This document shows, piece after piece, positions 1 through 64,000 of a stretch of 64,000 nt of DNA (position 1 is its first letter; each line of letters begins with the position of its first letter). The translations under genes and the position numbers were made by a program. Source of the stretch: Micromonospora sp. WMMD1102 (GTDB taxonomy: Bacteria > Actinomycetota > Actinomycetes > Mycobacteriales > Micromonosporaceae); assembly GCF_029626265.1 (NCBI RefSeq), contig NZ_JARUBN010000001.1:4467001-4531000 (forward strand), given 5' to 3'. The notes under the pieces are model-generated. The model worked only from the letters and a program-made list of their open reading frames with translations. It had not been told where the DNA came from and searched no databases.

Positions 1-1
1 G

Positions 2-265
2 CGCGACGGGCTGGTCACCCGGCGCCCGAGCGCCGTCGACGGACGGGGCCGGGTGGTCGCACTCACCGACGCCGGCCGGAAGCTGATCGACCAGACGTTC
101 ACGGAGCACATGCGCAACGAGCGCCGCCTGCTCGACCTGCTGTCGCCGGAGGACGCCACCCAACTGGAACGCCTGCTCACGACCTGGCTCGCCACCTTCG
201 AAGCCCCGCTGCCGGAGCCCGGGTCGACGCCGGAAACGGCAGCTCCGCGACCTCATCCTGGATGA
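2..265 (+). CDS. MarR-family transcriptional regulator, C-terminal part
   Basis: Open reading frame entering from the left edge, so the start lies outside the window. The first residues (DGLVTRRPSAVDGRGRVVAL followed by TDAGRKL) match the winged-helix wing of MarR regulators, where a DxRG-type turn precedes 'LTxAGR'. A helical dimerisation tail and a Pro-rich end follow, and the stop is TGA at 263-265. MarR proteins are dimeric repressors that often respond to phenolic ligands or antibiotics. The target cannot be read because the upstream side is missing. The next gene is convergent. Confidence 0.75.
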   Translation, partial: RDGLVTRRPSAVDGRGRVVALTDAGRKLIDQTFTEHMRNERRLLDLLSPEDATQLERLLTTWLATFEAPLPEPGSTPETAAPRPHPG

Positions 266-348
266 TCCGCGACACCATCCCGGATGACCCGCACCCGCCC
301 CTGAACCGGCCGGGTTGGTGGGCGGGGCTTGCCGTCCCGCCCACCCGA

Positions 349-1278
349 TCAGCGGTCGGGGCGGGCGCCGACCGGCCCGGCGAGGGCGCCGGCCAGGACC
401 GCGAGGAAGTGCCGGAGTACGCCCGGATCCGGCGCGTGGTCGGGGTTGACCTCGGTGAGCACCAGCCCGGCGAAGCGCGGACTCGCGGCGAAGACGGCCA
501 GGCTCACCGCCAGCTCCGCCAGCCGCAGGCCGACCGGATCACCGCCGGAGTCGGGCACGTCCGCCAGCGGTACGTCCACGAAGGAGAGCACGTCGACGTC
601 GCAGTGCAGCACGAACGGTGCCCCGAGCGCCTCGATCTCCCGGCGGGCCCGCCCGGCGGCACCCGACGGGTCGGCATGCACCTCGTCGGCGTGCAGGTGC
701 GTGATGCCGAGTTCGTCGAGCAGCCGGAGTTCGAGGTCGCCCGGGGGCAGCGCGTGGGCGTACGCGACGACGTCGCGCGGCGACAGCAGCGGTGTCGTAC
801 CCGCGATGCCGGCCAGCATCGGAACGTGGCCGGGAATCGCCAGCAGATGGGCCAGGCCCATCGCGTCGAGGTTGCCGTTCGGCCTGGTCTCCGGCGTGTA
901 CAGGTCCGGGCCGCCGTCGACGTAGAGCAGCGCGGGGCGGACACCGCGCTGGACGAATCCGGCGACCACGCCGACCGTGATCGAGCAGTCGCCCCCGATG
1001 ACAAGTGGGGTCTGCCCGCTGTCGAGGATCCGGGTGACTCCGAGGGCGGTCGCGGCGGCGACCCGGGCCACCGCCGCGACGTTCTTGGCGTCGGGCCGGT
1101 CCCGGTCCGGGCGCCAGCGGACCGGTGGCAGGTCACCATGGTCCTGGACACCTCCGGACAGCAGGCCGGGCAGGCCCGCCTCGCGGATCGCCGCCGGACC
1201 CTTCTCCAGTCCCGGGGTGTGCGCGCCCGCGCTGGACGGCACGCCGAGTAGCCCCCATCGAGCATCCATCTTGATCAT
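349..1278 (-). CDS. Arginase/agmatinase-fold protein with altered metal ligands
   Basis: 309 aa with the ureohydrolase layout: 'GGDCSITVG', 'YVDGGPDLYTPE', 'HCDVDVL' and 'TEVNPDHAPDPG' in order. Active arginases carry GGDHS and DAHxD in the first two motifs; here the two metal-binding His are Cys and Gly, while the DxD and the late Glu remain. It may therefore be catalytically altered or inactive. The ATG at 1278 comes one base after the TAA of the ABC-F gene, and GGAG at the end of that gene serves as its ribosome site, so the two are translationally coupled. A second ATG at 1269 is possible. The substrate is unknown; ureohydrolase function should not be assumed. Confidence 0.8.
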   Translation of the reverse strand: MIKMDARWGLLGVPSSAGAHTPGLEKGPAAIREAGLPGLLSGGVQDHGDLPPVRWRPDRDRPDAKNVAAVARVAAATALGVTRILDSGQTPLVIGGDCSITVGVVAGFVQRGVRPALLYVDGGPDLYTPETRPNGNLDAMGLAHLLAIPGHVPMLAGIAGTTPLLSPRDVVAYAHALPPGDLELRLLDELGITHLHADEVHADPSGAAGRARREIEALGAPFVLHCDVDVLSFVDVPLADVPDSGGDPVGLRLAELAVSLAVFAASPRFAGLVLTEVNPDHAPDPGVLRHFLAVLAGALAGPVGARPDR

Positions 1279-1279
1279 T

Positions 1280-3040
1280 TTACTCCGCCACCGCCGGATC
1301 GCTCGGTGTCGACGGCGGCCCGTTGCCGGACCACCCCGTGTCCAGGGCGGCCAGTCGCAGGGCCGGCCAGGCCGCCAGGTCGTGCAGCATCTGGCGGTCG
1401 TGGGTCGCGACGACGACGGCTGCCGGGGTGTGCAACAGGGCGGCGGTCAGCTCGTCGACAAGGGATGCCGACAGGTGGTTGGTGGGCTCGTCGAGGATCA
1501 GCAGGTCGGGCCGCTCGGCGAGCCGCAGCGCGAGGTTCAGCCGGCGCTGCTGGCCCTGGGACATCCGGCCCACGGGGGTACGCAGGGCCTCCCGGTCGAG
1601 CAGGTTGGTGGCGGTCAGCGACAGCCGGTCCTCGGCGCGCAACTGCCCACCGGACTGGAGCCGGCCGACGTGCTGGTCGTACACCTGGTGGGCGAGCGCG
1701 GTCGGCGGCCAGGCCGGCACCTCCTGCCCGAGGTATGCCACCCGGACCCGTGCCGGGTGCCGGACCTCGCCGGTCGACGGCGCGAGTTCCCCGGCGAGTA
1801 CCGCCAGCAGGGTCGACTTGCCCGCCCCGTTCGGGCCGGTCACCAGCAGCCGGTCGGCACCGTCGAGGCTGAGCGTGACGCCGCGGTGCAGCCGTCCGGC
1901 CACCGTGACATCGTGGCAGCGCAACACGGGTACGCCGGGGCGGCTGGCCAGGTCCGGCCAGCGCAGCCGCAGCGGTGGTTCCGGCACGGTGAGCCGGTGC
2001 GCGTCCAGGTCCGCCTGCCGGCGGCGGAGCGCCTGGACGACGCCCGGGGCGCGGGACTGGCGCTGGTGTTTGCCGTGCCCCTTCTCCGGGCGCCAGCCGG
2101 TGCCGAGTCGTTGCCGCGCCTCGCTCACCGCGTCCGCCAGCCGCTGGTGTTCGGCCTGCTGTGCCTCGTAGTCCCGCTCCCAGCGGTCCCGCTCGCGCCG
2201 CCGCCCCTGCTGCCAGCCGGGATAGCCGCCGGCGAACAGCAGCGGCCGCCCGTCCTGGCTGGGATCGAGGTCCAGGAACTCCCCGGCCACGTCCTGGAGC
2301 AGGGTACGGTCGTGCGTCACCACCACGACCCCACCCGGATGCTGGCGGAGTCGCAAAGTGAGGAACGCCAGGCTGTCGGCGTCCAGGTGGTTCGTCGGCT
2401 CGTCCAGCAGCAGCAGGTCGTGGCGGGCCCCCAACAGGCAGGCCAGGCGCACCCGGTAGCGCTGCCCGACCGACAGGGTCGCCAGCGGGCGGTCCCGGTC
2501 GGTGCAGGCGTCCAGCCCGGCCAGGGCCACGTCGACGCGGCGCTGGGCGTCCCAGGCGTCCAGCCGGGTGGCCGCGTCGAGCGCGGCCGAGTACGCCTCG
2601 TCGGCGCCCCGCCGGCCCTCCGCCAGTGCCGTCGCCGCGTCGTCGAGCGCCCGCAGGGACTGCTCGGAATCCCGCATCGCGCCCCGGACGAGGCTGCCCA
2701 CCGTCTCGCCGCCGCGCGCCTGGAGCGACTGCCGGGCCACGCCGATGGTGCCGACGCGGTCCACGGTGCCCCGGTCGGGGGTGACCATGCCGGCCAGTAC
2801 GTGCAGCAGGGTGGTCTTGCCCCGCCCGTTCTCGCCGACGACGGCGAGCCGGGAGCGGGCGGATACGGTCACGCTCACGTCGGAGAGCACGACGCGGCCG
2901 CCCAGCACGACCCGTACGCCTTCGGCGCGGACGTGCGCCCGGTCGCCGGCCGGCAACCGGCCGCTCCGGACAAGATCGGTGGTGGTGGTCGTGGTGGTGG
3001 TCGTCGAATCGGGTGATGAGTTCAGGTCGAGGTTTCGCAT
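1280..3040 (-). CDS. ABC-F family ATP-binding protein (possible ribosome protection/antibiotic resistance)
   Basis: 586 aa with two ABC ATPase domains in one chain and no membrane segments. Domain 1 has Walker A 'GENGRGKTT', signature 'LSVGQ' and Walker B '[12 protein letters not shown]'; domain 2 has 'GPNGAGKST', 'MSQGQ' and '[12 protein letters not shown]'. A charged linker joins them. This is the ABC-F layout, whose members act on the ribosome, either protecting it from antibiotics or regulating translation. An unusual Thr run (about nine residues from residue 13, encoded by ACC/ACG codons) sits near the N-terminus. The upstream leader peptide and hairpins suggest ribosome-mediated attenuation, typical of resistance ABC-Fs. 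The drug class cannot be told from sequence alone. Confidence 0.92.
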
Positions 3041-3154
3041 CGTCTGCTCTTCGGCTCGTCGTGGAGCCGGGCAGCACAGCAGAGCCGCCCGGCGGGAACG
3101 CCAGGACGGCGGAGCAGAGCTAGTTGAGAGAAGGTCGCGTCAACCCTGCCGCCG

Positions 3155-3199
3155 TCAGCGGCGGGACCAGGGCTTCATCACGGCGAGACCTGAATGCAT
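3155..3199 (-). CDS. Candidate 14-residue regulatory leader peptide of the ABC-F gene
   Basis: Reads MHSGLAVMKPWSRR then TGA. A TATGGT -10-like element ends 7 bases before its ATG, so transcription would start at or next to the ATG, giving a leaderless ORF. CCGCCG-CTGA-CGGCGG forms a hairpin straddling its stop codon, and a second hairpin (CCGCC...GGCGG with an inner GGCG/CGCC) lies between it and the ABC-F start. Short upstream ORFs of this kind control actinobacterial ABC-F and erm genes by ribosome stalling. The assignment is inferred from arrangement only. Confidence 0.5.
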   Translation of the reverse strand: MHSGLAVMKPWSRR

Positions 3200-3206
3200 G
3201 CCGGCA

Positions 3207-3212
3207 ACCATA
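3207..3212 (-). promoter_or_regulatory. Candidate -10 element of the ABC-F leader transcript
   Basis: TATGGT (TANNNT) on the minus strand, placed so that transcription would begin at the leader ATG. No convincing -35 hexamer is seen 17-19 bases upstream. Confidence 0.4.
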
Positions 3213-3275
3213 GCCGAACCCGTCGGGGACGGCGATCCGAATTACCCGGCACGGAACAGCATGAGCGGGCACGGA

Positions 3276-3749
3276 TCACCGGAGCCTCCGCTCGTAGCAG
3301 ACCGACAGCGTCGAGCCGACGTAGGCGCCGAAGAGCGGGATCTCGCGGTAGCCCTCACGGCGGTAGAAGCGCTCCGCGTCCGGCTGGGCGGTCCCGGTCT
3401 CCAGCCGCAGTGTCGTCCAGCCCCGCTCGGCAGCCGCCGACTCCAGGGCCCGGAGCAGGCTGGTGGCCACGCCACTGCCGCGATGGTGCGGTTCGACGTA
3501 CATGCGTTTGATCTCGGCGGTGGTATCGTCCAGCCGGCGCAGCGCGCCGCAACCGACGGCCTCCGCACTGGCCGGGTCGACCGCGACGACGAAGAGGTCG
3601 ATGTCGTCCTCGGACGGCGGGGTGCCGGGCTCGTGGTCGTCGCAGCCGTACCGGACGTCGAGCTCGGCCCGCTGGCGTCTGCGGAGCTCGACGCCGGCCG
3701 GGTCGTGCCACGGCCGCACCTCGATCGTCCACCCTGCGGGTCCGCGCAT
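3276..3749 (-). CDS. GNAT family N-acetyltransferase
   Basis: 157 aa. Acetyl-CoA binding motif A is clear in 'RMYVEPHHRGSGVATSLL' (the R/Q-x-x-G-x-G/A pattern), and the late 'AERFYRREGYREIP' is the usual GNAT motif B. The acceptor (small amine, drug or protein) cannot be deduced. It is transcribed away from the TetR gene, with the paired palindromes in between, so it is probably the regulated target of that repressor. The ABC-F leader begins about 75 bases downstream. Confidence 0.85.
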   Translation of the reverse strand: MRGPAGWTIEVRPWHDPAGVELRRRQRAELDVRYGCDDHEPGTPPSEDDIDLFVVAVDPASAEAVGCGALRRLDDTTAEIKRMYVEPHHRGSGVATSLLRALESAAAERGWTTLRLETGTAQPDAERFYRREGYREIPLFGAYVGSTLSVCYERRLR

Positions 3750-3787
3750 CGTGTTTCTCCCGTCATGGGCTGGGGCTTCGCCAATTG

Positions 3788-3817
3788 GTAACGCTTGTTA
3801 CGGTAACGGATGTTACC
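3788..3817. promoter_or_regulatory. Double palindromic operator in the GNAT/TetR divergent region
   Basis: Two back-to-back dyads: GTAACGCTTGTTAC at 3788-3801 and GGTAACGGATGTTACC at 3802-3817. Both share GTAAC-N4-GTTAC, and their centres are 15 bases apart, so two dimers could bind on nearly the same face. The position between a divergent enzyme gene and a TetR gene is the standard autoregulated arrangement. The palindromes are seen directly; the binding protein is inferred. Confidence 0.75.
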
Positions 3818-3846
3818 GATGCTGGGAACGATGCGGAAGGGGATCC

Positions 3847-4434
3847 ATGTCACGGAAGGCGGACCGACCGGCCCAGGAGGCACAGCTCTCCCGGGGCGTC
3901 TGGGAGGTGCTGGCCCGGCACGGGATCGAGCGGCTGACGATCCGGGCGGTAGCGGCTGCGGCCGACTGCACGACCGGGCTGGTCATGCACCGGTTTCCGA
4001 ACCGCCGCGCCCTGCTGCTGCACGCCCGCGAACTGCTGCACGAGCGAACCCGCGCCCGGGTCGAGGCCCTCGAAGCGGACGCGACCGACCCGGCCGCCGC
4101 ACTGCGGGCCGTACTCGCCCAGGGGCTTGCGCTGGACGCCGAGACGGCGACCGAGAGCGTGGTCTGGGTGGGCTTCCTGGCCGCGTCCGTCGGCGACGAC
4201 GAGTTGACCGCCCAGCACCGTGCCAACAACCAGGCGTGGCGCGAGCGGGTTGCCCGGCTCGTCTCCGCCGTCGCGCCCGAGTGGAGCGACGCGCGGGTGG
4301 CGACGGCCACGTTCGCTCTGATCGCCTTGGCGGAGGGGGCCGCCGCCCTCGGCTCCGCCGATCCGACCGGCTATCCGCCGGAGGCCCAGACCGCCGCCCT
4401 CGACGCCACGCTCACCGCACTCGGCTTGGGCTGA
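3847..4434 (+). CDS. TetR family transcriptional regulator
   Basis: 195 aa. The N-terminal helix-turn-helix shows as 'IRAVAAAADCTTGLVMHRFPNRRALL' (read in two overlapping parts), the normal TetR pattern ending in a hydrophobic 'F-x-N/D-R/K-x-x-L'. The remainder is a helical ligand and dimerisation domain. The ATG at 3847 is preceded by AAGGGG six bases upstream; longer in-frame starts run back through the operator and were rejected. The 3' end overlaps the convergent helicase gene by 23 bases. Likely represses itself and the divergent GNAT gene. Confidence 0.88.
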   Translation: MSRKADRPAQEAQLSRGVWEVLARHGIERLTIRAVAAAADCTTGLVMHRFPNRRALLLHARELLHERTRARVEALEADATDPAAALRAVLAQGLALDAETATESVVWVGFLAASVGDDELTAQHRANNQAWRERVARLVSAVAPEWSDARVATATFALIALAEGAAALGSADPTGYPPEAQTAALDATLTALGLG

Positions 4435-6577
4435 GGGTCGGCAGAAAAGGACTGCCGGGACCGCTCCATGAGAGGTGTAGGGCCTCCCGGGCCCGGGTGC
4501 AGGCGACGAAGAGTACGCAACGCTCCCGGAGCAGGTCGCTGTCGTGCTGGATCCGATCCACCTCTGCCGGGGTGATCTCCTTGGCGAACGGTACGGCCTT
4601 CGCGGTTACCCCGAGCACGGCGACGCAGCGGAACTCCAGCCCTTTCATCGCATGCATGGTCGCCAGGCGTACGCCGTCGACGTCCGCGCCCGGCTGCTCC
4701 TTGACCCGCACCGCCGGTACTCCCAGCTCAGCCAACGCCTCGTGCACCCTGTCCAGCAGCAGGTTGAACCGGGTACAGACGGCGATCTCGCTGGGTCGGA
4801 CACCCTGCTTGATCCACTCTCGTACCCGCTCGACCAGCGCCGCCACCTCCGCCTGCTCGGTTGGATGTTCGGCAACGTGCGGGCGGGTGCCGTGCAGCAG
4901 TGAGCGGTAACCAGCCAGGCTGTCGCTGCCGTCGCCGCTGAGGTCCTCGGTCGGGGAGCTGCCGAGCAGCCCGGTCGACCAGGCGAGGATCTCCTCGGTA
5001 CTCCGGTAGTTGATCCGCAGCCGGGCGCTGCGGCCGGCGGTGGCGATGCCGAGGGCGCCGAGCGAGACCCGGGAGTCGTAGATCCGCTGGTGCGGGTCGC
5101 CGGTGATGAAAAGATCGTTCGGACCCTTCGGCACGGCGGCGCGCAGCACCCGCCACTGCGCGGGGTGCAGGTCCTGGGCTTCGTCCACCACGACATGGGC
5201 AAAGCCGTGCGTGCTGAGATCGGCCTCGCCGAGCAGGCGGGCCGCCTCGCTGCAGAGCCGCAGATGGGTGCTGGCGCCGGCCGCGCCCAACTCCGCCCGA
5301 AACATCTCCATGGCCTGCCAGACCTGTTCCCGCTGCCGTGGACCGAGGGCCGACCCACGGCCTCGCCGGCTGGCCTTCTGGTACGCGGCCAGGTCGTCGA
5401 CTCGCTGGGCGAGTATGACGTGTCGGTGCTCCTGGGCCAGGAACTGCTCGGTCCAGGGCAGGTCGAGCTGGCGGCGTACCCGGCGCCAGATCTGCCGCTC
5501 GTCGGCGTCGCCGATCAGCGACGGCACCCGGCCCACCAGGTTGCGGACGGTGCGCACCGCGAAGGCGTTCACGGTGGTCACCTCCACCCGGGCCAACCGC
5601 TCCGCGTCGCCGTCGAGGAGCAGCGCCAGGTGCTCCCGCAACGTGCCGGCGAGTGCGGTGGTGTAGGTGGTAAGCAGCACCCGGCTGTCGGGCGAGCGGG
5701 TGAGCAGGTGCTTGACCCGGTGCAGCGCCACCACCGTCTTGCCGGTGCCGGGTCCGCCGGTCACCTGGGCCGGGCCGTTGTACGAGGCACGGTAGGCGAC
5801 CCGGCGCTGCGACGGGTGCAGGAACACCCGCCACGCCGCGAATGGCTTGTCCAGAATCTCGGACAACTCGTCGGCACTGCTGACCAGGGTGATCCGGCTG
5901 GTGGTGTTGGCGATCGCCATCGCCAGGCTGTCGACCGTGCGGTCGTCGGCGTCGGTGTCGGCGGGACGGCGTTCGGCGACGATGTCCCGGTAGACGTCGT
6001 CCGGGGTGAAGCCCTCGGCGAGATATTGCAGGACCTCGAACTGGTCCTCGGGGAAGAGCGAGCTGAACGCCTCCAACTGCGGCTTGTCGATGATCGTACG
6101 TACCGCGCGGAGCACCTGGTCGTCGATGCCGAGCTGCCGGAGCACCTTGTCGGAGTGGCCGGCGAAGAGCAGGCTCGACGCGGTCGCGGCGGCCTGCTCC
6201 AGCGCCGGGGTGAGTTGCTCGATCGCGACGACGTTACGCACCTCCAGCGCCCGGGTGGCACTGTTGATCGTGTAGAGGCGCTTCGCCGCCCAGCCGTACG
6301 CCTCGTCGTGCGGTACGACGTTCAGCAGCAGGAAGGTGTCGGTGCCGTCGTCCGGGGCCAGTACCACGCCGCGCCAGAAGTCGTTGATCCGGATGGTCCG
6401 CATCCGCGCGTCCCGGGCGTTGTTGACCGACTCCAGGTGCAGGCCCTTGTCGGCGTGCAGCTCGGCGATGCTGAGCTGCTGAAACTTTGCCATCGCCTTG
6501 CGTACTCCGGCTTTCACCGGCTTTTCGAGTACGTCGTAGCTTTCCCAGAAGCTGTTGGCGAAGGCGAGCTGCGGCAC
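4412..6577 (-). CDS. UvrD/Rep-family (superfamily 1) helicase, defence-island type
   Basis: 721 aa. The first ~120 residues contain a RelE-like stretch ('SVNNARDARMRTIRINDFWRG'). Walker A 'GGPGTGKT' begins near residue 273, motif II 'VVVDEAQDLHP' is near 463, motif III 'FITGDPHQRIYD' follows, and late motifs 'MHAMKGLEF' and 'VACTRAREAL' complete an SF1A helicase. Such proteins unwind DNA or displace bound proteins and often accompany restriction or defence genes. It lies 68 bases downstream of the GmrSD-type gene on the same strand, so the two are probably one operon. Confidence 0.88.
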   Translation of the reverse strand: MPQLAFANSFWESYDVLEKPVKAGVRKAMAKFQQLSIAELHADKGLHLESVNNARDARMRTIRINDFWRGVVLAPDDGTDTFLLLNVVPHDEAYGWAAKRLYTINSATRALEVRNVVAIEQLTPALEQAAATASSLLFAGHSDKVLRQLGIDDQVLRAVRTIIDKPQLEAFSSLFPEDQFEVLQYLAEGFTPDDVYRDIVAERRPADTDADDRTVDSLAMAIANTTSRITLVSSADELSEILDKPFAAWRVFLHPSQRRVAYRASYNGPAQVTGGPGTGKTVVALHRVKHLLTRSPDSRVLLTTYTTALAGTLREHLALLLDGDAERLARVEVTTVNAFAVRTVRNLVGRVPSLIGDADERQIWRRVRRQLDLPWTEQFLAQEHRHVILAQRVDDLAAYQKASRRGRGSALGPRQREQVWQAMEMFRAELGAAGASTHLRLCSEAARLLGEADLSTHGFAHVVVDEAQDLHPAQWRVLRAAVPKGPNDLFITGDPHQRIYDSRVSLGALGIATAGRSARLRINYRSTEEILAWSTGLLGSSPTEDLSGDGSDSLAGYRSLLHGTRPHVAEHPTEQAEVAALVERVREWIKQGVRPSEIAVCTRFNLLLDRVHEALAELGVPAVRVKEQPGADVDGVRLATMHAMKGLEFRCVAVLGVTAKAVPFAKEITPAEVDRIQHDSDLLRERCVLFVACTRAREALHLSWSGPGSPFLPTLSPSRVR

Positions 6578-6645
6578 GGGCGAACCTCCAACGTGGTCAT
6601 TCGGTCGCGGCCGGTGACACCCTACCGGCCGCGATCGACGGGCTT

Positions 6646-9156
6646 TCAGCGGTCCGAGTTGCCCACCTGCGCCTGTTCATAGAACCAGCCGAGTTGCTCG
6701 ATCAGGGTGTTACAGGCATCGGGATCGACGAGAACCTTGAGCGGGAACCCGGGCCGGAGGGCCAGCTTCGCGGCGGCGATCTCCACTCCTGGCACATTGT
6801 TCAGCCGCTGCCGGAACTCCTCCCGCAGGGCTAGGTCGTCGAACGGCATCCGGATGCTGAGGTGCTGGAACACCACCTCGACCTTGCCGCTCGGGTAGAT
6901 CGCGACAGGCCAGATGTTGCCGAGCTCGTGCTCCTTGTCGCGAGCGAGGAGGAAGCAGGAGGTCTCGCCACCCTCGCCGAAGCCGAGCGTCCCGCCGAGC
7001 CCGGCCCACGCCTCGATCACGGCGATGGTGGCTTCTGCGACCTCCGCGCTCTGCAGCTCCGTCAACTGCTCCGCGAACTGGACGTCTCGGCCGGGGCGCG
7101 GCCGGGGTAGTTCCTCCGGCGCCATGCCGATCAACTGGGCCAGTTCCTCGGTAACGATCCGCTGCTCTCGCTTGGCCCGCCCGTTCCGGTCGAACTCCAC
7201 GCCCTCGGCGCGGAGCAGGTCCCGAGGGTCGTCGGTGCGGTTCGGGTCGGGCCAGCGGAAGCCGGCCGCGACGGTGCCTTCGACCTGCAGCACCCGGTGC
7301 GCGTTCGGCGTCGGGTGGCTGGCGAGCCGGTTGCCGACCGCGACCGGATAGCTGCCGATGAGGGCGGCGACGTCGCCGTACGTGGTCCAGGAGCCGGCCG
7401 GCAACTCGGCGAGCGCCCTGTTCATGACGTCCCAGGCTACGTCCGACCTGGTGTCCACGGTTTCCCCGCTCGGGCCGGGCCAGAGGAAGATGATGCGTTC
7501 GGCGAGGGCGTCCGCCCGGGCGTGGATCTCGGGGCGTCCCCAGCGTTCCTGGTCGGCGATCTCCCGGTTCAGCGCGATCCCGCTCTTCGCCAGCTTGACC
7601 CGTTTCACCGCGAACGAACTGTTGCTCAGCTCGGAGTTGTAGCCGGTGAGGGTCAGGTTTCCCAGCGTGTGCAGCAGGGCCTCGTGCGCCTCGGCGACGT
7701 TCTCGTCCGGCTCCAGATCGGCGCCAAGCATCTGCCGCCAGTCGGCGTTAGGGGTCTGCGGCAACACGTGCTCGATCGTCAGCGAGTCCAGCGCCACCGG
7801 CTCCTTGCTGCCGTACGACTCCTCCAGCCACTGAAGCACCAGCTTGCGCTGGTGTGGGCGGCCGTTGAGGTAGTACGGCATGGTCCGGATGGCGGAGCGC
7901 AGGGCGGCATCGGTGGCGTAGTACTTGCGGCCCACCGACAGGTAGGCCCGGACCGCCTCGTCGACCGGCAGTTCCTGGCTCATCTCGGTGACCACCGAGA
8001 GCAGAATGCGGTTGATGTTGGCGGTGGCCCGGCCGATGAGCAGGCGCCGGACGAAGAAGCTCTCCACGTACAGCATCGCGGAGGCGACCTGCTCGGCGGT
8101 GGCGGTGCGCTCCGCCCGACGGTCGAGCAGGTGCAGCAGGAGCGGGTAGACGGTGGTCGTGCCCCAGGCGCTGAGCCGTTCGAGTCTGCGCCGTACTCCC
8201 GGGTCGCTCTCCTCGGCGGGGTGCAGGATGATCCGGAGGATCGCGCCGAGCCGGCTGAACCGCTGTACCTCCGCCTCGATCTGCTCCTCCGAGCGCATGC
8301 GGCTCAACCGTTCCCGCTGCCCGGCGTAGGTGTCCGTCTGCTTCACCCGGGCGTCCCGCTGCACCAGGTCGAGCCAGAAGAGCAGCTCAAGCTCGGCGGA
8401 GCTGAGCTGCTTCTGCAGCGGTAGCCACAGCGACTGGTAGACGGCCTCGCCCCGGGTGGGTAGCCGCATGAAAAGGTAGTTGCGCAGCAGGTCTGCCTGG
8501 GTGAGCTTCAGGCCGGTGTTGTTGAGTGATTCGAAGATCCGGTAGACGTTGTCGCCCTGTTGGGCGGTGACCGAAACCAGCGCCAGCCCGGAGATGACCG
8601 CATCCTCGATCCGCTCGATGTCCAGCGGGTCGTCCGGGTCGTCGGCGGCGGCGAGCTGGGCGGCGAAGAACCGGTACGCCGCGCCGACCGGGTCGCTGCC
8701 GCCCGCCTGCGGGGTCGAGTCGAGACAGGCGAGGTACGCCGCCCGGTCGGCCTGGGTGGGCAGGAGCTTCAACCGGTGCTGGCCCGGTTCCCATTTGTTG
8801 ATCAGGAATTGTTCGTCGAGCCGCTCCCGGTGCCTGGGGCTCTCGTGCTGGGCACGGTGGTCCCGGATGGCGCAGAGCAGGATGGAGAGGGTGGTGAGTC
8901 GCTGCTGGCCGTCGACCACCAGAAACTCGGAAACGCCCGCGGGACCGTTCGCGGGGCTGGGCGCCAGCACCAGCGAGCCGATGAAGTGCGTGGCTCCCTT
9001 GTCCTCGGTGCGATCCTCCGCCAGCTTGAGGACGTCCTCCCAGAGCCGTTCGAGCTGGGTTGTCTTCCACGAGTACGTACGTTGGTACAGCGGCACCTGA
9101 TACTGCTTCGTACCCTCCAGCAACTCACGCAGAGTCGTCTCGCGTGCCGCGACCAT
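6646..9156 (-). CDS. GmrSD-type DUF262/DUF1524 nuclease fused to an alkyltransferase-like domain
   Basis: 836 aa from the ATG at 9156, which has GGGAG eight bases upstream; in-frame ATGs at 9171 and 9210 are less well placed. The DUF262 (GmrS/ParB-like NTPase) region carries 'VDGQQRLTTL' near residue 80. The DUF1524 HNH-type nuclease region carries 'IEHVLPQT' near 463 and 'LGNLTLTGYN'. Residues ~580-660 resemble the MGMT C-terminal domain ('SWTTYGDVAALIG', 'AVGNRLASHP'), but the active-site PCHR is replaced by PNAHRV, as in non-catalytic alkyltransferase-like proteins that recognise modified bases. The last ~150 residues match nothing I recognise. GmrSD enzymes restrict DNA with modified cytosines; here the extra domain may supply a new recognition specificity. 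Confidence 0.85.
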   Translation of the reverse strand: MVAARETTLRELLEGTKQYQVPLYQRTYSWKTTQLERLWEDVLKLAEDRTEDKGATHFIGSLVLAPSPANGPAGVSEFLVVDGQQRLTTLSILLCAIRDHRAQHESPRHRERLDEQFLINKWEPGQHRLKLLPTQADRAAYLACLDSTPQAGGSDPVGAAYRFFAAQLAAADDPDDPLDIERIEDAVISGLALVSVTAQQGDNVYRIFESLNNTGLKLTQADLLRNYLFMRLPTRGEAVYQSLWLPLQKQLSSAELELLFWLDLVQRDARVKQTDTYAGQRERLSRMRSEEQIEAEVQRFSRLGAILRIILHPAEESDPGVRRRLERLSAWGTTTVYPLLLHLLDRRAERTATAEQVASAMLYVESFFVRRLLIGRATANINRILLSVVTEMSQELPVDEAVRAYLSVGRKYYATDAALRSAIRTMPYYLNGRPHQRKLVLQWLEESYGSKEPVALDSLTIEHVLPQTPNADWRQMLGADLEPDENVAEAHEALLHTLGNLTLTGYNSELSNSSFAVKRVKLAKSGIALNREIADQERWGRPEIHARADALAERIIFLWPGPSGETVDTRSDVAWDVMNRALAELPAGSWTTYGDVAALIGSYPVAVGNRLASHPTPNAHRVLQVEGTVAAGFRWPDPNRTDDPRDLLRAEGVEFDRNGRAKREQRIVTEELAQLIGMAPEELPRPRPGRDVQFAEQLTELQSAEVAEATIAVIEAWAGLGGTLGFGEGGETSCFLLARDKEHELGNIWPVAIYPSGKVEVVFQHLSIRMPFDDLALREEFRQRLNNVPGVEIAAAKLALRPGFPLKVLVDPDACNTLIEQLGWFYEQAQVGNSDR

Positions 9157-9289
9157 TAATTGATCTCCCATCTCCTGTGGACATCCGCCGCTCGGCCGAC
9201 AGCAAGACAATCAAGCAACTTGCCGGGCGGCAACGTACGTCAGGACAGGAGACTCGACGAATGGAGGAGGTGCGGCTGTCAGGCGAGGC

Positions 9290-9628
9290 TCATGCTTCGA
9301 TCACCACTCTCACCAGGACCATGCCGGCCAGCCCGAGCACGGCGAAGACGAGCGCGGCGACGAGCAGGCGACGGGCGAGCACGGGCTGGTCGCCTACCAG
9401 GTAGGTGGAGACGCCGAAGGCGCCGCCGACGACACTCAACGCCATCGGGATCAGAGTCGTTGGCGTGACGTCACCCGAGAAGATCAAGAACCCGGAGACA
9501 ACGGCGAAGAAGATCGCCACGTTCGCGAGGGCAGTGCGGAGTAGGCGGAACGAACTCTCCCGCAGGGCGGCGACCTCCGCCTGATACTTCTGGGACGGGG
9601 TCTGCTCCGGCTTAGATGCTCGTCGCAA
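9290..9628 (-). CDS. Small membrane protein, function unknown
   Basis: 112 aa. A polar N-terminus of about 30 residues precedes three probable transmembrane segments ('ALANVAIFFAVVSGFLIF', 'TLIPMALSVVGGAFGV', 'RLLVAALVFAVLGLAGMVLV'). I do not recognise the family. It lies 133 bases upstream of the nuclease-fusion gene on the same strand, so it may be co-transcribed with the defence-like pair, or it may be a passenger. Confidence 0.6.
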   Translation of the reverse strand: MRRASKPEQTPSQKYQAEVAALRESSFRLLRTALANVAIFFAVVSGFLIFSGDVTPTTLIPMALSVVGGAFGVSTYLVGDQPVLARRLLVAALVFAVLGLAGMVLVRVVIEA

Positions 9629-9827
9629 AGCTACGCCCTGGTTGCCCTCGGCTCACGGCAGGCACGATAGCAACCGCCAAGCATCTCCAGCCGCCCTCTG
9701 GTCTTCCTACCGACGTCGGTCAGCGTTGGCCTTTCCTCGGCACTGGGCTACCGTCGGCTGTCTCCGGTCTCGGATTGGATCCGAGCGCCCGACCAAGGGT
9801 TTGGCCCCATTGACGAAGGGCAACGGC

Positions 9828-10519
9828 GTGCAACGAGAGCTGATGTTGCGAGAGGTACTGCGACATCTGCTGGCGGTCCGACCAAGCCAGAACAAGCGGC
9901 AGCTGCTGGCGGGATTGCAGCGCATGGGGCTGCACAGGTTGAGCACGACAGACATCAACCGCACGCTCTACGCCAGCGGAGGACTGTTCACTCACGACGG
10001 CGCCACGCCACCGCTCTGGCGTCTGACTGCCGGAGCACGACACGACGGTACGGTGACCTCTGCGGGGTCACCGCCAGCACGGCCCAGGTGCTATCGCGGC
10101 AACGAGCCGCGTGTCTGGCAGACCGAGGCCTTGGCCGAGTGGCGTGCGCACGGCCGGCGAGGTGTCGTGGAGGCAGTCACCGGTACCGGCAAGACGACGG
10201 TCGGGGTGCTGGCGGCAGCGGCCGCAGTGGATGCCGGTGAGAAGGTCATCGTGCTTGTACCCGGGCGTGAACTACTCGACCAGTGGTACGAGGTGCTACG
10301 ACGTGATCTTCAAGTGGGCCGGGTAGGACGGCTCGGCAACGGCCATATGGACTCGTTGTACGAGCACTCAATCCTGGTGGCCATCGTGCACTCGGCGGTC
10401 AAAGCGCCGATGTTGCTGCCGCCGGGCACTCCCGGCCTGCTGGTTGCCGACGAGGTACACCGTTACGGGGCTCCGACCTTCGCCCGAGCCCTCAACCCGG
10501 CTTTCGGCGCACGACTGGT
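9828..10519 (+). pseudogene. Truncated DEAH-box (SF2) helicase
   Basis: Starts at GTG 9828 with AAGGG about eight bases upstream. The translation holds an N-terminal wHTH-like stretch, Walker A 'GTGKTTVGVLAA' and motif II '[13 protein letters not shown]'. Homology stops after '[10 protein letters not shown]', just before the expected motif III region ('xxTAT'). From about 10517 the DNA encodes, on the opposite strand, part of a Ser/Thr kinase. The reading frame continues to 10670 but its last ~50 codons are unrelated antisense of that kinase. All C-terminal helicase motifs (IV-VI) are missing, so the gene is a remnant. Confidence 0.82.
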
Positions 10520-10645
10520 CAGCCGGCCCTGTTCGATGTCGTCGACGATCCGGCCCATGCCGAAGTCCAGGACCTTGACCAGGCCGCCGCGCAGCAGCAT
10601 CACGTTCGCCGGCTTGAGGTCGCGGTGGATGACGTCGACCGCGTG
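10517..10645 (-). pseudogene. Ser/Thr protein kinase, interrupted middle fragment
   Basis: The minus strand reads '[17 protein letters not shown]', '...[14 protein letters not shown]' and 'IEQGRLT', i.e. the catalytic loop (HRDLKPAN) and DFG motif of a Hanks-type kinase. It continues the N-terminal half found at 12016-12500; the two meet exactly at the IS insertion site. Downstream, the frame runs into the truncated helicase at about 10517 and the rest of the kinase (activation loop, C-lobe) is gone. The gene therefore suffered both a 3' rearrangement and an IS insertion. Confidence 0.85.
10638..10645. repeat. Left target-site duplication of the ISAs1-type element
   Basis: ACCGCGTG, identical to 12016-12023 on the far side of the element. 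An 8-bp duplication fits the ISAs1 family. Confidence 0.9.
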
Positions 10646-12015
10646 CCAGGGTCATTGCGTTCTGGGGTAGCTGCTGGTCATTGCAGTGATGAGGTCGTGC
10701 GGGCGACGGTCGGCGCGTCTGGTGGCGCGGGCGATGTTGGTATCGCCGTTGGTGCGGTGGTAACTGGCCGCGGTGTTACGTAGCGTCGCCATGATTGCGG
10801 GGCCGGTGCCGGTTCTGGCTTGGTGGAGGTCTTCACGGAACGTGACGTCGCGGACATGATGGACCTGATTCTCGATCAGCCACTCGTTTCGGGCCCAGGA
10901 CTGCAGGTCCGCGGGTTGGGCGTGCTCGGCGGGGAGGGAGATGGTGTAGTAGGCGGTTTCCCTGGTGGTCTTGCCCTTGAGGGTGCGGGTGCGGGTGATC
11001 CGGACGGCCTGCTCGGCGTGAGGGAACAGCAGACCGCCGGGGGTGGCTACGGTGAGCGCCTTGACCGTGCGGGTCTCCCGCCGGCCGTGACCGGTTTCGC
11101 GGCGTCGGTCACCCACCGGGACCTGGGCCCAGGGCAAGGCCTTGAGCTGGGCAAACACGGTCGGCTGGTTACCTTTGACCGGGATGAGCAGGTCGGCGCC
11201 GCGAGCGGCGACCTCGGTCGCGTGGCTGGTCTGTGTATGGAGGGCGTCGGCCACGAAGATGAGGCCGTCCAGGCTACCCAGAACCTGTTCGACCGCGTCC
11301 AGCAGTGGGGTGAACGCGGGGATTTCGTTGCTTTTCGCGGCCACGGTGACCTGAGCGAGCACGATGCCGGTGCTGGTGTCCAGCGCGGACAGCAGGTGGA
11401 CCCGGCTGCCATCGGCGCGGCGGGCGCCGCGCATGGTCTTGCCGTCGATGGCGATGACGATCCGGTACCGCCGAGGTCGGGGCGTGACCGGAGGCGGGAC
11501 GCGGGTACGCAGCCAGTCGGCGAGCACGGTGGCCAGCAGGTCAGCGTCCAACCTGGTCAGCAGCCGCCAGATCGTGGTCGCGGCCGGGACGGCGCGGATG
11601 AACCCGAGCCGGGCCCTGGCGAGGTCATCGAGGTCGTGCAGCCAGTCCGCGATGGCCGCGAACGATGATGCGCCGGCGGTCACGGCGCACACCGCGACGG
11701 TCAGTAGCCCGACGAGCGGGTAACGCGCCCCACGCGGGGACCGGGGGTCCGCGATGGTGGCCAACGAGTGCTGGAGCCCAGCTTCTTCACCCTCGGTGAC
11801 AAGGCGCGGTGGCGAGTCGGTGGGGGTGCGAACTGCGGACAGTACCTGAATCGGGCATGCTGACATCGCGGGTGAGGTCCTCAAGGTGTCCGGGAGCGTC
11901 GAGAACTCCATGATCACCTACAGGCCTCACCCGCCTTCCTCAACCCCGCAAGGGTCCGCCCACCCCGGGAATCCCCAGTTCAACGGCCACTCGACCAAAC
12001 ACGCAATAGCCCTGG
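10646..12015 (-). mobile_element. ISAs1-family insertion sequence
   Basis: 1370 bp bounded by imperfect terminal inverted repeats, CCAGGGTCATTGCGTT at the left and CCAGGGCTATTGCGTG (read inward on the minus strand) at the right. It is flanked by an exact 8-bp ACCGCGTG duplication and carries one complete transposase. The element sits inside the kinase gene, after the codons for 'AAAHAV'. The intact ends and ORF suggest a fairly recent insertion. The transposase stop codon lies within the left repeat. Confidence 0.93.
10652..11911 (-). CDS. ISAs1-family DDE transposase
   Basis: 419 aa from ATG 11911 (an in-frame GTG at 11917 is an alternative). N-terminal 'LATIADPRSPRGARYPLVGLL' is the ISAs1-associated domain, read as 20 residues plus one. 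The DDE core shows 'IAIDGKTMRGARRADG', 'LIFVADALHTQTSHA', 'LIPVKGNQPTV' and the late 'LIENQVHHVRDVTFREDL' with the catalytic Glu. It catalyses cut-and-paste or copy-type transposition of its own element. No frameshift or stop interrupts it, so it may be active. Confidence 0.93.
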   Translation of the reverse strand: MEFSTLPDTLRTSPAMSACPIQVLSAVRTPTDSPPRLVTEGEEAGLQHSLATIADPRSPRGARYPLVGLLTVAVCAVTAGASSFAAIADWLHDLDDLARARLGFIRAVPAATTIWRLLTRLDADLLATVLADWLRTRVPPPVTPRPRRYRIVIAIDGKTMRGARRADGSRVHLLSALDTSTGIVLAQVTVAAKSNEIPAFTPLLDAVEQVLGSLDGLIFVADALHTQTSHATEVAARGADLLIPVKGNQPTVFAQLKALPWAQVPVGDRRRETGHGRRETRTVKALTVATPGGLLFPHAEQAVRITRTRTLKGKTTRETAYYTISLPAEHAQPADLQSWARNEWLIENQVHHVRDVTFREDLHQARTGTGPAIMATLRNTAASYHRTNGDTNIARATRRADRRPHDLITAMTSSYPRTQ

Positions 12016-12023
12016 ACCGCGTG
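12016..12023. repeat. Right target-site duplication of the ISAs1-type element
   Basis: ACCGCGTG, copy of 10638-10645; removing the element and one copy restores the kinase frame through '[12 protein letters not shown]'. Confidence 0.9.
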
Positions 12024-12500
12024 CGCGGCGGCCAGCCCGTTGGCGATCTGCGCGCCGATCGCGGCCACCCAGGGCACCGGGAGCTGTGGGTACTCGGCCA
12101 CGAGATCCTTCAGCGATTCCCCGTTGAGCAGTTCCATGGCGAGGTACGGCAGCCCGCCGTCGTCGACCCCGCCGTCGATGGTGCGCGGCAGGTTGGGATG
12201 TTCGGCGAGCCGGCGCATGATCCGAACCTCGCGGGCGAACCGGTCGACCGCCTTGAGATCGGCCTGCGAGTCGAGAGCAGCGCCGTACCGGCTGCGCAGG
12301 ATCAGCTTCACCGCGACCCGGCGATACGGGTCGCCTTCGGCAACCTGCTGGTCCTCGGCCCGGTGGACCTCCCCCATGTTGCCCTTGCCGATCGCTCCCC
12401 GCAGCTGGAACCTGCCAGCCACCAACTCGCCGTGCACCTGGTACTCCCCCGTCCCCGGCTGTGGCCCCGCCCCGGTCCACCAGCCATCGATAGGTGACAT
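12016..12500 (-). pseudogene. Ser/Thr protein kinase, N-terminal fragment
   Basis: Begins at ATG 12500 and shows the Hanks-type N-lobe: glycine loop 'IGKGNMGEVHRAED', ATP-binding Lys in 'RRVAVKLILRS', the alpha-C Glu in 'FAREVRIMRRLAEHPNLPR', and 'YLAMELLNGESLKDL'. The frame enters the IS at 'AAAHAV' and ends with IS-encoded residues at 11940. The catalytic loop and DFG lie beyond the element at 10517-10645. Such kinases phosphorylate Ser/Thr in signalling; this one cannot be made intact. Confidence 0.88.
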
Positions 12501-12732
12501 ATGTCCAAAGTCGAGCGGTGCTCGCCTTGGCAGAGTACGCGGTACTCAAGCATTGGAATATGCCCGTACGTAGCGATTCTGGTGCGAACGCGTGACTCCG
12601 TCATCCGTACCGGCCGCCGAGAGCCTGCGATCGGGCGATTCGGCGCTCCTACGGGCACCCGAGGAGACGAGGCAACCGCCGTACAGTCCCGCAAGAGCCG
12701 GCATGGCGGGGCAAAGCAGCGCTCGTCCCGTC

Positions 12733-12762
12733 TTGACATTGTCGCATCCTATGACTCAAACT
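12733..12762 (+). promoter_or_regulatory. Candidate promoter of the membrane protein/GntR operon
   Basis: TTGACA at 12733-12738 followed after 17-18 bases by TCAAAC/CAAACT. The -35 is a perfect match and the -10 is weak. The area is AT-rich compared with its surroundings and lies 36-65 bases before the ATG at 12798, which has GGAGG seven bases upstream. Confidence 0.4.
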
Positions 12763-12797
12763 TCTGATACAAAGCTTGGGACGTTCGGAGGTGTGGC

Positions 12798-13592
12798 ATG
12801 CAACCGCCAGCTCAGACGGATCCGCAGCGGTGGCTGGCCGGGGTGTGGTTGGAGCGGCACGGCCTGGCCGACAGCGAGCCGACCCCGCTGCTCGCGGCCC
12901 GGCTGGCGGTGCGGCGCCGGGCCAAGGTCGCCGACAGCCTGCTGCTTGCCGTGTTCATCGTCGGCGCGGCGCTCACCCACGTGTCGGCGCTGCCCCACGA
13001 CACCGCCTCCGCCCGGCCGCCGATGCTGGTGCTTGTGGCGCTGGTGGTAGGGCTGCTGGTGGCGCAGTGGCTGCTCGGCTGGTGGGTGCGGCACGTCGAC
13101 CGGCGGGCCGGCGCGCGACTGTCCCGGCGGGTCGCCCACCCGGTCCAGCTCGGCTGGTCGGCGGTGCTGGGTCGGCCGTACGCCGTCTTCACGGTCGCCA
13201 GCTTCACCGCCGCCCTGCTGCTCGCGGTGAGCGTGCTGGCGGTTCCCGATCCCGGCCTGCGGCGCGGGGCGACCGTCGTCCTGATCGGTCTCACCGGCGC
13301 CGCCGCCGGCATCGTGCTGCAACTGCGCAACGTGCTGGCGAGCCCTGCCGTGGCCGACGACGAGGCGTCGCTCACCGCCGACGTCATCATGCGGGTCGAG
13401 GACGCCCGCGCCCTCGTCACCCCCAGCCTGGTCTGGACGCTGCCGGCAATTTTCCTGTACGGCGAATCGTTCGGCTGGTGGAACGTCGCCTCGCTCGGAC
13501 TCGTGGTGGTGGGTGCCATCGCGTACTGCCTGATCCACTTCCGGACCACGGGTGTCGGGACGGCGGCCCGGCGTGCCATGGTCACCGGATGA
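12798..13592 (+). CDS. Integral membrane protein of unknown function
   Basis: 264 aa with about six hydrophobic segments in pairs ('VADSLLLAVFIVGAALTHVS', 'MLVLVALVVGLLVAQWLLGW', 'FTVASFTAALLLAVSVLAV', 'GATVVLIGLTGAAAGIVLQL', 'LVTPSLVWTLPAIFLYG', 'VASLGLVVVGAIAYCLI'). No catalytic motif is visible. Its TGA overlaps the ATG of the following GntR gene, so they are an operon. Small YtrA-type GntR regulators usually sit with membrane or ABC genes that respond to envelope stress. Confidence 0.7.
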   Translation: MQPPAQTDPQRWLAGVWLERHGLADSEPTPLLAARLAVRRRAKVADSLLLAVFIVGAALTHVSALPHDTASARPPMLVLVALVVGLLVAQWLLGWWVRHVDRRAGARLSRRVAHPVQLGWSAVLGRPYAVFTVASFTAALLLAVSVLAVPDPGLRRGATVVLIGLTGAAAGIVLQLRNVLASPAVADDEASLTADVIMRVEDARALVTPSLVWTLPAIFLYGESFGWWNVASLGLVVVGAIAYCLIHFRTTGVGTAARRAMVTG

Positions 13593-13954
13593 TCGTTATC
13601 GACGCGGGCTCGCCGACTCCGCCGTACGAGCAGCTCCGGGCCCAGCTCGCGAGGCAGATCCAGGATCGCACGCTCGCCGTCGGTACGAGGCTGCCGACGA
13701 TCCGGCGGCTCGCGGCCGACCTCAGCCTCGCCGTGAACACCGTCGGGCGGGCATACCGCGAACTGGAAGAGGCCGGGCTGATCGAAACTCGTGGCCGGGC
13801 CGGGTCGTTCGTCTCGGCCGCCGGCGAGCAGGCCCTCGAACAGGCACGCCGCGCCGCCCACGACTACGCGGCGGTCGTCACAAGCGTCGGCATCGACGCA
13901 GCCGAGGCGATCCGGATCGTCGAGGCGGCACTCGGCCAGGCCGCGACGCCCTGA
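13589..13954 (+). CDS. GntR-family regulator, YtrA type
   Basis: 121 aa. The winged helix is explicit: 'PPYEQLRAQLARQIQDRTLA', 'GTRLPTIRRLAADLSLAVNT' and 'VGRAYRELEEAGLIETRGRA'. Only about 50 residues follow the DNA-binding domain, the short C-terminus that defines the YtrA subgroup, which lacks a large effector domain. The ATG overlaps the upstream stop (ATGA). It likely regulates its own operon. Confidence 0.88.
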   Translation: MIVIDAGSPTPPYEQLRAQLARQIQDRTLAVGTRLPTIRRLAADLSLAVNTVGRAYRELEEAGLIETRGRAGSFVSAAGEQALEQARRAAHDYAAVVTSVGIDAAEAIRIVEAALGQAATP

Positions 13955-14006
13955 GGGACGAGCTACCCAATACCCGTCGAGCAGGGCACCGTGCTTCTCG
14001 CGGGAT

Positions 14007-14034
14007 TCATACTCGACTAGGCTGCCGAGTATGA
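14007..14034. promoter_or_regulatory. Palindromic operator overlapping the antitoxin start
   Basis: TCATACTCG (14007-14015) and CGAGTATGA (14026-14034) are exact inverted copies separated by ten bases; the right arm includes the antitoxin ATG. This is the expected place for toxin-antitoxin autorepression by a ribbon-helix-helix antitoxin. Confidence 0.7.
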
Positions 14035-14342
14035 GTCGGCGTGTGACGATCTCGGTGCCTGATGACGTGGCGGAACAACTGGCCGCTCTCCCAGCCCGTC
14101 AGGTTTCCGCATATGTCACCGAGGCGCTGCGGCGGCGTCGGATCTCCGACGACATGCGAGCCGCCTTGCGGGCGGCCGGCCACCGCGAGTACCCGTACGA
14201 CCCCGAGGGCGCTGCCGGCCGGCTCGCACCGCCACAGGTCAGCCCGGAGGTCCGCGCTGCCGCGATATCCAGGGTCGCCCAGTTGCTGGACCGGCCCGCC
14301 GACGAGGTCCGCGCTGACCTCGAACGGCGAGCGGCAGGGTGA
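14031..14342 (+). CDS. Ribbon-helix-helix antitoxin
   Basis: 103 aa from ATG 14031, which lies inside the palindrome. Residues 1-40 ('RRVTISVPDDVAEQLAAL' then 'VSAYVTEALRRRR') have the beta-strand plus two-helix pattern of CopG/Arc-type DNA-binding antitoxins. The Arg/Pro-rich C-terminal half would bind the toxin. The TGA overlaps the GTG of the PIN gene. No good ribosome site precedes the ATG, so translation may be leaderless. Confidence 0.78.
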   Translation: MSRRVTISVPDDVAEQLAALPARQVSAYVTEALRRRRISDDMRAALRAAGHREYPYDPEGAAGRLAPPQVSPEVRAAAISRVAQLLDRPADEVRADLERRAAG

Positions 14343-14740
14343 GCCGGCCCTACTACGTGCTCGACACCGGAGCCCTGATGGCCTATGCCCAAGGCGTCGA
14401 GGTCATCGGCGAGACCCTTGTCGAGGTGGCGGACGCCGACGGCAGTGTCGTTGTGCCGCTGGTCTGCCTGCTGGAGGCATACAGTCTGCTCGACCACGCT
14501 GAGCACGACTATCTCCAGATGCTCCGGCAGAACCCGGCGGTGCGCGTCGTCTCCCCCGTCCTGCGCACCGACCAGGTCGACGACTGCGCGATGATCGGCG
14601 GGATGGCCCGGCACACCGGGCGGCTCGGCGCGGGCCACGCCGCGTACGTCGCTCTCGTCAACTCCGCAGGGGTGGTCACGTCCCGTGCCGACCAATTGCG
14701 GCAGGTACTCGGCGACGGGTGGCCGATCGTCGAGGTCTGA
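14339..14740 (+). CDS. PIN-domain (VapC-like) ribonuclease toxin
   Basis: 133 aa, starting at GTG 14339 in a GTGA overlap with the antitoxin. PIN acidic residues are seen at 'VLDTGALMAY' (Asp near residue 9), 'CLLEAY' (Glu) and 'VVTSRAD' (Asp). At the third acidic site the sequence reads 'LGAGHAAYVAL', with His where VapC proteins usually have Asp. VapC toxins cut tRNA or rRNA with Mg2+. The His substitution may weaken activity or reflect a subfamily. Confidence 0.78.
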   Translation: MSRPYYVLDTGALMAYAQGVEVIGETLVEVADADGSVVVPLVCLLEAYSLLDHAEHDYLQMLRQNPAVRVVSPVLRTDQVDDCAMIGGMARHTGRLGAGHAAYVALVNSAGVVTSRADQLRQVLGDGWPIVEV

Positions 14741-14835
14741 GGTCACCCCCGAACCGGCCCAGGGCGACCATCAACTGATCACGATGGCGTGGCCGTTCGC
14801 CACACCGGAACACCGCGAGGTATCCGGCTACGCCG

Positions 14836-14874
14836 ACCCGGCGCGGAGGGGGCGTCCTTCCCTCCGCGCCGGGT
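14836..14874. terminator. Perfect 15-bp hairpin after the toxin-antitoxin operon
   Basis: ACCCGGCGCGGAGGG at 14836-14850 pairs exactly with CCCTCCGCGCCGGGT at 14860-14874 around a nine-base loop. It begins 95 bases after the toxin stop. No T-run follows, but actinobacterial terminators often lack one. It could serve the TA operon or the convergent methyltransferase gene. Confidence 0.65.
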
Positions 14875-15181
14875 TCCGCCGACGTCAACCGGCGGCGCCG
14901 GTGGGCCGCCGCCGCGCTGACTGGCAGCGTGCTGGCACCTTCTCCCGGGGCCGAATCCAGCGCCGTGGAAGCCGGATCCGGCTCGACGGCGGGCTCCGCC
15001 GGCCGAGACAGGTTGCCGAAAACTTCCGGTAATCTAACCCCGTCGATGTGCGTACCACTATTAATACCCATCGAAGGCGCCCGGCACAAGACCTGCACGT
15101 TCCTTGGATCAGCCCGCTCCCAACTCCCGGAAGGTCACCGGAAGTTCCGGAAGCGGACGACGACCCCGCCGGCGGGACAGC
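14875..15181. other. Intergenic region without a recognised gene
   Basis: About 300 bases between the hairpin and the end of the convergent methyltransferase gene. It contains a locally AT-rich patch (about 15000-15070) and repeated short CCGGAA/TTCCGG words. The short frames here lack ribosome sites and family features; I see no gene. Confidence 0.5.
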
Positions 15182-15919
15182 TCAACTACTCCGCCGGTAG
15201 ACGGAGACGTGACTGGTACTCCCGGCGTCGAACGGACGGCGGTGCCAGTCGGCGTACCGCTCGGTGAGCCGCAGGGCCGCCCGCTCGGCCATCTCGTCGA
15301 TCTGCTCGGGCCAGGCGTACCGCATGCCGAACGGCTTCAGGTGCACGCCCTGACCGTCGAACGTGATCGTCTGCCGGACGAAGGTCTGCGCCTCCCGGTC
15401 GAACCGGTGCACCCGGATCGTCGCCGAGTCTTCGGTCACGCTCCGGACCTGGACCTGCGACTCGGTCCGGTCGATGTCGTCCGGGTCCGGGACGTACGTC
15501 TCGATCACGAACGCACCGCCCGGCGCCAGCACCCGGGCGACGTTGCGGAAGCAGTCCTCCTGCCGCCGCGCGTCGACCAGGTTGAACAGCGTGTTGTAGA
15601 CCAGGAACACCATCGTGAACGGCCCGCTGACCGGGACGTCCGCCATGTCGCCGACGACGACCGGCAGACGCTCGCCACCGGGTTTGGCGCGCAACCGCGC
15701 CACCATCTCCTCGGACGCCTCGACGCCCTCCACCTGCAGCCCCCGGGCGGCCAGCGGAAGCGCGACCCGACCGGTGCCGATCGCGAGTTCGAGCACCGGG
15801 CCCCCGTCGGCGAGGGCGGCGAGGAAGTCCACCGCCGGAGCCGGGTCGGGGTTGGGGCCGTCGTCGTAGCCGGCGGCCCAGAGCCGGCCGAAGAGTCCGG
15901 GATCGTCGAGGGCGAACAT
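15182..15919 (-). CDS. Class I SAM-dependent methyltransferase
   Basis: 245 aa. Motif I 'VLELAIGTGRVALPLAARG' binds SAM, followed by acidic 'GVEASEEMV', 'VVVGDMADVP' and 'LAPGGAFVIETYVPD'. This is the ubiquinone/menaquinone-type small-molecule methyltransferase fold. The acceptor is unknown and nothing nearby fixes it. It is separated from the VOC gene upstream by 321 bases, so it is probably transcribed alone. Confidence 0.85.
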   Translation of the reverse strand: MFALDDPGLFGRLWAAGYDDGPNPDPAPAVDFLAALADGGPVLELAIGTGRVALPLAARGLQVEGVEASEEMVARLRAKPGGERLPVVVGDMADVPVSGPFTMVFLVYNTLFNLVDARRQEDCFRNVARVLAPGGAFVIETYVPDPDDIDRTESQVQVRSVTEDSATIRVHRFDREAQTFVRQTITFDGQGVHLKPFGMRYAWPEQIDEMAERAALRLTERYADWHRRPFDAGSTSHVSVYRRSS

Positions 15920-15968
15920 CAGTCACCCTCCCCGGGCCGAGCGGGCCGAGCGGGCCCTGCCGGCGCAG

Positions 15969-16020
15969 CCGGCCGAGGCGGCCCTGCCGGCCGAGGCGGC
16001 CCTGCCGGCCGAGCGGCCGG
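15969..16020. repeat. Short GC-rich tandem repeats
   Basis: CCGGCCGAGGCGGCCCTG occurs twice in direct tandem (15969-15986 and 15987-16004), followed by a shortened copy (16005-16020) and preceded by related GGGCCGAGC units from 15934. The units are rich in GGCC palindromes. The rest of the 15920-16240 gap holds no gene that I can support. Confidence 0.75.
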
Positions 16021-16240
16021 CGAGATGCCGGTCGGGCCGGACCTACCGCCGCCCGCCGTCGTACTGGTCGTGCGAACCCACGTACTCATGAAGCCTCGTA
16101 TCTCTCAAGTGGACGGAACCTGCTCGCTGACCGGACATCGGCACTCGTGGCATGGCCGTCTCCTCTCGATGGGCTTCCGGCCGGCGGTCCTCGCCGACCA
16201 AGATCAGGAGATCAGAAACCCGATCACCCCGGCAACCGCT

Positions 16241-16636
16241 TTAATTCGCCGGGCCGAGCAGGTCCCAGCGGTTGCCGGCGACGTCCCGGAAGACCGCGAC
16301 CCGGCCGTACGACTCGGTCCTCGGCGGGCGCACGAACTCGACCCCGGCCGCGACCATCCGGTGGTACGCCGCGTCGAAGTCGTCGACCCGGAGGAAGAAC
16401 CCGACCCGGCCGGCCACCTGCTCGCCGACCACGGCGTGCTGCCGTGCACCGTCGGCGCGGGCCAGCAGCAGGCCGGTCCCGGCGCCGGGCGGCCGGACCA
16501 CCACCCACCGTTTCGGGCAACCGTCGTCGGTCAGCGACGGCGAGTCCTCGACCAGCTCGAAGCCGAGCACTCCGGTGAAGAACTCGATCGCCGGGTCGTA
16601 CTCCGCCACCACGATCGTCACCAGATCGATCCGCAC
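16241..16636 (-). CDS. VOC (glyoxalase/bleomycin-resistance fold) protein
   Basis: 131 aa with two beta-alpha-beta-beta-beta repeats: 'VTIVVAEYDPAIEFFTGVLG' at the start and 'GFFLRVDDFDAAYHRMVAAG' in the second half, ending 'VAVFRDVAGNRWDLLGP'. VOC proteins are metal enzymes or antibiotic-binding proteins. Of the usual metal ligands only some candidates (Glu/His) are visible, so function stays open. It is convergent with nothing and divergent from the PucR-like gene. Confidence 0.82.
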   Translation of the reverse strand: MRIDLVTIVVAEYDPAIEFFTGVLGFELVEDSPSLTDDGCPKRWVVVRPPGAGTGLLLARADGARQHAVVGEQVAGRVGFFLRVDDFDAAYHRMVAAGVEFVRPPRTESYGRVAVFRDVAGNRWDLLGPAN

Positions 16637-16764
16637 CCGAGGAAGCCTAGGCCGCCCGGTACGCTGTCATTCGTCCACCGGCAGCGCGGGGGCGTCACGG
16701 CTGGGACGACCGACCCGCGGCGGAGTCCACCGGCCGGGAGGACGTTTCGAGGAGTCGATTTCCG

Positions 16765-18420
16765 ATGAGCCGCGCAGCTGAGGACGGGGCGGCGGCCACC
16801 CGCGGCGAGGACCTGCTGACCCTGGCCCGCCTCTCGGTCGGCCCGGACGCGGTGCGCGGCATCCTGGACTGGCTCGGCCGGCGTACCGGAGGCACGGCCC
16901 TGCTGGTCGGAGCCGACGGCCGGGTACTCGCCGGCACCGCCGACCGACCGGCTCCCGGAACCCAGCTTGCCCGAATCGTCGGCGCCGCCGTCGCGGACCT
17001 GTCCCGGCGCGGGTCGGAGGCCGCCGTCGTCGACACCGACGGACCGCGCCGGATGCATCTGCTGACGCTGGGCGGCACCAACCGGGACCGGTCCGCCGCC
17101 GCACTCGTCGCCCGGACCGAGGAGCGGTCCGGCTGCCTGGTCGTCGTCGCCGATCCCGGCCGGCCGCTCGGCGACCTGCTCGCGGACACCGCCCGGACGC
17201 TCGCGCTCTGCTGGCGGGTCGAGGAGGCGGACCGGGTGCGCCAGCGGATCGCCGCCGCCGACGCGCACGGCCGGGAGGCGGTACTGCACCTGCTGATGGT
17301 CGGCGACGTCTCACCGGCCCGGCGGATCGCCTCGGCCCTGCGACCGCGGTTGCCGGACGCGCTGCGGGTCGGTGTGATCGAATGCGGCGGCCGGCAGCGG
17401 TACGAGGCCGCCGCCGAACTCGCCAGGTCGCTCTCCGGGCGGGCCTGGATCGTCCCCTGCCCGGTCCGCTCGAACCATCTCATCGCCCTGCTGCCAGCCG
17501 ACCCGTCCAGCGCTGCCGCCCCGCCGGCAGCCCCCGGCAGCGGCCGGCCGGACGGGGACGGGTCCGAGCCCGCGGACCGGCTCGGGCGGCTGATCACCGG
17601 CCGGGTACCGGCCAGCCGGGTCGGGCTGAGCGAACCGGTCGCGTTGCCGGCCACGGCCAGCGGGTACGAGCAGGCCATCCACGCCCTGGCCGTGGCCCGG
17701 ACGACCGACGACGGGTACGCCCGCTTCGACCGGCAGCACGACCTGGTGCCGCTCGCCGGCCCCGACGGGTACGCCTGGGCCCGACGGCGGCTGCGACCGG
17801 TGCTCGACCACGTTTCCGCCCGCCGGGCCGACCCGGGCGCGGCGGAGTTGCTCGGCACGCTCAACTCCTGGCTGGCGTTCGACAGCGCGGCCAGCCGACA
17901 CCTCAAGATCCATCGCAACACCCTGGCCGGCCGGTTGCACCTGCTCAACGCACTGCTCGGAACGGATCTTCTCCGGGTCCGGGACCGCTCCGCGGCCTGG
18001 CTGGCCCTGCGGCTGCGCTCCGCGCCCCGACCGACCGTCCCGGAGGTCGACACGGTGCCGGCCGGAACGCTCCCCGGCACCGACCAGCTCGCACCCGACC
18101 GAGCCATCCGCGAGATCGAGCTGGACCGGTTGCTCGCCGGGCCGGCCGACCGGGTGGGCCCGGGCTCTGCTGCGGCCACTGCACACGGTGGACCGGTCGG
18201 CCGGCTTGGCGACGGTACGGGCCTGGCTGGCCGCCGACACCGACCTCTCCGCCACCTCGGCCACGCTCGGCATCTCCGCCTCGGCCGCCCGCAAGCGGCT
18301 GGTCCGGGCCGAACAGGCACTCGGCCGTTCGCTGCTGCACGCCCCGGACGCCCGGCACGAACTCTGGCTGGCCCTGCGGTCGATCGAACTGGCCGGACGG
18401 CTGACCGGTCGCTGTGCAGG
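16765..18420 (+). pseudogene. PucR-like double-HTH regulator with an apparent frameshift
   Basis: ATG 16765 opens a frame with a GAF/PucR-like N-terminus and a PucR-type HTH near residues 370-400 ('RHLKIHRNTLAGRLHLLNAL'). After 'ELDRLLAGPADR' the frame loses sense, while the +1 frame resumes at once with 'WARALLRPLHTVDRSAGLAT', then 'TLGISASAARKRLVRAEQAL' (a second HTH) and 'ELWLALRSIELAGRL'. One surplus G in the GGG at 18152-18154 explains the break. Either the gene is inactivated, the read has an error, or a frameshift is used. The exact 3' end is unclear because it runs into the repeat at 18457. It probably regulated the neighbouring RiPP cluster. Confidence 0.75.
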
Positions 18421-18456
18421 TCGGGACCGGCACCGCGATCGCTGTGCGGATCGTCC

Positions 18457-18582
18457 CCTCGTGGCCCGGTGCCGTGCCGCCGTACGGTGTCGGTGCCGAT
18501 GCGGGGGACGGCCACCGTCCGGCGCCCCTTCGGGCAACCGAACGCCACGAGGGCGAAGGGCAGTCGGACGGTGGCCGTGGCT
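18457..18582. repeat. Hairpin repeat, left copy flanking the RiPP cluster
   Basis: Aligns over about 125 bases with 35876-35996 in the same orientation at roughly 80-85% identity by eye. Its core is a dyad: ACGGCCACCGTCCG at 18508-18521 pairs exactly with CGGACGGTGGCCGT at 18565-18578, with further partial pairing of CCCTTCG/CGAAGGG inside. It overlaps the 3' end of the PucR-like gene. It could be a mobile non-autonomous repeat or a duplicated terminator. Confidence 0.75.
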
Positions 18583-18743
18583 GTGTGCCGTGTGCCCGTG
18601 CGCCGTGCCGGATCGTGGGAGCGTGCCCAGATCCTGGATCTCTGAGGTAGTGTCGCCCTGCGACGTGGGCGGACGAGCAGCTTGCCCGGATCGGTGTCCA
18701 CCTGGGCCGGCCCGTTCGCATGCCTTCCTGTTCGGGGGAGATC

Positions 18744-20975
18744 ATGGCGGATTCAGCACCGGAAGTCGGGGCGGGTGTCACCGCGTTCGGTGCGTGGGTC
18801 CGGGCAGGACGGCTGGAACTCGGCTGGACCCAGGAAGAGTTCGCGGACCAGTCCGGGCTCAGTGTCCGCACGGTCCGCAACCTCGAGGCCGGTCGGGGTG
18901 GAACTCCTCGGCCGGACACCCGCCGGCTGGCCATCGCGGCACTGTCGCCGACCGACCACGACCGGACCACGCCGGTGCCCCCGGTGCGGCCGGCCCAGCT
19001 GCCGGCCGACATCCCCGGCTTCACCGGCCGGGCCGAACAGCTGCGCCGGCTCGACGCCCTCCTGGACGCCGACCCGGCGGACTCGGCGGGGGCGGTGCCG
19101 ATCTCGCTGATCACGGGTACGGCCGGGGTCGGCAAGAGTGCGCTGGCGGTGCACTGGGCACACCGGGTCGCGGACCGCTTCCCCGACGGGCAGCTCTACG
19201 TCAACCTGCGCGGATACAACCCGAGCGGTCCCGCGCTGCGCTTCGACGAGGCGGTGCGCGCCTTCCTCGACGCGTTGGAGGTGCCGCCGGAGCGGCTTCC
19301 GCACAGCGTCGACGCGCAGGCGGGCCTGTACCGGAGCCTCCTCGCGGGCAAGCGGGTACTGGTGGTGCTGGACAACGCCCGGGACCCGGAGCAGGTCCGC
19401 GGACTGCTGCCCGGCACGGCCGGCTGCCTGGTGGTGATCACCAGCCGCGACCAGCTCACCGGCCTGGTCGTGTCCGAGGCGGCGGTTCCACTGCGCCTGG
19501 ACCAGCTCACCGAAGGCGAGGCGCGGTCGCTGCTGGCCCACCGGTTGAGTCGGAGCCGCGTCGCCGCGGAATCGGCCGCGGTCGACCTGATCGTCGCGCT
19601 CAGTGCCCGGCTGCCGCTCGCGCTGGCCATCGTGGCCGGTCGGGCCGCCACGGCCGCGGAACTTCCCCTCGCCACGCTTGCCGACGAGATGCGACAGAGC
19701 CGGGGCCGCCTGGACGCGTTCGTCAGCGAAGATCCGAGTACGGACGTACGGGCCGTCTTCTCCTGGTCCTACCACCGGCTCAGCCAGGGGGCGGCCCGGC
19801 TGTTCCGCCTGCTGGGCCTGCATCCGGGACCGCACATCTGCGTGCCCGCCGCGGCCAGCCTGGCCGGTGTCACCGTCCCGGAGGCGCGACGCCTGCTGAC
19901 CGAGCTGACCTGCCGGCACCTCTTCACCGAGCACTCGCCCGGCCGGTACACGACCCACGAACTGCTCCAGGCGTACGCCGCCGAACTCGTCCGGAACGAC
20001 GAGCCGGACGGCGACCGTGACGAGGCCGTGCAGCGGATGCTCGACCACTACCTGCACACCGCGCACCGGGCCGCGACGCTGCTCTTCCCCGAGACGATCA
20101 AGCTGGCGGGACCGCAGCAGGGGGTCGTCCCGGAGGAGATCGTGGACGACCGCGCCGCCCTCGACTGGTTCGCGACCGAGCACCACGTGCTGCTGGCGAT
20201 CGTCGACCGGGCGGAGACGGTGGGCTCGGACACGCATGTCTGGCAGTTGGCCTGGTCTCTGGAGACGTACTTCGACTTCCGGGGTTACTGGCACGACCTG
20301 GCCGCGACCCAGGAGCAGGCGGTGGCCGCCGCCTCCCGGTTGGCTGATCCGACCGCACAGGCCCACGCGTACCGAGGTCTCGGCGGTGCCCACCTCCGGA
20401 TGGGCCGGTACGACACGGCCGACCGCCATCACCGGTCGGCCCTCGACCTGTTCACCGGACTCGCCGACCGCAGCGGACAGGCCCGGAGCCACCGCGGTCT
20501 GGCCTGGCTCTGTTCCCAGCGGGACCGCCACGCCGAGGCGCTGGAACACAACTGGCAGGCGTTGAGCTGCTACGAGGAGGTCGACAACCGGGCCGGCCAG
20601 GCGAGCACGCTCAACTCGGTCGGCTACAGCCTGGCCCTCACCGGCGACCACCGGCAGGCGGTCGGCTACTGCCGACGTGCGCTCGCGATGCTCCGGGAGA
20701 TCGGCGACCAGCACAGCGAGGCGGCCACCTGGGACAGTCTCGGTTACGCCTACCACCACCTCGGCGAGAACGCGAAGGCGATCGAGTGCTACCGGCGCGC
20801 TCTGGACCTGCACCGGATGTTCGGCGAACGCTACTTCGAGGCGATCGTCCTCACCCACCTGGGCGAGGCGTACGACGGGTCCGGGCAGCCGGAAGCGGCC
20901 GGACAGGCGCTACGGCAGGCGCAGGAGATCCTCGCCGGTCTGGGTCGCACGGCCGACGGTGAGTTCCGCGACTGA
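18744..20975 (+). CDS. HTH-NB-ARC-TPR transcriptional regulator (AfsR-like without SARP domain)
   Basis: 743 aa from ATG 18744, with GGGGGAG four bases upstream; an in-frame ATG at 18720 lacks a site. Residues ~10-60 form a Cro/XRE-type HTH ('ELGWTQEEFADQSGLSVRTV'). The NB-ARC ATPase has Walker A 'GTAGVGKSAL' near 123, 'VLVVLDNARDPEQV' and 'LSARLPLALAI'. TPR repeats fill the last ~270 residues ('YRGLGGAHLRMGRYDTADRH', 'DSLGYAYHHLGENAKAIECY'). Such proteins are ATP-dependent pathway activators in actinomycete clusters. It ends 27 bases before the end of the convergent dehydrogenase and is the likely cluster regulator. Confidence 0.88.
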   Translation: MADSAPEVGAGVTAFGAWVRAGRLELGWTQEEFADQSGLSVRTVRNLEAGRGGTPRPDTRRLAIAALSPTDHDRTTPVPPVRPAQLPADIPGFTGRAEQLRRLDALLDADPADSAGAVPISLITGTAGVGKSALAVHWAHRVADRFPDGQLYVNLRGYNPSGPALRFDEAVRAFLDALEVPPERLPHSVDAQAGLYRSLLAGKRVLVVLDNARDPEQVRGLLPGTAGCLVVITSRDQLTGLVVSEAAVPLRLDQLTEGEARSLLAHRLSRSRVAAESAAVDLIVALSARLPLALAIVAGRAATAAELPLATLADEMRQSRGRLDAFVSEDPSTDVRAVFSWSYHRLSQGAARLFRLLGLHPGPHICVPAAASLAGVTVPEARRLLTELTCRHLFTEHSPGRYTTHELLQAYAAELVRNDEPDGDRDEAVQRMLDHYLHTAHRAATLLFPETIKLAGPQQGVVPEEIVDDRAALDWFATEHHVLLAIVDRAETVGSDTHVWQLAWSLETYFDFRGYWHDLAATQEQAVAAASRLADPTAQAHAYRGLGGAHLRMGRYDTADRHHRSALDLFTGLADRSGQARSHRGLAWLCSQRDRHAEALEHNWQALSCYEEVDNRAGQASTLNSVGYSLALTGDHRQAVGYCRRALAMLREIGDQHSEAATWDSLGYAYHHLGENAKAIECYRRALDLHRMFGERYFEAIVLTHLGEAYDGSGQPEAAGQALRQAQEILAGLGRTADGEFRD

Positions 20976-21002
20976 ACAGTGGGAGGGACTGGACAGCGGG
21001 GG

Positions 21003-22643
21003 TCATGCCCCCCGACCCTCCGGCTGGCCGGACAGGCCGATGTCGACGACACCGGCTCGCGGGGCGGCCGGACCGACCAGCAGCTGGACGACGTCGACCT
21101 GCCCGCGCGGCACTCCGAACATCGCCCGCACCGCGGCGGAGTCGTGGTCGGAGACCGGCCGGCACCCGATACCCACCGCGCTGGCGGCAAGGCGGCACCG
21201 CTGTACCGCGATGCCGGCCAGCACGTGCTGCATCCGGTACCAGCGGTCGCCGTACCCGCGCCGTCCCGGGTCGGTGTCGGCGAAGAGGAACAGCCGGGCG
21301 GTGGCCGTGCGCAGGCCGCCCAGGACGCCGGTCGGGGTGAACCCGTGTCCGTCCCCGCCTGGGGCGGACCGGAGGCTGTGCGTCGCCGGATCGTACGCGT
21401 AGGGTCCGGGAGCCAGCCCGGTCACCCGGCTCGGGAGGCAGTAGGCCGCCAGCCGCCCCGCCCCGGCCCGGGTGCCGGTGATGTCGCAGCGGTATCCGGT
21501 CAGCAGCCACGCCAGCAGCGTGCCGAGTTGCCGGACCGTCATCGCGTCACCGGTGAACCGGACGGCCGACCGGAGTGCCGCGTCCGCCCTCGCGGGGTCG
21601 AGTGACTCGGGCAGGGCGAGCGGCTCGGGCAGGTCGATTCTCCGCCCGGACTCGGCTGGGCGTCGCCACCGGTCGGCGGCGGTCGGGCCGTCCCGCCCCG
21701 GCGACCGGCGGAAGGCGTCCGAGGTAGGGACGTCCCGGGCGCGGTCGGCCGTAGCGCCGCGCAGACTCGCGTGATGCAGCCGTACCGCGCTGGGATGCGC
21801 GGCGGCACGCAGCTCGAGATCGGACTCCAGCCCTCGAACCGCGTTCGCGCCCGGCGCCGGCCGCTGCGGCGCCGCCGCAGCGGGCGCGTCGGCGTGCGGT
21901 GCCGGGGCGGGCGGCGCGGCTGGTGGGGGGCCGGCGAGGACGACTGCGTAGACCGACTCGATGTCGGGATCCAGCCCGAGCAGGGCGTCGAGGGTCCGGT
22001 CGTCGAAGACGAGGCGCAGGTCGGTCCCGTCGGGCGCCCGGTGCAGGAGCTGGCCGGCGAGGGCGCCGGTGTCCAGACAGCCGAGGCGGTAGCCGAACGC
22101 ACCGTAGGTCGACGCGTTCTTCCACATCCGGCAGGAGACGAGCAGGGTGTACGGCGTGGGCGCGCGGCCGAGCGCGGCCCGCAGCGACGCCTGCGGATCG
22201 TCGGTGGCCAGCGTCTCCAGGGTGTGGTGCGTCGCGTCGTAGTGGTAGACGCCGGGCCCCGGCGCGAACCCGCCGGTCACCGCCAGATACAGCTCGGCCG
22301 GATAGTAGGCACCGCCGGACGGCACCGCCCGCCGCACGCCGCCGCGCAGGGTCGGGGCGGTGTTCGTGGCGGGGAAGCCGCCGAGCGTGGCCATCGCGGC
22401 CGTCGTGTAGAACTGGAATCGGGTGGGCGCGTATGCCGAGGCCAGCGACCCGAGCAGCGCCAGCGACCCGGCGAACCGGCCCGGGTGGGGTGCCGCCGGC
22501 CAGGGCAGGGGGATCCGGACGCTTCCCGGGTACTGCTTGAACAGTGGCGGTCGGCGAGGCCCCCGGGGGGTGTCGCGGTGCACCCGCAGGTAGTCGGCGG
22601 TTGCCGTGCCGGGCGCTGCTCCGGCCGGCCGCGGTGACGTCAT
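21003..22643 (-). CDS. SagB-like (nitroreductase-fold) azoline dehydrogenase, two-domain, copy 1
   Basis: 546 aa. Two nitroreductase-fold halves: the first with 'AYAPTRFQFYTTAAMATLGG', 'RAVPSGGAYYPAELYLAVTG', 'YHYDATHHTLETLA' and 'CRMWKNASTYGAFGYRLGCL'; the second with 'GPYAYDPATHSLRS', 'WYRMQHVLAGIAVQRCRLAA' and 'GIGCRPVSDHDSAAV'. These are FMN-dependent SagB/ThcOx-type enzymes that oxidise azolines to azoles. A Pro/Ala-rich linker separates the halves. The start is taken as ATG 22643; a TTG at 22763 behind a strong AAAGGAGGGG is a real alternative. It is paralogous to the enzyme at 30489 and divergent from the main operon. Confidence 0.85.
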   Translation of the reverse strand: MTSPRPAGAAPGTATADYLRVHRDTPRGPRRPPLFKQYPGSVRIPLPWPAAPHPGRFAGSLALLGSLASAYAPTRFQFYTTAAMATLGGFPATNTAPTLRGGVRRAVPSGGAYYPAELYLAVTGGFAPGPGVYHYDATHHTLETLATDDPQASLRAALGRAPTPYTLLVSCRMWKNASTYGAFGYRLGCLDTGALAGQLLHRAPDGTDLRLVFDDRTLDALLGLDPDIESVYAVVLAGPPPAAPPAPAPHADAPAAAAPQRPAPGANAVRGLESDLELRAAAHPSAVRLHHASLRGATADRARDVPTSDAFRRSPGRDGPTAADRWRRPAESGRRIDLPEPLALPESLDPARADAALRSAVRFTGDAMTVRQLGTLLAWLLTGYRCDITGTRAGAGRLAAYCLPSRVTGLAPGPYAYDPATHSLRSAPGGDGHGFTPTGVLGGLRTATARLFLFADTDPGRRGYGDRWYRMQHVLAGIAVQRCRLAASAVGIGCRPVSDHDSAAVRAMFGVPRGQVDVVQLLVGPAAPRAGVVDIGLSGQPEGRGA

Positions 22644-22860
22644 GGACTTCAGCCCTCCCCCGATTACGACCGGCGTCGCAGTACGGTAGCTCGTCCCGCC
22701 GGTGGCCACCGCCCGGTGCTCGGCACCGGCGAGCGCAGCCTGCGCCGGCCGCGCCGGAAGCAAACGATCTTGCCCCTCCTTTACCTGTCTGGTGCCTGGT
22801 TCCCTGCCGACCCGGATTCCTACCGTTGGCCGGATAGATCAACCACGCCGCACCGGTGTG

Positions 22861-22886
22861 GTCCGCGCGCCATCCGCCGCGCGGAC
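22861..22886. promoter_or_regulatory. Hairpin in the bidirectional promoter region of the RiPP operons
   Basis: GTCCGCGCG (22861-22869) and CGCGCGGAC (22878-22886) are exact inverted copies 45 bases before the first operon gene. A CACCGGTG palindrome sits just upstream. The whole 22644-22930 interval separates the two divergent transcripts; I find no clear -35/-10 pair in it. Confidence 0.5.
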
Positions 22887-22930
22887 CGACCCGACCCGAC
22901 GCGGCGGGTACGCCGGGAACAGGAGACGAG

Positions 22931-24301
22931 ATGCCTTCCAGTCAGGAGGTCGACGGGCGGACGTCCGACGGCCCGTTCCTGAGCGTCGTGATCCCCACGT
23001 TCCACGACTCGCAGTGCCTCGCCCTCACCCTCGACTCGCTGACCCGGCAACGGCTGGACGCCGAACTGTTCGAGGTGATCGTGGTGGGTGACGGCGACAC
23101 GGTCGACGACCAGGTCGGCAAGTCGATCGCCGCCCGGGGTTACCGGTACCTCGGGCTGCCGGAGCACGTAGGACGCGCCGCCGCCCGCAACCACGGCGTG
23201 ACGGCCGCACAGGGGCGGGTGGTCGTCTTCCTGGACAGCGACTCGTTCGCCGACCCGGACCTGTTGGCCCGACACCACGAGTTCCACCGGAGCGCCGACA
23301 CGCCGCGGGTACTGGTCGGCAAGCGCTGGGAGATCGACTGGCCGGTGCTCGACCGGATCCTCCGGGCCGGTGCGATGGACCTGGCGACGCTGCCGGCGGA
23401 GAGCGCGGACATGCGGTTTCCCGAGCCGACGCCGCCGGAGCGGATCGCGGAACTGATGCGGACCCCCTGGCTGTTCGCCTACACCAACAACATCTCGGTG
23501 CCCCGGGAGGTGCTGGTCTCCGCCGGCATGTTCGACGAGGCGTTCGGCACCAGGTGGGGCTTCGAGGACCTGGAGTTGTTCTACCGGGTCTACCTCGAAC
23601 TGGGCCGCCGGTCGGCCGCGTTCCACTACGACGACCGCGCCACCTGCTACCACCTGCCGCACTACCGGCCCAACATCGGGATGTACCAGGACTACTACGC
23701 GAACATGGCGGTGGCCAAACAGAAGCACCCCTGCTACGAGTGGGAGTTCACCGGGCTCGTCCAGCCGGCGCAGGCGGCCGACCGGATCCGGCGGTACCAG
23801 GCGAGCTTCGCCGCGACCGCCGGGGAACCGGCGTGGCGGGCCGCCCGAGCCTGGCGACGCTCCGGCCTGGACACGGTCGTCGCCGCCGCCGACCGCCCCG
23901 CGACACAGCCCCACCCGCGGGTCCTGGTGATCGGTCTGGGCACCGAGGAACTCGACCTGCCGGACGGTGCGGAGACGTTCGACCTCGGACGGCCCCGTTC
24001 GGCGACCAACCCGCACCTGCTGGGCTTCGCCACGCACTATCCGGACCGGGCCTTCGACGTCGTCGTCAACGTCAACCTCTGGCGCTGGCTCGGCGTGCAC
24101 GACATCAGCCGGTACCTGGGAGAGTCGCTTCGGATCGCCGGCACGAGCGTGCTCGTGCACTCCGCCGACGCCCGGCTGCCGGCCGGTGTCTCCGGGGTGG
24201 ACGACGTCGAGTACTTCGTCCGGATGCTGGCACAGCACCTGGACACGTCGGTCGAGCACCGGGATCCGGACTGCGTCGTCACGGTACGGGCGACGGCGTG
24301 A
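22931..24301 (+). CDS. GT2-family glycosyltransferase with a C-terminal Rossmann-like extension
   Basis: 456 aa from ATG 22931 (GGAG seven bases upstream). The GT-A domain has 'LSVVIPTFHDSQCLALTL', 'AAARNHGVTAAQGRVVVFLD', the metal-binding DSD near residue 102, and 'TRWGFEDLELFYRVYLELG' with the acceptor-site ED. About 150 residues follow with a degenerate nucleotide-binding pattern ('PRVLVIGLGTEELDLP', 'AFDVVVNVNLWRWLG') resembling a methyltransferase-like fold without a clear SAM motif. It is the first gene of the overlapping biosynthetic operon, so a sugar is probably attached to the peptide or to an intermediate. GTGA overlap with the next gene. Confidence 0.85.
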   Translation: MPSSQEVDGRTSDGPFLSVVIPTFHDSQCLALTLDSLTRQRLDAELFEVIVVGDGDTVDDQVGKSIAARGYRYLGLPEHVGRAAARNHGVTAAQGRVVVFLDSDSFADPDLLARHHEFHRSADTPRVLVGKRWEIDWPVLDRILRAGAMDLATLPAESADMRFPEPTPPERIAELMRTPWLFAYTNNISVPREVLVSAGMFDEAFGTRWGFEDLELFYRVYLELGRRSAAFHYDDRATCYHLPHYRPNIGMYQDYYANMAVAKQKHPCYEWEFTGLVQPAQAADRIRRYQASFAATAGEPAWRAARAWRRSGLDTVVAAADRPATQPHPRVLVIGLGTEELDLPDGAETFDLGRPRSATNPHLLGFATHYPDRAFDVVVNVNLWRWLGVHDISRYLGESLRIAGTSVLVHSADARLPAGVSGVDDVEYFVRMLAQHLDTSVEHRDPDCVVTVRATA

Positions 24302-25719
24302 GCGGGTCCGTCCCGGGCCGCGGCGTGAGCGAGTCCGTCGCGAGCCGCGACCACGTGTTGTCGACTGCGCCGCGACGATTCCTGCCCCAGGTGCCGGTCG
24401 TCGGCGCCGAGGGTTCCTGGCTGTGGTTGGCCGACGGAAGGCGGTTGCTGGACTTCCACGGGCAACACATGTGCATCGGGATCGGTCACCGCCACCCGAA
24501 GCTGACCGCCGCCCTGCACGACGCCGTCGACCGGCTGGACTACGTCGCCGACTTCTTCCCGTCCGAGCAGAAGGACCGGGCGGCACGGCTGATCGTCGAG
24601 GAGACCATGGCCGGATCCCCGTGGGCCGGCGCGGTGCGCTTCGTCTCGTCGGGCTCGGAGGCGACCGAGGTGGCGATCATGATCGCGCGGCTCTTCCAGA
24701 ACCGTCCGCTGATCGTGACCCGCGACCTCGCGTACCACGGGTGGACCGCCGGTGCCGCCGACGTGACGGGGGTCGGCATGCTGCGCAACGGCTTCACGCC
24801 GGCCGGTGGCACCAGCCGGCCGGTGCCGGGCGGTCAGCCGCAGCCCTCGGCGCCGGCGCCGATCTGCGTCTCCTGCCCGCTCGGCCGGACCTACCCCGGA
24901 TGCAAGGACGCCGACGGGACGCTTGCCTGCGTCACCGCGACCGAGCGGGTGATCAGATCGGCCGGAGTGGACCGGGTCGCCGCGTTCATCACCGAGATCT
25001 GGCACGGGGCCGGCGCCTTCCTGGTGCCCGACGAGTACGTGGGGCAGATCCGCGACCTCACCCGGCGGCTCGGGGTGTTGTGGATCGACGACGAGGCGAT
25101 CTCCGGAATGGGCCGGACCGGACGGTGGTGGGCGTTCCAGCACCACGGCGTGCAGCCCGACATCATGACCGCGGCAAAGGGACTGGGCAGCTCGGCCGTA
25201 CCCGTCGGCGCCTGCGTGGTGAGCCGGGAGATCGCGGACTACTTCGCCACCGGCTTCTGGGGCCACAGCTCGACGTTCGCCGGACATCCGCTCGCGATGG
25301 CCGCCGTCGCGGCGACCCTGGAAATCATGATCGAGGAGGACGTCGTCGCCCGCGTCGCGTCCCTCGGCGACGTCGTCCGGGACCGGTTGGCCGACATGGT
25401 GGCCCGGCACCCGTCCGCCGCGAGCGTCGGCGGCCGAGGGCTGGTCTGGGGGATCGAGCTGGTCCGTGACCCGGAGACCGGACGGCGGTGGGTGCCGGAG
25501 GACAGGTGGCGCAGCCCCGGCCTCGACCCGCTGGACGGGTTCCAGCCCGCGGGTTTCGTCGTCGGCGAGTGCGCGCGCAACGGGGTCCTCCTGTTGAGCT
25601 ACGCACCGAACACCGTCACGATCGCGCCGCCACTGCGGATCAGCGACGAGGAACTGGAGATCGGGCTGGACGCTGTCGACGCTGCCCTGCACCGGCTCGA
25701 CGAACTGGCGGCGGCGTGA
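24298..25719 (+). CDS. Class III (PLP-dependent) aminotransferase
   Basis: 473 aa from GTG 24298; GTG 24325 is an alternative, and the first codons form a short direct repeat. Typical omega-aminotransferase motifs: 'FVSSGSEATEVAIMIAR', 'AYHGWTAGAADVTG', 'WIDDEAISGMGRTG' with the PLP-nitrogen Asp, and the Schiff-base Lys in 'TAAKGLGSS' near residue 294. The 'PAPICVSCPLGRTYPGCKD' insert is common in this family. It moves an amino group from a donor to an aldehyde or ketone. In this operon it could aminate an oxidised sugar or side chain made by the SDR; the substrate is not shown by sequence. Confidence 0.9.
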   Translation: MSGSVPGRGVSESVASRDHVLSTAPRRFLPQVPVVGAEGSWLWLADGRRLLDFHGQHMCIGIGHRHPKLTAALHDAVDRLDYVADFFPSEQKDRAARLIVEETMAGSPWAGAVRFVSSGSEATEVAIMIARLFQNRPLIVTRDLAYHGWTAGAADVTGVGMLRNGFTPAGGTSRPVPGGQPQPSAPAPICVSCPLGRTYPGCKDADGTLACVTATERVIRSAGVDRVAAFITEIWHGAGAFLVPDEYVGQIRDLTRRLGVLWIDDEAISGMGRTGRWWAFQHHGVQPDIMTAAKGLGSSAVPVGACVVSREIADYFATGFWGHSSTFAGHPLAMAAVAATLEIMIEEDVVARVASLGDVVRDRLADMVARHPSAASVGGRGLVWGIELVRDPETGRRWVPEDRWRSPGLDPLDGFQPAGFVVGECARNGVLLLSYAPNTVTIAPPLRISDEELEIGLDAVDAALHRLDELAAA

Positions 25720-25789
25720 GCGGATCGGCCGGCGGCGCGGATCCGGATCTCACCGAACGGATTCCGTCGAGTGGTAGGAAGGACGGCAA

Positions 25790-27769
25790 GTGAGGCCCAA
25801 GTTGCGGGAGGACTGCGTCTACGTCGCGGTCGAGGAGGGCGTCTACCTGGAGACGGCGACCGGGCAGCTGCTGCTGCCGGGCGAGGTGACCTTCCAGCTG
25901 TTGGACCGGATCGCACCGTACCTGGACGGCGAACGCACCCTTGCCTCGCTCACCGCACCGCTGCCCGACTCGGCGCGCACCGCGGTGCTCACCCTGGTCG
26001 AGGCGCTGTCCGCGGCGGGCATGGTGCGCGACGTCGACCTGGACCTGCCACACCAGCTCACCCCGGCCGAGCGGGAGCAGTACGCCGAGGAGATCGCCTT
26101 CGTGGAGGTGGACGGCGGCTCCGGTGCCCACCGGTTCGAGCGGTTCCGGGCCGGGCGGGTCCTGGTCGTCGGCGACGGTCCCCTGCCGGTCGCCGTGCTG
26201 GACACGCTCTGGCGGATCGGGCTGCGGACGGTCAGCGTCGCGGTGAGCGATCCGGCCGGTACCGTCGAGGTGGAGGCGGCGCTGCGCGAGACGCTGGCCC
26301 AGGACCCGGCGCGTGGGATCGACGTGGTCGACGCGAGCCTCTGGTCCGACGCGGGGGCACCGGCACCGGAGGCTTTGGTCGGATACGACGGAGTGGTCCA
26401 CTGTGCCTCCACGCCGATGCTCGGCCGGGCGGCGCTGGTCAGCCGGGCGGCCGGGCTGGCGAAGGTCCCGGTGGTGAACGCGGTCGTCACCGCCGGCACC
26501 GCGTGGATCGGCCCGATCGGCGCCGACCCGGTCCGGGAGTGCTGGGAGTGTGGTTGGCTTCGCCTGTTGGGGGCGATGGACGCCGCCGACGCCACCTGGT
26601 CGGCGCATCAGCTCGTCGACCGGCCGGAGGCGCCGGCCGAGCGGTACCTGTCGCGGCCCCTGATCGGCCTGATCGCGGCGGTGACGGCGTTCGGCCACTT
26701 CCGCTCCGCCACCCGGGCGGGGCTGGGGCAGCGTGCCGAGCTGGTCCGGTTGGACCTGCGGACGGCCGAGTCGGAGGTGCACCGGTTCCTGCCGCACCCG
26801 CTGTGCCCGAGCCACCGGCCCGGGCCTCCGGTCTGGGCCGCACCGCTCGGCGGCACCGCCGGGCACCGCGACACCCCGGCCGCCGAGGCGTTGTCCCAGG
26901 CCGCGGTCGAGGTGGCCGACGACCGCCTCGGCCCGTTGCTCGGGCTCACCGAAGGCCCGTACCAGCAGTTGCCGCTCCGGGTGGTCGAGGCGACCTTCGC
27001 CGACCCCTGCGCGGCGGGCGCCGGCCCGATCCGGGTCGTCGGTGCCGCCGACACCGACGAGGACGCCCGGCGCAGGGCGGTCGTGCTCGGCTGCGAACTC
27101 GCCGCCGAGCGCCTCGCGGCGCATCCATCCGCCGCGGCGGGCAAGCCCCCGTCCACCGCGGCGGGTAGGCCCCCGGCCGGCGCGGCGGATAGGCCCCCGG
27201 CCGGCGGTGCCGGCGTGCGGGTCGCCGCCGGCGCCGGCTCGACCTGGCCGGAGGCGGTCGGCCGGGCGTTGCTGCGGCACTGCCACCGGCTCACCGCGGC
27301 TTCCCAGGACCGGCCGGGTTCCGCCGACCCGCCGCCACCGGAGGCGGTCCCGCTCGTGGCGTCGACGGACCTCCCCCTCGCGTCCGCTGCGCTGTTGCTC
27401 GACAGTTCGCTGACCACCGTCGACCTGTCGTCGGCGTCCGGGGTGCACGCGGTCGGCGTGTTCGGCCGGGGGAAGCTGCTGGCCAGCGCATCCGCGCTGA
27501 CCGGGGCGGTGGCCACGCGTACCGCCCTGGAGACGGCCGTGCTCCGCCTTCAGGGCGTCACCGCCGCCGCCGACATCCCGCCAGATCTCGACCCGGCCGG
27601 CGAGGGCGGCACCGCCTGGGCGCGGGCGCTGCCGGGCCTGGTGGCCCACCTCGCCGAGCGGGGATGGCGGACCACCGTCGCTGCGATCGACGTCGACCCG
27701 GCGCTGAACCGCCTGGTCCCCCACCTCGTCGCGGCCGACCTCGCACCCCTGGGAGAGACGCCGTGCTGA
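25790..27769 (+). CDS. TOMM leader-binding F protein (ocin-ThiF-like)
   Basis: 659 aa from GTG 25790 behind AGGAAGGA. The first ~90 residues ('LREDCVYVAVEEGVYLETAT', 'GQLLLPGEVTFQLLDRI') resemble the RiPP recognition element that grips leader peptides. A ThiF/E1-like Rossmann region follows ('GRVLVVGDGPLPVAVLDTLW', 'YDGVVHCASTPMLGRAALVS'), with CxxC at residues 251/254 as part of a probable Zn site. The C-terminal third contains a 24-bp tandem repeat coding for AAGRPP-type units. These F proteins deliver the precursor to the partner YcaO protein. The gene overlaps the YcaO gene by seven bases. Confidence 0.87.
   Translation: MRPKLREDCVYVAVEEGVYLETATGQLLLPGEVTFQLLDRIAPYLDGERTLASLTAPLPDSARTAVLTLVEALSAAGMVRDVDLDLPHQLTPAEREQYAEEIAFVEVDGGSGAHRFERFRAGRVLVVGDGPLPVAVLDTLWRIGLRTVSVAVSDPAGTVEVEAALRETLAQDPARGIDVVDASLWSDAGAPAPEALVGYDGVVHCASTPMLGRAALVSRAAGLAKVPVVNAVVTAGTAWIGPIGADPVRECWECGWLRLLGAMDAADATWSAHQLVDRPEAPAERYLSRPLIGLIAAVTAFGHFRSATRAGLGQRAELVRLDLRTAESEVHRFLPHPLCPSHRPGPPVWAAPLGGTAGHRDTPAAEALSQAAVEVADDRLGPLLGLTEGPYQQLPLRVVEATFADPCAAGAGPIRVVGAADTDEDARRRAVVLGCELAAERLAAHPSAAAGKPPSTAAGRPPAGAADRPPAGGAGVRVAAGAGSTWPEAVGRALLRHCHRLTAASQDRPGSADPPPPEAVPLVASTDLPLASAALLLDSSLTTVDLSSASGVHAVGVFGRGKLLASASALTGAVATRTALETAVLRLQGVTAAADIPPDLDPAGEGGTAWARALPGLVAHLAERGWRTTVAAIDVDPALNRLVPHLVAADLAPLGETPC
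27131..27202 (+). repeat. Three 24-bp tandem repeats inside the F-protein gene
   Basis: Units at 27131-27154, 27155-27178 and 27179-27202, each coding for eight residues of the form xAAGxPPx (AAAGKPPS, TAAGRPPA, GAADRPPA). It is a likely flexible linker prone to copy-number change. Confidence 0.85.
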
Positions 27770-29721
27770 CCGGCCGACCGGCCGGCACCGTCCTGGTCAC
27801 CGGCTCGGGCGCCCTCGCGACCGAGGTCCGGGCCGCGCTGCGCCGGTCGCTACCACCCCCCGGCGGACAGCGGACCGCCGCCCTGGCCCTCCAGGTGGCC
27901 GTCGGAATCGACCTCGCCGACTCGGACGTCAACCACCGCGCGGCCCGGCACGGCCCGCCGGTGCTCGCCGTCCGGGTCGTCGCGGACGCCGTCGAGATCG
28001 GCCCGTTGGTGGTACCCGGCGAGCCGGGCTGTCTGGAGTGCGTACGGCGCCGGGCGGACGGAGCGCGGCGGGCCGGCACGGCGACGGCCCGGAAGATCGC
28101 CTCGGCCCGCGACGAATTGCGCTGGTCCGGGCTCCCGTCCTGGGTGCTGGCCGGGGTCGGCGCGCTCGTCGCGGACGAGGTGGGCACGCTCGGGCTGCCC
28201 GGCACCGACCGGAGTGCCGTCGCCGACCCGCCGCGCAGCCGACAGACGGTGCTGCGGGTCGCCACCGCGTCGTTGCGGACCAGTCGGCACCGCTTCCTGC
28301 CGGTGGCCGCGTGCCAGACCTGCGGCGGCCTGCCCGAGGACACCGCGACGGCGGCGGTCTTCCCCACCCGGCCGAACCTGAAGGCCGACCCCGACGGCTT
28401 CCGGCTCGGCCCGATCAACGGTGCCGAACTGCTCGACCGCTTCGTCGACGAACGCACCGGCGTGGTGGCCGGCGTCGAGCTGCACCTCGGCGGCGAGACG
28501 CCGGTGAGCGCGGCCCGGGTCAGCCCGGTGTGCGAGGCCGAGACCGTCGGCTACGGGCGCACCGTCGACCGGACGACGAGCGTGACGGTGTCGATCCTGG
28601 AGGGACTGGAACGCCGGGCCGGTCTCCAGCCCGGCGGGAAGCGCACGGTCACCCGGTCCAGTTACGCGGATCTCGCCCCCGGCACCGCGGTCGACCCGGT
28701 CTCGCTCGGCCTGCCGACCTGGTCGCCGTCGGGCCGGAGCGGCTACGTCGACTACACCCCGGACCTGCGGATGAACTGGGTGTACGGGTACTCGTTCGGG
28801 CGCCGGGCGCCGGTGCTGCTGCCCGAGTCCTATGCCTACTACGGGGTCCACGGGGGGCGACGGTTCGCGTTCGAGTGCTCCAACGGGTGTGCGCTGGGCG
28901 GCAGCCTGGCGGAGGCGGTACTGCACGGCATCTTCGAGATCGCCGAGCGGGACGCGTTCCTGGCCACCTGGTACGCCCGGCTGCCGGCCCCCCGCGTCGA
29001 CCCGGGTACCGCCACCGACCTGACCGTACGACTGCTGGTGGACCGGATGGAGCGGGCCGGCCTGGCCGTGCACGTCTTCGACACCACGATGCCGGAGGGC
29101 GTTCCTGCCTGGTGGGTGATGTTGGTGAACGAGGACGGCCACCCGGAGCATCCGATGGTCTACTGCGGGGCGGGGGCGGGTCTCGACCCCGAGGGAGCGC
29201 TCCGCTCCGCGCTGTTCGAGGCCGTCAACGGCATCGGTTTCATGCGGCGCCAGCTGCACACCCCGGAGGCGGTCGAGCGGGCGCACGCGATGCTCGCCGA
29301 CCCCGACCTGGTGGAGGCGATGGAGGACCACGCCCTGCTCTACGCCCTTCCCGAGGCATGGCCACGGTTCGGGTTCCTCTACCGCGACGCCGAGCTGCAC
29401 AGTGTGGCGGAGGCGTTCCCGCCGGCGCAGCGGTACGTCCCGAGCCCCGACCTGACCGACGACCTCCACCACCTGGTCGACCGCTACCTGCGGTCGGGCC
29501 TGGACGTCGTCGCGGTGGACACCACCCCGCCGGAACTCCGCGCCGCCGGTCTGTACGCGGCGAAGGTCGTCATCCCCGGCACGTTCCCGATGACCTTCGG
29601 GCACCGGCACCGGCGGGCCGAGATGCTGCCCCGGCTGCGCACCGCACCGGTCCGGCTCGGACACCGCACCGAGCCGCTGCCCGACGAGGAGGTGAATCCC
29701 CATCCACACCCGTTCCCGTGA
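27763..29721 (+). CDS. YcaO-domain azoline-forming cyclodehydratase (TOMM D protein)
   Basis: 652 aa from GTG 27763. Residues ~1-200 are an E1-like partial domain with a Cys4 zinc site (C90xxC93 and C184xxC187). The YcaO domain follows, with ATP-site patterns 'EAETVGYGRTVDRTTSVTVS', 'FECSNGCALGGSLAEAVLHG' and 'IFEIAERDAF'. The protein ends in 'NPHPHPFP', the C-terminal PxPxP motif characteristic of azoline-forming YcaO proteins. It activates the amide oxygen next to Cys/Ser/Thr with ATP, giving thiazolines or oxazolines in the precursor at the end of this cluster. No TfuA partner is present, which argues against thioamide chemistry. Confidence 0.93.
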   Translation: MLTGRPAGTVLVTGSGALATEVRAALRRSLPPPGGQRTAALALQVAVGIDLADSDVNHRAARHGPPVLAVRVVADAVEIGPLVVPGEPGCLECVRRRADGARRAGTATARKIASARDELRWSGLPSWVLAGVGALVADEVGTLGLPGTDRSAVADPPRSRQTVLRVATASLRTSRHRFLPVAACQTCGGLPEDTATAAVFPTRPNLKADPDGFRLGPINGAELLDRFVDERTGVVAGVELHLGGETPVSAARVSPVCEAETVGYGRTVDRTTSVTVSILEGLERRAGLQPGGKRTVTRSSYADLAPGTAVDPVSLGLPTWSPSGRSGYVDYTPDLRMNWVYGYSFGRRAPVLLPESYAYYGVHGGRRFAFECSNGCALGGSLAEAVLHGIFEIAERDAFLATWYARLPAPRVDPGTATDLTVRLLVDRMERAGLAVHVFDTTMPEGVPAWWVMLVNEDGHPEHPMVYCGAGAGLDPEGALRSALFEAVNGIGFMRRQLHTPEAVERAHAMLADPDLVEAMEDHALLYALPEAWPRFGFLYRDAELHSVAEAFPPAQRYVPSPDLTDDLHHLVDRYLRSGLDVVAVDTTPPELRAAGLYAAKVVIPGTFPMTFGHRHRRAEMLPRLRTAPVRLGHRTEPLPDEEVNPHPHPFP

Positions 29722-29743
29722 GCACGCCCACGACCCGGGGGAT

Positions 29744-30499
29744 GTGCCCGATGCGACCGCCGGCCGGCCGGTGCTGGTCACCGGGGCGTCCCGGGGCATC
29801 GGTGCCGCCATCGCGCACAGGTTCGCCGCCGCCGGCGACCGGGTGGCCGTGCACCACAGCGGCACCGGTGCCCGGGCCGCGGAGCCGCACGCCGAGCTGC
29901 CGGGTGTCGGGCATGTGTCGGTGGTGGCCGACCTGCGCGACGCCGACGCGGTGCTGCGGATGGTGGACGAGGCGGCCGACGCGCTGGGCGGTCTCGCCGT
30001 GCTGGTGAACAATGCCGGCGTCTTCGGAACCCATCCGATCCACGAGACCGGCTATCCCGGCTGGCGGCGTGCCTGGCGGGAGACGCTCGACGTCAACCTG
30101 CTGGGGGCGGTCAACACGACCTGGGCAGCCGTCCGGCACCTGCAGGCGGGTGGCCGGATCGTGAACGTCAGCTCGGTGAGCGCGTTCCGGGGTGAGTGGT
30201 CCGCGGCCGCGTACGCGGCGAGCAAGGCGGGGTTGAACTCGTTCACCCAGTCGATGGCGGTGGCGCTGGGTCTGCGGGGCATAGCGGTGGCGGCGGTGGC
30301 CCCGGGATGGGTGGAGACGGACATGACCCGCGACGTACTCGCCTCGCCGGTGGGCGCGGCGATGCGTGCCCGCAGCCCGTTCGACCGGGTCGGACGGCCG
30401 GCGGAGGTAGCCGACGCGGTGCACTACCTGGCCTCGCCCGCCGCCGAGTGGTGCAGCGGCGCCGTACTCGACCTGAACGGTGCCTCCCATGCCCGGTGA
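29744..30499 (+). CDS. Short-chain dehydrogenase/reductase (SDR)
   Basis: 251 aa from GTG 29744. Classical SDR features: NAD(P) motif 'VTGASRGIGAAIA', 'LVNNAGVFG', catalytic Ser in 'NVSSVSAF', Tyr157-x3-Lys161 in 'YAASKAG', and 'VAPGWVETDM'. It would oxidise or reduce an alcohol/ketone on the peptide or sugar, perhaps giving the carbonyl used by the aminotransferase upstream. It lies 22 bases after the YcaO gene and overlaps the next gene by 11 bases. Confidence 0.92.
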   Translation: MPDATAGRPVLVTGASRGIGAAIAHRFAAAGDRVAVHHSGTGARAAEPHAELPGVGHVSVVADLRDADAVLRMVDEAADALGGLAVLVNNAGVFGTHPIHETGYPGWRRAWRETLDVNLLGAVNTTWAAVRHLQAGGRIVNVSSVSAFRGEWSAAAYAASKAGLNSFTQSMAVALGLRGIAVAAVAPGWVETDMTRDVLASPVGAAMRARSPFDRVGRPAEVADAVHYLASPAAEWCSGAVLDLNGASHAR

Positions 30500-32162
30500 C
30501 ATCCCGGAGCTCCGGACACCGGGCCGGAGCGCGGCGGTGAGCGGCCGGGACGGCGCCGTGCCGGCGCGCGGTGCCGCCGCCCGCGCCTACCTCACGCTGC
30601 CGCGCACCGGCGTCTCCGGGCTGGCCCGCGACCGGCGGCACAAGCAGCATCCGGACGGCGCCGTCGTCGAGCTGCCCTGGCCGGCCAGCGTTGCGGGGCC
30701 GTGCGGGCGCGATCCCGACGCCATGTCGGTGGTCGGCGCGGTCGCCGCGTCCTACGCGCCCACCCGCTACCACTACTTCACGGGCCGGTCCTGCGCCGTG
30801 CTGGACGGCCGGCCCGTCGCCGGGGGCGAGGGATACCCACCGGTGAGCGGCGTCGCCCGGGCGGTGCCGTCCGGCGGTGGCTTCCACCCGACCGAGCTGT
30901 ACGCGGCGGTCGCCGGGGACGACTCGCTGCCCGGCGGGCTGTACCACTACGACGCGACGCACCACCTACTGGAAACCCTGGCCACCGGTGATCCGCGCGG
31001 TCTGCTCCGGACCGCTCTGGGCCACGAGCCCGCCGGCGTGGTGTTCCTGATCTCCTGCCGGCTGTGGAAGAACAGCGCCAAGTACGGCAGTTTCGGCTAC
31101 CGCCTCGGCGTCGTCGACAGCGGCGTACTGCTCGGGATGGTGCTGGCCGCGGTCCCCGCCCCGGTCCCGGCGGCGGTCCGGTTCACCTTCGACACCGACC
31201 TGCTGGACGCGGCGTTCGGCCTCGACCCGGACCTCGAATCGAGCTATGCGCTGGTCGAGGCGCAGGTCGTCGGGGTGCGTAAGGTGGCCGGCCGGCCGCC
31301 GCCGGCTGTCACCCGGTCGACCGGCCTGGCAGCCGACCGCGAACTGCTCCGGCTCGCGCATCCGGCGGTCCTGCGGCTGCACAGGGCGAGCCGGGCCGCC
31401 ACCGGGGACGCCCGGGTGCTGTCCGGGGGCACCCCGCCGGGTGTGGTAGCCCCGCTGGTGCCCGGGGTCGCCGCGCCCTCGGTCGTCCCACCGGCGTCCG
31501 GGGGCACCCCGCCGTCGGTCGTCCCGCTCCCCGGGCCGCTTCCGGTGGACCTCCGCCGGGGCGTGGCGGTCCGGCGGTCCGCCGTACGGCTCACCCCGGC
31601 GCCGCTGTCGCAGGCCGAGTTCGGCACCGTGTTGTGGCATCTGCTCAGCGGATACGACAGCGACCTGGCCGGCACCGCCGGGCGGTGCGGACACCTGAGC
31701 GCGTACTGCGCGGTGGAACGTGTCGAGGACGTCGAGCCGGGCGGCTACGCGTACGACCCGTACGCCCACCGTCTCGTCTCCGCCGGTCGTCGCGGTGACA
31801 TCCGCGCATCGGTCGACGCGGTCCGGGTGGAGGGGAACGGCAGCAGCCTCCGGCCGGCCGCGGCGAGCATCTTCCTCTACGGCGTCCTCGACGCCGGTCT
31901 CGACGCGGTCGGCGACGCCTGGTACCGCATCCAGGGCATGATCGCGGGCATCGCGGTGCAGCGGGCCGCCCTGGCCGCCTCGGCGACCGGGCTGGCGTGC
32001 CGGCCGTCCTTCGGATACCACAGCGGGCCGGCGGCGCGGCTGTTCGGCCTACCGGCCGACCAGCACGACCTGATGCACGTCGTCGTGGGGCGGGGCGCAC
32101 CGCTGGGTGGGGTGGTCGACATCGCACTCGGTCCCGGCACCCCGGCCGGGGGTGCCCGGTGA
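30489..32162 (+). CDS. SagB-like (nitroreductase-fold) azoline dehydrogenase, two-domain, copy 2
   Basis: 557 aa from ATG 30489. It has the same two-half layout as the divergent copy at 21003: 'SYAPTRYHYFTGRSCAVLDG', 'RAVPSGGGFHPTELYAAVAG', 'YHYDATHHLLETLATGDPRG', 'SCRLWKNSAKYGSFGYRLGV', then a Pro/Gly/Val-rich linker with a repeated SGGTPP unit, then 'WYRIQGMIAGIAVQRAALAA' and 'GLACRPSFGYHSGPAARLFG'. It probably needs FMN and oxidises azolines. Keeping two diverged paralogues suggests different sites or ring types. GTGA overlap with the deacetylase gene. Confidence 0.86.
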   Translation: MPGDIPELRTPGRSAAVSGRDGAVPARGAAARAYLTLPRTGVSGLARDRRHKQHPDGAVVELPWPASVAGPCGRDPDAMSVVGAVAASYAPTRYHYFTGRSCAVLDGRPVAGGEGYPPVSGVARAVPSGGGFHPTELYAAVAGDDSLPGGLYHYDATHHLLETLATGDPRGLLRTALGHEPAGVVFLISCRLWKNSAKYGSFGYRLGVVDSGVLLGMVLAAVPAPVPAAVRFTFDTDLLDAAFGLDPDLESSYALVEAQVVGVRKVAGRPPPAVTRSTGLAADRELLRLAHPAVLRLHRASRAATGDARVLSGGTPPGVVAPLVPGVAAPSVVPPASGGTPPSVVPLPGPLPVDLRRGVAVRRSAVRLTPAPLSQAEFGTVLWHLLSGYDSDLAGTAGRCGHLSAYCAVERVEDVEPGGYAYDPYAHRLVSAGRRGDIRASVDAVRVEGNGSSLRPAAASIFLYGVLDAGLDAVGDAWYRIQGMIAGIAVQRAALAASATGLACRPSFGYHSGPAARLFGLPADQHDLMHVVVGRGAPLGGVVDIALGPGTPAGGAR

Positions 32163-32932
32163 CCTCACGGGTGCTCGGCCCGACCGACGTCGTCGCGCTG
32201 GCCGATCTACTCGGTCCCAACGGCGTACTCGTGGTGTCGCCCCATCTCGACGACGCCCTGCTCTCCACCACCGGACTGCTCATCAGGCTGGGCCGGCCCA
32301 CCGTGGTCGCGACGGTCTTCGCGCGGGCGCCGAAGCAGCCGCGACCGGTGAGCGACTGGGACCGGTTCAGCGGATTCGACGACGCGTCGAGCGCGGCCTG
32401 GGTCCGGTCCGAGGAGGACCGGGTCGCCTGCGCGGTGCTGGGCGCGACCGCGCTGCACCTGACCGGGGTGGACGGTGCGTACGGCGGGGGCGGGGGCGGT
32501 CTCGACGAACTGCGCGCGGTGCTGGCCGGGGTACCGGACGGCACGACGGTGCTGCTCCCGGCCGGCATCGGAGGCCACCGGGACCATGTCCGGGTACGGG
32601 ACGACGGGCTGCGCTGGCTGACCGGGCGTACCCGGGTCGGCGTCCAGATCTACGCCGACCTGCCGTACGCCGCCAACCTGTGGCACTGGGGGGCCGAGGG
32701 AAGTGAACGGGTACTGGGCGACCGGCACGCACTGCGGACGATCGCGATGTTGGACGATCCGCCGGCCGAGGCGGTACTGCGTTGGGTCCGGCTCAGCGCT
32801 GCCGAGTGGGCGGTGAAGCGGCGGGCTGTCTGGGCGTACGCGTCGCAGCTCGCGCCGTTGAGCCTGACCGCGCGAGGTCTGATGAGCTGCCCCGGGCCGT
32901 TGCAGACCGAGGCCGTGTGGCGGATCCGATGA
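32159..32932 (+). CDS. PIG-L/LmbE-family deacetylase
   Basis: 257 aa from GTG 32159. The zinc motif is 'SPHLDDALLS' (His29, Asp31, Asp32), and the distal 'AGIGGHRDHVRVRDDG' supplies the HxxH-like ligand. Family members remove acetyl from N-acetylglucosamine on mycothiol precursors, GPI anchors and teicoplanin-type peptides. Next to two glycosyltransferases, it suggests that an N-acetylhexosamine is added and then deacetylated to a free amino sugar. ATGA overlap with the following transferase. Confidence 0.9.
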   Translation: MTSRVLGPTDVVALADLLGPNGVLVVSPHLDDALLSTTGLLIRLGRPTVVATVFARAPKQPRPVSDWDRFSGFDDASSAAWVRSEEDRVACAVLGATALHLTGVDGAYGGGGGGLDELRAVLAGVPDGTTVLLPAGIGGHRDHVRVRDDGLRWLTGRTRVGVQIYADLPYAANLWHWGAEGSERVLGDRHALRTIAMLDDPPAEAVLRWVRLSAAEWAVKRRAVWAYASQLAPLSLTARGLMSCPGPLQTEAVWRIR

Positions 32933-34284
32933 CCTCGGTCGGCGAGAGGCCCGGCGGCGGAGACGACATCCGTGCCCTGTGCCGTCGGTATCCGGGCCGG
33001 CTGGCCGCCGCTGTCGCGGACACCCTGGTCGTCACGGCGGACCCGCGGGCGCGCTCGGCCAGCCCGACCTACTGGGACCAGGCGCGCCGGTGGCGGGACG
33101 AGGTCACGACGGAGGCGCTGGCCCTGGCCGCCGAACCGGCGCGGACGCTGGCCGGGCAACTGGTCGAGGCTCCCGACTCGACGCGGACGTACTTCCGGCT
33201 GCGCGACGCGCTCACCCGGCTGGCCGCCCGGCCCGACGACGGCACCGAGTCGCTCTTCCGGGCGGCGTGGCGGGCCGAGGGCATGTCGCGGATCGGCTAC
33301 CACGTCGGACGGCGGTACCGGAACACCGGTGACGAGATGGCCGTGGCGGCGTTGATGCCGGCGTCGCAGGGTGGCCCTCCGGTGGCCACCGCGCAGCCGG
33401 ACGCACCGGACGGTACGACCTCGCCGGACGGCACGACCCCGCCGGTCCACCCGGCCGCCGAACGGTCACCGAACCCGCCCACCGTACTGGTCGTGGTGCC
33501 GTTCCGGGACGGCCGGGCCGACGCGGTCCGGCTCCGCAACGCGCTGGCCTGCCTGCGGGCGCTGGCCGACCAGGCGCTGCCCCGGCACCGCTACCACGTG
33601 ACGGTCGTCGAGTCGGACAGTCGACCTCGCTGGCGCGAGGCGGTGCGCCCGCTCGCGGACACCTACCTCTTCGCGCCCAAGGACGGCCCGTTCAACAAGG
33701 CGTGGACCGTGAACGTCGGTGTGCGCAACAGTCCCGTCCGGACCGACCTGGTCTGCGTGCTGGACGCCGACATCCTCGTGGACCGCCACTTCCTGCTGCG
33801 CAACGGCGCACGGTTCCTGCACGCCGGAGTCGGCGCGCTGCTTCCGTACCGGAACGCCCTCTATCTCGATCCGGCGGCGAGCCGGCACGCCATCGCGCGG
33901 CGCTGCCTGGCGGCGGCGCCCTCGGCCGGACGGGAGTCGCTGCGCGGCTTCGCGCTCCGGTCCCCCTCCGGCGGCTGCGTCTGGCTGCGCACCGAACTGT
34001 TCCACCGGGTCGGCGGCCTGGACGAACGGTTCGAAGGGTGGGGCGGCGAGGACGACGACTTCGCGATCAGGCTCGGCCTGTGGGCCGCGCTGGAGCGGTA
34101 CTCCGACACGCTGCTGCATCTGTACCACCCGCCGGCCAGGGCCGAGATCCGCGACGGCGTACCGACGAACGGGCCGTCCCGGGTGCAGTACTGGCCGACC
34201 CGGGAGATCGGTGTCATCGACCGGTACGCGCCCGGGGCCGACGCCGCCCGCCCGGACGTCCCGAGCACCGAGGAGCACGGCTGA
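32929..34284 (+). CDS. GT2/GT7C-like glycosyltransferase with N-terminal extension
   Basis: 451 aa from ATG 32929. About 170 residues without a recognised fold precede the GT-A domain. That domain has 'PTVLVVVPFRDGRADAVRLR', 'PFNKAWTVNVGVRNS', the DAD metal site near 280 ('CVLDADILVDRHFL'), and 'FEGWGGEDDDFAIRLGL' near 370-385. The WGGEDDD motif is the one used by beta-4-galactosyl- and polypeptide GalNAc-transferases for acceptor binding. A peptide Ser/Thr or sugar acceptor is plausible. It is the second transferase of the operon, and its stop shares a base with the next ATG. Confidence 0.87.
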   Translation: MTSVGERPGGGDDIRALCRRYPGRLAAAVADTLVVTADPRARSASPTYWDQARRWRDEVTTEALALAAEPARTLAGQLVEAPDSTRTYFRLRDALTRLAARPDDGTESLFRAAWRAEGMSRIGYHVGRRYRNTGDEMAVAALMPASQGGPPVATAQPDAPDGTTSPDGTTPPVHPAAERSPNPPTVLVVVPFRDGRADAVRLRNALACLRALADQALPRHRYHVTVVESDSRPRWREAVRPLADTYLFAPKDGPFNKAWTVNVGVRNSPVRTDLVCVLDADILVDRHFLLRNGARFLHAGVGALLPYRNALYLDPAASRHAIARRCLAAAPSAGRESLRGFALRSPSGGCVWLRTELFHRVGGLDERFEGWGGEDDDFAIRLGLWAALERYSDTLLHLYHPPARAEIRDGVPTNGPSRVQYWPTREIGVIDRYAPGADAARPDVPSTEEHG

Positions 34285-35204
34285 TGGAGATCGTCACGGA
34301 CCTGCGGGAACCGGAGCAGGTGCTCGGTCGGGTCGCCGACCACGGGGCGGTGCTGCTGCGGCCCGCGGACCGCTTCTCCCGCGCCGAGTTCGTCGCCCTC
34401 GGCGACGCGCTGATGCGGCCACGCTCGCACGGCACCGCGCTGGCGGAGGCCCGGGAGTTCGTGGCCGGTGACGCGACGACGACCACCGTGACGAGGGGCC
34501 GACAGGGAATCCCGCTGCACCGCGAGGCGTCGTACGTCCCCGGTTCGCCCTCGCTGCTCATGTTCTACTGCGAGCGTCCGGCGGCCGACGGCGGCGAGAC
34601 GATCGTCTGTGACGGCGTCCGGCTCCTGGCGGCCCTGCCCCGGGCGACCCGGGAGTTCGTCACCGGTGCCGAGATCCGCTGGCAACTCGACATGCCGGAC
34701 GGCAGTTGGCAGCAGATGTGCGGGGCCGACGACCCGGCGGCGGCGGTCGCCGCGATCACCGGATACGCGCCGTTCCTGATGCCCTGGGAGTCGGTGGCCG
34801 CCGACGCGGTGGGCCGGACCGTCCGGATGCGCCTGTCGACCCGGTGCGTCACGCCGGCGCTCTTCGACGGCCTACCGGCGTTCTGCAACTCCGTGCTGGT
34901 CCGGACCGGGGGCGGCGATGCCGACGACGGGCGGCGGCTGGAGCTGCGGATGGCCGACGGCACGCCGTTTCCGGCCGAGGTGCTCGGCGAGGTCGCGTCG
35001 GTCGCCGAGGAACTCACCGAGCCGGTGCCGTGGCAACCGGGTGACGTCGTCGTCGTGAACAACACGCGCGTGATGCACGGCCGACGCGGCTTTGCCGATC
35101 CGGCCCGGCGCATCCTGGTCCGGATGGGTTACCTGACGCCCGCGTCGGTCGACCGGTGGTGGCGCGCGCCAGCCGCGCCGGACCGGTCGCCGCCGGTGCG
35201 CTGA
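34284..35204 (+). CDS. TauD/SyrP-like Fe(II)/2-oxoglutarate oxygenase
   Basis: 306 aa. The iron triad is visible as His79-x-Glu81 ('GIPLHREASYVPG') and His265 ('NNTRVMHGRRGF'), and a 2-oxoglutarate-binding Arg follows in 'ARRILVRMGY'. Glu in the HxD/E position is common in clavaminate-synthase-like and SyrP-type enzymes, which hydroxylate amino-acid beta carbons. A hydroxylated residue could be the point of glycosylation. Last enzyme gene of the operon; the precursor gene follows after 176 bases. Confidence 0.9.
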   Translation: MEIVTDLREPEQVLGRVADHGAVLLRPADRFSRAEFVALGDALMRPRSHGTALAEAREFVAGDATTTTVTRGRQGIPLHREASYVPGSPSLLMFYCERPAADGGETIVCDGVRLLAALPRATREFVTGAEIRWQLDMPDGSWQQMCGADDPAAAVAAITGYAPFLMPWESVAADAVGRTVRMRLSTRCVTPALFDGLPAFCNSVLVRTGGGDADDGRRLELRMADGTPFPAEVLGEVASVAEELTEPVPWQPGDVVVVNNTRVMHGRRGFADPARRILVRMGYLTPASVDRWWRAPAAPDRSPPVR

Positions 35205-35304
35205 CCGGGCAGGGCGCCGTGCCGCAGGACCCGATGCCGGTAACTTACCCGTCCGTTGCCTGGCTGGGCCGATCCGATGATCCATACGGTTGAGGCAGCC
35301 GCGC

Positions 35305-35316
35305 GGCGGATCCGCC
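35305..35316. promoter_or_regulatory. 12-bp palindrome upstream of the precursor gene
   Basis: GGCGGATCCGCC, a perfect palindrome 64 bases before the precursor ATG, with a TACGGT (-10-like) word just upstream at 35285-35290. The 35205-35380 gap is long compared with the rest of the operon, so the precursor may have its own promoter. Weak evidence. Confidence 0.3.
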
Positions 35317-35380
35317 ATCCAGATCGTGCTCGACAGGGGCGGTTCCGACCGGACGCGGACCGGAATACGAAGGGGACAGA

Positions 35381-35611
35381 ATGAAGGTACGGGAAGACTT
35401 CGAGGCCGTCGTCCGGGATCTGTCCGGCCTGGACCTGAACGGGTTCCAGATCGATCCGCAGCGGCCGGAACTGACGCTGAGCACGCTCTCCATGTCGCCG
35501 GGAGTAACCCTGGTGGATCCGTCGCTGACCACGAAGAGCTGCACCCTGGCCTGTGGCGGTCAGGGCTGCAACTGCGTCTGTGACTCCGTCTGCCATGTGC
35601 ACGAAGGCTGA
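35381..35611 (+). CDS. Cys-rich RiPP precursor peptide (azole-type)
   Basis: 76 aa, ATG 35381 with AAGGGG seven bases upstream. Residues 1-50 are an acidic, Leu-rich leader ('VVRDLSGLDLNGFQID') followed by a Ser/Thr-rich stretch ('LTLSTLSMSPGVTLVDPS'). The core is about the last 25 residues, 'SCTLACGGQGCNCV' then 'CDSVCHVHEG', with six Cys, including a C-x-C-x-C run, plus Ser and Thr, all substrates for azoline formation. It lies directly behind the YcaO/F/SagB operon. The cleavage site is uncertain; GG at core positions 7-8 is probably within the product. No homologous known precursor is recognised. Confidence 0.85.
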   Translation: MKVREDFEAVVRDLSGLDLNGFQIDPQRPELTLSTLSMSPGVTLVDPSLTTKSCTLACGGQGCNCVCDSVCHVHEG

Positions 35612-35614
35612 TCA

Positions 35615-35669
35615 CAGGCAGCGGGAGCGCCTGTTGACCGCTCGGCCGGCCGGTCCTGAGGGCTGCCTG
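35615..35669 (+). terminator. Nested dyads after the precursor gene, possible terminator
   Basis: CAGGCAGC at 35615-35622 and GCTGCCTG at 35662-35669 are exact inverted copies; inside lies GACCG (35636-35640) against CGGTC (35651-35655). The structure starts three bases after the precursor stop and has no T-run. Confidence 0.4.
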
Positions 35670-35875
35670 GGCGGCCGGGGCACGGCGAGGACGGCGGAGC
35701 AGGACCTGGCGGTCCAGTTCACCGCCTGACCGTCGGGCGCCGCCCCGGCGCGGGCGGCCCGAGCCCGGGAAGCCGAGCCCGGGAAGCCCGAGCCGGCCTC
35801 CGGGGATGTGGTGTGCGCCGCCCTGACGCGGAGGCCGGCATCCGGCCGGGCAGGCGCGGCGGGGCGACACCGCGA

Positions 35876-35996
35876 CCTCGGGGCCCGGCTCCGAGGCGCC
35901 GCACCGTGTCGGTGCAGATTGGGGCCACGGCCACCGTCCGGCAACCCTTCGGGCCGACGCCACGAGGGCGAGGGGCAGCCGGACGGTGGCGGTGGC
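35876..35996. repeat. Hairpin repeat, right copy flanking the RiPP cluster
   Basis: Matches 18457-18582. The dyad here is CCACGGCCACCGTCCGGC (35925-35942) with GCCGGACGGTGGCGGTGG (35978-35995), one mismatch in 18 pairs. It lies between the precursor and hisG in the 35612-36024 gap, which otherwise holds a short tandem repeat of GAGCCCGGGAAGCC-type units at about 35758-35790 and no gene I can support. Confidence 0.75.
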
Positions 35997-36024
35997 TACG
36001 CCACCCCGGGCCGGACGGGCGGCG

Positions 36025-36870
36025 TCAGAGCCGGCAGGCGTGGATGTCCGTGACCAGGATCGCCCGGGCGCCGACCTCGTACAGCTCGTCCATGATCCGG
36101 TGTACGTCCCGGCGCAGCACCATCGCCTGGACCGCCACCCAGCCCTCCCGGTGCAGCGGCGAGATGGTCGGCGACTCGATCCCCGGGGTGAGCGCGGTGG
36201 CCTTCTCCAGCAGGTCGGCCCGGACGTCGTAGGCGAGCATCACGTACCGCCGGGCGACCAGCACCCCGTGCAGGCGCCGGACCAGCTGGTCCACCTGCCC
36301 GTTGGCCGGTGCACCGCTGCGGCGTACCAGTACGGCCGACGAGCGCAGGATGGGCTCGCCGATGATCACCAGACCGGCCTGCCGCAGCGTGGCACCGGTC
36401 TCCACCACGTCCGCCACCAGGTCGGCCACGCCGAGGCGTACGGCGTTCTCGACCGCGCCGTCGAGCCGGATGACCGTCGCGGTGACCCCGTGCTCGGCGA
36501 GGTATCCCTCGACCACCCCGGGATAGGCGGTGGCGATGCGCCGGTTGGCGATCTGGTCGACCGTGGCGACGGTCTCCGGCCGGGCGGCGAACCGGAAGGT
36601 CGCCGCGCCGAAGTCGAGGTCGAGCATCTCCTCGGCCGGACTGGCCGAGTCGACGAGCAGGTCCCGGCCGGTGATGCCGAGATCGAGGTCGCCGGAGCCG
36701 ACGTAGGTGGCGATGTCCTTGGGGCGCAGGTAGAAGAACTCGACGTCGTTGGCCTCGTCCCGGCAGATCAGGTCACGGTCGTCGGCGCGCTGGCGGTAGC
36801 CCGCCTCGCGCAGCATCTGGGCGGCGGGCCCGGACAGGGTGCCCTTGTTGGGAATGGCGATGCGCAGCAT
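36025..36870 (-). CDS. hisG: ATP phosphoribosyltransferase (long form)
   Basis: 281 aa; catalyses the first step of histidine synthesis, joining ATP and PRPP. 'RIAIPNKGTLSGPAAQMLRE' at the start, 'VGSGDLDLGITGRDLL', and the phosphate-binding 'VADLVADVVETGATLRQAGL' are typical. The C-terminal ~75 residues form the His-sensing regulatory domain of long-form HisG, so it should be feedback-inhibited without HisZ. It follows hisE with 120 bases between. Confidence 0.97.
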   Translation of the reverse strand: MLRIAIPNKGTLSGPAAQMLREAGYRQRADDRDLICRDEANDVEFFYLRPKDIATYVGSGDLDLGITGRDLLVDSASPAEEMLDLDFGAATFRFAARPETVATVDQIANRRIATAYPGVVEGYLAEHGVTATVIRLDGAVENAVRLGVADLVADVVETGATLRQAGLVIIGEPILRSSAVLVRRSGAPANGQVDQLVRRLHGVLVARRYVMLAYDVRADLLEKATALTPGIESPTISPLHREGWVAVQAMVLRRDVHRIMDELYEVGARAILVTDIHACRL

Positions 36871-36990
36871 CGGAAGTGCTCCTCGCAGGTCAGGGATCGA
36901 GATCGGGATCGGGCTGACGGACGCGTCCCGGCGGGGTCGACGGGCCGGCGGTGCGGCAGGGTCGACCGGTCGGGGGTACGCGGCGGGGCA

Positions 36991-37254
36991 CTACAGATGT
37001 CGGTAGACGTCCTTGAGTTCCAGGCCGGTGGCGAGCATCAGCACCTGCGCCTGGTAGAGCAGCTGGGAGATTTCCTCGGCGGCCCGTTCCGGACCCTCGT
37101 GCTCGGCGGCCATCCACGCCTCGGCCGCCTCCTCGACGACCTTCTTGCCGATCGCGTGCACGCCGCGCTCCAGCGCGGCCACCGTCGCCGAGCCGGGGGT
37201 GCCGGCCGCGGCCTTGGCCTGCAGCTCGGCGAACAGCTCCTCGAACGTCTTCAC
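36991..37254 (-). CDS. hisE: Phosphoribosyl-ATP pyrophosphatase
   Basis: 87 aa from GTG 37254; hydrolyses PR-ATP to PR-AMP, the second histidine step. '[15 protein letters not shown]' and the MazG-like metal helix '[18 protein letters not shown]' plus '[15 protein letters not shown]' identify it. As in most actinobacteria it is separate from HisI. The hisE-hisG order supports co-transcription. Confidence 0.95.
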
Positions 37255-37360
37255 GACATCCGATTCTGGCAGCCCACCGATCCGGTACCGGCCGCCGGGT
37301 CGGTCGGCGGCCCACCAGGTGGACCGCCGACCGGCCGGACGCACCGTCGGGCGCACCCGC

Positions 37361-38539
37361 TCAGCGCACCGTCACGGTGTGGTCGTCGAGGAACTGCGCG
37401 GTCCCGTCGGCAAGCGAGATCGCGTACCCGGTCAGGGTGTACCGGCCCGGCGGCAGCGTGACGGTGATCTTCGCCTCCCCCTGTGCCGGCCCGGCCGCGG
37501 AGAGCGTGACGAACTGGTCGCGCACGATCCGGGACCCCCGCTGGATCCGGAGCTGGGCGGTCGCCTCCGGCAGCATCCCGGCGAGGTGCACCTGGAAGCT
37601 CCGGCCGACCGTGTCGCCGTGCTGCGGCGCGATCAGCCAGACCGGGGCGAGTACCTCCGTCGCCGGGGCCCGGCGCAGCACCCCGGTGATGTCGACCCCG
37701 CCCCAGAGCCGGTCGACCGCCGACCCGTCGAGCCGCAGCCGCAGCCCGGTGACCCCGGGCGCCGCGGTGACGGTCCAGACCAGTTGCTGCACGGCCAGCC
37801 GTGCGGTGACCTCGTCGACGTCGTCGACGTCGCGGGCCGCTCCACCGAGGTCGACGGTGGCGATGCCGCCGGCGACGGTCACCGCACGCAGGTCGGTACC
37901 CTCCGGCCACGGGTTGCGGTAGTCCGGGTCCATCCCGAGCGGCCCGTCCAGCAGGTTCCGCAGCGCGGCGGTGATCCGGTCCCGGGCCGAGCCGTCGTGC
38001 AGCCAGAGCCGGTGGAACTCCCGGTAGAGCCGGGGTCGGGCCGGGTCGCCGCCGAGGTAGTAGACCGGCAGGGCGGCGGTGCCGGTGCCGGGTGCCGGGG
38101 TGCCGGTGCCGGCTCCGGCCGACGGGGCGACCGCGCCGTCCGGCGGGGTCGGGCCGGGGTGTGGGTCGCCCGGCGACGGTGCCACGGAGACCGACGGCGA
38201 CGGACCGACCGCGCCGGGGTGGGGCCGGGCCCGGTCCGAGGGGGTCGGCACCACCGTGCCGGCCAGCCCGACGACCGCCGCCGCCACGCCGAGCGTGGCG
38301 ACCGTCACCGCGCCGGCCGCCAGTGGCGACCAGCCGCCCCAGCGGCGCCGGGGAGCCGACCACTCCGGCCGGTGCCACCTGCCCGGCCGGCGCCAGCGGC
38401 GCCGGGCACCGCCGTCGCCGGCCCGGATCCGCCGTTGGATGCCGGCCAGCGCGTCCGGCCCCGGCTCGATCCGGTCGGCCTCGGCCGCGAGTACCCGGCG
38501 CAGCGTCTCCTCGTCCCCCGACAACCGCTCGGCCGTCAT
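37361..38539 (-). CDS. Membrane-anchored GerMN-domain protein, probable anti-sigma partner
   Basis: 392 aa from ATG 38539. An N-terminal cytosolic part of ~75 residues ('[20 protein letters not shown]') is followed by one transmembrane helix ('[20 protein letters not shown]'), a long Pro/Gly/Ser linker, a GerMN (sporulation/spore germination type) domain ('[20 protein letters not shown]', '[20 protein letters not shown]') and a C-terminal Gmad2-like beta domain ('[20 protein letters not shown]'). The start overlaps the sigma-factor stop (ATGA). That arrangement and topology suit a sensor that restrains the sigma factor. No ZAS Cys motif is seen. Confidence 0.82.
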
Positions 38540-39057
38540 CGTTCCGCCCCCAGACTCTGCTTCAGTGCGGCCAGCCCACGGAAGGTGTGGCTCTTCACCG
38601 CGCCCCGGCTGACGCCCATCAGGTCGGCCGTCTCGGCCTCCGAGAGGTCGAGGTAGTAGCGCAGCACCAGCGCCTCCCGTTGCCGGGGCGGCAGGGCACG
38701 CAGCGCGGCCATCACCGTGTCGTGCCGGAGCAGGTCGAGGGCCCCGGCCTCGGCGCTCGGCGCGCTCGCCAGCGGCCCGGCGCCGGCCAGGTACGCCGTC
38801 ACCACCCGACGGTGCCGCAGCGCCGAGCGGCAGCGGTTCAGCACACTGGTCCGCAGGTAGCCGAGCGCCCGGTCGGCGTCCCGCAGCCGGGACCAGTGCC
38901 CGTGCAGGGCGACATAGCCGTCCTGCACGATCTCCTCGGCCGCGCCCCGGTCGTGCAGGAGCAGCGTGGCGAGTCGCACCAGCGGGCGGTAGTGGGCGGC
39001 GTAGAGGCTGGTGACCGCCTCGTCGGCCGACCACTGTGCTGGTCCCGGTCGTGTCAT
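38536..39057 (-). CDS. ECF-family RNA polymerase sigma factor (SigE-like)
   Basis: 173 aa from ATG 39057 with GGAGG four bases upstream. Region 2: 'LYAAHYRPLVRLATLLLHDR' and 'AAEEIVQDGYVALH'; region 4: 'ALRALPPRQREALVLRYYLD' and 'LSEAETADLMGVSRGAVKSH'. It directs transcription in response to a surface or stress signal. It is translationally coupled to the membrane GerMN protein, and CCGGAAC repeats lie upstream. Confidence 0.92.
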   Translation of the reverse strand: MTRPGPAQWSADEAVTSLYAAHYRPLVRLATLLLHDRGAAEEIVQDGYVALHGHWSRLRDADRALGYLRTSVLNRCRSALRHRRVVTAYLAGAGPLASAPSAEAGALDLLRHDTVMAALRALPPRQREALVLRYYLDLSEAETADLMGVSRGAVKSHTFRGLAALKQSLGAER

Positions 39058-39122
39058 GGTCCTCCCGCCGGGCGGGTCGGAGACCAGTCGGGTCGTCACG
39101 ACCGCATGACGCGCGACCGCCC

Positions 39123-39170
39123 GTTCCGGTTTACCCGGCACGCCAGGTTCCGGTCTACCCGGCAGGCCGG
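39123..39170 (-). promoter_or_regulatory. Two 24-bp direct repeats with ECF-like -35 words upstream of the sigma gene
   Basis: Units at 39123-39146 and 39147-39170 differ at few positions. On the minus strand each contains CCGGAAC, matching the GGAAC core of ECF -35 elements, and they lie 66-113 bases before the sigma-factor ATG. Autoregulation is possible. The matching -10 is not clear. Confidence 0.4.
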
Positions 39171-39277
39171 GCCGGCACCAGTCGACAGGCCGCAGACCCA
39201 CCCGACCGGCTGACATCCGGACCGGATCGAGAGAGACGTCTATGGGTAGGCGTCGACGTGTGCCTATGCTGTCGGCC

Positions 39278-40135
39278 ATGGCTCGCCGATCTCTGCCGGT
39301 CGCGCTTCCGACCGCTCTCGTTGTCTTCGCGGCCCTCGCCGGCTGCGCGCCCCAGAACCAACCCGCGCCCGGTCCACCGCAGTCCGCCTGCACCAAGGCC
39401 GAGCTGAAGACCCGTACCCCGGGGAAGTTGACCATCGCCACCGACGAGCCCGCGTACGCGCCGTGGTTCGCCGACAACCTGCCGGCCAACGGCAAGGGCT
39501 TCGAGTCGGCGGTCGCGTACGAGATCGCCCAGCAGCTCGGCTTCGCCCGGATCGACGTGCAGTGGGTACGCGTCAAGTTCGAGACCGCGATCGCGCCGGG
39601 GCCGAAGGAGTTCGACTTCGACATCAACCAGTTCTCCATCACCGACGAGCGCAAGCAGGCGGTCGACATGACCTCGCCGTACTACCTGGTCCGGCAGGCC
39701 GTCGTCGCCGGGAAGGGCTCGAAGATCACCGGTAAGACCCGGCTGGCCGACCTCCAGGGCGCCAAGCTCGGCGCGCAGGTGGGCACCACCAGCTACCAGG
39801 CGATCACCGACCTGATCAAGCCGACGGTCAAGCCGCAGGTCTACAACACCAACGACGACGCCAAGAAGGCGCTACAGAACGGCCAGCTCGACGGCATCGT
39901 GGTGGACCTGCCGACCGCCTTCTACATCACCTCGGCCGAGATCAAGGACGCCACCATCGTCGGGCAGCTGCCGCAGGTCGGCGTACCGGAGACCTTCGGC
40001 CTGCTGCTCGACAAGGGCTCGCCGCTGACCGGTTGCGTGAGCGGCGCGGTCGACGCGCTGCGCGGCAGCGGCAAGCTCGAGAACCTGGAGAAGACCTGGC
40101 TCTCCGAGGTTGTCGACGTACCCGACATCACGTGA
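39278..40135 (+). CDS. Amino-acid ABC transporter substrate-binding lipoprotein
   Basis: 285 aa. Signal peptide with lipobox ('LPTALVVFAALAGC'), so it is lipid-anchored outside the membrane. The periplasmic-type SBP_bac_3 fold shows in 'GKLTIATDEPAYAPWFADN', 'FDFDINQFSITDERKQAVDM', 'GAQVGTTSYQAI' and 'GQLDGIVVDLPTAFYI', typical of Gln/Glu/polar amino-acid binders. Starts at 39242 and 39266 are possible. A TATGCT word at 39264-39269 could make the ATG at 39278 leaderless. First gene of a three-gene transporter operon. Confidence 0.92.
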   Translation: MARRSLPVALPTALVVFAALAGCAPQNQPAPGPPQSACTKAELKTRTPGKLTIATDEPAYAPWFADNLPANGKGFESAVAYEIAQQLGFARIDVQWVRVKFETAIAPGPKEFDFDINQFSITDERKQAVDMTSPYYLVRQAVVAGKGSKITGKTRLADLQGAKLGAQVGTTSYQAITDLIKPTVKPQVYNTNDDAKKALQNGQLDGIVVDLPTAFYITSAEIKDATIVGQLPQVGVPETFGLLLDKGSPLTGCVSGAVDALRGSGKLENLEKTWLSEVVDVPDIT

Positions 40136-40977
40136 GCCTGCTCGACCACCACCCCTCACCGACCGCCCGCCAGCGGACCGCCTACCGGAAACGGCAGACG
40201 GTCCGCTCGGTGCTGGTGGCCGCCGCCTCGACCGGGGTCCTCGGCACCCTGCTGGTGCTCGCGGTCACCGGCTCGCCCGGCTGGGAGCGGGTCCGCCAGT
40301 CGTTCCTGGACCCGCGGATCGGCCGGGAGGCGCTGCCGGAGGTCCTCACCGGGCTCTGGCTCAACGTCCGGCTGCTCTTCTTCTGCGCGCTCGGCGCGCT
40401 CGCCCTCGGCCTGCTGGTCGCGGTGCTGCGCACCCTGCGCGGGCCGGTCTTCTTCCCGGTCCGGGCGCTGGCCGCCGGCTACACCTACACGTTCCGCGGG
40501 CTGCCGCTGATCATCGTGATCTACGTGCTCACCTTCGGCGTGCCCGGCCTGCGGTTGCAGGGGATGCCGTCGGTACTTGTGCTCGGCGGGGCCGCCCTGG
40601 TCCTCACCTACGGCGGCTACCTGGCCGAGGTGTTCCGGGCCGGCATCGAGTCGGTCCATCCGAGCCAGCTCGCCGCCGCCCGGTCGCTCGGGCTCACCCA
40701 CCGGCAGACGATGCGGCACGTGGTGCTGCCGCAGGCGGTCCGCCGGGTCGCCCCGCCGCTGCTCAACGACGTGGTCGCGTTGCAGAAGGACGTCGGGCTG
40801 GTCTCGCTGGCCGGCCCGATCGACGCGGTACGGGCCGCGCAGATCGCCACCGCCGAGACGTTCAACTACACGCCGTACATTGTGGCGGGGGTGCTCTTCG
40901 TGCTGCTCGCCGTACCACTGATCGCGGTCACCGACTGGGTGACGCTGCGCGCCGCCCGCCGGCAGGCCGCCCGATGA
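40132..40977 (+). CDS. Amino-acid ABC transporter permease (HisMQ type)
   Basis: 281 aa from GTG 40132 (GTGA overlap). Transmembrane segments with the family EAA-loop 'EVFRAGIESVHPSQLAAARS' and 'LGLTHRQTMRHVVLPQAVRR', which docks onto the ATPase. One permease gene is present, so the channel is probably a homodimer. The substrate is set by the lipoprotein upstream. Confidence 0.93.
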   Translation: MSLLDHHPSPTARQRTAYRKRQTVRSVLVAAASTGVLGTLLVLAVTGSPGWERVRQSFLDPRIGREALPEVLTGLWLNVRLLFFCALGALALGLLVAVLRTLRGPVFFPVRALAAGYTYTFRGLPLIIVIYVLTFGVPGLRLQGMPSVLVLGGAALVLTYGGYLAEVFRAGIESVHPSQLAAARSLGLTHRQTMRHVVLPQAVRRVAPPLLNDVVALQKDVGLVSLAGPIDAVRAAQIATAETFNYTPYIVAGVLFVLLAVPLIAVTDWVTLRAARRQAAR

Positions 40978-41735
40978 CCGGCGGGCCGGTGCTGCGCTGC
41001 CGGGGGCTGCGCAAGGTCTTCGGCGGCGACGTCGTGCTCGACGACCTCGACCTGACGGTGGCCGAGCACGAGGTAGTGGCGTTGATCGGCGCCTCCGGCT
41101 CCGGCAAGTCCACCCTGCTGCGCTGCGTCAACCTGCTGGAGGAGATCGACGACGGCACCATCGAACTGGACGGCGAGCACATCACCGACCCGCGTAGCGA
41201 CCCCGACCTGGTGCGTCGGCGGATCGGGATCGTCTTCCAGGCGTACAACCTCTTCCCGCACCTGCGGGTGCTGGACAACATCACACTGGCGCCGGTCCGG
41301 GTGCACCGGCGGGACCGGGCCGAGGCCGAGTCGCAGGCCCGGGACCTGCTGGCCCGGGTCGGCCTGGCCGACCAGGCCGACGCCTATCCCGACCGGCTCT
41401 CCGGCGGGCAGCAGCAGCGGGTGGCGATCGTCCGGGCCCTGGTCAACTCGCCCCGGCTGCTGCTGCTCGACGAGGTGACCTCGGCACTGGACCCGGAACT
41501 CGTCGGCGAGGTGCTGACGATGGTCCGGGACCTGAAGGCGGCCGGCATGACCATGGTGCTGGCCACCCACGAGATGGGGTTCGCCCGCGAGGTCGCCGAC
41601 CGGGTCTGCTTCCTGGACGGCGGCCGGGTGATCGAGGAGGGGCCGCCGGAGCAGGTGCTCGGCGAGCCGACCCAGCCGCGTACCCGGCAGTTCCTCCGCC
41701 GGATCATCGAGGCGGGCCGGCTCCAGGTCGGCTGA
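40974..41735 (+). CDS. Amino-acid ABC transporter ATP-binding protein (GlnQ type)
   Basis: 253 aa, ATGA overlap. Walker A 'IGASGSGKSTLLRCVN', Q-loop 'IVFQAYNLFPHL', signature 'LSGGQQQRVAIVRAL', Walker B 'LLLLDEVTSALDPE' and H-loop 'LATHEMGF'. It powers import by the two preceding gene products. Last gene of the operon; 238 bases without a gene follow. Confidence 0.95.
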   Translation: MTGGPVLRCRGLRKVFGGDVVLDDLDLTVAEHEVVALIGASGSGKSTLLRCVNLLEEIDDGTIELDGEHITDPRSDPDLVRRRIGIVFQAYNLFPHLRVLDNITLAPVRVHRRDRAEAESQARDLLARVGLADQADAYPDRLSGGQQQRVAIVRALVNSPRLLLLDEVTSALDPELVGEVLTMVRDLKAAGMTMVLATHEMGFAREVADRVCFLDGGRVIEEGPPEQVLGEPTQPRTRQFLRRIIEAGRLQVG

Positions 41736-41973
41736 GGAACCGAAATTGCACCGGAAGAATACGGAAATTCCAGCGACCGGGTCGGCACACCGTTCGGCCA
41801 GAGTTCCGCTCGGATGATTATTTCGACAGTTTCGCCGGTCGGGTAATTGCTCGCCGGGCGAAGTGCGGGTAGCCGGCCACGCCGCCTGACAGATACCCGC
41901 CAACCCCGGCCGCTACCGGCCGGAAACAATTGACGCGCCCCCTGGATTACCGTTCCATCGTCGCCAGGAGCCT

Positions 41974-43305
41974 TTGTCAAGAATTGCCGCTCCATCGGCC
42001 CGGTACAGAAGGGGTCTTCTGGTGGCACTTGTCATCGTAGTCATATCAACAATTCTCTTCGCCTTCGCCTCGGTCACGTTGTGGTGGACGATGCACGCCT
42101 GGCGGACGCCCGAAACCCTGGCCGCGACCCGGTTCGCCGCGCCGGACGGCACGCACACGCTCTCCTTCTCGCTGCTCCTGCCGGCCCGGCACGAGCAGCG
42201 GGTGCTGGAACACACGGTGCTGCGGCTGATGCGGTCCACGCACACCAGATTCGAAATCATCATCATCGTGGGGCACGACGACCCGGAGACCGCCGCCGTG
42301 GCGCACCGGCTCGCCAGGACCCATCGGCACCGGGTCCGGGTGGTCGTCGACACCAACCCGGTGAAGAACAAGCCACGGGCGTTGAACACGGCCCTGCCGT
42401 ACTGCCGGGGCCTGGTGATCGGGGTGTTCGACGCCGAGGACCAGGTGCACCCGGACCTGCTGGAGTACGTCGACCACGCCTTCCGGGCCACCGGCGCCGA
42501 CGTCGTGCAGGGCGGCGTACAACTGATCAATTTTCATTCCAGCTGGTACAGCCTGCACAACTGCCTGGAGTACTTCTTCTGGTTCCGCAGCCGGCTGCAC
42601 CTGCACGCGGACAAGGGGTTCATCCCGCTCGGCGGCAACACGGTCTTCGTCCGGGCCACCGCGCTGCGGGCGGTCGGCAGCTGGGACGGGAACTGCCTCG
42701 CCGAAGACTGTGACCTCGGCGTACGGCTCTCCAGCCGGGGCGCGAAGGTCGTGGTGGCGTACGACTCCACACTCGTCACCCGGGAGGAGACGCCGGCCTC
42801 GCTGGCCGCCCTGGTCAGGCAACGGACCCGGTGGAACCAGGGCTTCCTCCAGGTGTTGGACAAGGGCGACTGGCGCCGGCTGCCGTCGTTCTGGCAGCGG
42901 ATGCTCGCCCGCTACACCCTCACCGCTCCGTTCGTGCAGGCGTTCTCCGGCGTGGTCGTGCCGCTGGGCATCGTCATCGCGGTCTTCTTCGACGTCGGGA
43001 TCGGCGCCGCACTGGTGAGCTTCCTTCCGATCGCCCCGATGACCGCCACCCTGATGTTCCAGGTCGTCGGCCTGCGCGACTTCGGCCGGCAGTACCAGCT
43101 CCGGATCGGGCCGATCCACTATCTCCGGCTGGTGTTCGGCGCCTTCCCGTACATGCTCGTGCTGGCGGTGGCCGCGGTCCGGGCCGTCTGGCGGGCCCTG
43201 CGCGGGCAGGACGACTGGGAGCTGACCGCCCACGTCGGCGCCCACCTGCCCGACGCCCACCTGTCCGGCGCCGCGCCGGCGATCCGGGAGGGCAGCGTCG
43301 CATGA
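41974..43305 (+). CDS. Cellulose-synthase-like GT2 glycosyltransferase (CslA-like)
   Basis: 443 aa from TTG 41974 with AGGAG five bases upstream. One N-terminal membrane helix, then a processive GT2 domain with 'GVFDAEDQV', 'CLAEDCDLGVRL' and the QxxRW motif 'RQRTRW', followed by several C-terminal membrane helices. Such enzymes polymerise sugars and extrude the glycan. With the galactose-oxidase-like gene three positions downstream it recalls the cslA-glxA pair of Streptomyces, which makes a hyphal-tip glycan. The polymer is not known here. ATGA overlap follows. Confidence 0.85.
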   Translation: MSRIAAPSARYRRGLLVALVIVVISTILFAFASVTLWWTMHAWRTPETLAATRFAAPDGTHTLSFSLLLPARHEQRVLEHTVLRLMRSTHTRFEIIIIVGHDDPETAAVAHRLARTHRHRVRVVVDTNPVKNKPRALNTALPYCRGLVIGVFDAEDQVHPDLLEYVDHAFRATGADVVQGGVQLINFHSSWYSLHNCLEYFFWFRSRLHLHADKGFIPLGGNTVFVRATALRAVGSWDGNCLAEDCDLGVRLSSRGAKVVVAYDSTLVTREETPASLAALVRQRTRWNQGFLQVLDKGDWRRLPSFWQRMLARYTLTAPFVQAFSGVVVPLGIVIAVFFDVGIGAALVSFLPIAPMTATLMFQVVGLRDFGRQYQLRIGPIHYLRLVFGAFPYMLVLAVAAVRAVWRALRGQDDWELTAHVGAHLPDAHLSGAAPAIREGSVA

Positions 43306-44957
43306 CGAGGACCGCCGGCCCGCCGATCGACCCACCGAGGCCCGCAGCCACCGAGGTACTGCCGCGGATCAGCGGACCCGGCCCGGCCGCCCGCCCGGAG
43401 ACCGGCCGACAAAGCCGCCGCGGCCACCAGAGCCGCCGCGGCCGTCCGCGCCGACGGCCACACCCCGACGTCGCGCTGCTCGGCGCGCTGCTCGGCGTCG
43501 TGCTGACGGTGCAGGCCTGGAACATCGGCGGTTTCCCGATCGTCACCGACGACGAGGGGACCTACCTGGCCCAGGCCTGGGCGGTCCGGGAGGGGCTGGC
43601 GCTGGCCCACTACACGTACTGGTACGACCATCCCCCGCTCGGCTGGATCCAGCTCGCGGGGCTCTCCTGGCTGCCCGCGCTGCTGATGCCGGACCAGCTC
43701 GCCGTGGTCACCGGCCGGGTGGCGATGCTGCCGGTCACCGGCACCAGTCTGGTGCTGGTCTACCTGCTCTGCCGGCGGCTCGGCCTGGCCCGCTGGACCG
43801 GAGCCGTCGCGGTCCTCGGCTACGGACTCTCCCCGCTCGCGGTGACCATGCAACGGCAGATCTACCTGGACAGCTTCGCGGTGGCCTGGATGCTCGGCGC
43901 CTTCGTGCTGGCCCTCTCCCCCCGCCGGCACCTGTGGCACCACGTCGCGGCGGGTGCCGCCGCCGGGGCCGCCGTGCTCTCCAAGGAGACCATCGTGATC
44001 GTGCTGCCGGCGCTGGTGGTGGCGCTGTGGCGGGGTACGGCGCCGGGCGGCGTGCGGCCATTCTCGTTCGCGGGCTTCGGCACCGGCCTGCTCACGGTCG
44101 GCATCGGCTATCCGCTCTACGCCCTGCTGAAGAGGGAACTCCTGCCCGGCCCGGGACACGTCTCGCTGCTCGGCGCGCTGCGGTTCCAGTTGCAGGGCCG
44201 GGAGGGTTCCGGCAGCCTCTTCGCCGCCGGCAGCAGTGCCCGCGAGGTGCTGGACGCGTGGCTCTTCTACGATCCGGTCCTGATCTACGCCGGGATCGTC
44301 GCCGGCCTGCTCTGTCTCGCCGTACGCCGGCTCCGGCCGGTCGCGGTCGCGGTGACGCTGCTGCTCGCGGTGGCGCTGCGCCCCGACGGATACCTGCCGG
44401 CCATGTACGTCGTCCAGGCGCTGCCGTTCCTGGCCGTCGCGGTCGCCGGGCTGGCCGAGACCGGCGCCCGCCGGCTGCTCGGCTGGCGGGACCGGGCCGG
44501 CCGGACCGAGCGGAGCCTGCGGGTCGCCGTGGTCGTCGCGGCCGTGGCCGTCGCGCTGGCGGTGGTGGCACCCCGGTGGTACGAGGGGAACCTGCGGGCG
44601 GTCACCGCCGAGGACAACGGCAGGTACGCCGCGGCGCTGGCCTGGCTGCGTACCGAGGTCCCGGAGCGGTCGGACCGGACGATCGTCACCGACGACGTGC
44701 TCTGGCTGGACCTGCTCGACGCCGGCTACCGGCGGGACCGGGTGATCTGGTTCTACAAACTGGACCTGGACCGGGAGGTGGCGGAGCGGCTGACGGACGG
44801 GTGGCGGGAGGTCGACCTGATCGTCTCCACCCCGCCGATGCGGGCCGACGACAACCCGCTGCCGACGGTGGACCTGCTGCTGGCCAACTCCGCACCGCTG
44901 GTCACCTTCGGCACCGGCTCCGACCGCATCGAGATCCGGCAGGTGCGCCGTGACTGA
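43302..44957 (+). CDS. GT39/ArnT-like integral membrane glycosyltransferase
   Basis: 551 aa. A basic, Pro-rich N-terminal tail of ~65 residues precedes about ten membrane helices. The first extracellular loop contains 'IVTDDEGTYLAQAWAV', the acidic site of polyprenyl-phosphate-sugar transferases, then 'YTYWYDHPPLGWIQLAGL'. It would move a sugar from a polyprenyl-phosphate carrier to an exported glycan or protein. The neighbouring DPM1-like enzyme would make that donor. Overlaps the next gene by eight bases. Confidence 0.83.
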   Translation: MTRTAGPPIDPPRPAATEVLPRISGPGPAARPETGRQSRRGHQSRRGRPRRRPHPDVALLGALLGVVLTVQAWNIGGFPIVTDDEGTYLAQAWAVREGLALAHYTYWYDHPPLGWIQLAGLSWLPALLMPDQLAVVTGRVAMLPVTGTSLVLVYLLCRRLGLARWTGAVAVLGYGLSPLAVTMQRQIYLDSFAVAWMLGAFVLALSPRRHLWHHVAAGAAAGAAVLSKETIVIVLPALVVALWRGTAPGGVRPFSFAGFGTGLLTVGIGYPLYALLKRELLPGPGHVSLLGALRFQLQGREGSGSLFAAGSSAREVLDAWLFYDPVLIYAGIVAGLLCLAVRRLRPVAVAVTLLLAVALRPDGYLPAMYVVQALPFLAVAVAGLAETGARRLLGWRDRAGRTERSLRVAVVVAAVAVALAVVAPRWYEGNLRAVTAEDNGRYAAALAWLRTEVPERSDRTIVTDDVLWLDLLDAGYRRDRVIWFYKLDLDREVAERLTDGWREVDLIVSTPPMRADDNPLPTVDLLLANSAPLVTFGTGSDRIEIRQVRRD

Positions 44958-46116
44958 CCGGGCCCAGCTCGTGGCCGGAGCCGAACCGGCCGACCACCCG
45001 CCGTACGTGTCGGTGGTGATCCCGACGTTCAACGAGCGGGACAACGTCGACGAGCTGCTGCGTCGGCTGGCCGAGGTGCTGGCGGGTACCCCGGCGGAGG
45101 TCGTCTTCGTGGACGACAGCACCGACGGTACCGCCGAGGTGGTCGAGGCCGCGGCCCGGCGCTTTCCGGTCCCGGTCCTGGTGCACCACCGGGAGCAGCC
45201 GCTGGCCGGGCTCGGCGGCGCGGTGGTCGAGGGGATCCGGCTGGCCCAGGGCGCCTGGGTGGTGGTGATGGACGCGGACCTGCAACACCCGCCCCCGGTG
45301 CTGGCCGAACTGGTCGCCGCCGGTGAACGGGACCGGGCCAGCCTGGTCGTCGCCAGCCGCTACGCCGACGGCGGCGGGCGGACCGGGCTGGCCAACGGTT
45401 ACCGGCGGGCGGTCTCCGCCGCCTCGACGCTGCTGACCCGGCTGCTGTTCTGGCGGGACCTGGCCCGGGTCAGCGACCCGATGAGCGGATTCTTCGCGTT
45501 CCGGGCCGCCCTGGTCGACCCGGACCAGCTCCGGCCCTTCGGCTACAAGATCCTGCTGGAACTTGTCGTCCGGACCAGACCGGACCGGATCACCGAGGTG
45601 CCGTACACCTTCGCGGACCGGTTCGCCGGGGAGTCGAAGTCGTCGGTCCGGGATGGCCTGCGGTTCCTGCGACACGTCACCGTACTGCGCGTCGGCCGCA
45701 CCCGGGCGCGGATGCTCGGCTACGGCGTCATCGGGCTCTCCGGCGTACTGCCCAACCTGGTCACGCTCTGGCTGCTCACCACCGGGCTGGGCGTGCACTA
45801 CCTGCCGGCCGCGATCGTGGCGACCCAGGTGGCGATCGCCTGGAACTTCACCCTGACCGACCTGCTGCTCTTCCGCCGGGCGCCCCGCCGGCACGCGCTA
45901 CCGGGCCGGCTCGGCCGCTTCGTCACGCTCAACAACGCCGACCTGCTGGTCCGGATCCCCCTGCTCGCCGCACTCATCGACCTGCTGCACCTGAACGTGC
46001 TCGTCGCGAACCTGGCGACCCTGGTGGCCGCCTTCCTGGTCCGGTTCGTCGTGATCGACCGGGTCGTCTACGTCCCCGCCCCCGAACCGTCCGGCACCGT
46101 AGCGGAGGCACCGTGA
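44950..46116 (+). CDS. Polyprenol-phosphate sugar synthase (DPM1-like) fused to GtrA
   Basis: 388 aa. The GT2 domain has 'YVSVVIPTFNERDNVDELLR', 'VVFVDDSTDGTAEVV', the DAD site 'VVVMDADLQHPPPVL' and 'DPMSGFFAFRAALVD'. The C-terminal ~130 residues form a four-helix GtrA domain ('MLGYGVIGLSGVLPNLVTLW'). It makes a polyprenyl-phosphate hexose and may flip it, supplying the GT39 enzyme just upstream. ATGA overlap with the glxA-like gene. Confidence 0.88.
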   Translation: MTDRAQLVAGAEPADHPPYVSVVIPTFNERDNVDELLRRLAEVLAGTPAEVVFVDDSTDGTAEVVEAAARRFPVPVLVHHREQPLAGLGGAVVEGIRLAQGAWVVVMDADLQHPPPVLAELVAAGERDRASLVVASRYADGGGRTGLANGYRRAVSAASTLLTRLLFWRDLARVSDPMSGFFAFRAALVDPDQLRPFGYKILLELVVRTRPDRITEVPYTFADRFAGESKSSVRDGLRFLRHVTVLRVGRTRARMLGYGVIGLSGVLPNLVTLWLLTTGLGVHYLPAAIVATQVAIAWNFTLTDLLLFRRAPRRHALPGRLGRFVTLNNADLLVRIPLLAALIDLLHLNVLVANLATLVAAFLVRFVVIDRVVYVPAPEPSGTVAEAP

Positions 46117-48191
46117 ACATCGACAGCGGGCGCCCGGCCCGACGCGTCCTCGGGCAACTTCTCGTCCTCGTCCTCCTCGTCGTGGTCGGCCTGGTCGGCA
46201 CGCCGGCCGGCGCCGCCGTCAACCTGCTGCACAATCCGAGCCTGGAGCAGCTCACCGCCGGCTTTCCGAGCTGTTGGGAGGCGTCTGGCTGGGGCGACCA
46301 GGAGTTCAGCTACACCGTCTCCTCCGACGCCCACCACGGCGCCAACGCCATGCGGATCGGGATCACCTCGTCCACCGGTCCCGGCGACCGCAAGCTGATG
46401 ATGCTGGAGACCTCGACCTGCGCCCCACAGGTCACGCCGGAGCACCAGTACGACCTGTCGGCGTGGTACCGGTCGTCGACCCCGGCCGTCGCGGTCACCG
46501 TCTTCCGGCACGACACCACCCTCGGCTGGCAGTACTGGCTGGACCTGGCCACCCTGCCGGTGGCCGGCGGGTGGACCGAGACGGTCGTCCGGACCCCGCC
46601 GGTGCCGGCCGGCACCGACCAGCTCAGCTGGGGGCTGAGCATCTACGGGGTGGGGTGGCTGCTCACCGACGACTACTCGATGGTCGACGCCACCGTCGGC
46701 GGCCCCGGCGAGACCTGCACCGACCCGGAGGCGTGCGAGAAGGGCGCATGGCAGGTCATGCCGTACGCCTCGCCGGTGCGCGCCATCCACTCGGTGGTAC
46801 TGCACAACGGCCGGGTACTGCTGATCGCCGGCTCCGGTAACGATCCGGACCACTTCGCCGCCGGCAGCTTCGGTACCGCGCTCTACGACCCGGCGACCGG
46901 CGCGTTCGACAGCGTGCCCACCCCGGCCGACCTGTTCTGCGCCGGGCACGTCCAGTTGGCCGACGGCCGGGTGCTGGTGATGGGCGGCAACAAGGACTAT
47001 CCGAGCGCCGGCGGGACCGTCGGCTACAAGGGACTGCCCGACTCGTACCTGTTCGACCCGGCGACCGGGTCCTACACCCGCACCAACGACCTGGCGGCCG
47101 GGCACTGGTACCCGTCGGCGACGCTGCTCGGCAACGGCGACGTACTCTCCCTCGGCGGCCTCGGCGAGGACGCGAACGGCACGGTCGCCGCCGAGTACTA
47201 CGACGCCGAGCAGGAGCGCTGGCTGCGGATCTGGGAGGCCAACCAGACGTGGTCGTTCTGGGGCCTCTATCCGGCGATGGTGCTGATGCAGGACGGCCGG
47301 CTCTTCTACACCGGCAGCCACGTCTTCGGCAACGGGCTGCCCGGCACCGGCGCCTCGATCTTCGACTACCGCACCGGCGCCATCACCGACGTGCCCGGCC
47401 TGCGCCGCAAGGACGAGCGGGACCAGTCCGCCAGCGTGCTCCTGCCGCCGGCCCAGGACCAGCGGGTGGCCACCTTCGGCGGCGGCAACATCGAGACCAA
47501 CCCGGACGCGCACCGGCTCACCGACATCGTCGACCTGAAGCAGACCGATCCGGCGTACCTGCCCGGCCCCGACCTGCCCGCCGGAACGCTCACCGGCGGC
47601 GTCCCGCAGACCGCCACCCAGGGCAAGATGTACGTCTCGGCGGTGCTGCTGCCCGACGGTACGGTCTTCGAGACCGGCGGTGCGCTGCACAACCGGGCCG
47701 ACCCGGTGCACGAGGCGTCCGTCTTCGACCCGCAGACCGACACGTTCACCCCGATGGCCGCCGACCCGGTGCCCCGCGGCTACCACTCCGCCGCGTTCCT
47801 GCTGCCCGACGGCCGGGTGATGGCGGTCGGGGACAACCCCGGGAACGGCAGCTTCGACATGCGGATCTCGATCTACTCGCCGACCTACCTGTTCAAGGGG
47901 CCCCGGCCGCAGATCACCTCGGTGGCGCGGACCGACTGGGGCTACGGCAGCACCCAGCAGGTCACCGTCGACTCCCCGGTGACCCGGGCGTCGCTGATCC
48001 GGCCGGCGGCGGTCACCCACTCGTCCGACCCGAACCAGCGCTTCGTGGAGTTGCCCATGTCGGTGGAGGGAAACATGATCGGCCTGAACGTGACGAGCAA
48101 TCCGAACATCGCGCCGCCCGGCTGGTACATGCTCTTCGTGCACAACGCCGCCGGAGTGCCGTCGCTGGCCAGCTGGGTGAGGCTCGGATGA
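46113..48191 (+). CDS. GlxA-like radical copper oxidase (galactose-oxidase family)
   Basis: 692 aa. Signal peptide or anchor 'LVLVLLVVVGLVGTPAGAA', a carbohydrate-binding-like beta domain (~35-200), a seven-blade Kelch propeller and a C-terminal DUF1929 domain. The copper-radical site can be read: Cys276 ('LFCAGHVQL') for the Cys-Tyr crosslink, Tyr333 ('GHWYPSATLL'), Tyr557-His558 ('RGYHSAAFLL') and His636 ('AVTHSSDPNQR'). It oxidises primary alcohols, making aldehydes on a glycan outside the cell. The operon links it to the CslA-like synthase. Confidence 0.9.
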   Translation: MNIDSGRPARRVLGQLLVLVLLVVVGLVGTPAGAAVNLLHNPSLEQLTAGFPSCWEASGWGDQEFSYTVSSDAHHGANAMRIGITSSTGPGDRKLMMLETSTCAPQVTPEHQYDLSAWYRSSTPAVAVTVFRHDTTLGWQYWLDLATLPVAGGWTETVVRTPPVPAGTDQLSWGLSIYGVGWLLTDDYSMVDATVGGPGETCTDPEACEKGAWQVMPYASPVRAIHSVVLHNGRVLLIAGSGNDPDHFAAGSFGTALYDPATGAFDSVPTPADLFCAGHVQLADGRVLVMGGNKDYPSAGGTVGYKGLPDSYLFDPATGSYTRTNDLAAGHWYPSATLLGNGDVLSLGGLGEDANGTVAAEYYDAEQERWLRIWEANQTWSFWGLYPAMVLMQDGRLFYTGSHVFGNGLPGTGASIFDYRTGAITDVPGLRRKDERDQSASVLLPPAQDQRVATFGGGNIETNPDAHRLTDIVDLKQTDPAYLPGPDLPAGTLTGGVPQTATQGKMYVSAVLLPDGTVFETGGALHNRADPVHEASVFDPQTDTFTPMAADPVPRGYHSAAFLLPDGRVMAVGDNPGNGSFDMRISIYSPTYLFKGPRPQITSVARTDWGYGSTQQVTVDSPVTRASLIRPAAVTHSSDPNQRFVELPMSVEGNMIGLNVTSNPNIAPPGWYMLFVHNAAGVPSLASWVRLG

Positions 48192-48622
48192 GCCGCCGGA
48201 GGAGTCGGATGACGGCCGCCGCCCTGGCCGGGCTGGCCGTCGCGGCGCTGCTGGTCGGCTGGCGGACCGGGAGCACCGCCGCCGGACCCGCGACGATCCG
48301 GCCCGGCGGCGGTGTCGAGGTGTCCCCCGCCGCACCGCCGCCCCGGATCCACCCCTTCGCCCGGCAGCCGCGCCGCAAGCCGCGCCCGGCGCTGCCGTCC
48401 CCGACCGCGCCGCCGGTCGTCGCGGAGGGGTTCGACGGCTGCGACCACGGATACGGCGAGGACGCCGAAATCTGTGTGCCCTGGCGGTTCCCGCCAGGGG
48501 TCCGGGACCGCTGCCGCTGGTTGTCGGCCCGGGACTATCCGCCGCTGCGGGTCGTCAGGGCCCGGGACCGGCACGGGCTGGACCGGAACCGGGACGGCGT
48601 CGCGTGCGGTCGGGGAGACTGA
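48188..48622 (+). CDS. Secreted protein with a C-terminal excalibur domain
   Basis: 144 aa, ATGA overlap with the oxidase gene. N-terminal signal/anchor ('MTAAALAGLAVAALLVGW'), a Pro-rich middle, then the excalibur Ca2+-binding motif 'DRHGLDRNRDGVACGRGD' (D-x-D-x-D-G-x-x-C). Such domains are found on actinobacterial surface proteins. It probably assists the glycan machinery encoded upstream. Confidence 0.8.
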   Translation: MSRRRSRMTAAALAGLAVAALLVGWRTGSTAAGPATIRPGGGVEVSPAAPPPRIHPFARQPRRKPRPALPSPTAPPVVAEGFDGCDHGYGEDAEICVPWRFPPGVRDRCRWLSARDYPPLRVVRARDRHGLDRNRDGVACGRGD

Positions 48623-48713
48623 CCGACCGGCCCGCCACAAGCGGGGAGACCGACCGACCAGCCCGCCACCGACCAACCGGCCCGCCACCGCCGGGGACCG
48701 ACCGACCGGTCGG

Positions 48714-51090
<2,377 letters not shown>

Positions 51091-51092
51091 CC

Positions 51093-52154
51093 TCAGCCCT
51101 CCGTCTTCCGGGGAAACGCGGTGACCCGCAGATCGGGGCCGACCGGTGTGATGTCGGTGAACTCCAGGTCGACGACCTCGGAGATGGAACGCGCACCGGC
51201 GTCGCCGAGCGCGGCCGGGCCGGCGCCGAGCAGCTTCGGGGCCAGGTAGCCGACCACCTTGTCGACCAGGCCGGCGGCGAGGAACGCGCCGGCCAGGGTC
51301 GGGCCGCCCTCCAGCAGCGCCGCCCGGACGCCGCGCCGGTAGAGCTCGGCGAGCAGCCGGGGCAGGTCGACCTGCCCGTCCGGGCCGGTGCCGACCTCCC
51401 TGGCGGTCGCCACCCAGGTGGGCGCGGCGCCGTCCCGGACCCGGGCGTCGGGCGGGGTACGTCCGGCGCTGTCCACCACCACCCGCAGTGGCTGGCGGAT
51501 GGCGAGGGTGCCGTCGCGCAGGTTCCGCACGGTCAGTCGCGGGTCGTCGGCGAGTGCCGTGCCGACCCCGACGATCACCGCGTCGACGGTGCCGCGCAGC
51601 GCGTGCACGTCGATCCGGGCCGCCTCGGAGGTGATCCACATGCTGGTGCCGTCCGCCGCCGCGATCCGGCCGTCCAGGGTCGCCGCGTACTTCCAGATCA
51701 GGTACGGCCGGTTGCGGCGTACCGCGGTCAGCCAGGCCAGGTTGCCGGTCTCCGCCTCGGCGGCGCGTACCCCGACCTCGACCTCGACCCCGGCGGCGCG
51801 CAGCCGCTCGATCCCGCCGGTGGCGACCGGGTTCGGATCGGGCACCCCGATCACCACCCGGCGGACCCCGGCCGAGATCAGCGCCCCGCTGCACGGCCCG
51901 GTACGCCCCTGGTGGTCGCAGGGTTCCAGGGTGACCACGGCGGTGCCGCCCCGGGCCCGCTCGCCGGCCTGGGCCAGCGCGACGATCTCGGCGTGCGGAC
52001 CGCCCGCGTAGGCGTGGAAGCCCTCGCCGACGACCTTGCCGTGCGGGTCGAGCAGGACGCAGCCGACCAGGGGGTTCGGGCTGGTCGTGCCCAGACCGCG
52101 GGCCGCCAGTGCGATGGCCCGGCGCATCGCCTCGTCGGCGGAGACGCCCCCCAT
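51093..52154 (-). CDS. ribD: Riboflavin biosynthesis deaminase/reductase
   Basis: 353 aa. Deaminase zinc motifs 'HAEIVALAQAG' and 'PCDHQGRTGPCSGALI'; reductase domain 'PYLIWKYAATLDGRIAAADG' and 'ALLEGGPTLAGAFLAAGLVD'. It performs the deamination and reduction steps of the pathway. First gene of the operon, about 170 bases after the FMN riboswitch. Confidence 0.96.
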   Translation of the reverse strand: MGGVSADEAMRRAIALAARGLGTTSPNPLVGCVLLDPHGKVVGEGFHAYAGGPHAEIVALAQAGERARGGTAVVTLEPCDHQGRTGPCSGALISAGVRRVVIGVPDPNPVATGGIERLRAAGVEVEVGVRAAEAETGNLAWLTAVRRNRPYLIWKYAATLDGRIAAADGTSMWITSEAARIDVHALRGTVDAVIVGVGTALADDPRLTVRNLRDGTLAIRQPLRVVVDSAGRTPPDARVRDGAAPTWVATAREVGTGPDGQVDLPRLLAELYRRGVRAALLEGGPTLAGAFLAAGLVDKVVGYLAPKLLGAGPAALGDAGARSISEVVDLEFTDITPVGPDLRVTAFPRKTEG

Positions 52155-52325
52155 GCCGTTTCCCTCTTCCTCGCCCGTCGTCGGTTACGCGCGGGCGGGG
52201 TGTGGGAGGGGTGCCGGCCGGTGGCCGGGCGTGCGGCGGCGGAGCGTGGGGACGGCAACGGCCGACCCCGGCGGACCACGGGTCGGCGCACACGCACCGG
52301 CCAGCGGACCCGTCCGTCCCGCGCG

Positions 52326-52492
52326 CTGTCTCCCATCCGGACTGTCTGGGTGCGGAAACTGCCCGCCCCCAACCGTCGGCCCCGGATTCTCACCAGGTCC
52401 ACCGGGCGGCCGAGGCCGACCGGGTCGCGGGCTTACCGGGCTTGCGCCCGGATCACCGCCGGTTCGGAATTACACCGAGTCCCGCCAGCGCG
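52326..52492 (-). promoter_or_regulatory. FMN riboswitch (RFN element)
   Basis: On the minus strand the conserved RFN blocks appear in order: 'CGGTGTAATTCCG', 'ACCGGCGGTGAT', 'AGCCCGCGA', 'GGTGAGAATCCGG', 'GGCCGACGGTT' and 'AGTCCGGATGGGAGA'. It senses FMN and represses ribD-ribE-ribBA-ribH in cis. The separation from ribD allows a terminator or SD-sequestering stem. Confidence 0.95.
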
Positions 52493-52574
52493 TGGTGGGT
52501 ACAGAACGAGTCTTACACGAATCCGGCGCCGTCGGGCCAGTGGGGCGACCGACCTCACAGCGGCGTGACCGCTG

Positions 52575-53582
52575 TCACTTCGCGCCGCGCCGCCGCTCCC
52601 CCGCGTCGGCCGCCGGTGCGCCCGGGGTACGCCGGCGGTCCATCGCCACGTACGACCCAGGCTGGCTCTTGGCCACCGTCTTCATCTCGGAGGCGGCCGC
52701 GATCACCTCCAGCGGGTCGGTGAACCGGCGATCCGGCACCGACAGCGAGACCCCGATGGAGAGGGTCACCAGGTGGGCCCGCTGGATGTTGCCGCGCCGG
52801 TCCTTCAGCTCGACGTAGCCGCGCTTGGCGTCCTCCGGGTCGTAGAGTTCGTCGGCGGTCTTCTCGAAGTCGACGACGGCCCGTTCGGTGAGCGGGCGGA
52901 CCTGTTCGGGAGCGCAGACGATCACGAAGTCGTCGCCGCCGATGTGCCCGAGGAAGGCCGGTGGCAGCCCGACCGAGACCACCGCCCGGTGCAGGCTGCG
53001 GGCGAGCGCGCTGATGAACTCGTCGCCGCGCACGAAGCCGTACCGGTCGTTCACGCTCTTGAACCGGTCGATGTCGATGTAGCCGACCGCGTAGTCGACG
53101 CCGCTGCGTACCCGGTCGCCGATCTCCCGGCGGACCCGGGTGTTGCCGGGCAGGCCGGTCAGCGGGGAGACCTCGCGGAACTCCTTGTTGCGGCGCAGCG
53201 TGGAGCTGATCCGGGCGACGAGTTCGGCGGTGTCGAAGGGCTTGACCAGATAGTCGTCGGCCCCGGCGGTGAGCCCGTGCACCTTGTCCACGGTCAGGCC
53301 CTTGGCGGTCAACATGATCACCGGCAGTGCCGAGGTCATCGGGTTGGCCCGCAGCCGGCGGGTCAGCTCCAGCCCGTCGATCCGGGGCATCCGCAGGTCG
53401 ACCACGGCCAGGTCGGGCCGGCGCTGCTCGATCACCTCCAGCGCCTCCTGGCCGTCGCTGGCCTGGGCCACCTCGAAGCCGTGCAGCCGCAGGTTGAACG
53501 AGACGAACCGGACGATGTCCTCGTCGTCGTCGACGACCAGGATCAGGTCGGGCCGCTCCTCCGCGACCCCGTCGACGGTCAT
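52575..53582 (-). CDS. Response regulator with a GGDEF-type output domain
   Basis: 335 aa. The receiver domain has 'ILVVDDDEDIVRFVSFNLRL', phospho-Asp in 'LAVVDLRMPRIDGLEL', and 'VIMLTAKG' plus 'YLVKPF'. The output domain has 'PLTGLPGNTRVRREI', 'DIDRFKSVNDRYGFVRGDEF' and the signature as GGDDF. Asp for Glu in GGDEF still permits catalysis in some enzymes, so diguanylate cyclase activity is uncertain. No histidine kinase is adjacent. Confidence 0.88.
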   Translation of the reverse strand: MTVDGVAEERPDLILVVDDDEDIVRFVSFNLRLHGFEVAQASDGQEALEVIEQRRPDLAVVDLRMPRIDGLELTRRLRANPMTSALPVIMLTAKGLTVDKVHGLTAGADDYLVKPFDTAELVARISSTLRRNKEFREVSPLTGLPGNTRVRREIGDRVRSGVDYAVGYIDIDRFKSVNDRYGFVRGDEFISALARSLHRAVVSVGLPPAFLGHIGGDDFVIVCAPEQVRPLTERAVVDFEKTADELYDPEDAKRGYVELKDRRGNIQRAHLVTLSIGVSLSVPDRRFTDPLEVIAAASEMKTVAKSQPGSYVAMDRRRTPGAPAADAGERRRGAK

Positions 53583-53604
53583 CCCCGCCCTCCGCTCCGC
53601 ACGG

Positions 53605-54285
53605 TCACGCCGACGGCACGGCGCGCTCGGCGAGCCGCCGCAGCTGGGTCACGGCGGCGGCCGGGTCGGCGGCGCCGTAGACGGCGGTGCCGGCGACGAA
53701 GGCGTCCGCGCCGGCCGCCGCCGCCTGCTCGATGGTGTCGGCCGCGATCCCGCCGTCGACCTCGATCCGCAGTTCGAGGTGGCCGGCGGCGACGTGCCGG
53801 CGGGCGGTCCGGACCTTGTCGAGCAGTTCGGGGATGAACCGCTGCCCCCCGAAGCCCGCCTTGATAGTCATGATCAGCAATGTATCGAAGCTGGGCAACA
53901 GGTCAAGGTACGGTTCGATCGGAGTGTCCCGGTCGACCGCCAGCCCCGCCTTCGCCCCCGCCGAGCGGAGGTCCTTGGCCAGCGAGACCGGGTTGTCGCA
54001 CGCCTCGGCATGGAACGTCACGTTGTACGCACCGGCGTCGGCGTAACTCGGCGCCCACCGCCGCGGATCGTCGATCATCAGGTGTACGTCGAACGGCAGC
54101 GCGGTCACCGCCAGCAGGCTCTGCACCACCGGCAGCCCGATGGTCAGGTTGGGCACGAAATGGTTGTCCATCACGTCCACGTGCAGCCAGTCCGCCGTGG
54201 ACTCCACCACCCGCACCTCGTCGGCGAGCCGGGCGAAGTCTGCGGCGAGGATGCTGGGCGCGACGATCGGCGCTGGTACGGTCAC
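53605..54285 (-). CDS. rpe: Ribulose-phosphate 3-epimerase
   Basis: 226 aa from GTG 54285. '[18 protein letters not shown]', '[20 protein letters not shown]', 'DVHLMIDDP', '[20 protein letters not shown]' and '[20 protein letters not shown]' give the TIM-barrel and metal His/Asp residues. Interconverts Ru5P and Xu5P, in keeping with the nearby Ru5P-using riboflavin genes. Confidence 0.96.
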
Positions 54286-54323
54286 CGCGCCAGTGTACGA
54301 ACGCCGGCCACCTCCGGCTCCGC

Positions 54324-56438
54324 TCACCCTCGGATCATGGCACCGTCGGCGAAGAACCGGTCCGGCGTGATCGGCAGGTCGCGCACCCGTACCCCGGTGG
54401 CGTGGTACACGGCGTTGGCGATCGCCGCCGCCGTACCCACGATGCCCAGCTCGCCGATGCCCTTGGAACCCATCGGGTTGACGTACGGGTCCTCCTCGGC
54501 GAGCGTGTGCACCTCCACGCAGCCGACGTCGGCGTTGGTGGCGATGTGGTACTCGGCGAGGTCGTGGTTGACCACGTGACCGAACCGGGGGTCGAGCACG
54601 CACCGCTCGTGCAGCGCCATCGACAGCCCCATCGTCATCCCGCCGAGCAGCTGCGACCGGCCGGTCTTCGGGTTGATGATCCGGCCGGCGGCGAAGACGC
54701 CGAGCAGCCGGGGCGCGCGTACCTCGCCGGTCGCCTCGTGCACCCGGACCTCGGCGAACTGCGCGCCGAACGCGTACATCGAAAAGCGCTCCCGCTCCGG
54801 GTTCTCCGGCATGTCGGCGCTCGCCTCGATCGGGTGCATCGGCGGGTCGGCGTGCTCGGCGGCCACCCGGGCGCGCAGCCGGCGGGCCGCCTCGACCACC
54901 GCGCTGCCCCACGAGGTCATCCCGGACGAGCCGCCGGCCGCCATCGCCGGCGGCAGGTCCGTGTCGCCGATCCGCAGCTCCACCCGGTCGACGGGTACCC
55001 CGAGGGCGTCGGCGGCGATCTGGCTCAGCGAGGTCCAGGTGCCGGTGCCGAGGTCGGCGGCACCGATCAGGACGACGTACCGGCCGTCCGGCTCCAGCCG
55101 GATCGTCGCCGCCGAGCCGGGCAGTTGGTAGACCGGGTACATCGAGGCGGCCACCCCGGTGCCGACCAGCCAGCCGCCGGCCGCCCGCCGCACCCCGGGC
55201 GTCGGGTCCCGGCCGGCCCAACCGAACCGGCGGGCCCCTTCGCGCAGGCAGGCGACCAGGTTGCGGGTGGAGAACGGCCGGTCCAGCTCCGGATCGCGGG
55301 GCGGCTCGTTGGCGATCCGGAACTCGACCGGATCCTGCCCGCAGGCGATCGCCATCTCGTCCATCGCCGACTCCAGCGCGTACATCCCGGTGGCCTTGCC
55401 CGGAGCGCGCATGATCGTCGGCACCGGCACGTCGAGCCGGACCATCCGGTGCGTGGTGCTGCGGTGCTCCGCCGCGTACATCACCCGGGTCGGCGTGGCG
55501 GTCTGCTCGGCGAACTCCTTGTGCCGGGCGGTCTGCTGCACCACCGCGTGGCTGACCGCGACCAGCCTGCCGTCCGGCCCGGCGCCGAGCCGGATCCGCT
55601 GGATCGACGGGGTGCGGTAGCCGACCTGGGAGAACATCTGCTGCCGGGTGAGCGCCAGCTTCACCGGACGGCCGGGCACGGCGAACGCGGCCAGGATCGC
55701 CAGCACCACGTCCGGATGGGTGTGCAGCTTGCCGCCGAAGGCGCCGCCGACGTGTGGCGAGATCACCCGGATCTGCTCCTCGTCGAGCCCGAAGAGGGTG
55801 GCCAGCGACTGGCGCAGCCGGTGCACGCCCTGGGTGCCCACGTGCAGGGTGAGCCGGTCGTCGACGCACTGCGCGATGGTGGCGTGCGGTTCCAGCTGGG
55901 CGTGCTGGTACCAGGGGGTGCTGTAGGTGGCGTCCAGGCGTACCGCCGCGCCGGCCAGCGCCGCCTCCGGGTCACCGTGCACGCTGTCGGTGGCGAACCC
56001 GCCGTTCATCGCCTCCGGGGGGTACCGGTCCGGATGGTCGGCGTCGAGTACGACGTCGTGCGGACCGGGCCGGTAGTCCAGCTGCACCAGGTCGGCGGCG
56101 CACCGCGCGACCTCCGAGGTCTCCGCCACCACCCCGGCGACGAACTGCCCCCGGTACGACACCTCGGGCGTCTGCAGGACGACCAGCTCCGGATCGTCGA
56201 AGGAGGCGATCCGGGCCGCGTTCTCGTGGGTCAGCACCGCCAGCACACCCGGCTCGCTCAGCGCCGCCTCGGCGTGCACGGCGACGATCTGGCCCACCGC
56301 TACCGTCGCCTGCACCGGAAACAGATAGGCCGGCCGGTCGACCGGGTGCTCGAAGGCGTACCGGGCCGTCCCGGTGACCTTCGCGGGTCCGTCGAACCGG
56401 TCCAGCGGAGTGCCGATGACTCGGACCGGCAGGGTCAT
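54324..56438 (-). CDS. Xanthine-dehydrogenase-family molybdopterin-binding subunit
   Basis: 704 aa from ATG 56438. The Ald_Xan_dh_C a/b hammerhead domain begins '[20 protein letters not shown]'. The molybdopterin domain shows '[19 protein letters not shown]', '[20 protein letters not shown]', '[20 protein letters not shown]' and the catalytic Glu region '[20 protein letters not shown]'. It should hydroxylate or oxidise an aldehyde or N-heterocycle, but the FAD and 2Fe-2S subunits are not adjacent on this segment. Substrate unknown. Confidence 0.88.
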
Positions 56439-56578
56439 CCCGTCCACACCTGCAATGTATGTAACCCGACGCCCCCGTCCACCCGCTTTCGCCGGAAGCG
56501 TCACCGCCCCCTCGTCGGGCGGACGGCGCGTCGCCGTTCGGAGGGCGGGCGGCGCGCCGCGCCAATCGCGGGCGGCGG

Positions 56579-56632
56579 TGCGCGTCGCCGGTCGTGGGCG
56601 GGTAGTGCGCGTCGCCGGTCGTGGGCGGGCGG
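56579..56632. repeat. 27-bp direct tandem repeat after rsmB
   Basis: Units 56579-56605 and 56606-56632 share 25 identical bases (GTGCGCGTCGCCGGTCGTGG and continuation). Degenerate related units precede them. It abuts the rsmB stop codon. Confidence 0.85.
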
Positions 56633-58234
56633 TCAGTTCCGGCGCAGTACCGCCAGGAACATCGCGTCGGTGCCGTGCCGGTGCGGCCAGAGCTGCACGG
56701 TCGGGCCGTCGCCGAGACCGGGCATTCCGGCCGGCAGCAGCGGCCGGGCGTCGACGAAGTCGACCGACGCGCCGGAGCGCCGCGCCGCCTCGGTCACCGA
56801 GACGTGCGTCTCCACCACGTGCGGCGAGCAGGTCACGTACGCCACCACCCCGCCGGGACGGACCGCCCGCAGCGCCGCACCGAGCAACTCCCGCTGCAAC
56901 CGGGTCAGCGCCGGCAGGTCGGACGGCTGGCGGCGCCAACGGGACTCCGGGCGACGCCGCAGCGAGCCGAGACCGGTGCAGGGCGCGTCGACGAGTACCC
57001 GGTCGAAGGAGTCCGCCGGCAGGTCCGGGTCGCGCCCGACGGTACGCCCGTCGGCGGTCAGCACGGTCACCGGCAGCCCGCGTACGGCCTGGGAGACCAG
57101 CCGGGCCCGGTGCTCGGCCACCTCGACGGCGGTCAGCCGGGCCCCCCGCTGCGCGGCCAGCGCGCCGAGCAGCCCGGCCTTGCCACCCGGCCCGGCGCAG
57201 AGGTCCAGCCAGCGTTCGTCGTCGCCGTCGAGTTCGGCGGCGGTGAGCGCGGCGGCCACCAGCTGGGAACCCTCGTCCTGGACGTGCGCCCGGCCGTCGG
57301 CCAGCGCCGCCAGCTCGCCGGGGGCACCGCCGGGCAGGTAGACCGCGTACGGCGAGAAGGCGCCCGGCGCCCCGCCCACCTCGTCGGCGACCTCGACCGC
57401 GTCGGCCCGGCCCGGCCGGACGCAGAGGTGCACCGCCGGGCGCTGGTTGTCCTCGATCAGCAGCCGGGTGGTCTCGGCCAGGTCGCCGCCGAGCGCCTCC
57501 GCGAAGGAGCGCACGATCCACTCCGGATGGCTGTAGGTGAGCGCCAGGTTCCCGACCGGATCGGTCTCGGCCGGCGGAGCCAGCTCGGTCAGCCAGGTGT
57601 CCAGGTCCTTGCCGGCCACCTCGCGCAGCACGGCGTTGGCGAACCCGGACGCCCCCGGGACGAGCGAGCGGACCAGGTCGACAGTTGCCGAGACGGCGGC
57701 GTGCGGCGGGACCCGGGTGTAGAGGATCTGGTAGGCGCCGAGCCGCAGCGCGTCCCGGGGCTGCGGGTCGATCCGGGCCACCTCCCGGCCGGCGGCGGCG
57801 GTGAGGATCGCGTCCAGGGTGCCCCGGACCCGCAGCGTGCCGTAGGTCAGTTCGGTGGCGAAGGCGGCGTCCCGGCCGTGCAGCCGCCGGTCGCGCAGGA
57901 TGCCGGGCAGGACCAGGTTCGCGTACGCGTCGTCCCGGTGCACCGCCTCGATCGCCTCGTACGCCGCCTGCCGGGGCAGGTCCGCCGCCGGTCGCCCCGT
58001 CCGGGCCGGCCGCCCGTCGCGGTCCCGCCGGTCGCCGCCCCGTCCGGCACGTCCCCACTCGGGACGTCCCCGGTCGTCGCGTCCCCGCTCGGGACGTCCC
58101 CGGTCGTCGGGTCCCCGGTCGGTGCCGGCCCGGTCGGTACGGCGGTGCCCGGCACCGCCCGGTGCCCGGTCGTCGCGGTCCCGGCCGGCACCGGCCCGTT
58201 GGGTGCCGCCGACCTGTCCGGTAACGTCGCTCAT
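56633..58234 (-). CDS. rsmB: 16S rRNA (cytosine-C5)-methyltransferase, RsmB/Sun family
   Basis: 533 aa. The first ~85 residues are an Arg/Asp/Gly-rich low-complexity tail with repeated 'DDRGRPE' units, an unusual addition. A NusB-like domain follows ('[20 protein letters not shown]'), then the methyltransferase with '[20 protein letters not shown]', '[20 protein letters not shown]' and the catalytic Cys of '[11 protein letters not shown]'. Methylates C967-type positions of 16S rRNA. ATGA overlap with fmt. Confidence 0.93.
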
Positions 58235-59157
58235 CCGAACTGCTCCCCGGCCGCGACCCGGACGCCCCGGGCCCAGTCGGTCGCCGGCATGGCGCGCTTG
58301 CCGGCCGCCCGCACCTCGCCCAACTCCACAGGTGTGCTGGCGGTCCCGGCCAGCACCCGGCCCCGCTCCACCAGCAGCTCGCCGGGCTTGAGTTCAGGCC
58401 CGTTGCCGACCGGCCGCACCGGACCGAGCTTGACCCGGTCACCCCGGAAGGTGGTCCAGGCACCGGGTGCCGGAGTGGCCGCCCGGATCCGCCGGTCCAC
58501 CGCGAAGGACGGCTCCGACCAGCGCACCTCGCCGTCCGTGACGGTCAGCTTCGGCGCCAGCGTCACCCCGTCGGCAGGCTGCGGGACCGCCCGCGCACTG
58601 CCCTGCCCGATCGCGTCCAGCACGCCGACCAGCAGCCCGGCGCCGCTGCGGGCGAGCCGCTCCAGCAGGTCGCCGGAGGTGTCGGTCGGACGGATCTCCT
58701 CGGTCACGGTGCCGAAGACCGGTCCGGTGTCCAGCCCGGCCTCCAGCTGGAAGACGCTGGCGCCGGTGAGCTGGTCGCCGTGCAGCACCGCGTGCTGCAC
58801 CGGGGCGGCGCCCCGCCAGGCGGGCAGCAGCGAGAAGTGCAGGTTGACCCAACCGTACGTGGGGATCTCCAGTGCCTCCGGCGGCACCAGCGCGCCGTAG
58901 GCGACCACCGGCACGCAGTCCGGGGCGAGCGCGCGCAGCCGGTCGAGGAACTCCGGCTCGCGGGGCCGGGCCGGGGTGAGCACCTCGATCCCCCGCTCGT
59001 CGGCCCAGGCGCCGACGGGTGACCGGAGCAGTCCCCGGCCCCGCCCGGCCGGGGCGTCCGGCCGGGTCACCACGGCCAGCAGTTCGTGCCCGGAGGCGGC
59101 GATGGCGTCCAGGCTGGGCAGGGCGACGGCCGGCGTACCGGCGAAGATCAGGCGCAC
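58231..59157 (-). CDS. fmt: Methionyl-tRNA formyltransferase
   Basis: 308 aa. '[19 protein letters not shown]' at the start, '[20 protein letters not shown]' with the catalytic loop, and '[13 protein letters not shown]'-like '[20 protein letters not shown]'. Formylates initiator Met-tRNA with 10-formyl-THF. Lies between def and rsmB in the usual actinobacterial order. Confidence 0.96.
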
Positions 59158-59164
59158 CGGCCGG

Positions 59165-59785
59165 TCACCGACCCAGACCGAACGGGCTGGCGGAACGCTC
59201 CGAGCCGCCCAGTCCCAGCTTGGCGGCGAACCCCTGGCGCCGGTTGGCCGGCGGGTCGTGCGGGCTGACCTTGACCACCGGCGGGGCGTCGGTGTCGTAC
59301 CAGTCCGCCGCGCGGATCGCCTTCATCGCCTCCTTGCGCCCCTCGGCGTCGAGGCGGTCCAGGAAGAGCACCCCGTCGAGGTGGTCGGTCTCGTGCTGCA
59401 CGCACCGGGCCATCAGTCCGGTGCCGACGATCTGCATCGGGTCGCCGTACTCGTTGAAGCCCTTGGCGACGACGTTGAGCCGGCGCTTGGTGTCGAAGTA
59501 GAGCCCGGGGATGGAGAGACAGCCCTCCGGGCCGTCCTGTTCGTCGGAGTCGGGAAACTCCAGCACCGGGTTGACCAGGTGCCCGAGCACGTCGTCGACG
59601 TCGAAGGCGAACACCCGCAGGCCCACCCCGAGCTGCGGCGCGGCGAGACCGGCGCCGCTCTGCTCCCGCATCGTGTCGGTCAGGTCGGCGACCAGTTTGC
59701 GCAGTTCGGCGTCGAAGTCGACGACGGGGTCGGCCGGGGTGCGCAGCACCGGGTCCCCGAACAGGCGGATGGGCTGGACGGTCAC
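59165..59785 (-). CDS. def: Peptide deformylase
   Basis: 206 aa from GTG 59785 with AAGGAG nine bases upstream. All three family motifs are present: '[10 protein letters not shown]', 'EGCLSIPG' (metal Cys) and 'QHETDHLDG' (metal His). It removes the formyl group from nascent proteins, matching fmt seven bases downstream. The C-terminal ~35 residues are a family-variable tail. Confidence 0.96.
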
Positions 59786-59988
59786 GCGGGACGGCTCCTT
59801 CACGGATGGGTTCGGTGGTGCCGCACCCAGTCTACGGGCGCGCCGGGCGACCGAGGGGCGAGCCGGGTCGGGCCGGACCGGAGGTCAGGACGGCACCCGG
59901 GCCGGCAGTGGCCCGGGTCACGATCGCGGTACTGTGCCGCCCGGCCGGAGTACCCGGCCCGACGGGCACTGCGACCGGGGAGGGCTGG

Positions 59989-60975
59989 TCAGGGCTGGGT
60001 GCCCGGCTCGCCGGCCAGTACGACGGCGTCGGTGCGCTCCAGGATGTGCTCGGGCAGCGGCAGCGCCGTACCGTGCGCGGCGTCCCAGTCGTAGATCACG
60101 CTCAGTCCGACCTCGGCCCGGAAGTACTCGATGGCGCTGAGCCCGCCGACCACCGGCTCGTCGCACTCGGCGACGAGTTGCCCCGGGACCAGCTTGAAGC
60201 CGTTGCGCAGCGCGGCGCTGAGCCGGCGGTGCCCGTCGACCACGAAGAACTTCTCGCCGGTGTAGCCGATCCGCAGCGGCTCCAGTGCCTCCTCGCCGGC
60301 CTGCCCGACCTGAGCGACGAAGTCCGACTCCCAGAGCCCGCGCAGCCCCTGGATCTCCTGGCTGGGGTAGATCCTGGCCGGGTCGAGCAGCAGCAACGGC
60401 GGGGTGTCCCGCAGGATCTGCTGGCCGAACGAGCCCTCGTAGGCGGCGATGACGTGCTCCACCACCTCGTCCGCCGAGGCTTTGGTGCTGTCGCAGATCA
60501 GGTCGTAGTTGCGCAGCTTCGCCTTGTCGACGCCGTACCGGACGAGGAAGCGGTTGCGCTCGCTCTCGCTGCGCTCCTGGAGCTTGGCCCGGGCCTCCTC
60601 GATCGAGGTGTAGCTCTCGGCCGGGCCGGAGGGCCGGGCCAGCACCCGGCGGGCCGCCTCGGTCGGCTCGGTTATCATGTGAATCTTCAGGGCGTCCTTG
60701 AAGAAGTGCCAGGCGAGCCGGCTGTCCACGATCAACTGCTCGCCGGAGTCGGCGATGTCCTGCTGGAGCTGGTCGACGTAGCCGTCGACCGCCTGGTCCA
60801 GCTCGGCGTGCAGGTTGAGCTGGAGCGCTGTCATCTGCCGCTGCTGGGCCATCTCGCGATAGAGGTCGCCCACACTCACCCGGCGCAGGTCGAGCCGCTT
60901 GGCGAGCTTGATGGAGACGGTGCTCTTGCCACTGCCGAGGTCACCGTTCAGGACGATCGACTGACGACCGGTCAC
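59989..60975 (-). CDS. P-loop (cytidylate-kinase-like) domain fused to a ParB-like domain
   Basis: 328 aa. The N-terminal half has Walker A 'VLNGDLGSGKSTVSIKLAK' and 'VSVGDLYREMAQQ', as in CMP kinases, with 'IVDSRLAWHFFKDALKI' and an Arg-rich lid ('ARRVLARPSGPAESYTSIEE'). The C-terminal half (from about residue 195) is ParB/sulfiredoxin-like: 'LLLLDPARIYPSQEIQGLRG', 'FFVVDGHRRLSAALRNGFKL'. The DGHRR motif is the ParB CTPase/kinase signature. The combined function is unknown; a nucleotide- or small-molecule kinase is plausible. Transcribed alone between def and priA. Confidence 0.8.
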   Translation of the reverse strand: MTGRQSIVLNGDLGSGKSTVSIKLAKRLDLRRVSVGDLYREMAQQRQMTALQLNLHAELDQAVDGYVDQLQQDIADSGEQLIVDSRLAWHFFKDALKIHMITEPTEAARRVLARPSGPAESYTSIEEARAKLQERSESERNRFLVRYGVDKAKLRNYDLICDSTKASADEVVEHVIAAYEGSFGQQILRDTPPLLLLDPARIYPSQEIQGLRGLWESDFVAQVGQAGEEALEPLRIGYTGEKFFVVDGHRRLSAALRNGFKLVPGQLVAECDEPVVGGLSAIEYFRAEVGLSVIYDWDAAHGTALPLPEHILERTDAVVLAGEPGTQP

Positions 60976-61213
60976 GACCTACCCACCCCTGATCGCAGGT
61001 TTTCGATATTTGGTACGCCGAACCGGCGCGGTCACTCTCCGTCACGCGTCCTGCGTGCAGCAGATGGGCGATGGTATCACCCGAATCCCCACCCACCGGT
61101 CGGACTCCGCGTCCGTCGGACTTCCGATACCCACCGAGAGTCATGGCCAAAACCACCCTCCGTGTCGGATTCCGACACTCGACAGTCGTCTCCGGAGGTA
61201 GCCGTCCGCCGTT
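60976..61213. other. Intergenic region upstream of the P-loop/ParB gene
   Basis: 238 bases that are less GC-rich than the surrounding genes, with TTTTCGATATTTGGTAC near 61000 on the plus strand. It lies between the priA stop and the P-loop/ParB start on the minus strand, so it should hold that gene's promoter. I could not fix a -35/-10 pair. Confidence 0.4.
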
Positions 61214-63337
61214 TCAGAAGATGTCCTGCGGGTCGACCTGGATCCGGACCGGCTGCCCGGCCTTGCGGGCCGTCCGGACCCCGGCCGCCTCGTGCAGGGC
61301 CAGCGCCAGCGCCGGTGCCTGGGACCGGGGCACCCGGACCAGCATCCGCTCCTGCCCGTCCGGCGCCGGCACCGGGCCGAGCACCTCGGCCGCCGGCGGC
61401 AGCCGGGCCTCGTCGAGCAGTTCCGCCACCGCCGCCGCCGTCCCGGTCAGGCTGGCCATCCGGGCCGCCGGCGGGAAGCCCAGCTCGCGCCGCTCGGCCA
61501 GCTCCCGGCCGGCGAACCAGCCCGGGTCCCAGCGCAGCAGCGCCTGCACCGGCGCCAGCGACCCGTCCGCGACCACCACCACCCGACCGCCGGCCGGGCC
61601 GGGCCGGGCCAGCGCCGCCGCCGCCAGCCATCGGCGCAGCGCCTCCTCCCCGGCCCGCAGGTCGGCCCGGGTCAGCAACGCCCAGGAGTCGAGCAGCAGC
61701 ACCGCGCCGTAGCCGCCGTCGGCCACCGGCTCGGCGCCCGGCGTCGCGATCACCAGACCCGCGTCGCCGGGCACGCCGCGCAGCACCTCGTCCCGGCCCG
61801 AGGTGCGGACCGGCACGCCCGGGAACGCCCGCCCGAGTTCCTCGGCGGTCCGCCGGGCACCCACCACCGCCGCCCGCAGCCGCCGCCCGCCGCACTGCGG
61901 GCAGGCGTACCCGGCGGCGACCCGGGCGCACCAGCGGCAGGCCGGGACGGCGCTGGCCGAGCGCAGGGCGAGCGGGCCGGCGCAGTGCGGGCACCGGGCC
62001 GGCGCCCGGCAGTGTGCGCAGGCCACCGACGGCAGGTAGCCGCGCCGGGGCACCTGCACGAGTACCGGTGCGTCGGCCTTCAGCGCCGCCCGGGCCGCGT
62101 CCCAGGCCAGGCTCGGCAGCCGGGCCGAGGCGGCGGCGGGATCGCGGGCCAACTGCGGGTCGTCGCCGGTCGGCGTGATCCTCGGGGTACGCGCGCGCAG
62201 CGTCGACCGGTCCGGCACGATCTCCTTCGCCCAGCCCGTCTCGACAAGCAGCCGCGACTCGGCCGTCCGGGCGTACCCGCCGACCAGTACCGCCGCGTCG
62301 CCGAGCCGCGCCCGGGTGAGCAGCACCTCCCGGGCGTGCGGGTACGGCGCCCGGGGCTCGGCGTGCAGGTCGTCCCCGTCGTCCCAGACCGCCACCAGTC
62401 CGAGGTCGGCGACCGGGGCGAACATCGCGGCCCGGGTTCCGATGACCACCGGCACCCGGCCCCGGGTGGCGGCCAGGAACGCCCGATACCGGCGGGCCGG
62501 CCCGAGTGCCGCGGAGAGCGCGACGTGCCGCCCGGTGCCGAGCAGCGCGGTGAGCGCGGCGTCGAGGCGTTCCAGGTCCCGGGCGTCGGCCACCACCGCC
62601 ACCACTCCCCGGCCGCCGCGTACGGTCGCCGCCGCCGCCTCGGCGAACCGGGCCGGCCAGTCCTCGCCGGGCAGCGCCGACCAGACCGCCCGGGGTGCCC
62701 GCCCGTCGGTAAGCGCCCGCAGGAATCCCGGCCCGGCCGGATAGTCCCGCCAGCCCTTCTCGGCCGGCACCGTGACCGGCTCGGCCCGGACCTCCTCGAC
62801 GGCACCGGCCTGCACAACGGCAGCGGCCTCCTCGACGCCGGCAGCCTGCTCGACGGCAGCAGCCTGCTCGACGGCACCCGGCTCCACGACGGCACCGGCG
62901 TTCTCGACCGCACCCGCCTCGTCGACGGCGCCGGCCTGCCCGGCGGCAGCGGGGTCCTCGACGGCAGCGGCGTCGGATGCCGGCGCGGGAGGGGCGGTTT
63001 CGCGTTCGACCCGGGCGTGCCGGGGCGGAACGGCCAGCCGCAGCACGTCGGCGAGGTTGCCGGCGTACCGGTCGGCGACCGCCCGGGCCAGCCGGGCGAT
63101 CTCCGGGGTCAGCACCGGCTCGGGCGAGACCAGCCGTTCCAGGTAGTTCAGCCGGCCGTCGTGTGCGGAGAGTTCGGCCCGGTCCAGCAGCCAGCCGTCG
63201 ACCAACTGGCCGGCGAAGCGGACCCGGACCCGGGTGCCCGGCCGGGCCTGCTCGGACAGCTCCGCCGGGACCAGGTAGTCGAAGGGCCGGTCCAGGTGGG
63301 CCAGCGGCACGTCGACGCAGACGCGAGCGACCGGCAA
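61214..63337 (-). CDS. priA: Primosomal protein N' (PriA), actinobacterial form lacking helicase motifs
   Basis: 707 aa. The N-terminal 3'-DNA-binding domain ('VARVCVDVPLAHLDRPFDYL') and the paired zinc motifs ('CAHCRAPARCPHC', 'CRWCARVAAGYACPQC') are intact. Walker A is absent and motif II reads 'VWDDGDD' in place of DEEH, as usual for actinobacterial PriA, so ATP-driven unwinding is unlikely. Residues ~120-185 are an Ala/Val/Glu repeat insert ('GAVEQAAAVEQAAGVEEAAA'). It loads the replisome at stalled forks by DNA and protein binding. Confidence 0.92.
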   Translation of the reverse strand: MPVARVCVDVPLAHLDRPFDYLVPAELSEQARPGTRVRVRFAGQLVDGWLLDRAELSAHDGRLNYLERLVSPEPVLTPEIARLARAVADRYAGNLADVLRLAVPPRHARVERETAPPAPASDAAAVEDPAAAGQAGAVDEAGAVENAGAVVEPGAVEQAAAVEQAAGVEEAAAVVQAGAVEEVRAEPVTVPAEKGWRDYPAGPGFLRALTDGRAPRAVWSALPGEDWPARFAEAAAATVRGGRGVVAVVADARDLERLDAALTALLGTGRHVALSAALGPARRYRAFLAATRGRVPVVIGTRAAMFAPVADLGLVAVWDDGDDLHAEPRAPYPHAREVLLTRARLGDAAVLVGGYARTAESRLLVETGWAKEIVPDRSTLRARTPRITPTGDDPQLARDPAAASARLPSLAWDAARAALKADAPVLVQVPRRGYLPSVACAHCRAPARCPHCAGPLALRSASAVPACRWCARVAAGYACPQCGGRRLRAAVVGARRTAEELGRAFPGVPVRTSGRDEVLRGVPGDAGLVIATPGAEPVADGGYGAVLLLDSWALLTRADLRAGEEALRRWLAAAALARPGPAGGRVVVVADGSLAPVQALLRWDPGWFAGRELAERRELGFPPAARMASLTGTAAAVAELLDEARLPPAAEVLGPVPAPDGQERMLVRVPRSQAPALALALHEAAGVRTARKAGQPVRIQVDPQDIF

Positions 63338-63375
63338 CCCGGGTGCGGGCTGCCGGTCGCTGCGCTTGCCGGTCG

Positions 63376-64000
63376 TCAGGCTCCCGCGGCCGACTTGAGG
63401 TCGGCGGCGCGGTCCGTGCTCTCCCAGGTCAGGTCGGGCAGCTCACGGCCGAAGTGGCCGTAGGCGGCGGTCTGCCGGTAGATCGGGCGGAGCAGGTGCA
63501 GGTCCCGGATGATCGCCGCCGGCCGGAGGTCGAAGACCTCGCGGACCGCGTGCTCGATCCGGTCCACCGGCACGTTCTCGGTGCCGAAGGTCTCGATGAA
63601 GGTGCTCACCGGGTGCGCCTTGCCGATCGCGTACGCCACCTGGACCTCGCAGCGCTCGGCCAGCCCGGCGGCGACCACGTTCTTCGCCACCCAGCGGGTC
63701 GCGTACGCGGCCGAGCGGTCGACCTTGGACGGGTCCTTGCCGGAGAACGCCCCGCCGCCGTGCCGGGCGTACCCGCCGTAGGTGTCGACGATGATCTTGC
63801 GTCCGGTCAGTCCGGCGTCGCCCATCGGGCCGCCGATCTCGAACCGGCCGGTCGGGTTGACCAGCAGCCGGTAGCCGTCGATGTCGAGACCCAGCTCCTC
63901 CAGCTCCGGCGCGATGACGTGCTCGCGGACGTCCGGGGTGAGCAGCGACTCCAGCGAGATGTCGGCGGCGTGCTGGCTGGAGACCACCACCGTGTCGAGC
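63376..64000 (-). CDS. metK: S-adenosylmethionine synthetase, C-terminal part
   Basis: About 208 C-terminal residues; the start lies beyond the right edge. '[20 protein letters not shown]', '[20 protein letters not shown]', '[20 protein letters not shown]' and '[19 protein letters not shown]' are diagnostic active-site and P-loop motifs. Makes SAM from Met and ATP. The priA gene follows 38 bases downstream. Confidence 0.97.

Follow-up and report, generated by a model that had tools for sequence, protein, structure and literature searches.

Gene content and layout of the locus

The window (the whole 64,000-nucleotide stretch analysed, G000:C1:4467001-4531000) was taken from the 8.9-Mb genome of Micromonospora sp. 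WMMD1102. On its plus strand, from 22931 to 35611, genes for GT2a, an aminotransferase, F, YcaO, an SDR, SagB2, PIG-L, GT2b, TauD and a precursor peptide follow one another in that order, preceded by a divergent SagB gene and a candidate regulator:

18975..20975, plus strand: NB-ARC/TPR regulator (AfsR-like), candidate pathway regulator (Pfam NB-ARC and TPR)
21003..22643, minus strand: SagB1, a divergent SagB-type dehydrogenase (TIGR03605; alternative starts 22583 and 22763)
22931..24301, plus strand: GT2a glycosyltransferase (Pfam GT2, 1e-18; motifs FLDSDSF and WGFEDLE)
24298..25719, plus strand: class III aminotransferase (Pfam Aminotran_3, 2.6e-72; PLP lysine K294 within TAAKGLGS)
25790..27769, plus strand: F protein, with RRE-like N-terminus, E1-like domain and C-terminal part (TIGR03693, TIGR03882)
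27763..29721, plus strand: fused E1-like/YcaO cyclodehydratase (TIGR03604, TIGR03882; C-terminus PHPHPFP)
29744..30499, plus strand: SDR oxidoreductase (Pfam adh_short_C2, 1.2e-50; motifs GASRGIG and YAASK)
30480..32162, plus strand: SagB2 dehydrogenase with KY pair (TIGR03605; start 30480 or 30537)
32171..32932, plus strand: PIG-L deacetylase (Pfam, 8.2e-8; motifs SPHLDD and GHRDH)
32929..34284, plus strand: GT2b glycosyltransferase (Pfam Glyco_transf_7C, 4.2e-10; motifs FNKAWTVNVG, LDADI and WGGEDDDF)
34284..35204, plus strand: TauD-type Fe(II)/2OG oxygenase (Pfam TauD, 5.4e-28; H79, E81, H265)
35381..35611, plus strand: 76-aa precursor, leader with DLSGLDL (six Cys at 54, 58, 63, 65, 67 and 71)

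The genes named in an earlier, sequence-only reading of this DNA (YcaO, F, the SagB pair, aminotransferase, SDR, PIG-L, TauD and two GT2 proteins) were all recovered with Pfam and NCBIfam models, and neither the LanB-type dehydratase nor the radical SAM enzyme that it had reported missing is found among the window genes submitted to Pfam. Its single overlapping operon stands in part: most genes are co-directional, with overlaps of 1-7 bases at GT2a/aminotransferase, F/YcaO, PIG-L/GT2b and GT2b/TauD, but SagB1 lies outside the operon because it is encoded on the opposite strand, and the precursor follows TauD after a gap of 176 bases. Purine-rich stretches lie 5' of the GT2a, F and precursor starts. 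Rfam gave no match on 20900-36100, and a scan of 34900-36100 gave a single terminator-like site, on the minus strand, and no promoter-like site. No protease gene was recognised within the locus and no exporter gene lies inside it, ABC genes being located outside at 1280-2956 and 39428-41735. The regulator has homologs at L072, another YcaO locus, and in a further genome (G002), there next to the aminotransferase relative.

Elsewhere in the window, a UvrD-type helicase with GajB-like PADLOC matches (115 bits) adjoins a GmrSD-family protein (PADLOC Orf5, 478 bits) on the minus strand at 4412-9123, a possible defence pair. Also on the minus strand are a DDE transposase adjoining a short kinase-domain ORF with PD-T4-6-like PADLOC matches (88 bits; 10652-12437), a methyltransferase approximately 5 kb from SagB1 that scores 93 bits against the daptide methyltransferase model (cut-off 175; 15182-15919), and riboflavin genes (48714-52493) 3' of an FMN riboswitch (52321-52493). 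A co-directional plus-strand run at 42091-48191 encodes two GT2-type proteins, a PMT-like protein and a galactose-oxidase-like protein.

Azole-forming core and precursor peptide

The YcaO protein reaches 252.9 bits with its Pfam model (cut-off 25.7); scanned from 27664, it reaches 284.5 bits against TIGR03604 (cut-off 219.25) and 98.8 bits against TIGR03882 (cut-off 36.9). Its C-terminus is of the PxPxP type, as previously noted: it ends in NPHPHPFP, of which PHPHPFP forms residues 646-652, and PHPF is common to all 17 of the YcaO tails among those listed. The identification of an ocin-ThiF-like F protein is likewise upheld, since the protein exceeds the TIGR03882 cut-off (46.0 versus 36.9 bits; the model is named TOMM precursor leader peptide-binding protein), although it reaches only 98 bits against TIGR03693, far below the cut-off of 561.9. 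The AlphaFold model of F (pLDDT 80.4) finds its fold matches in MccB and heterocyclases and aligns with MccB, an RRE-containing protein according to the available text of PMC7470986, from residue 1 on. Both predicted SagB-like dehydrogenases exceed the TIGR03605 cut-off of 78.4 (SagB1 111.6 bits in its 22583 version, SagB2 118.2 bits); the KY of SagB2, shared by its homologs in four related loci (L071, L072, L124 and L125), is TY in SagB1.

The six-Cys precursor ORF named earlier is present, at the end of the run, and it alone among 417 window ORFs of 35-160 aa passed a leader-plus-Cys filter; in 200 shuffles the mean number of passing ORFs was 0.015, and three shuffles reached one. When 21 sources were scanned with a relaxed form of the leader motif plus Cys, the window and each of the four related loci gave one ORF, L083 (a related locus lacking GT2a) gave three, and the remaining 15 gave none. 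The related ORFs, which adjoin GT2a, had already been selected, for their Cys content or as gene-caller predictions, when the motif came to notice; the motif was defined only after inspection of all five GT2a-linked ORFs, so that L083 is the sole blind find. The three ORFs of L083 (10137-12016) are likely LAP precursors rich in Ser and Cys, with leaders DLAELEA or DLSALEM, at an F and YcaO locus. The precursor matches no NCBIfam or Pfam model; a protein database search returned only P0134, inferred for Plantactinospora sp. WMMB782 (97% identity), and none from Micromonospora sp. NPDC049282. Single proteins 84-97% identical to those of the locus are present in, or inferred for, these two strains, whose F proteins are 90% and 84% identical to that of the window, respectively.

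Loci carrying F and YcaO were compared for 62 of 63 cases, L059 having no YcaO match. The five loci with GT2a group as a single clade (100/99) in the 63-row YcaO tree; this tree drew warnings of long branches (the window and L072 included) and of uneven letter make-up (the window and L124 included). Family models, precursor scan, YcaO clade and F fold together back the azole-RiPP (TOMM/LAP) class originally assigned, and the evidence is strong that the locus, with LAP core and precursor, is an F-protein-dependent linear azol(in)e peptide (LAP) cluster.

Tailoring genes and their distribution

GT2a resembles chondroitin synthase (E 1.9e-16), and its C-terminal part has a faint methyltransferase match (14.4 bits, below cut-off). 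GT2b resembles beta-1,4-galactosyltransferase and chondroitin synthase, with beta-1,4-galactosyltransferase 7 at E 0.0012. The NCBIfam matches of the two transferases include no glycocin model, and Pfam gives no NDP-sugar gene among the cluster genes.

By both sequence and fold, the best relatives of PIG-L are Orf2* and Dbv21, the teicoplanin and A40926 pseudoaglycone deacetylases, to which it is approximately 27% identical. These enzymes deacetylate a sugar attached to a peptide scaffold. The predicted fold and the zinc-binding residues of PIG-L agree with them, and H25, D27, D28 and H139 are invariant in alignment A2, which holds the window protein and 27 of the 120 homologs listed (133 found). 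Alignment A1 holds 12 of 13 hits, the 417-aa partial P0007 being omitted. The aminotransferase is nearest, among the best 60 of 191 solved relatives, to chains named simply as transaminase (5g09/5g2p), and none of those 60 is named as an aminoglycoside aminotransferase. It scores 187.4 bits against the daptide (RiPP) aminotransferase model; since this falls short of the cut-off (450) and the cluster genes include no recognisable decarboxylase, assignment of the locus to the daptides was rejected.

Among the 62 other F and YcaO loci, GT2a homologs occur in four, a figure that overestimates their frequency because L124 and L125 were fetched through GT2a (among loci fetched through F the count is 2 of 14). 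TauD homologs occur in three of the same four (L071, L124 and L125), the aminotransferase in one (L072, 60% identity), and an SDR homolog in six, none of which is a GT2a locus; PIG-L and GT2b were found in none. These absences apply to the stretches fetched, since the loci include several short ones and, in L124 and L125, YcaO sits close to the edge of the stretch.

Outside these loci the tailoring genes are distributed differently. With the source genome included in each count, 46 of 250 Micromonosporaceae have a GT2a relative and 15 of the 250 a GT2b relative; at the level of the class, GT2a relatives were found in 3 of 197 genomes. PIG-L relatives at E up to 1e-40 were confined to the source genome among 397 of the order, with weaker ones (E up to 1e-25) in four further of 300 family genomes. 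In a GT2a tree of 25 rows, the proteins from LAP loci do not form one clade (at least three changes are needed), and therefore GT2a has either been exchanged between LAP loci and others or undergone replacement; this LAP lineage retained a GT2a-type gene all the same. Several PIG-L relatives lie in other settings. In L085-L087, PIG-L, GT2a-like and aminotransferase relatives stand beside NRPS-like genes (gene lists inspected by eye), which suggests loci of another kind with a similar tailoring set, and the relative in L088 is a tblastn match only.

Several observations weigh against a glycosylated LAP. Only four of 23 GT2a-context genomes had a LAP locus, although more LAP-linked cases may exist because contexts were taken from 23 of the 45 other positive genomes, approximately 10 kb per side, with one copy each and two in G042. 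In the window itself, 11 kb separate GT2a from the precursor gene. None of the 13 GT2b contexts read has an F, YcaO or precursor homolog; one of these contexts is that of the producer's own second GT2b-like gene. The lack of a recognised exporter or protease gene in the locus counts on the same side, as related loci do have ABC exporter genes. The G002 aminotransferase, 76% identical, has no LAP gene within 20 kb and adjoins a TPR regulator, while G002 carries an F and YcaO locus (L074) on a separate contig; the L072 aminotransferase occurs without SDR, PIG-L or TauD on a 17.3-kb contig. A 76% aminotransferase relative in L173 (3511-8897) has as neighbours a TPR regulator and a protein of 243 aa that matches nothing in Pfam.

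Predicted pathway and comparison with known systems

From the genes, motifs, precursor ORF, YcaO clade and predicted folds we infer the reactions of the following scheme. The RRE-like N-terminal part of F would bind the leader near DLSGLDL and activate the fused E1-like/YcaO protein for cyclodehydration of Cys; SagB2 would then oxidise thiazolines to thiazoles, SagB1 being without the KY pair. TauD may hydroxylate a residue. GT2a, the one transferase of the locus also present in related LAP loci, would place the first sugar on the peptide, with a donor such as UDP-GlcNAc probably supplied by primary metabolism, since Pfam points to no NDP-sugar gene in the cluster. GT2b could add or extend a sugar, PIG-L would free an amine, and a further position may undergo oxidation and amination by the SDR together with the aminotransferase. 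Genes elsewhere would have to remove the leader and export the product. With a hypothetical cut in front of Lys52, the core would have a mass of 2508.97 when unmodified and of about 2388.82 with six thiazoles.

We consider it reasonably probable that the six-Cys precursor is converted to a thiazole-bearing, likely glycosylated peptide whose N-acetyl sugar is deacetylated while attached. The earlier prediction of a glycosylated, possibly amino-sugar-bearing azole peptide survives in its first half. Glycosylation of the peptide is likely, and it is the best reading because GT2a is confined to one clade of the LAP loci examined and because the deacetylase resembles enzymes working on peptide-bound sugar; deacetylation of the sugar on the peptide, judged from sequence kinship and a structural model, is plausible. 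The aminated-sugar step is speculative: generic transaminases are the nearest kin of the aminotransferase, which in L072 is accompanied by neither SDR nor PIG-L and in G002 has no LAP gene within the 20 kb read. A fuller version, in which the peptide builds an amino (perhaps diamino) sugar on itself by GlcNAc transfer, teicoplanin-like deacetylation and neosamine-like oxidation and transamination, is doubtful; if true, it would merge LAP, glycopeptide and aminoglycoside chemistry in a 12-kb run.

It is equally doubtful, in our estimate, that the peptide is glycosylated while aminotransferase, SDR and TauD modify a side chain or an end of it rather than the sugar. The aminotransferase accompanies GT2a in L072 and TauD accompanies it in L071, L124 and L125, as if sorted independently, and both the generic transaminase kinship and the daptide-model score would suit peptide-acting enzymes; yet that score misses its cut-off, no decarboxylase is recognised in the cluster, and the aminotransferase adjoins GT2a in both the window and L072. 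A separate glycan or lipid, made by sugar genes that are merely neighbours of the LAP locus, would fit the frequency of GT2a and GT2b relatives outside LAP loci and the scattered LAP GT2a proteins. We regard this as improbable, in that the sugar genes are interspersed with those for F, YcaO and SagB2 along a co-directional run with several start/stop overlaps, GT2a adjoins the precursor gene in the four related loci, and PIG-L tracks F in two relative sets. That the locus is thiopeptide-like, its dehydratase and cyclase genes lying elsewhere, is very unlikely. In favour is the combination of F and a shortened fused cyclodehydratase, described as common to thiopeptide and heterocycloanthracin loci in the available parts of PMC4603692 and PMC7470986; against it, no LanB-type dehydratase or cycloaddition enzyme is seen among the window genes submitted to Pfam, and the precursor has only three Ser/Thr from Lys52 on. 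Thiopeptide was accordingly rejected as a class: Pfam and NCBIfam recognised neither a LanB-type dehydratase nor a [4+2] cyclase in the locus.

No glycosylated LAP and no matching cluster was recognised among the open-access papers listed, which agrees with the sequence-only reading that no described cluster matched, although undescribed relatives exist in the four related loci. A glycosylated azole peptide would be of a kind not found described in those papers. Full novelty is weakened by glycosyltransferase genes reported in TfuA/YcaO and thioamitide clusters (PMC8120280, PMC9576775, as far as their available text goes). The available text of PMC8120280 calls glycosylated RiPPs rare and glycosyltransferases the most abundant tailoring genes of TfuA/YcaO clusters, some of them annotated LAP; part of PMC9576775 names a thioamitide cluster whose glycosyltransferase gene goes unused. 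A Micromonosporaceae survey lists 37 LAP clusters among 779 (PMC10868606, in part), and in the accessible main text of a TOMM survey (PMC4603692) no word starts with 'glyco'. TfuA/YcaO clusters resemble the window in having glycosyltransferase genes beside a YcaO gene and differ in their thioamidation core, product glycosylation not being reported in the part of PMC8120280 available; glycocins (S/O-glycosylated bacteriocins) share a glycosyltransferase acting on a ribosomal peptide (PMC9576775, same part) but are not azole peptides.

Heterocycloanthracin-type LAPs of the Bacillota share F, the shortened fused E1-like/YcaO protein, SagB and a Cys-rich precursor. That class was rejected, as the TIGR03693 score of F falls short and the window YcaO lies outside the Bacillota clade, in its separate five-row clade; the window precursor lacks a model match, and the Bacillota F and YcaO loci fetched gave no GT2a, GT2b, PIG-L, aminotransferase or TauD homologs (tblastn, E 1e-4). 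The four related loci share F, YcaO, SagB, GT2a and the leader motif DLS(D/G)L(D/E), with TauD in three and the aminotransferase in one; they differ in the absence of GT2b, PIG-L and SDR homologs from the stretch fetched and in transport, since, unlike the window locus, L124 has an ABC-2 exporter (Pfam) and both L071 and L125 have ABC genes similar to it. Should the product prove to be glycosylated, polyazole peptides can carry sugars, which could raise their solubility or alter their targets, and the YcaO clade becomes available for further mining.

The glycopeptide deacetylases Orf2* and Dbv21 share the fold and zinc motif of the window PIG-L at low identity, and act on a non-ribosomal scaffold; the locus offers a testable case of a teicoplanin-type deacetylase on a ribosomal peptide. 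In neomycin and butirosin assembly, a scaffold receives GlcNAc, which is then deacetylated, oxidised and aminated by a class III transaminase. The likeness to these aminoglycosides is one of step types, and at the window locus the scaffold would be a peptide.
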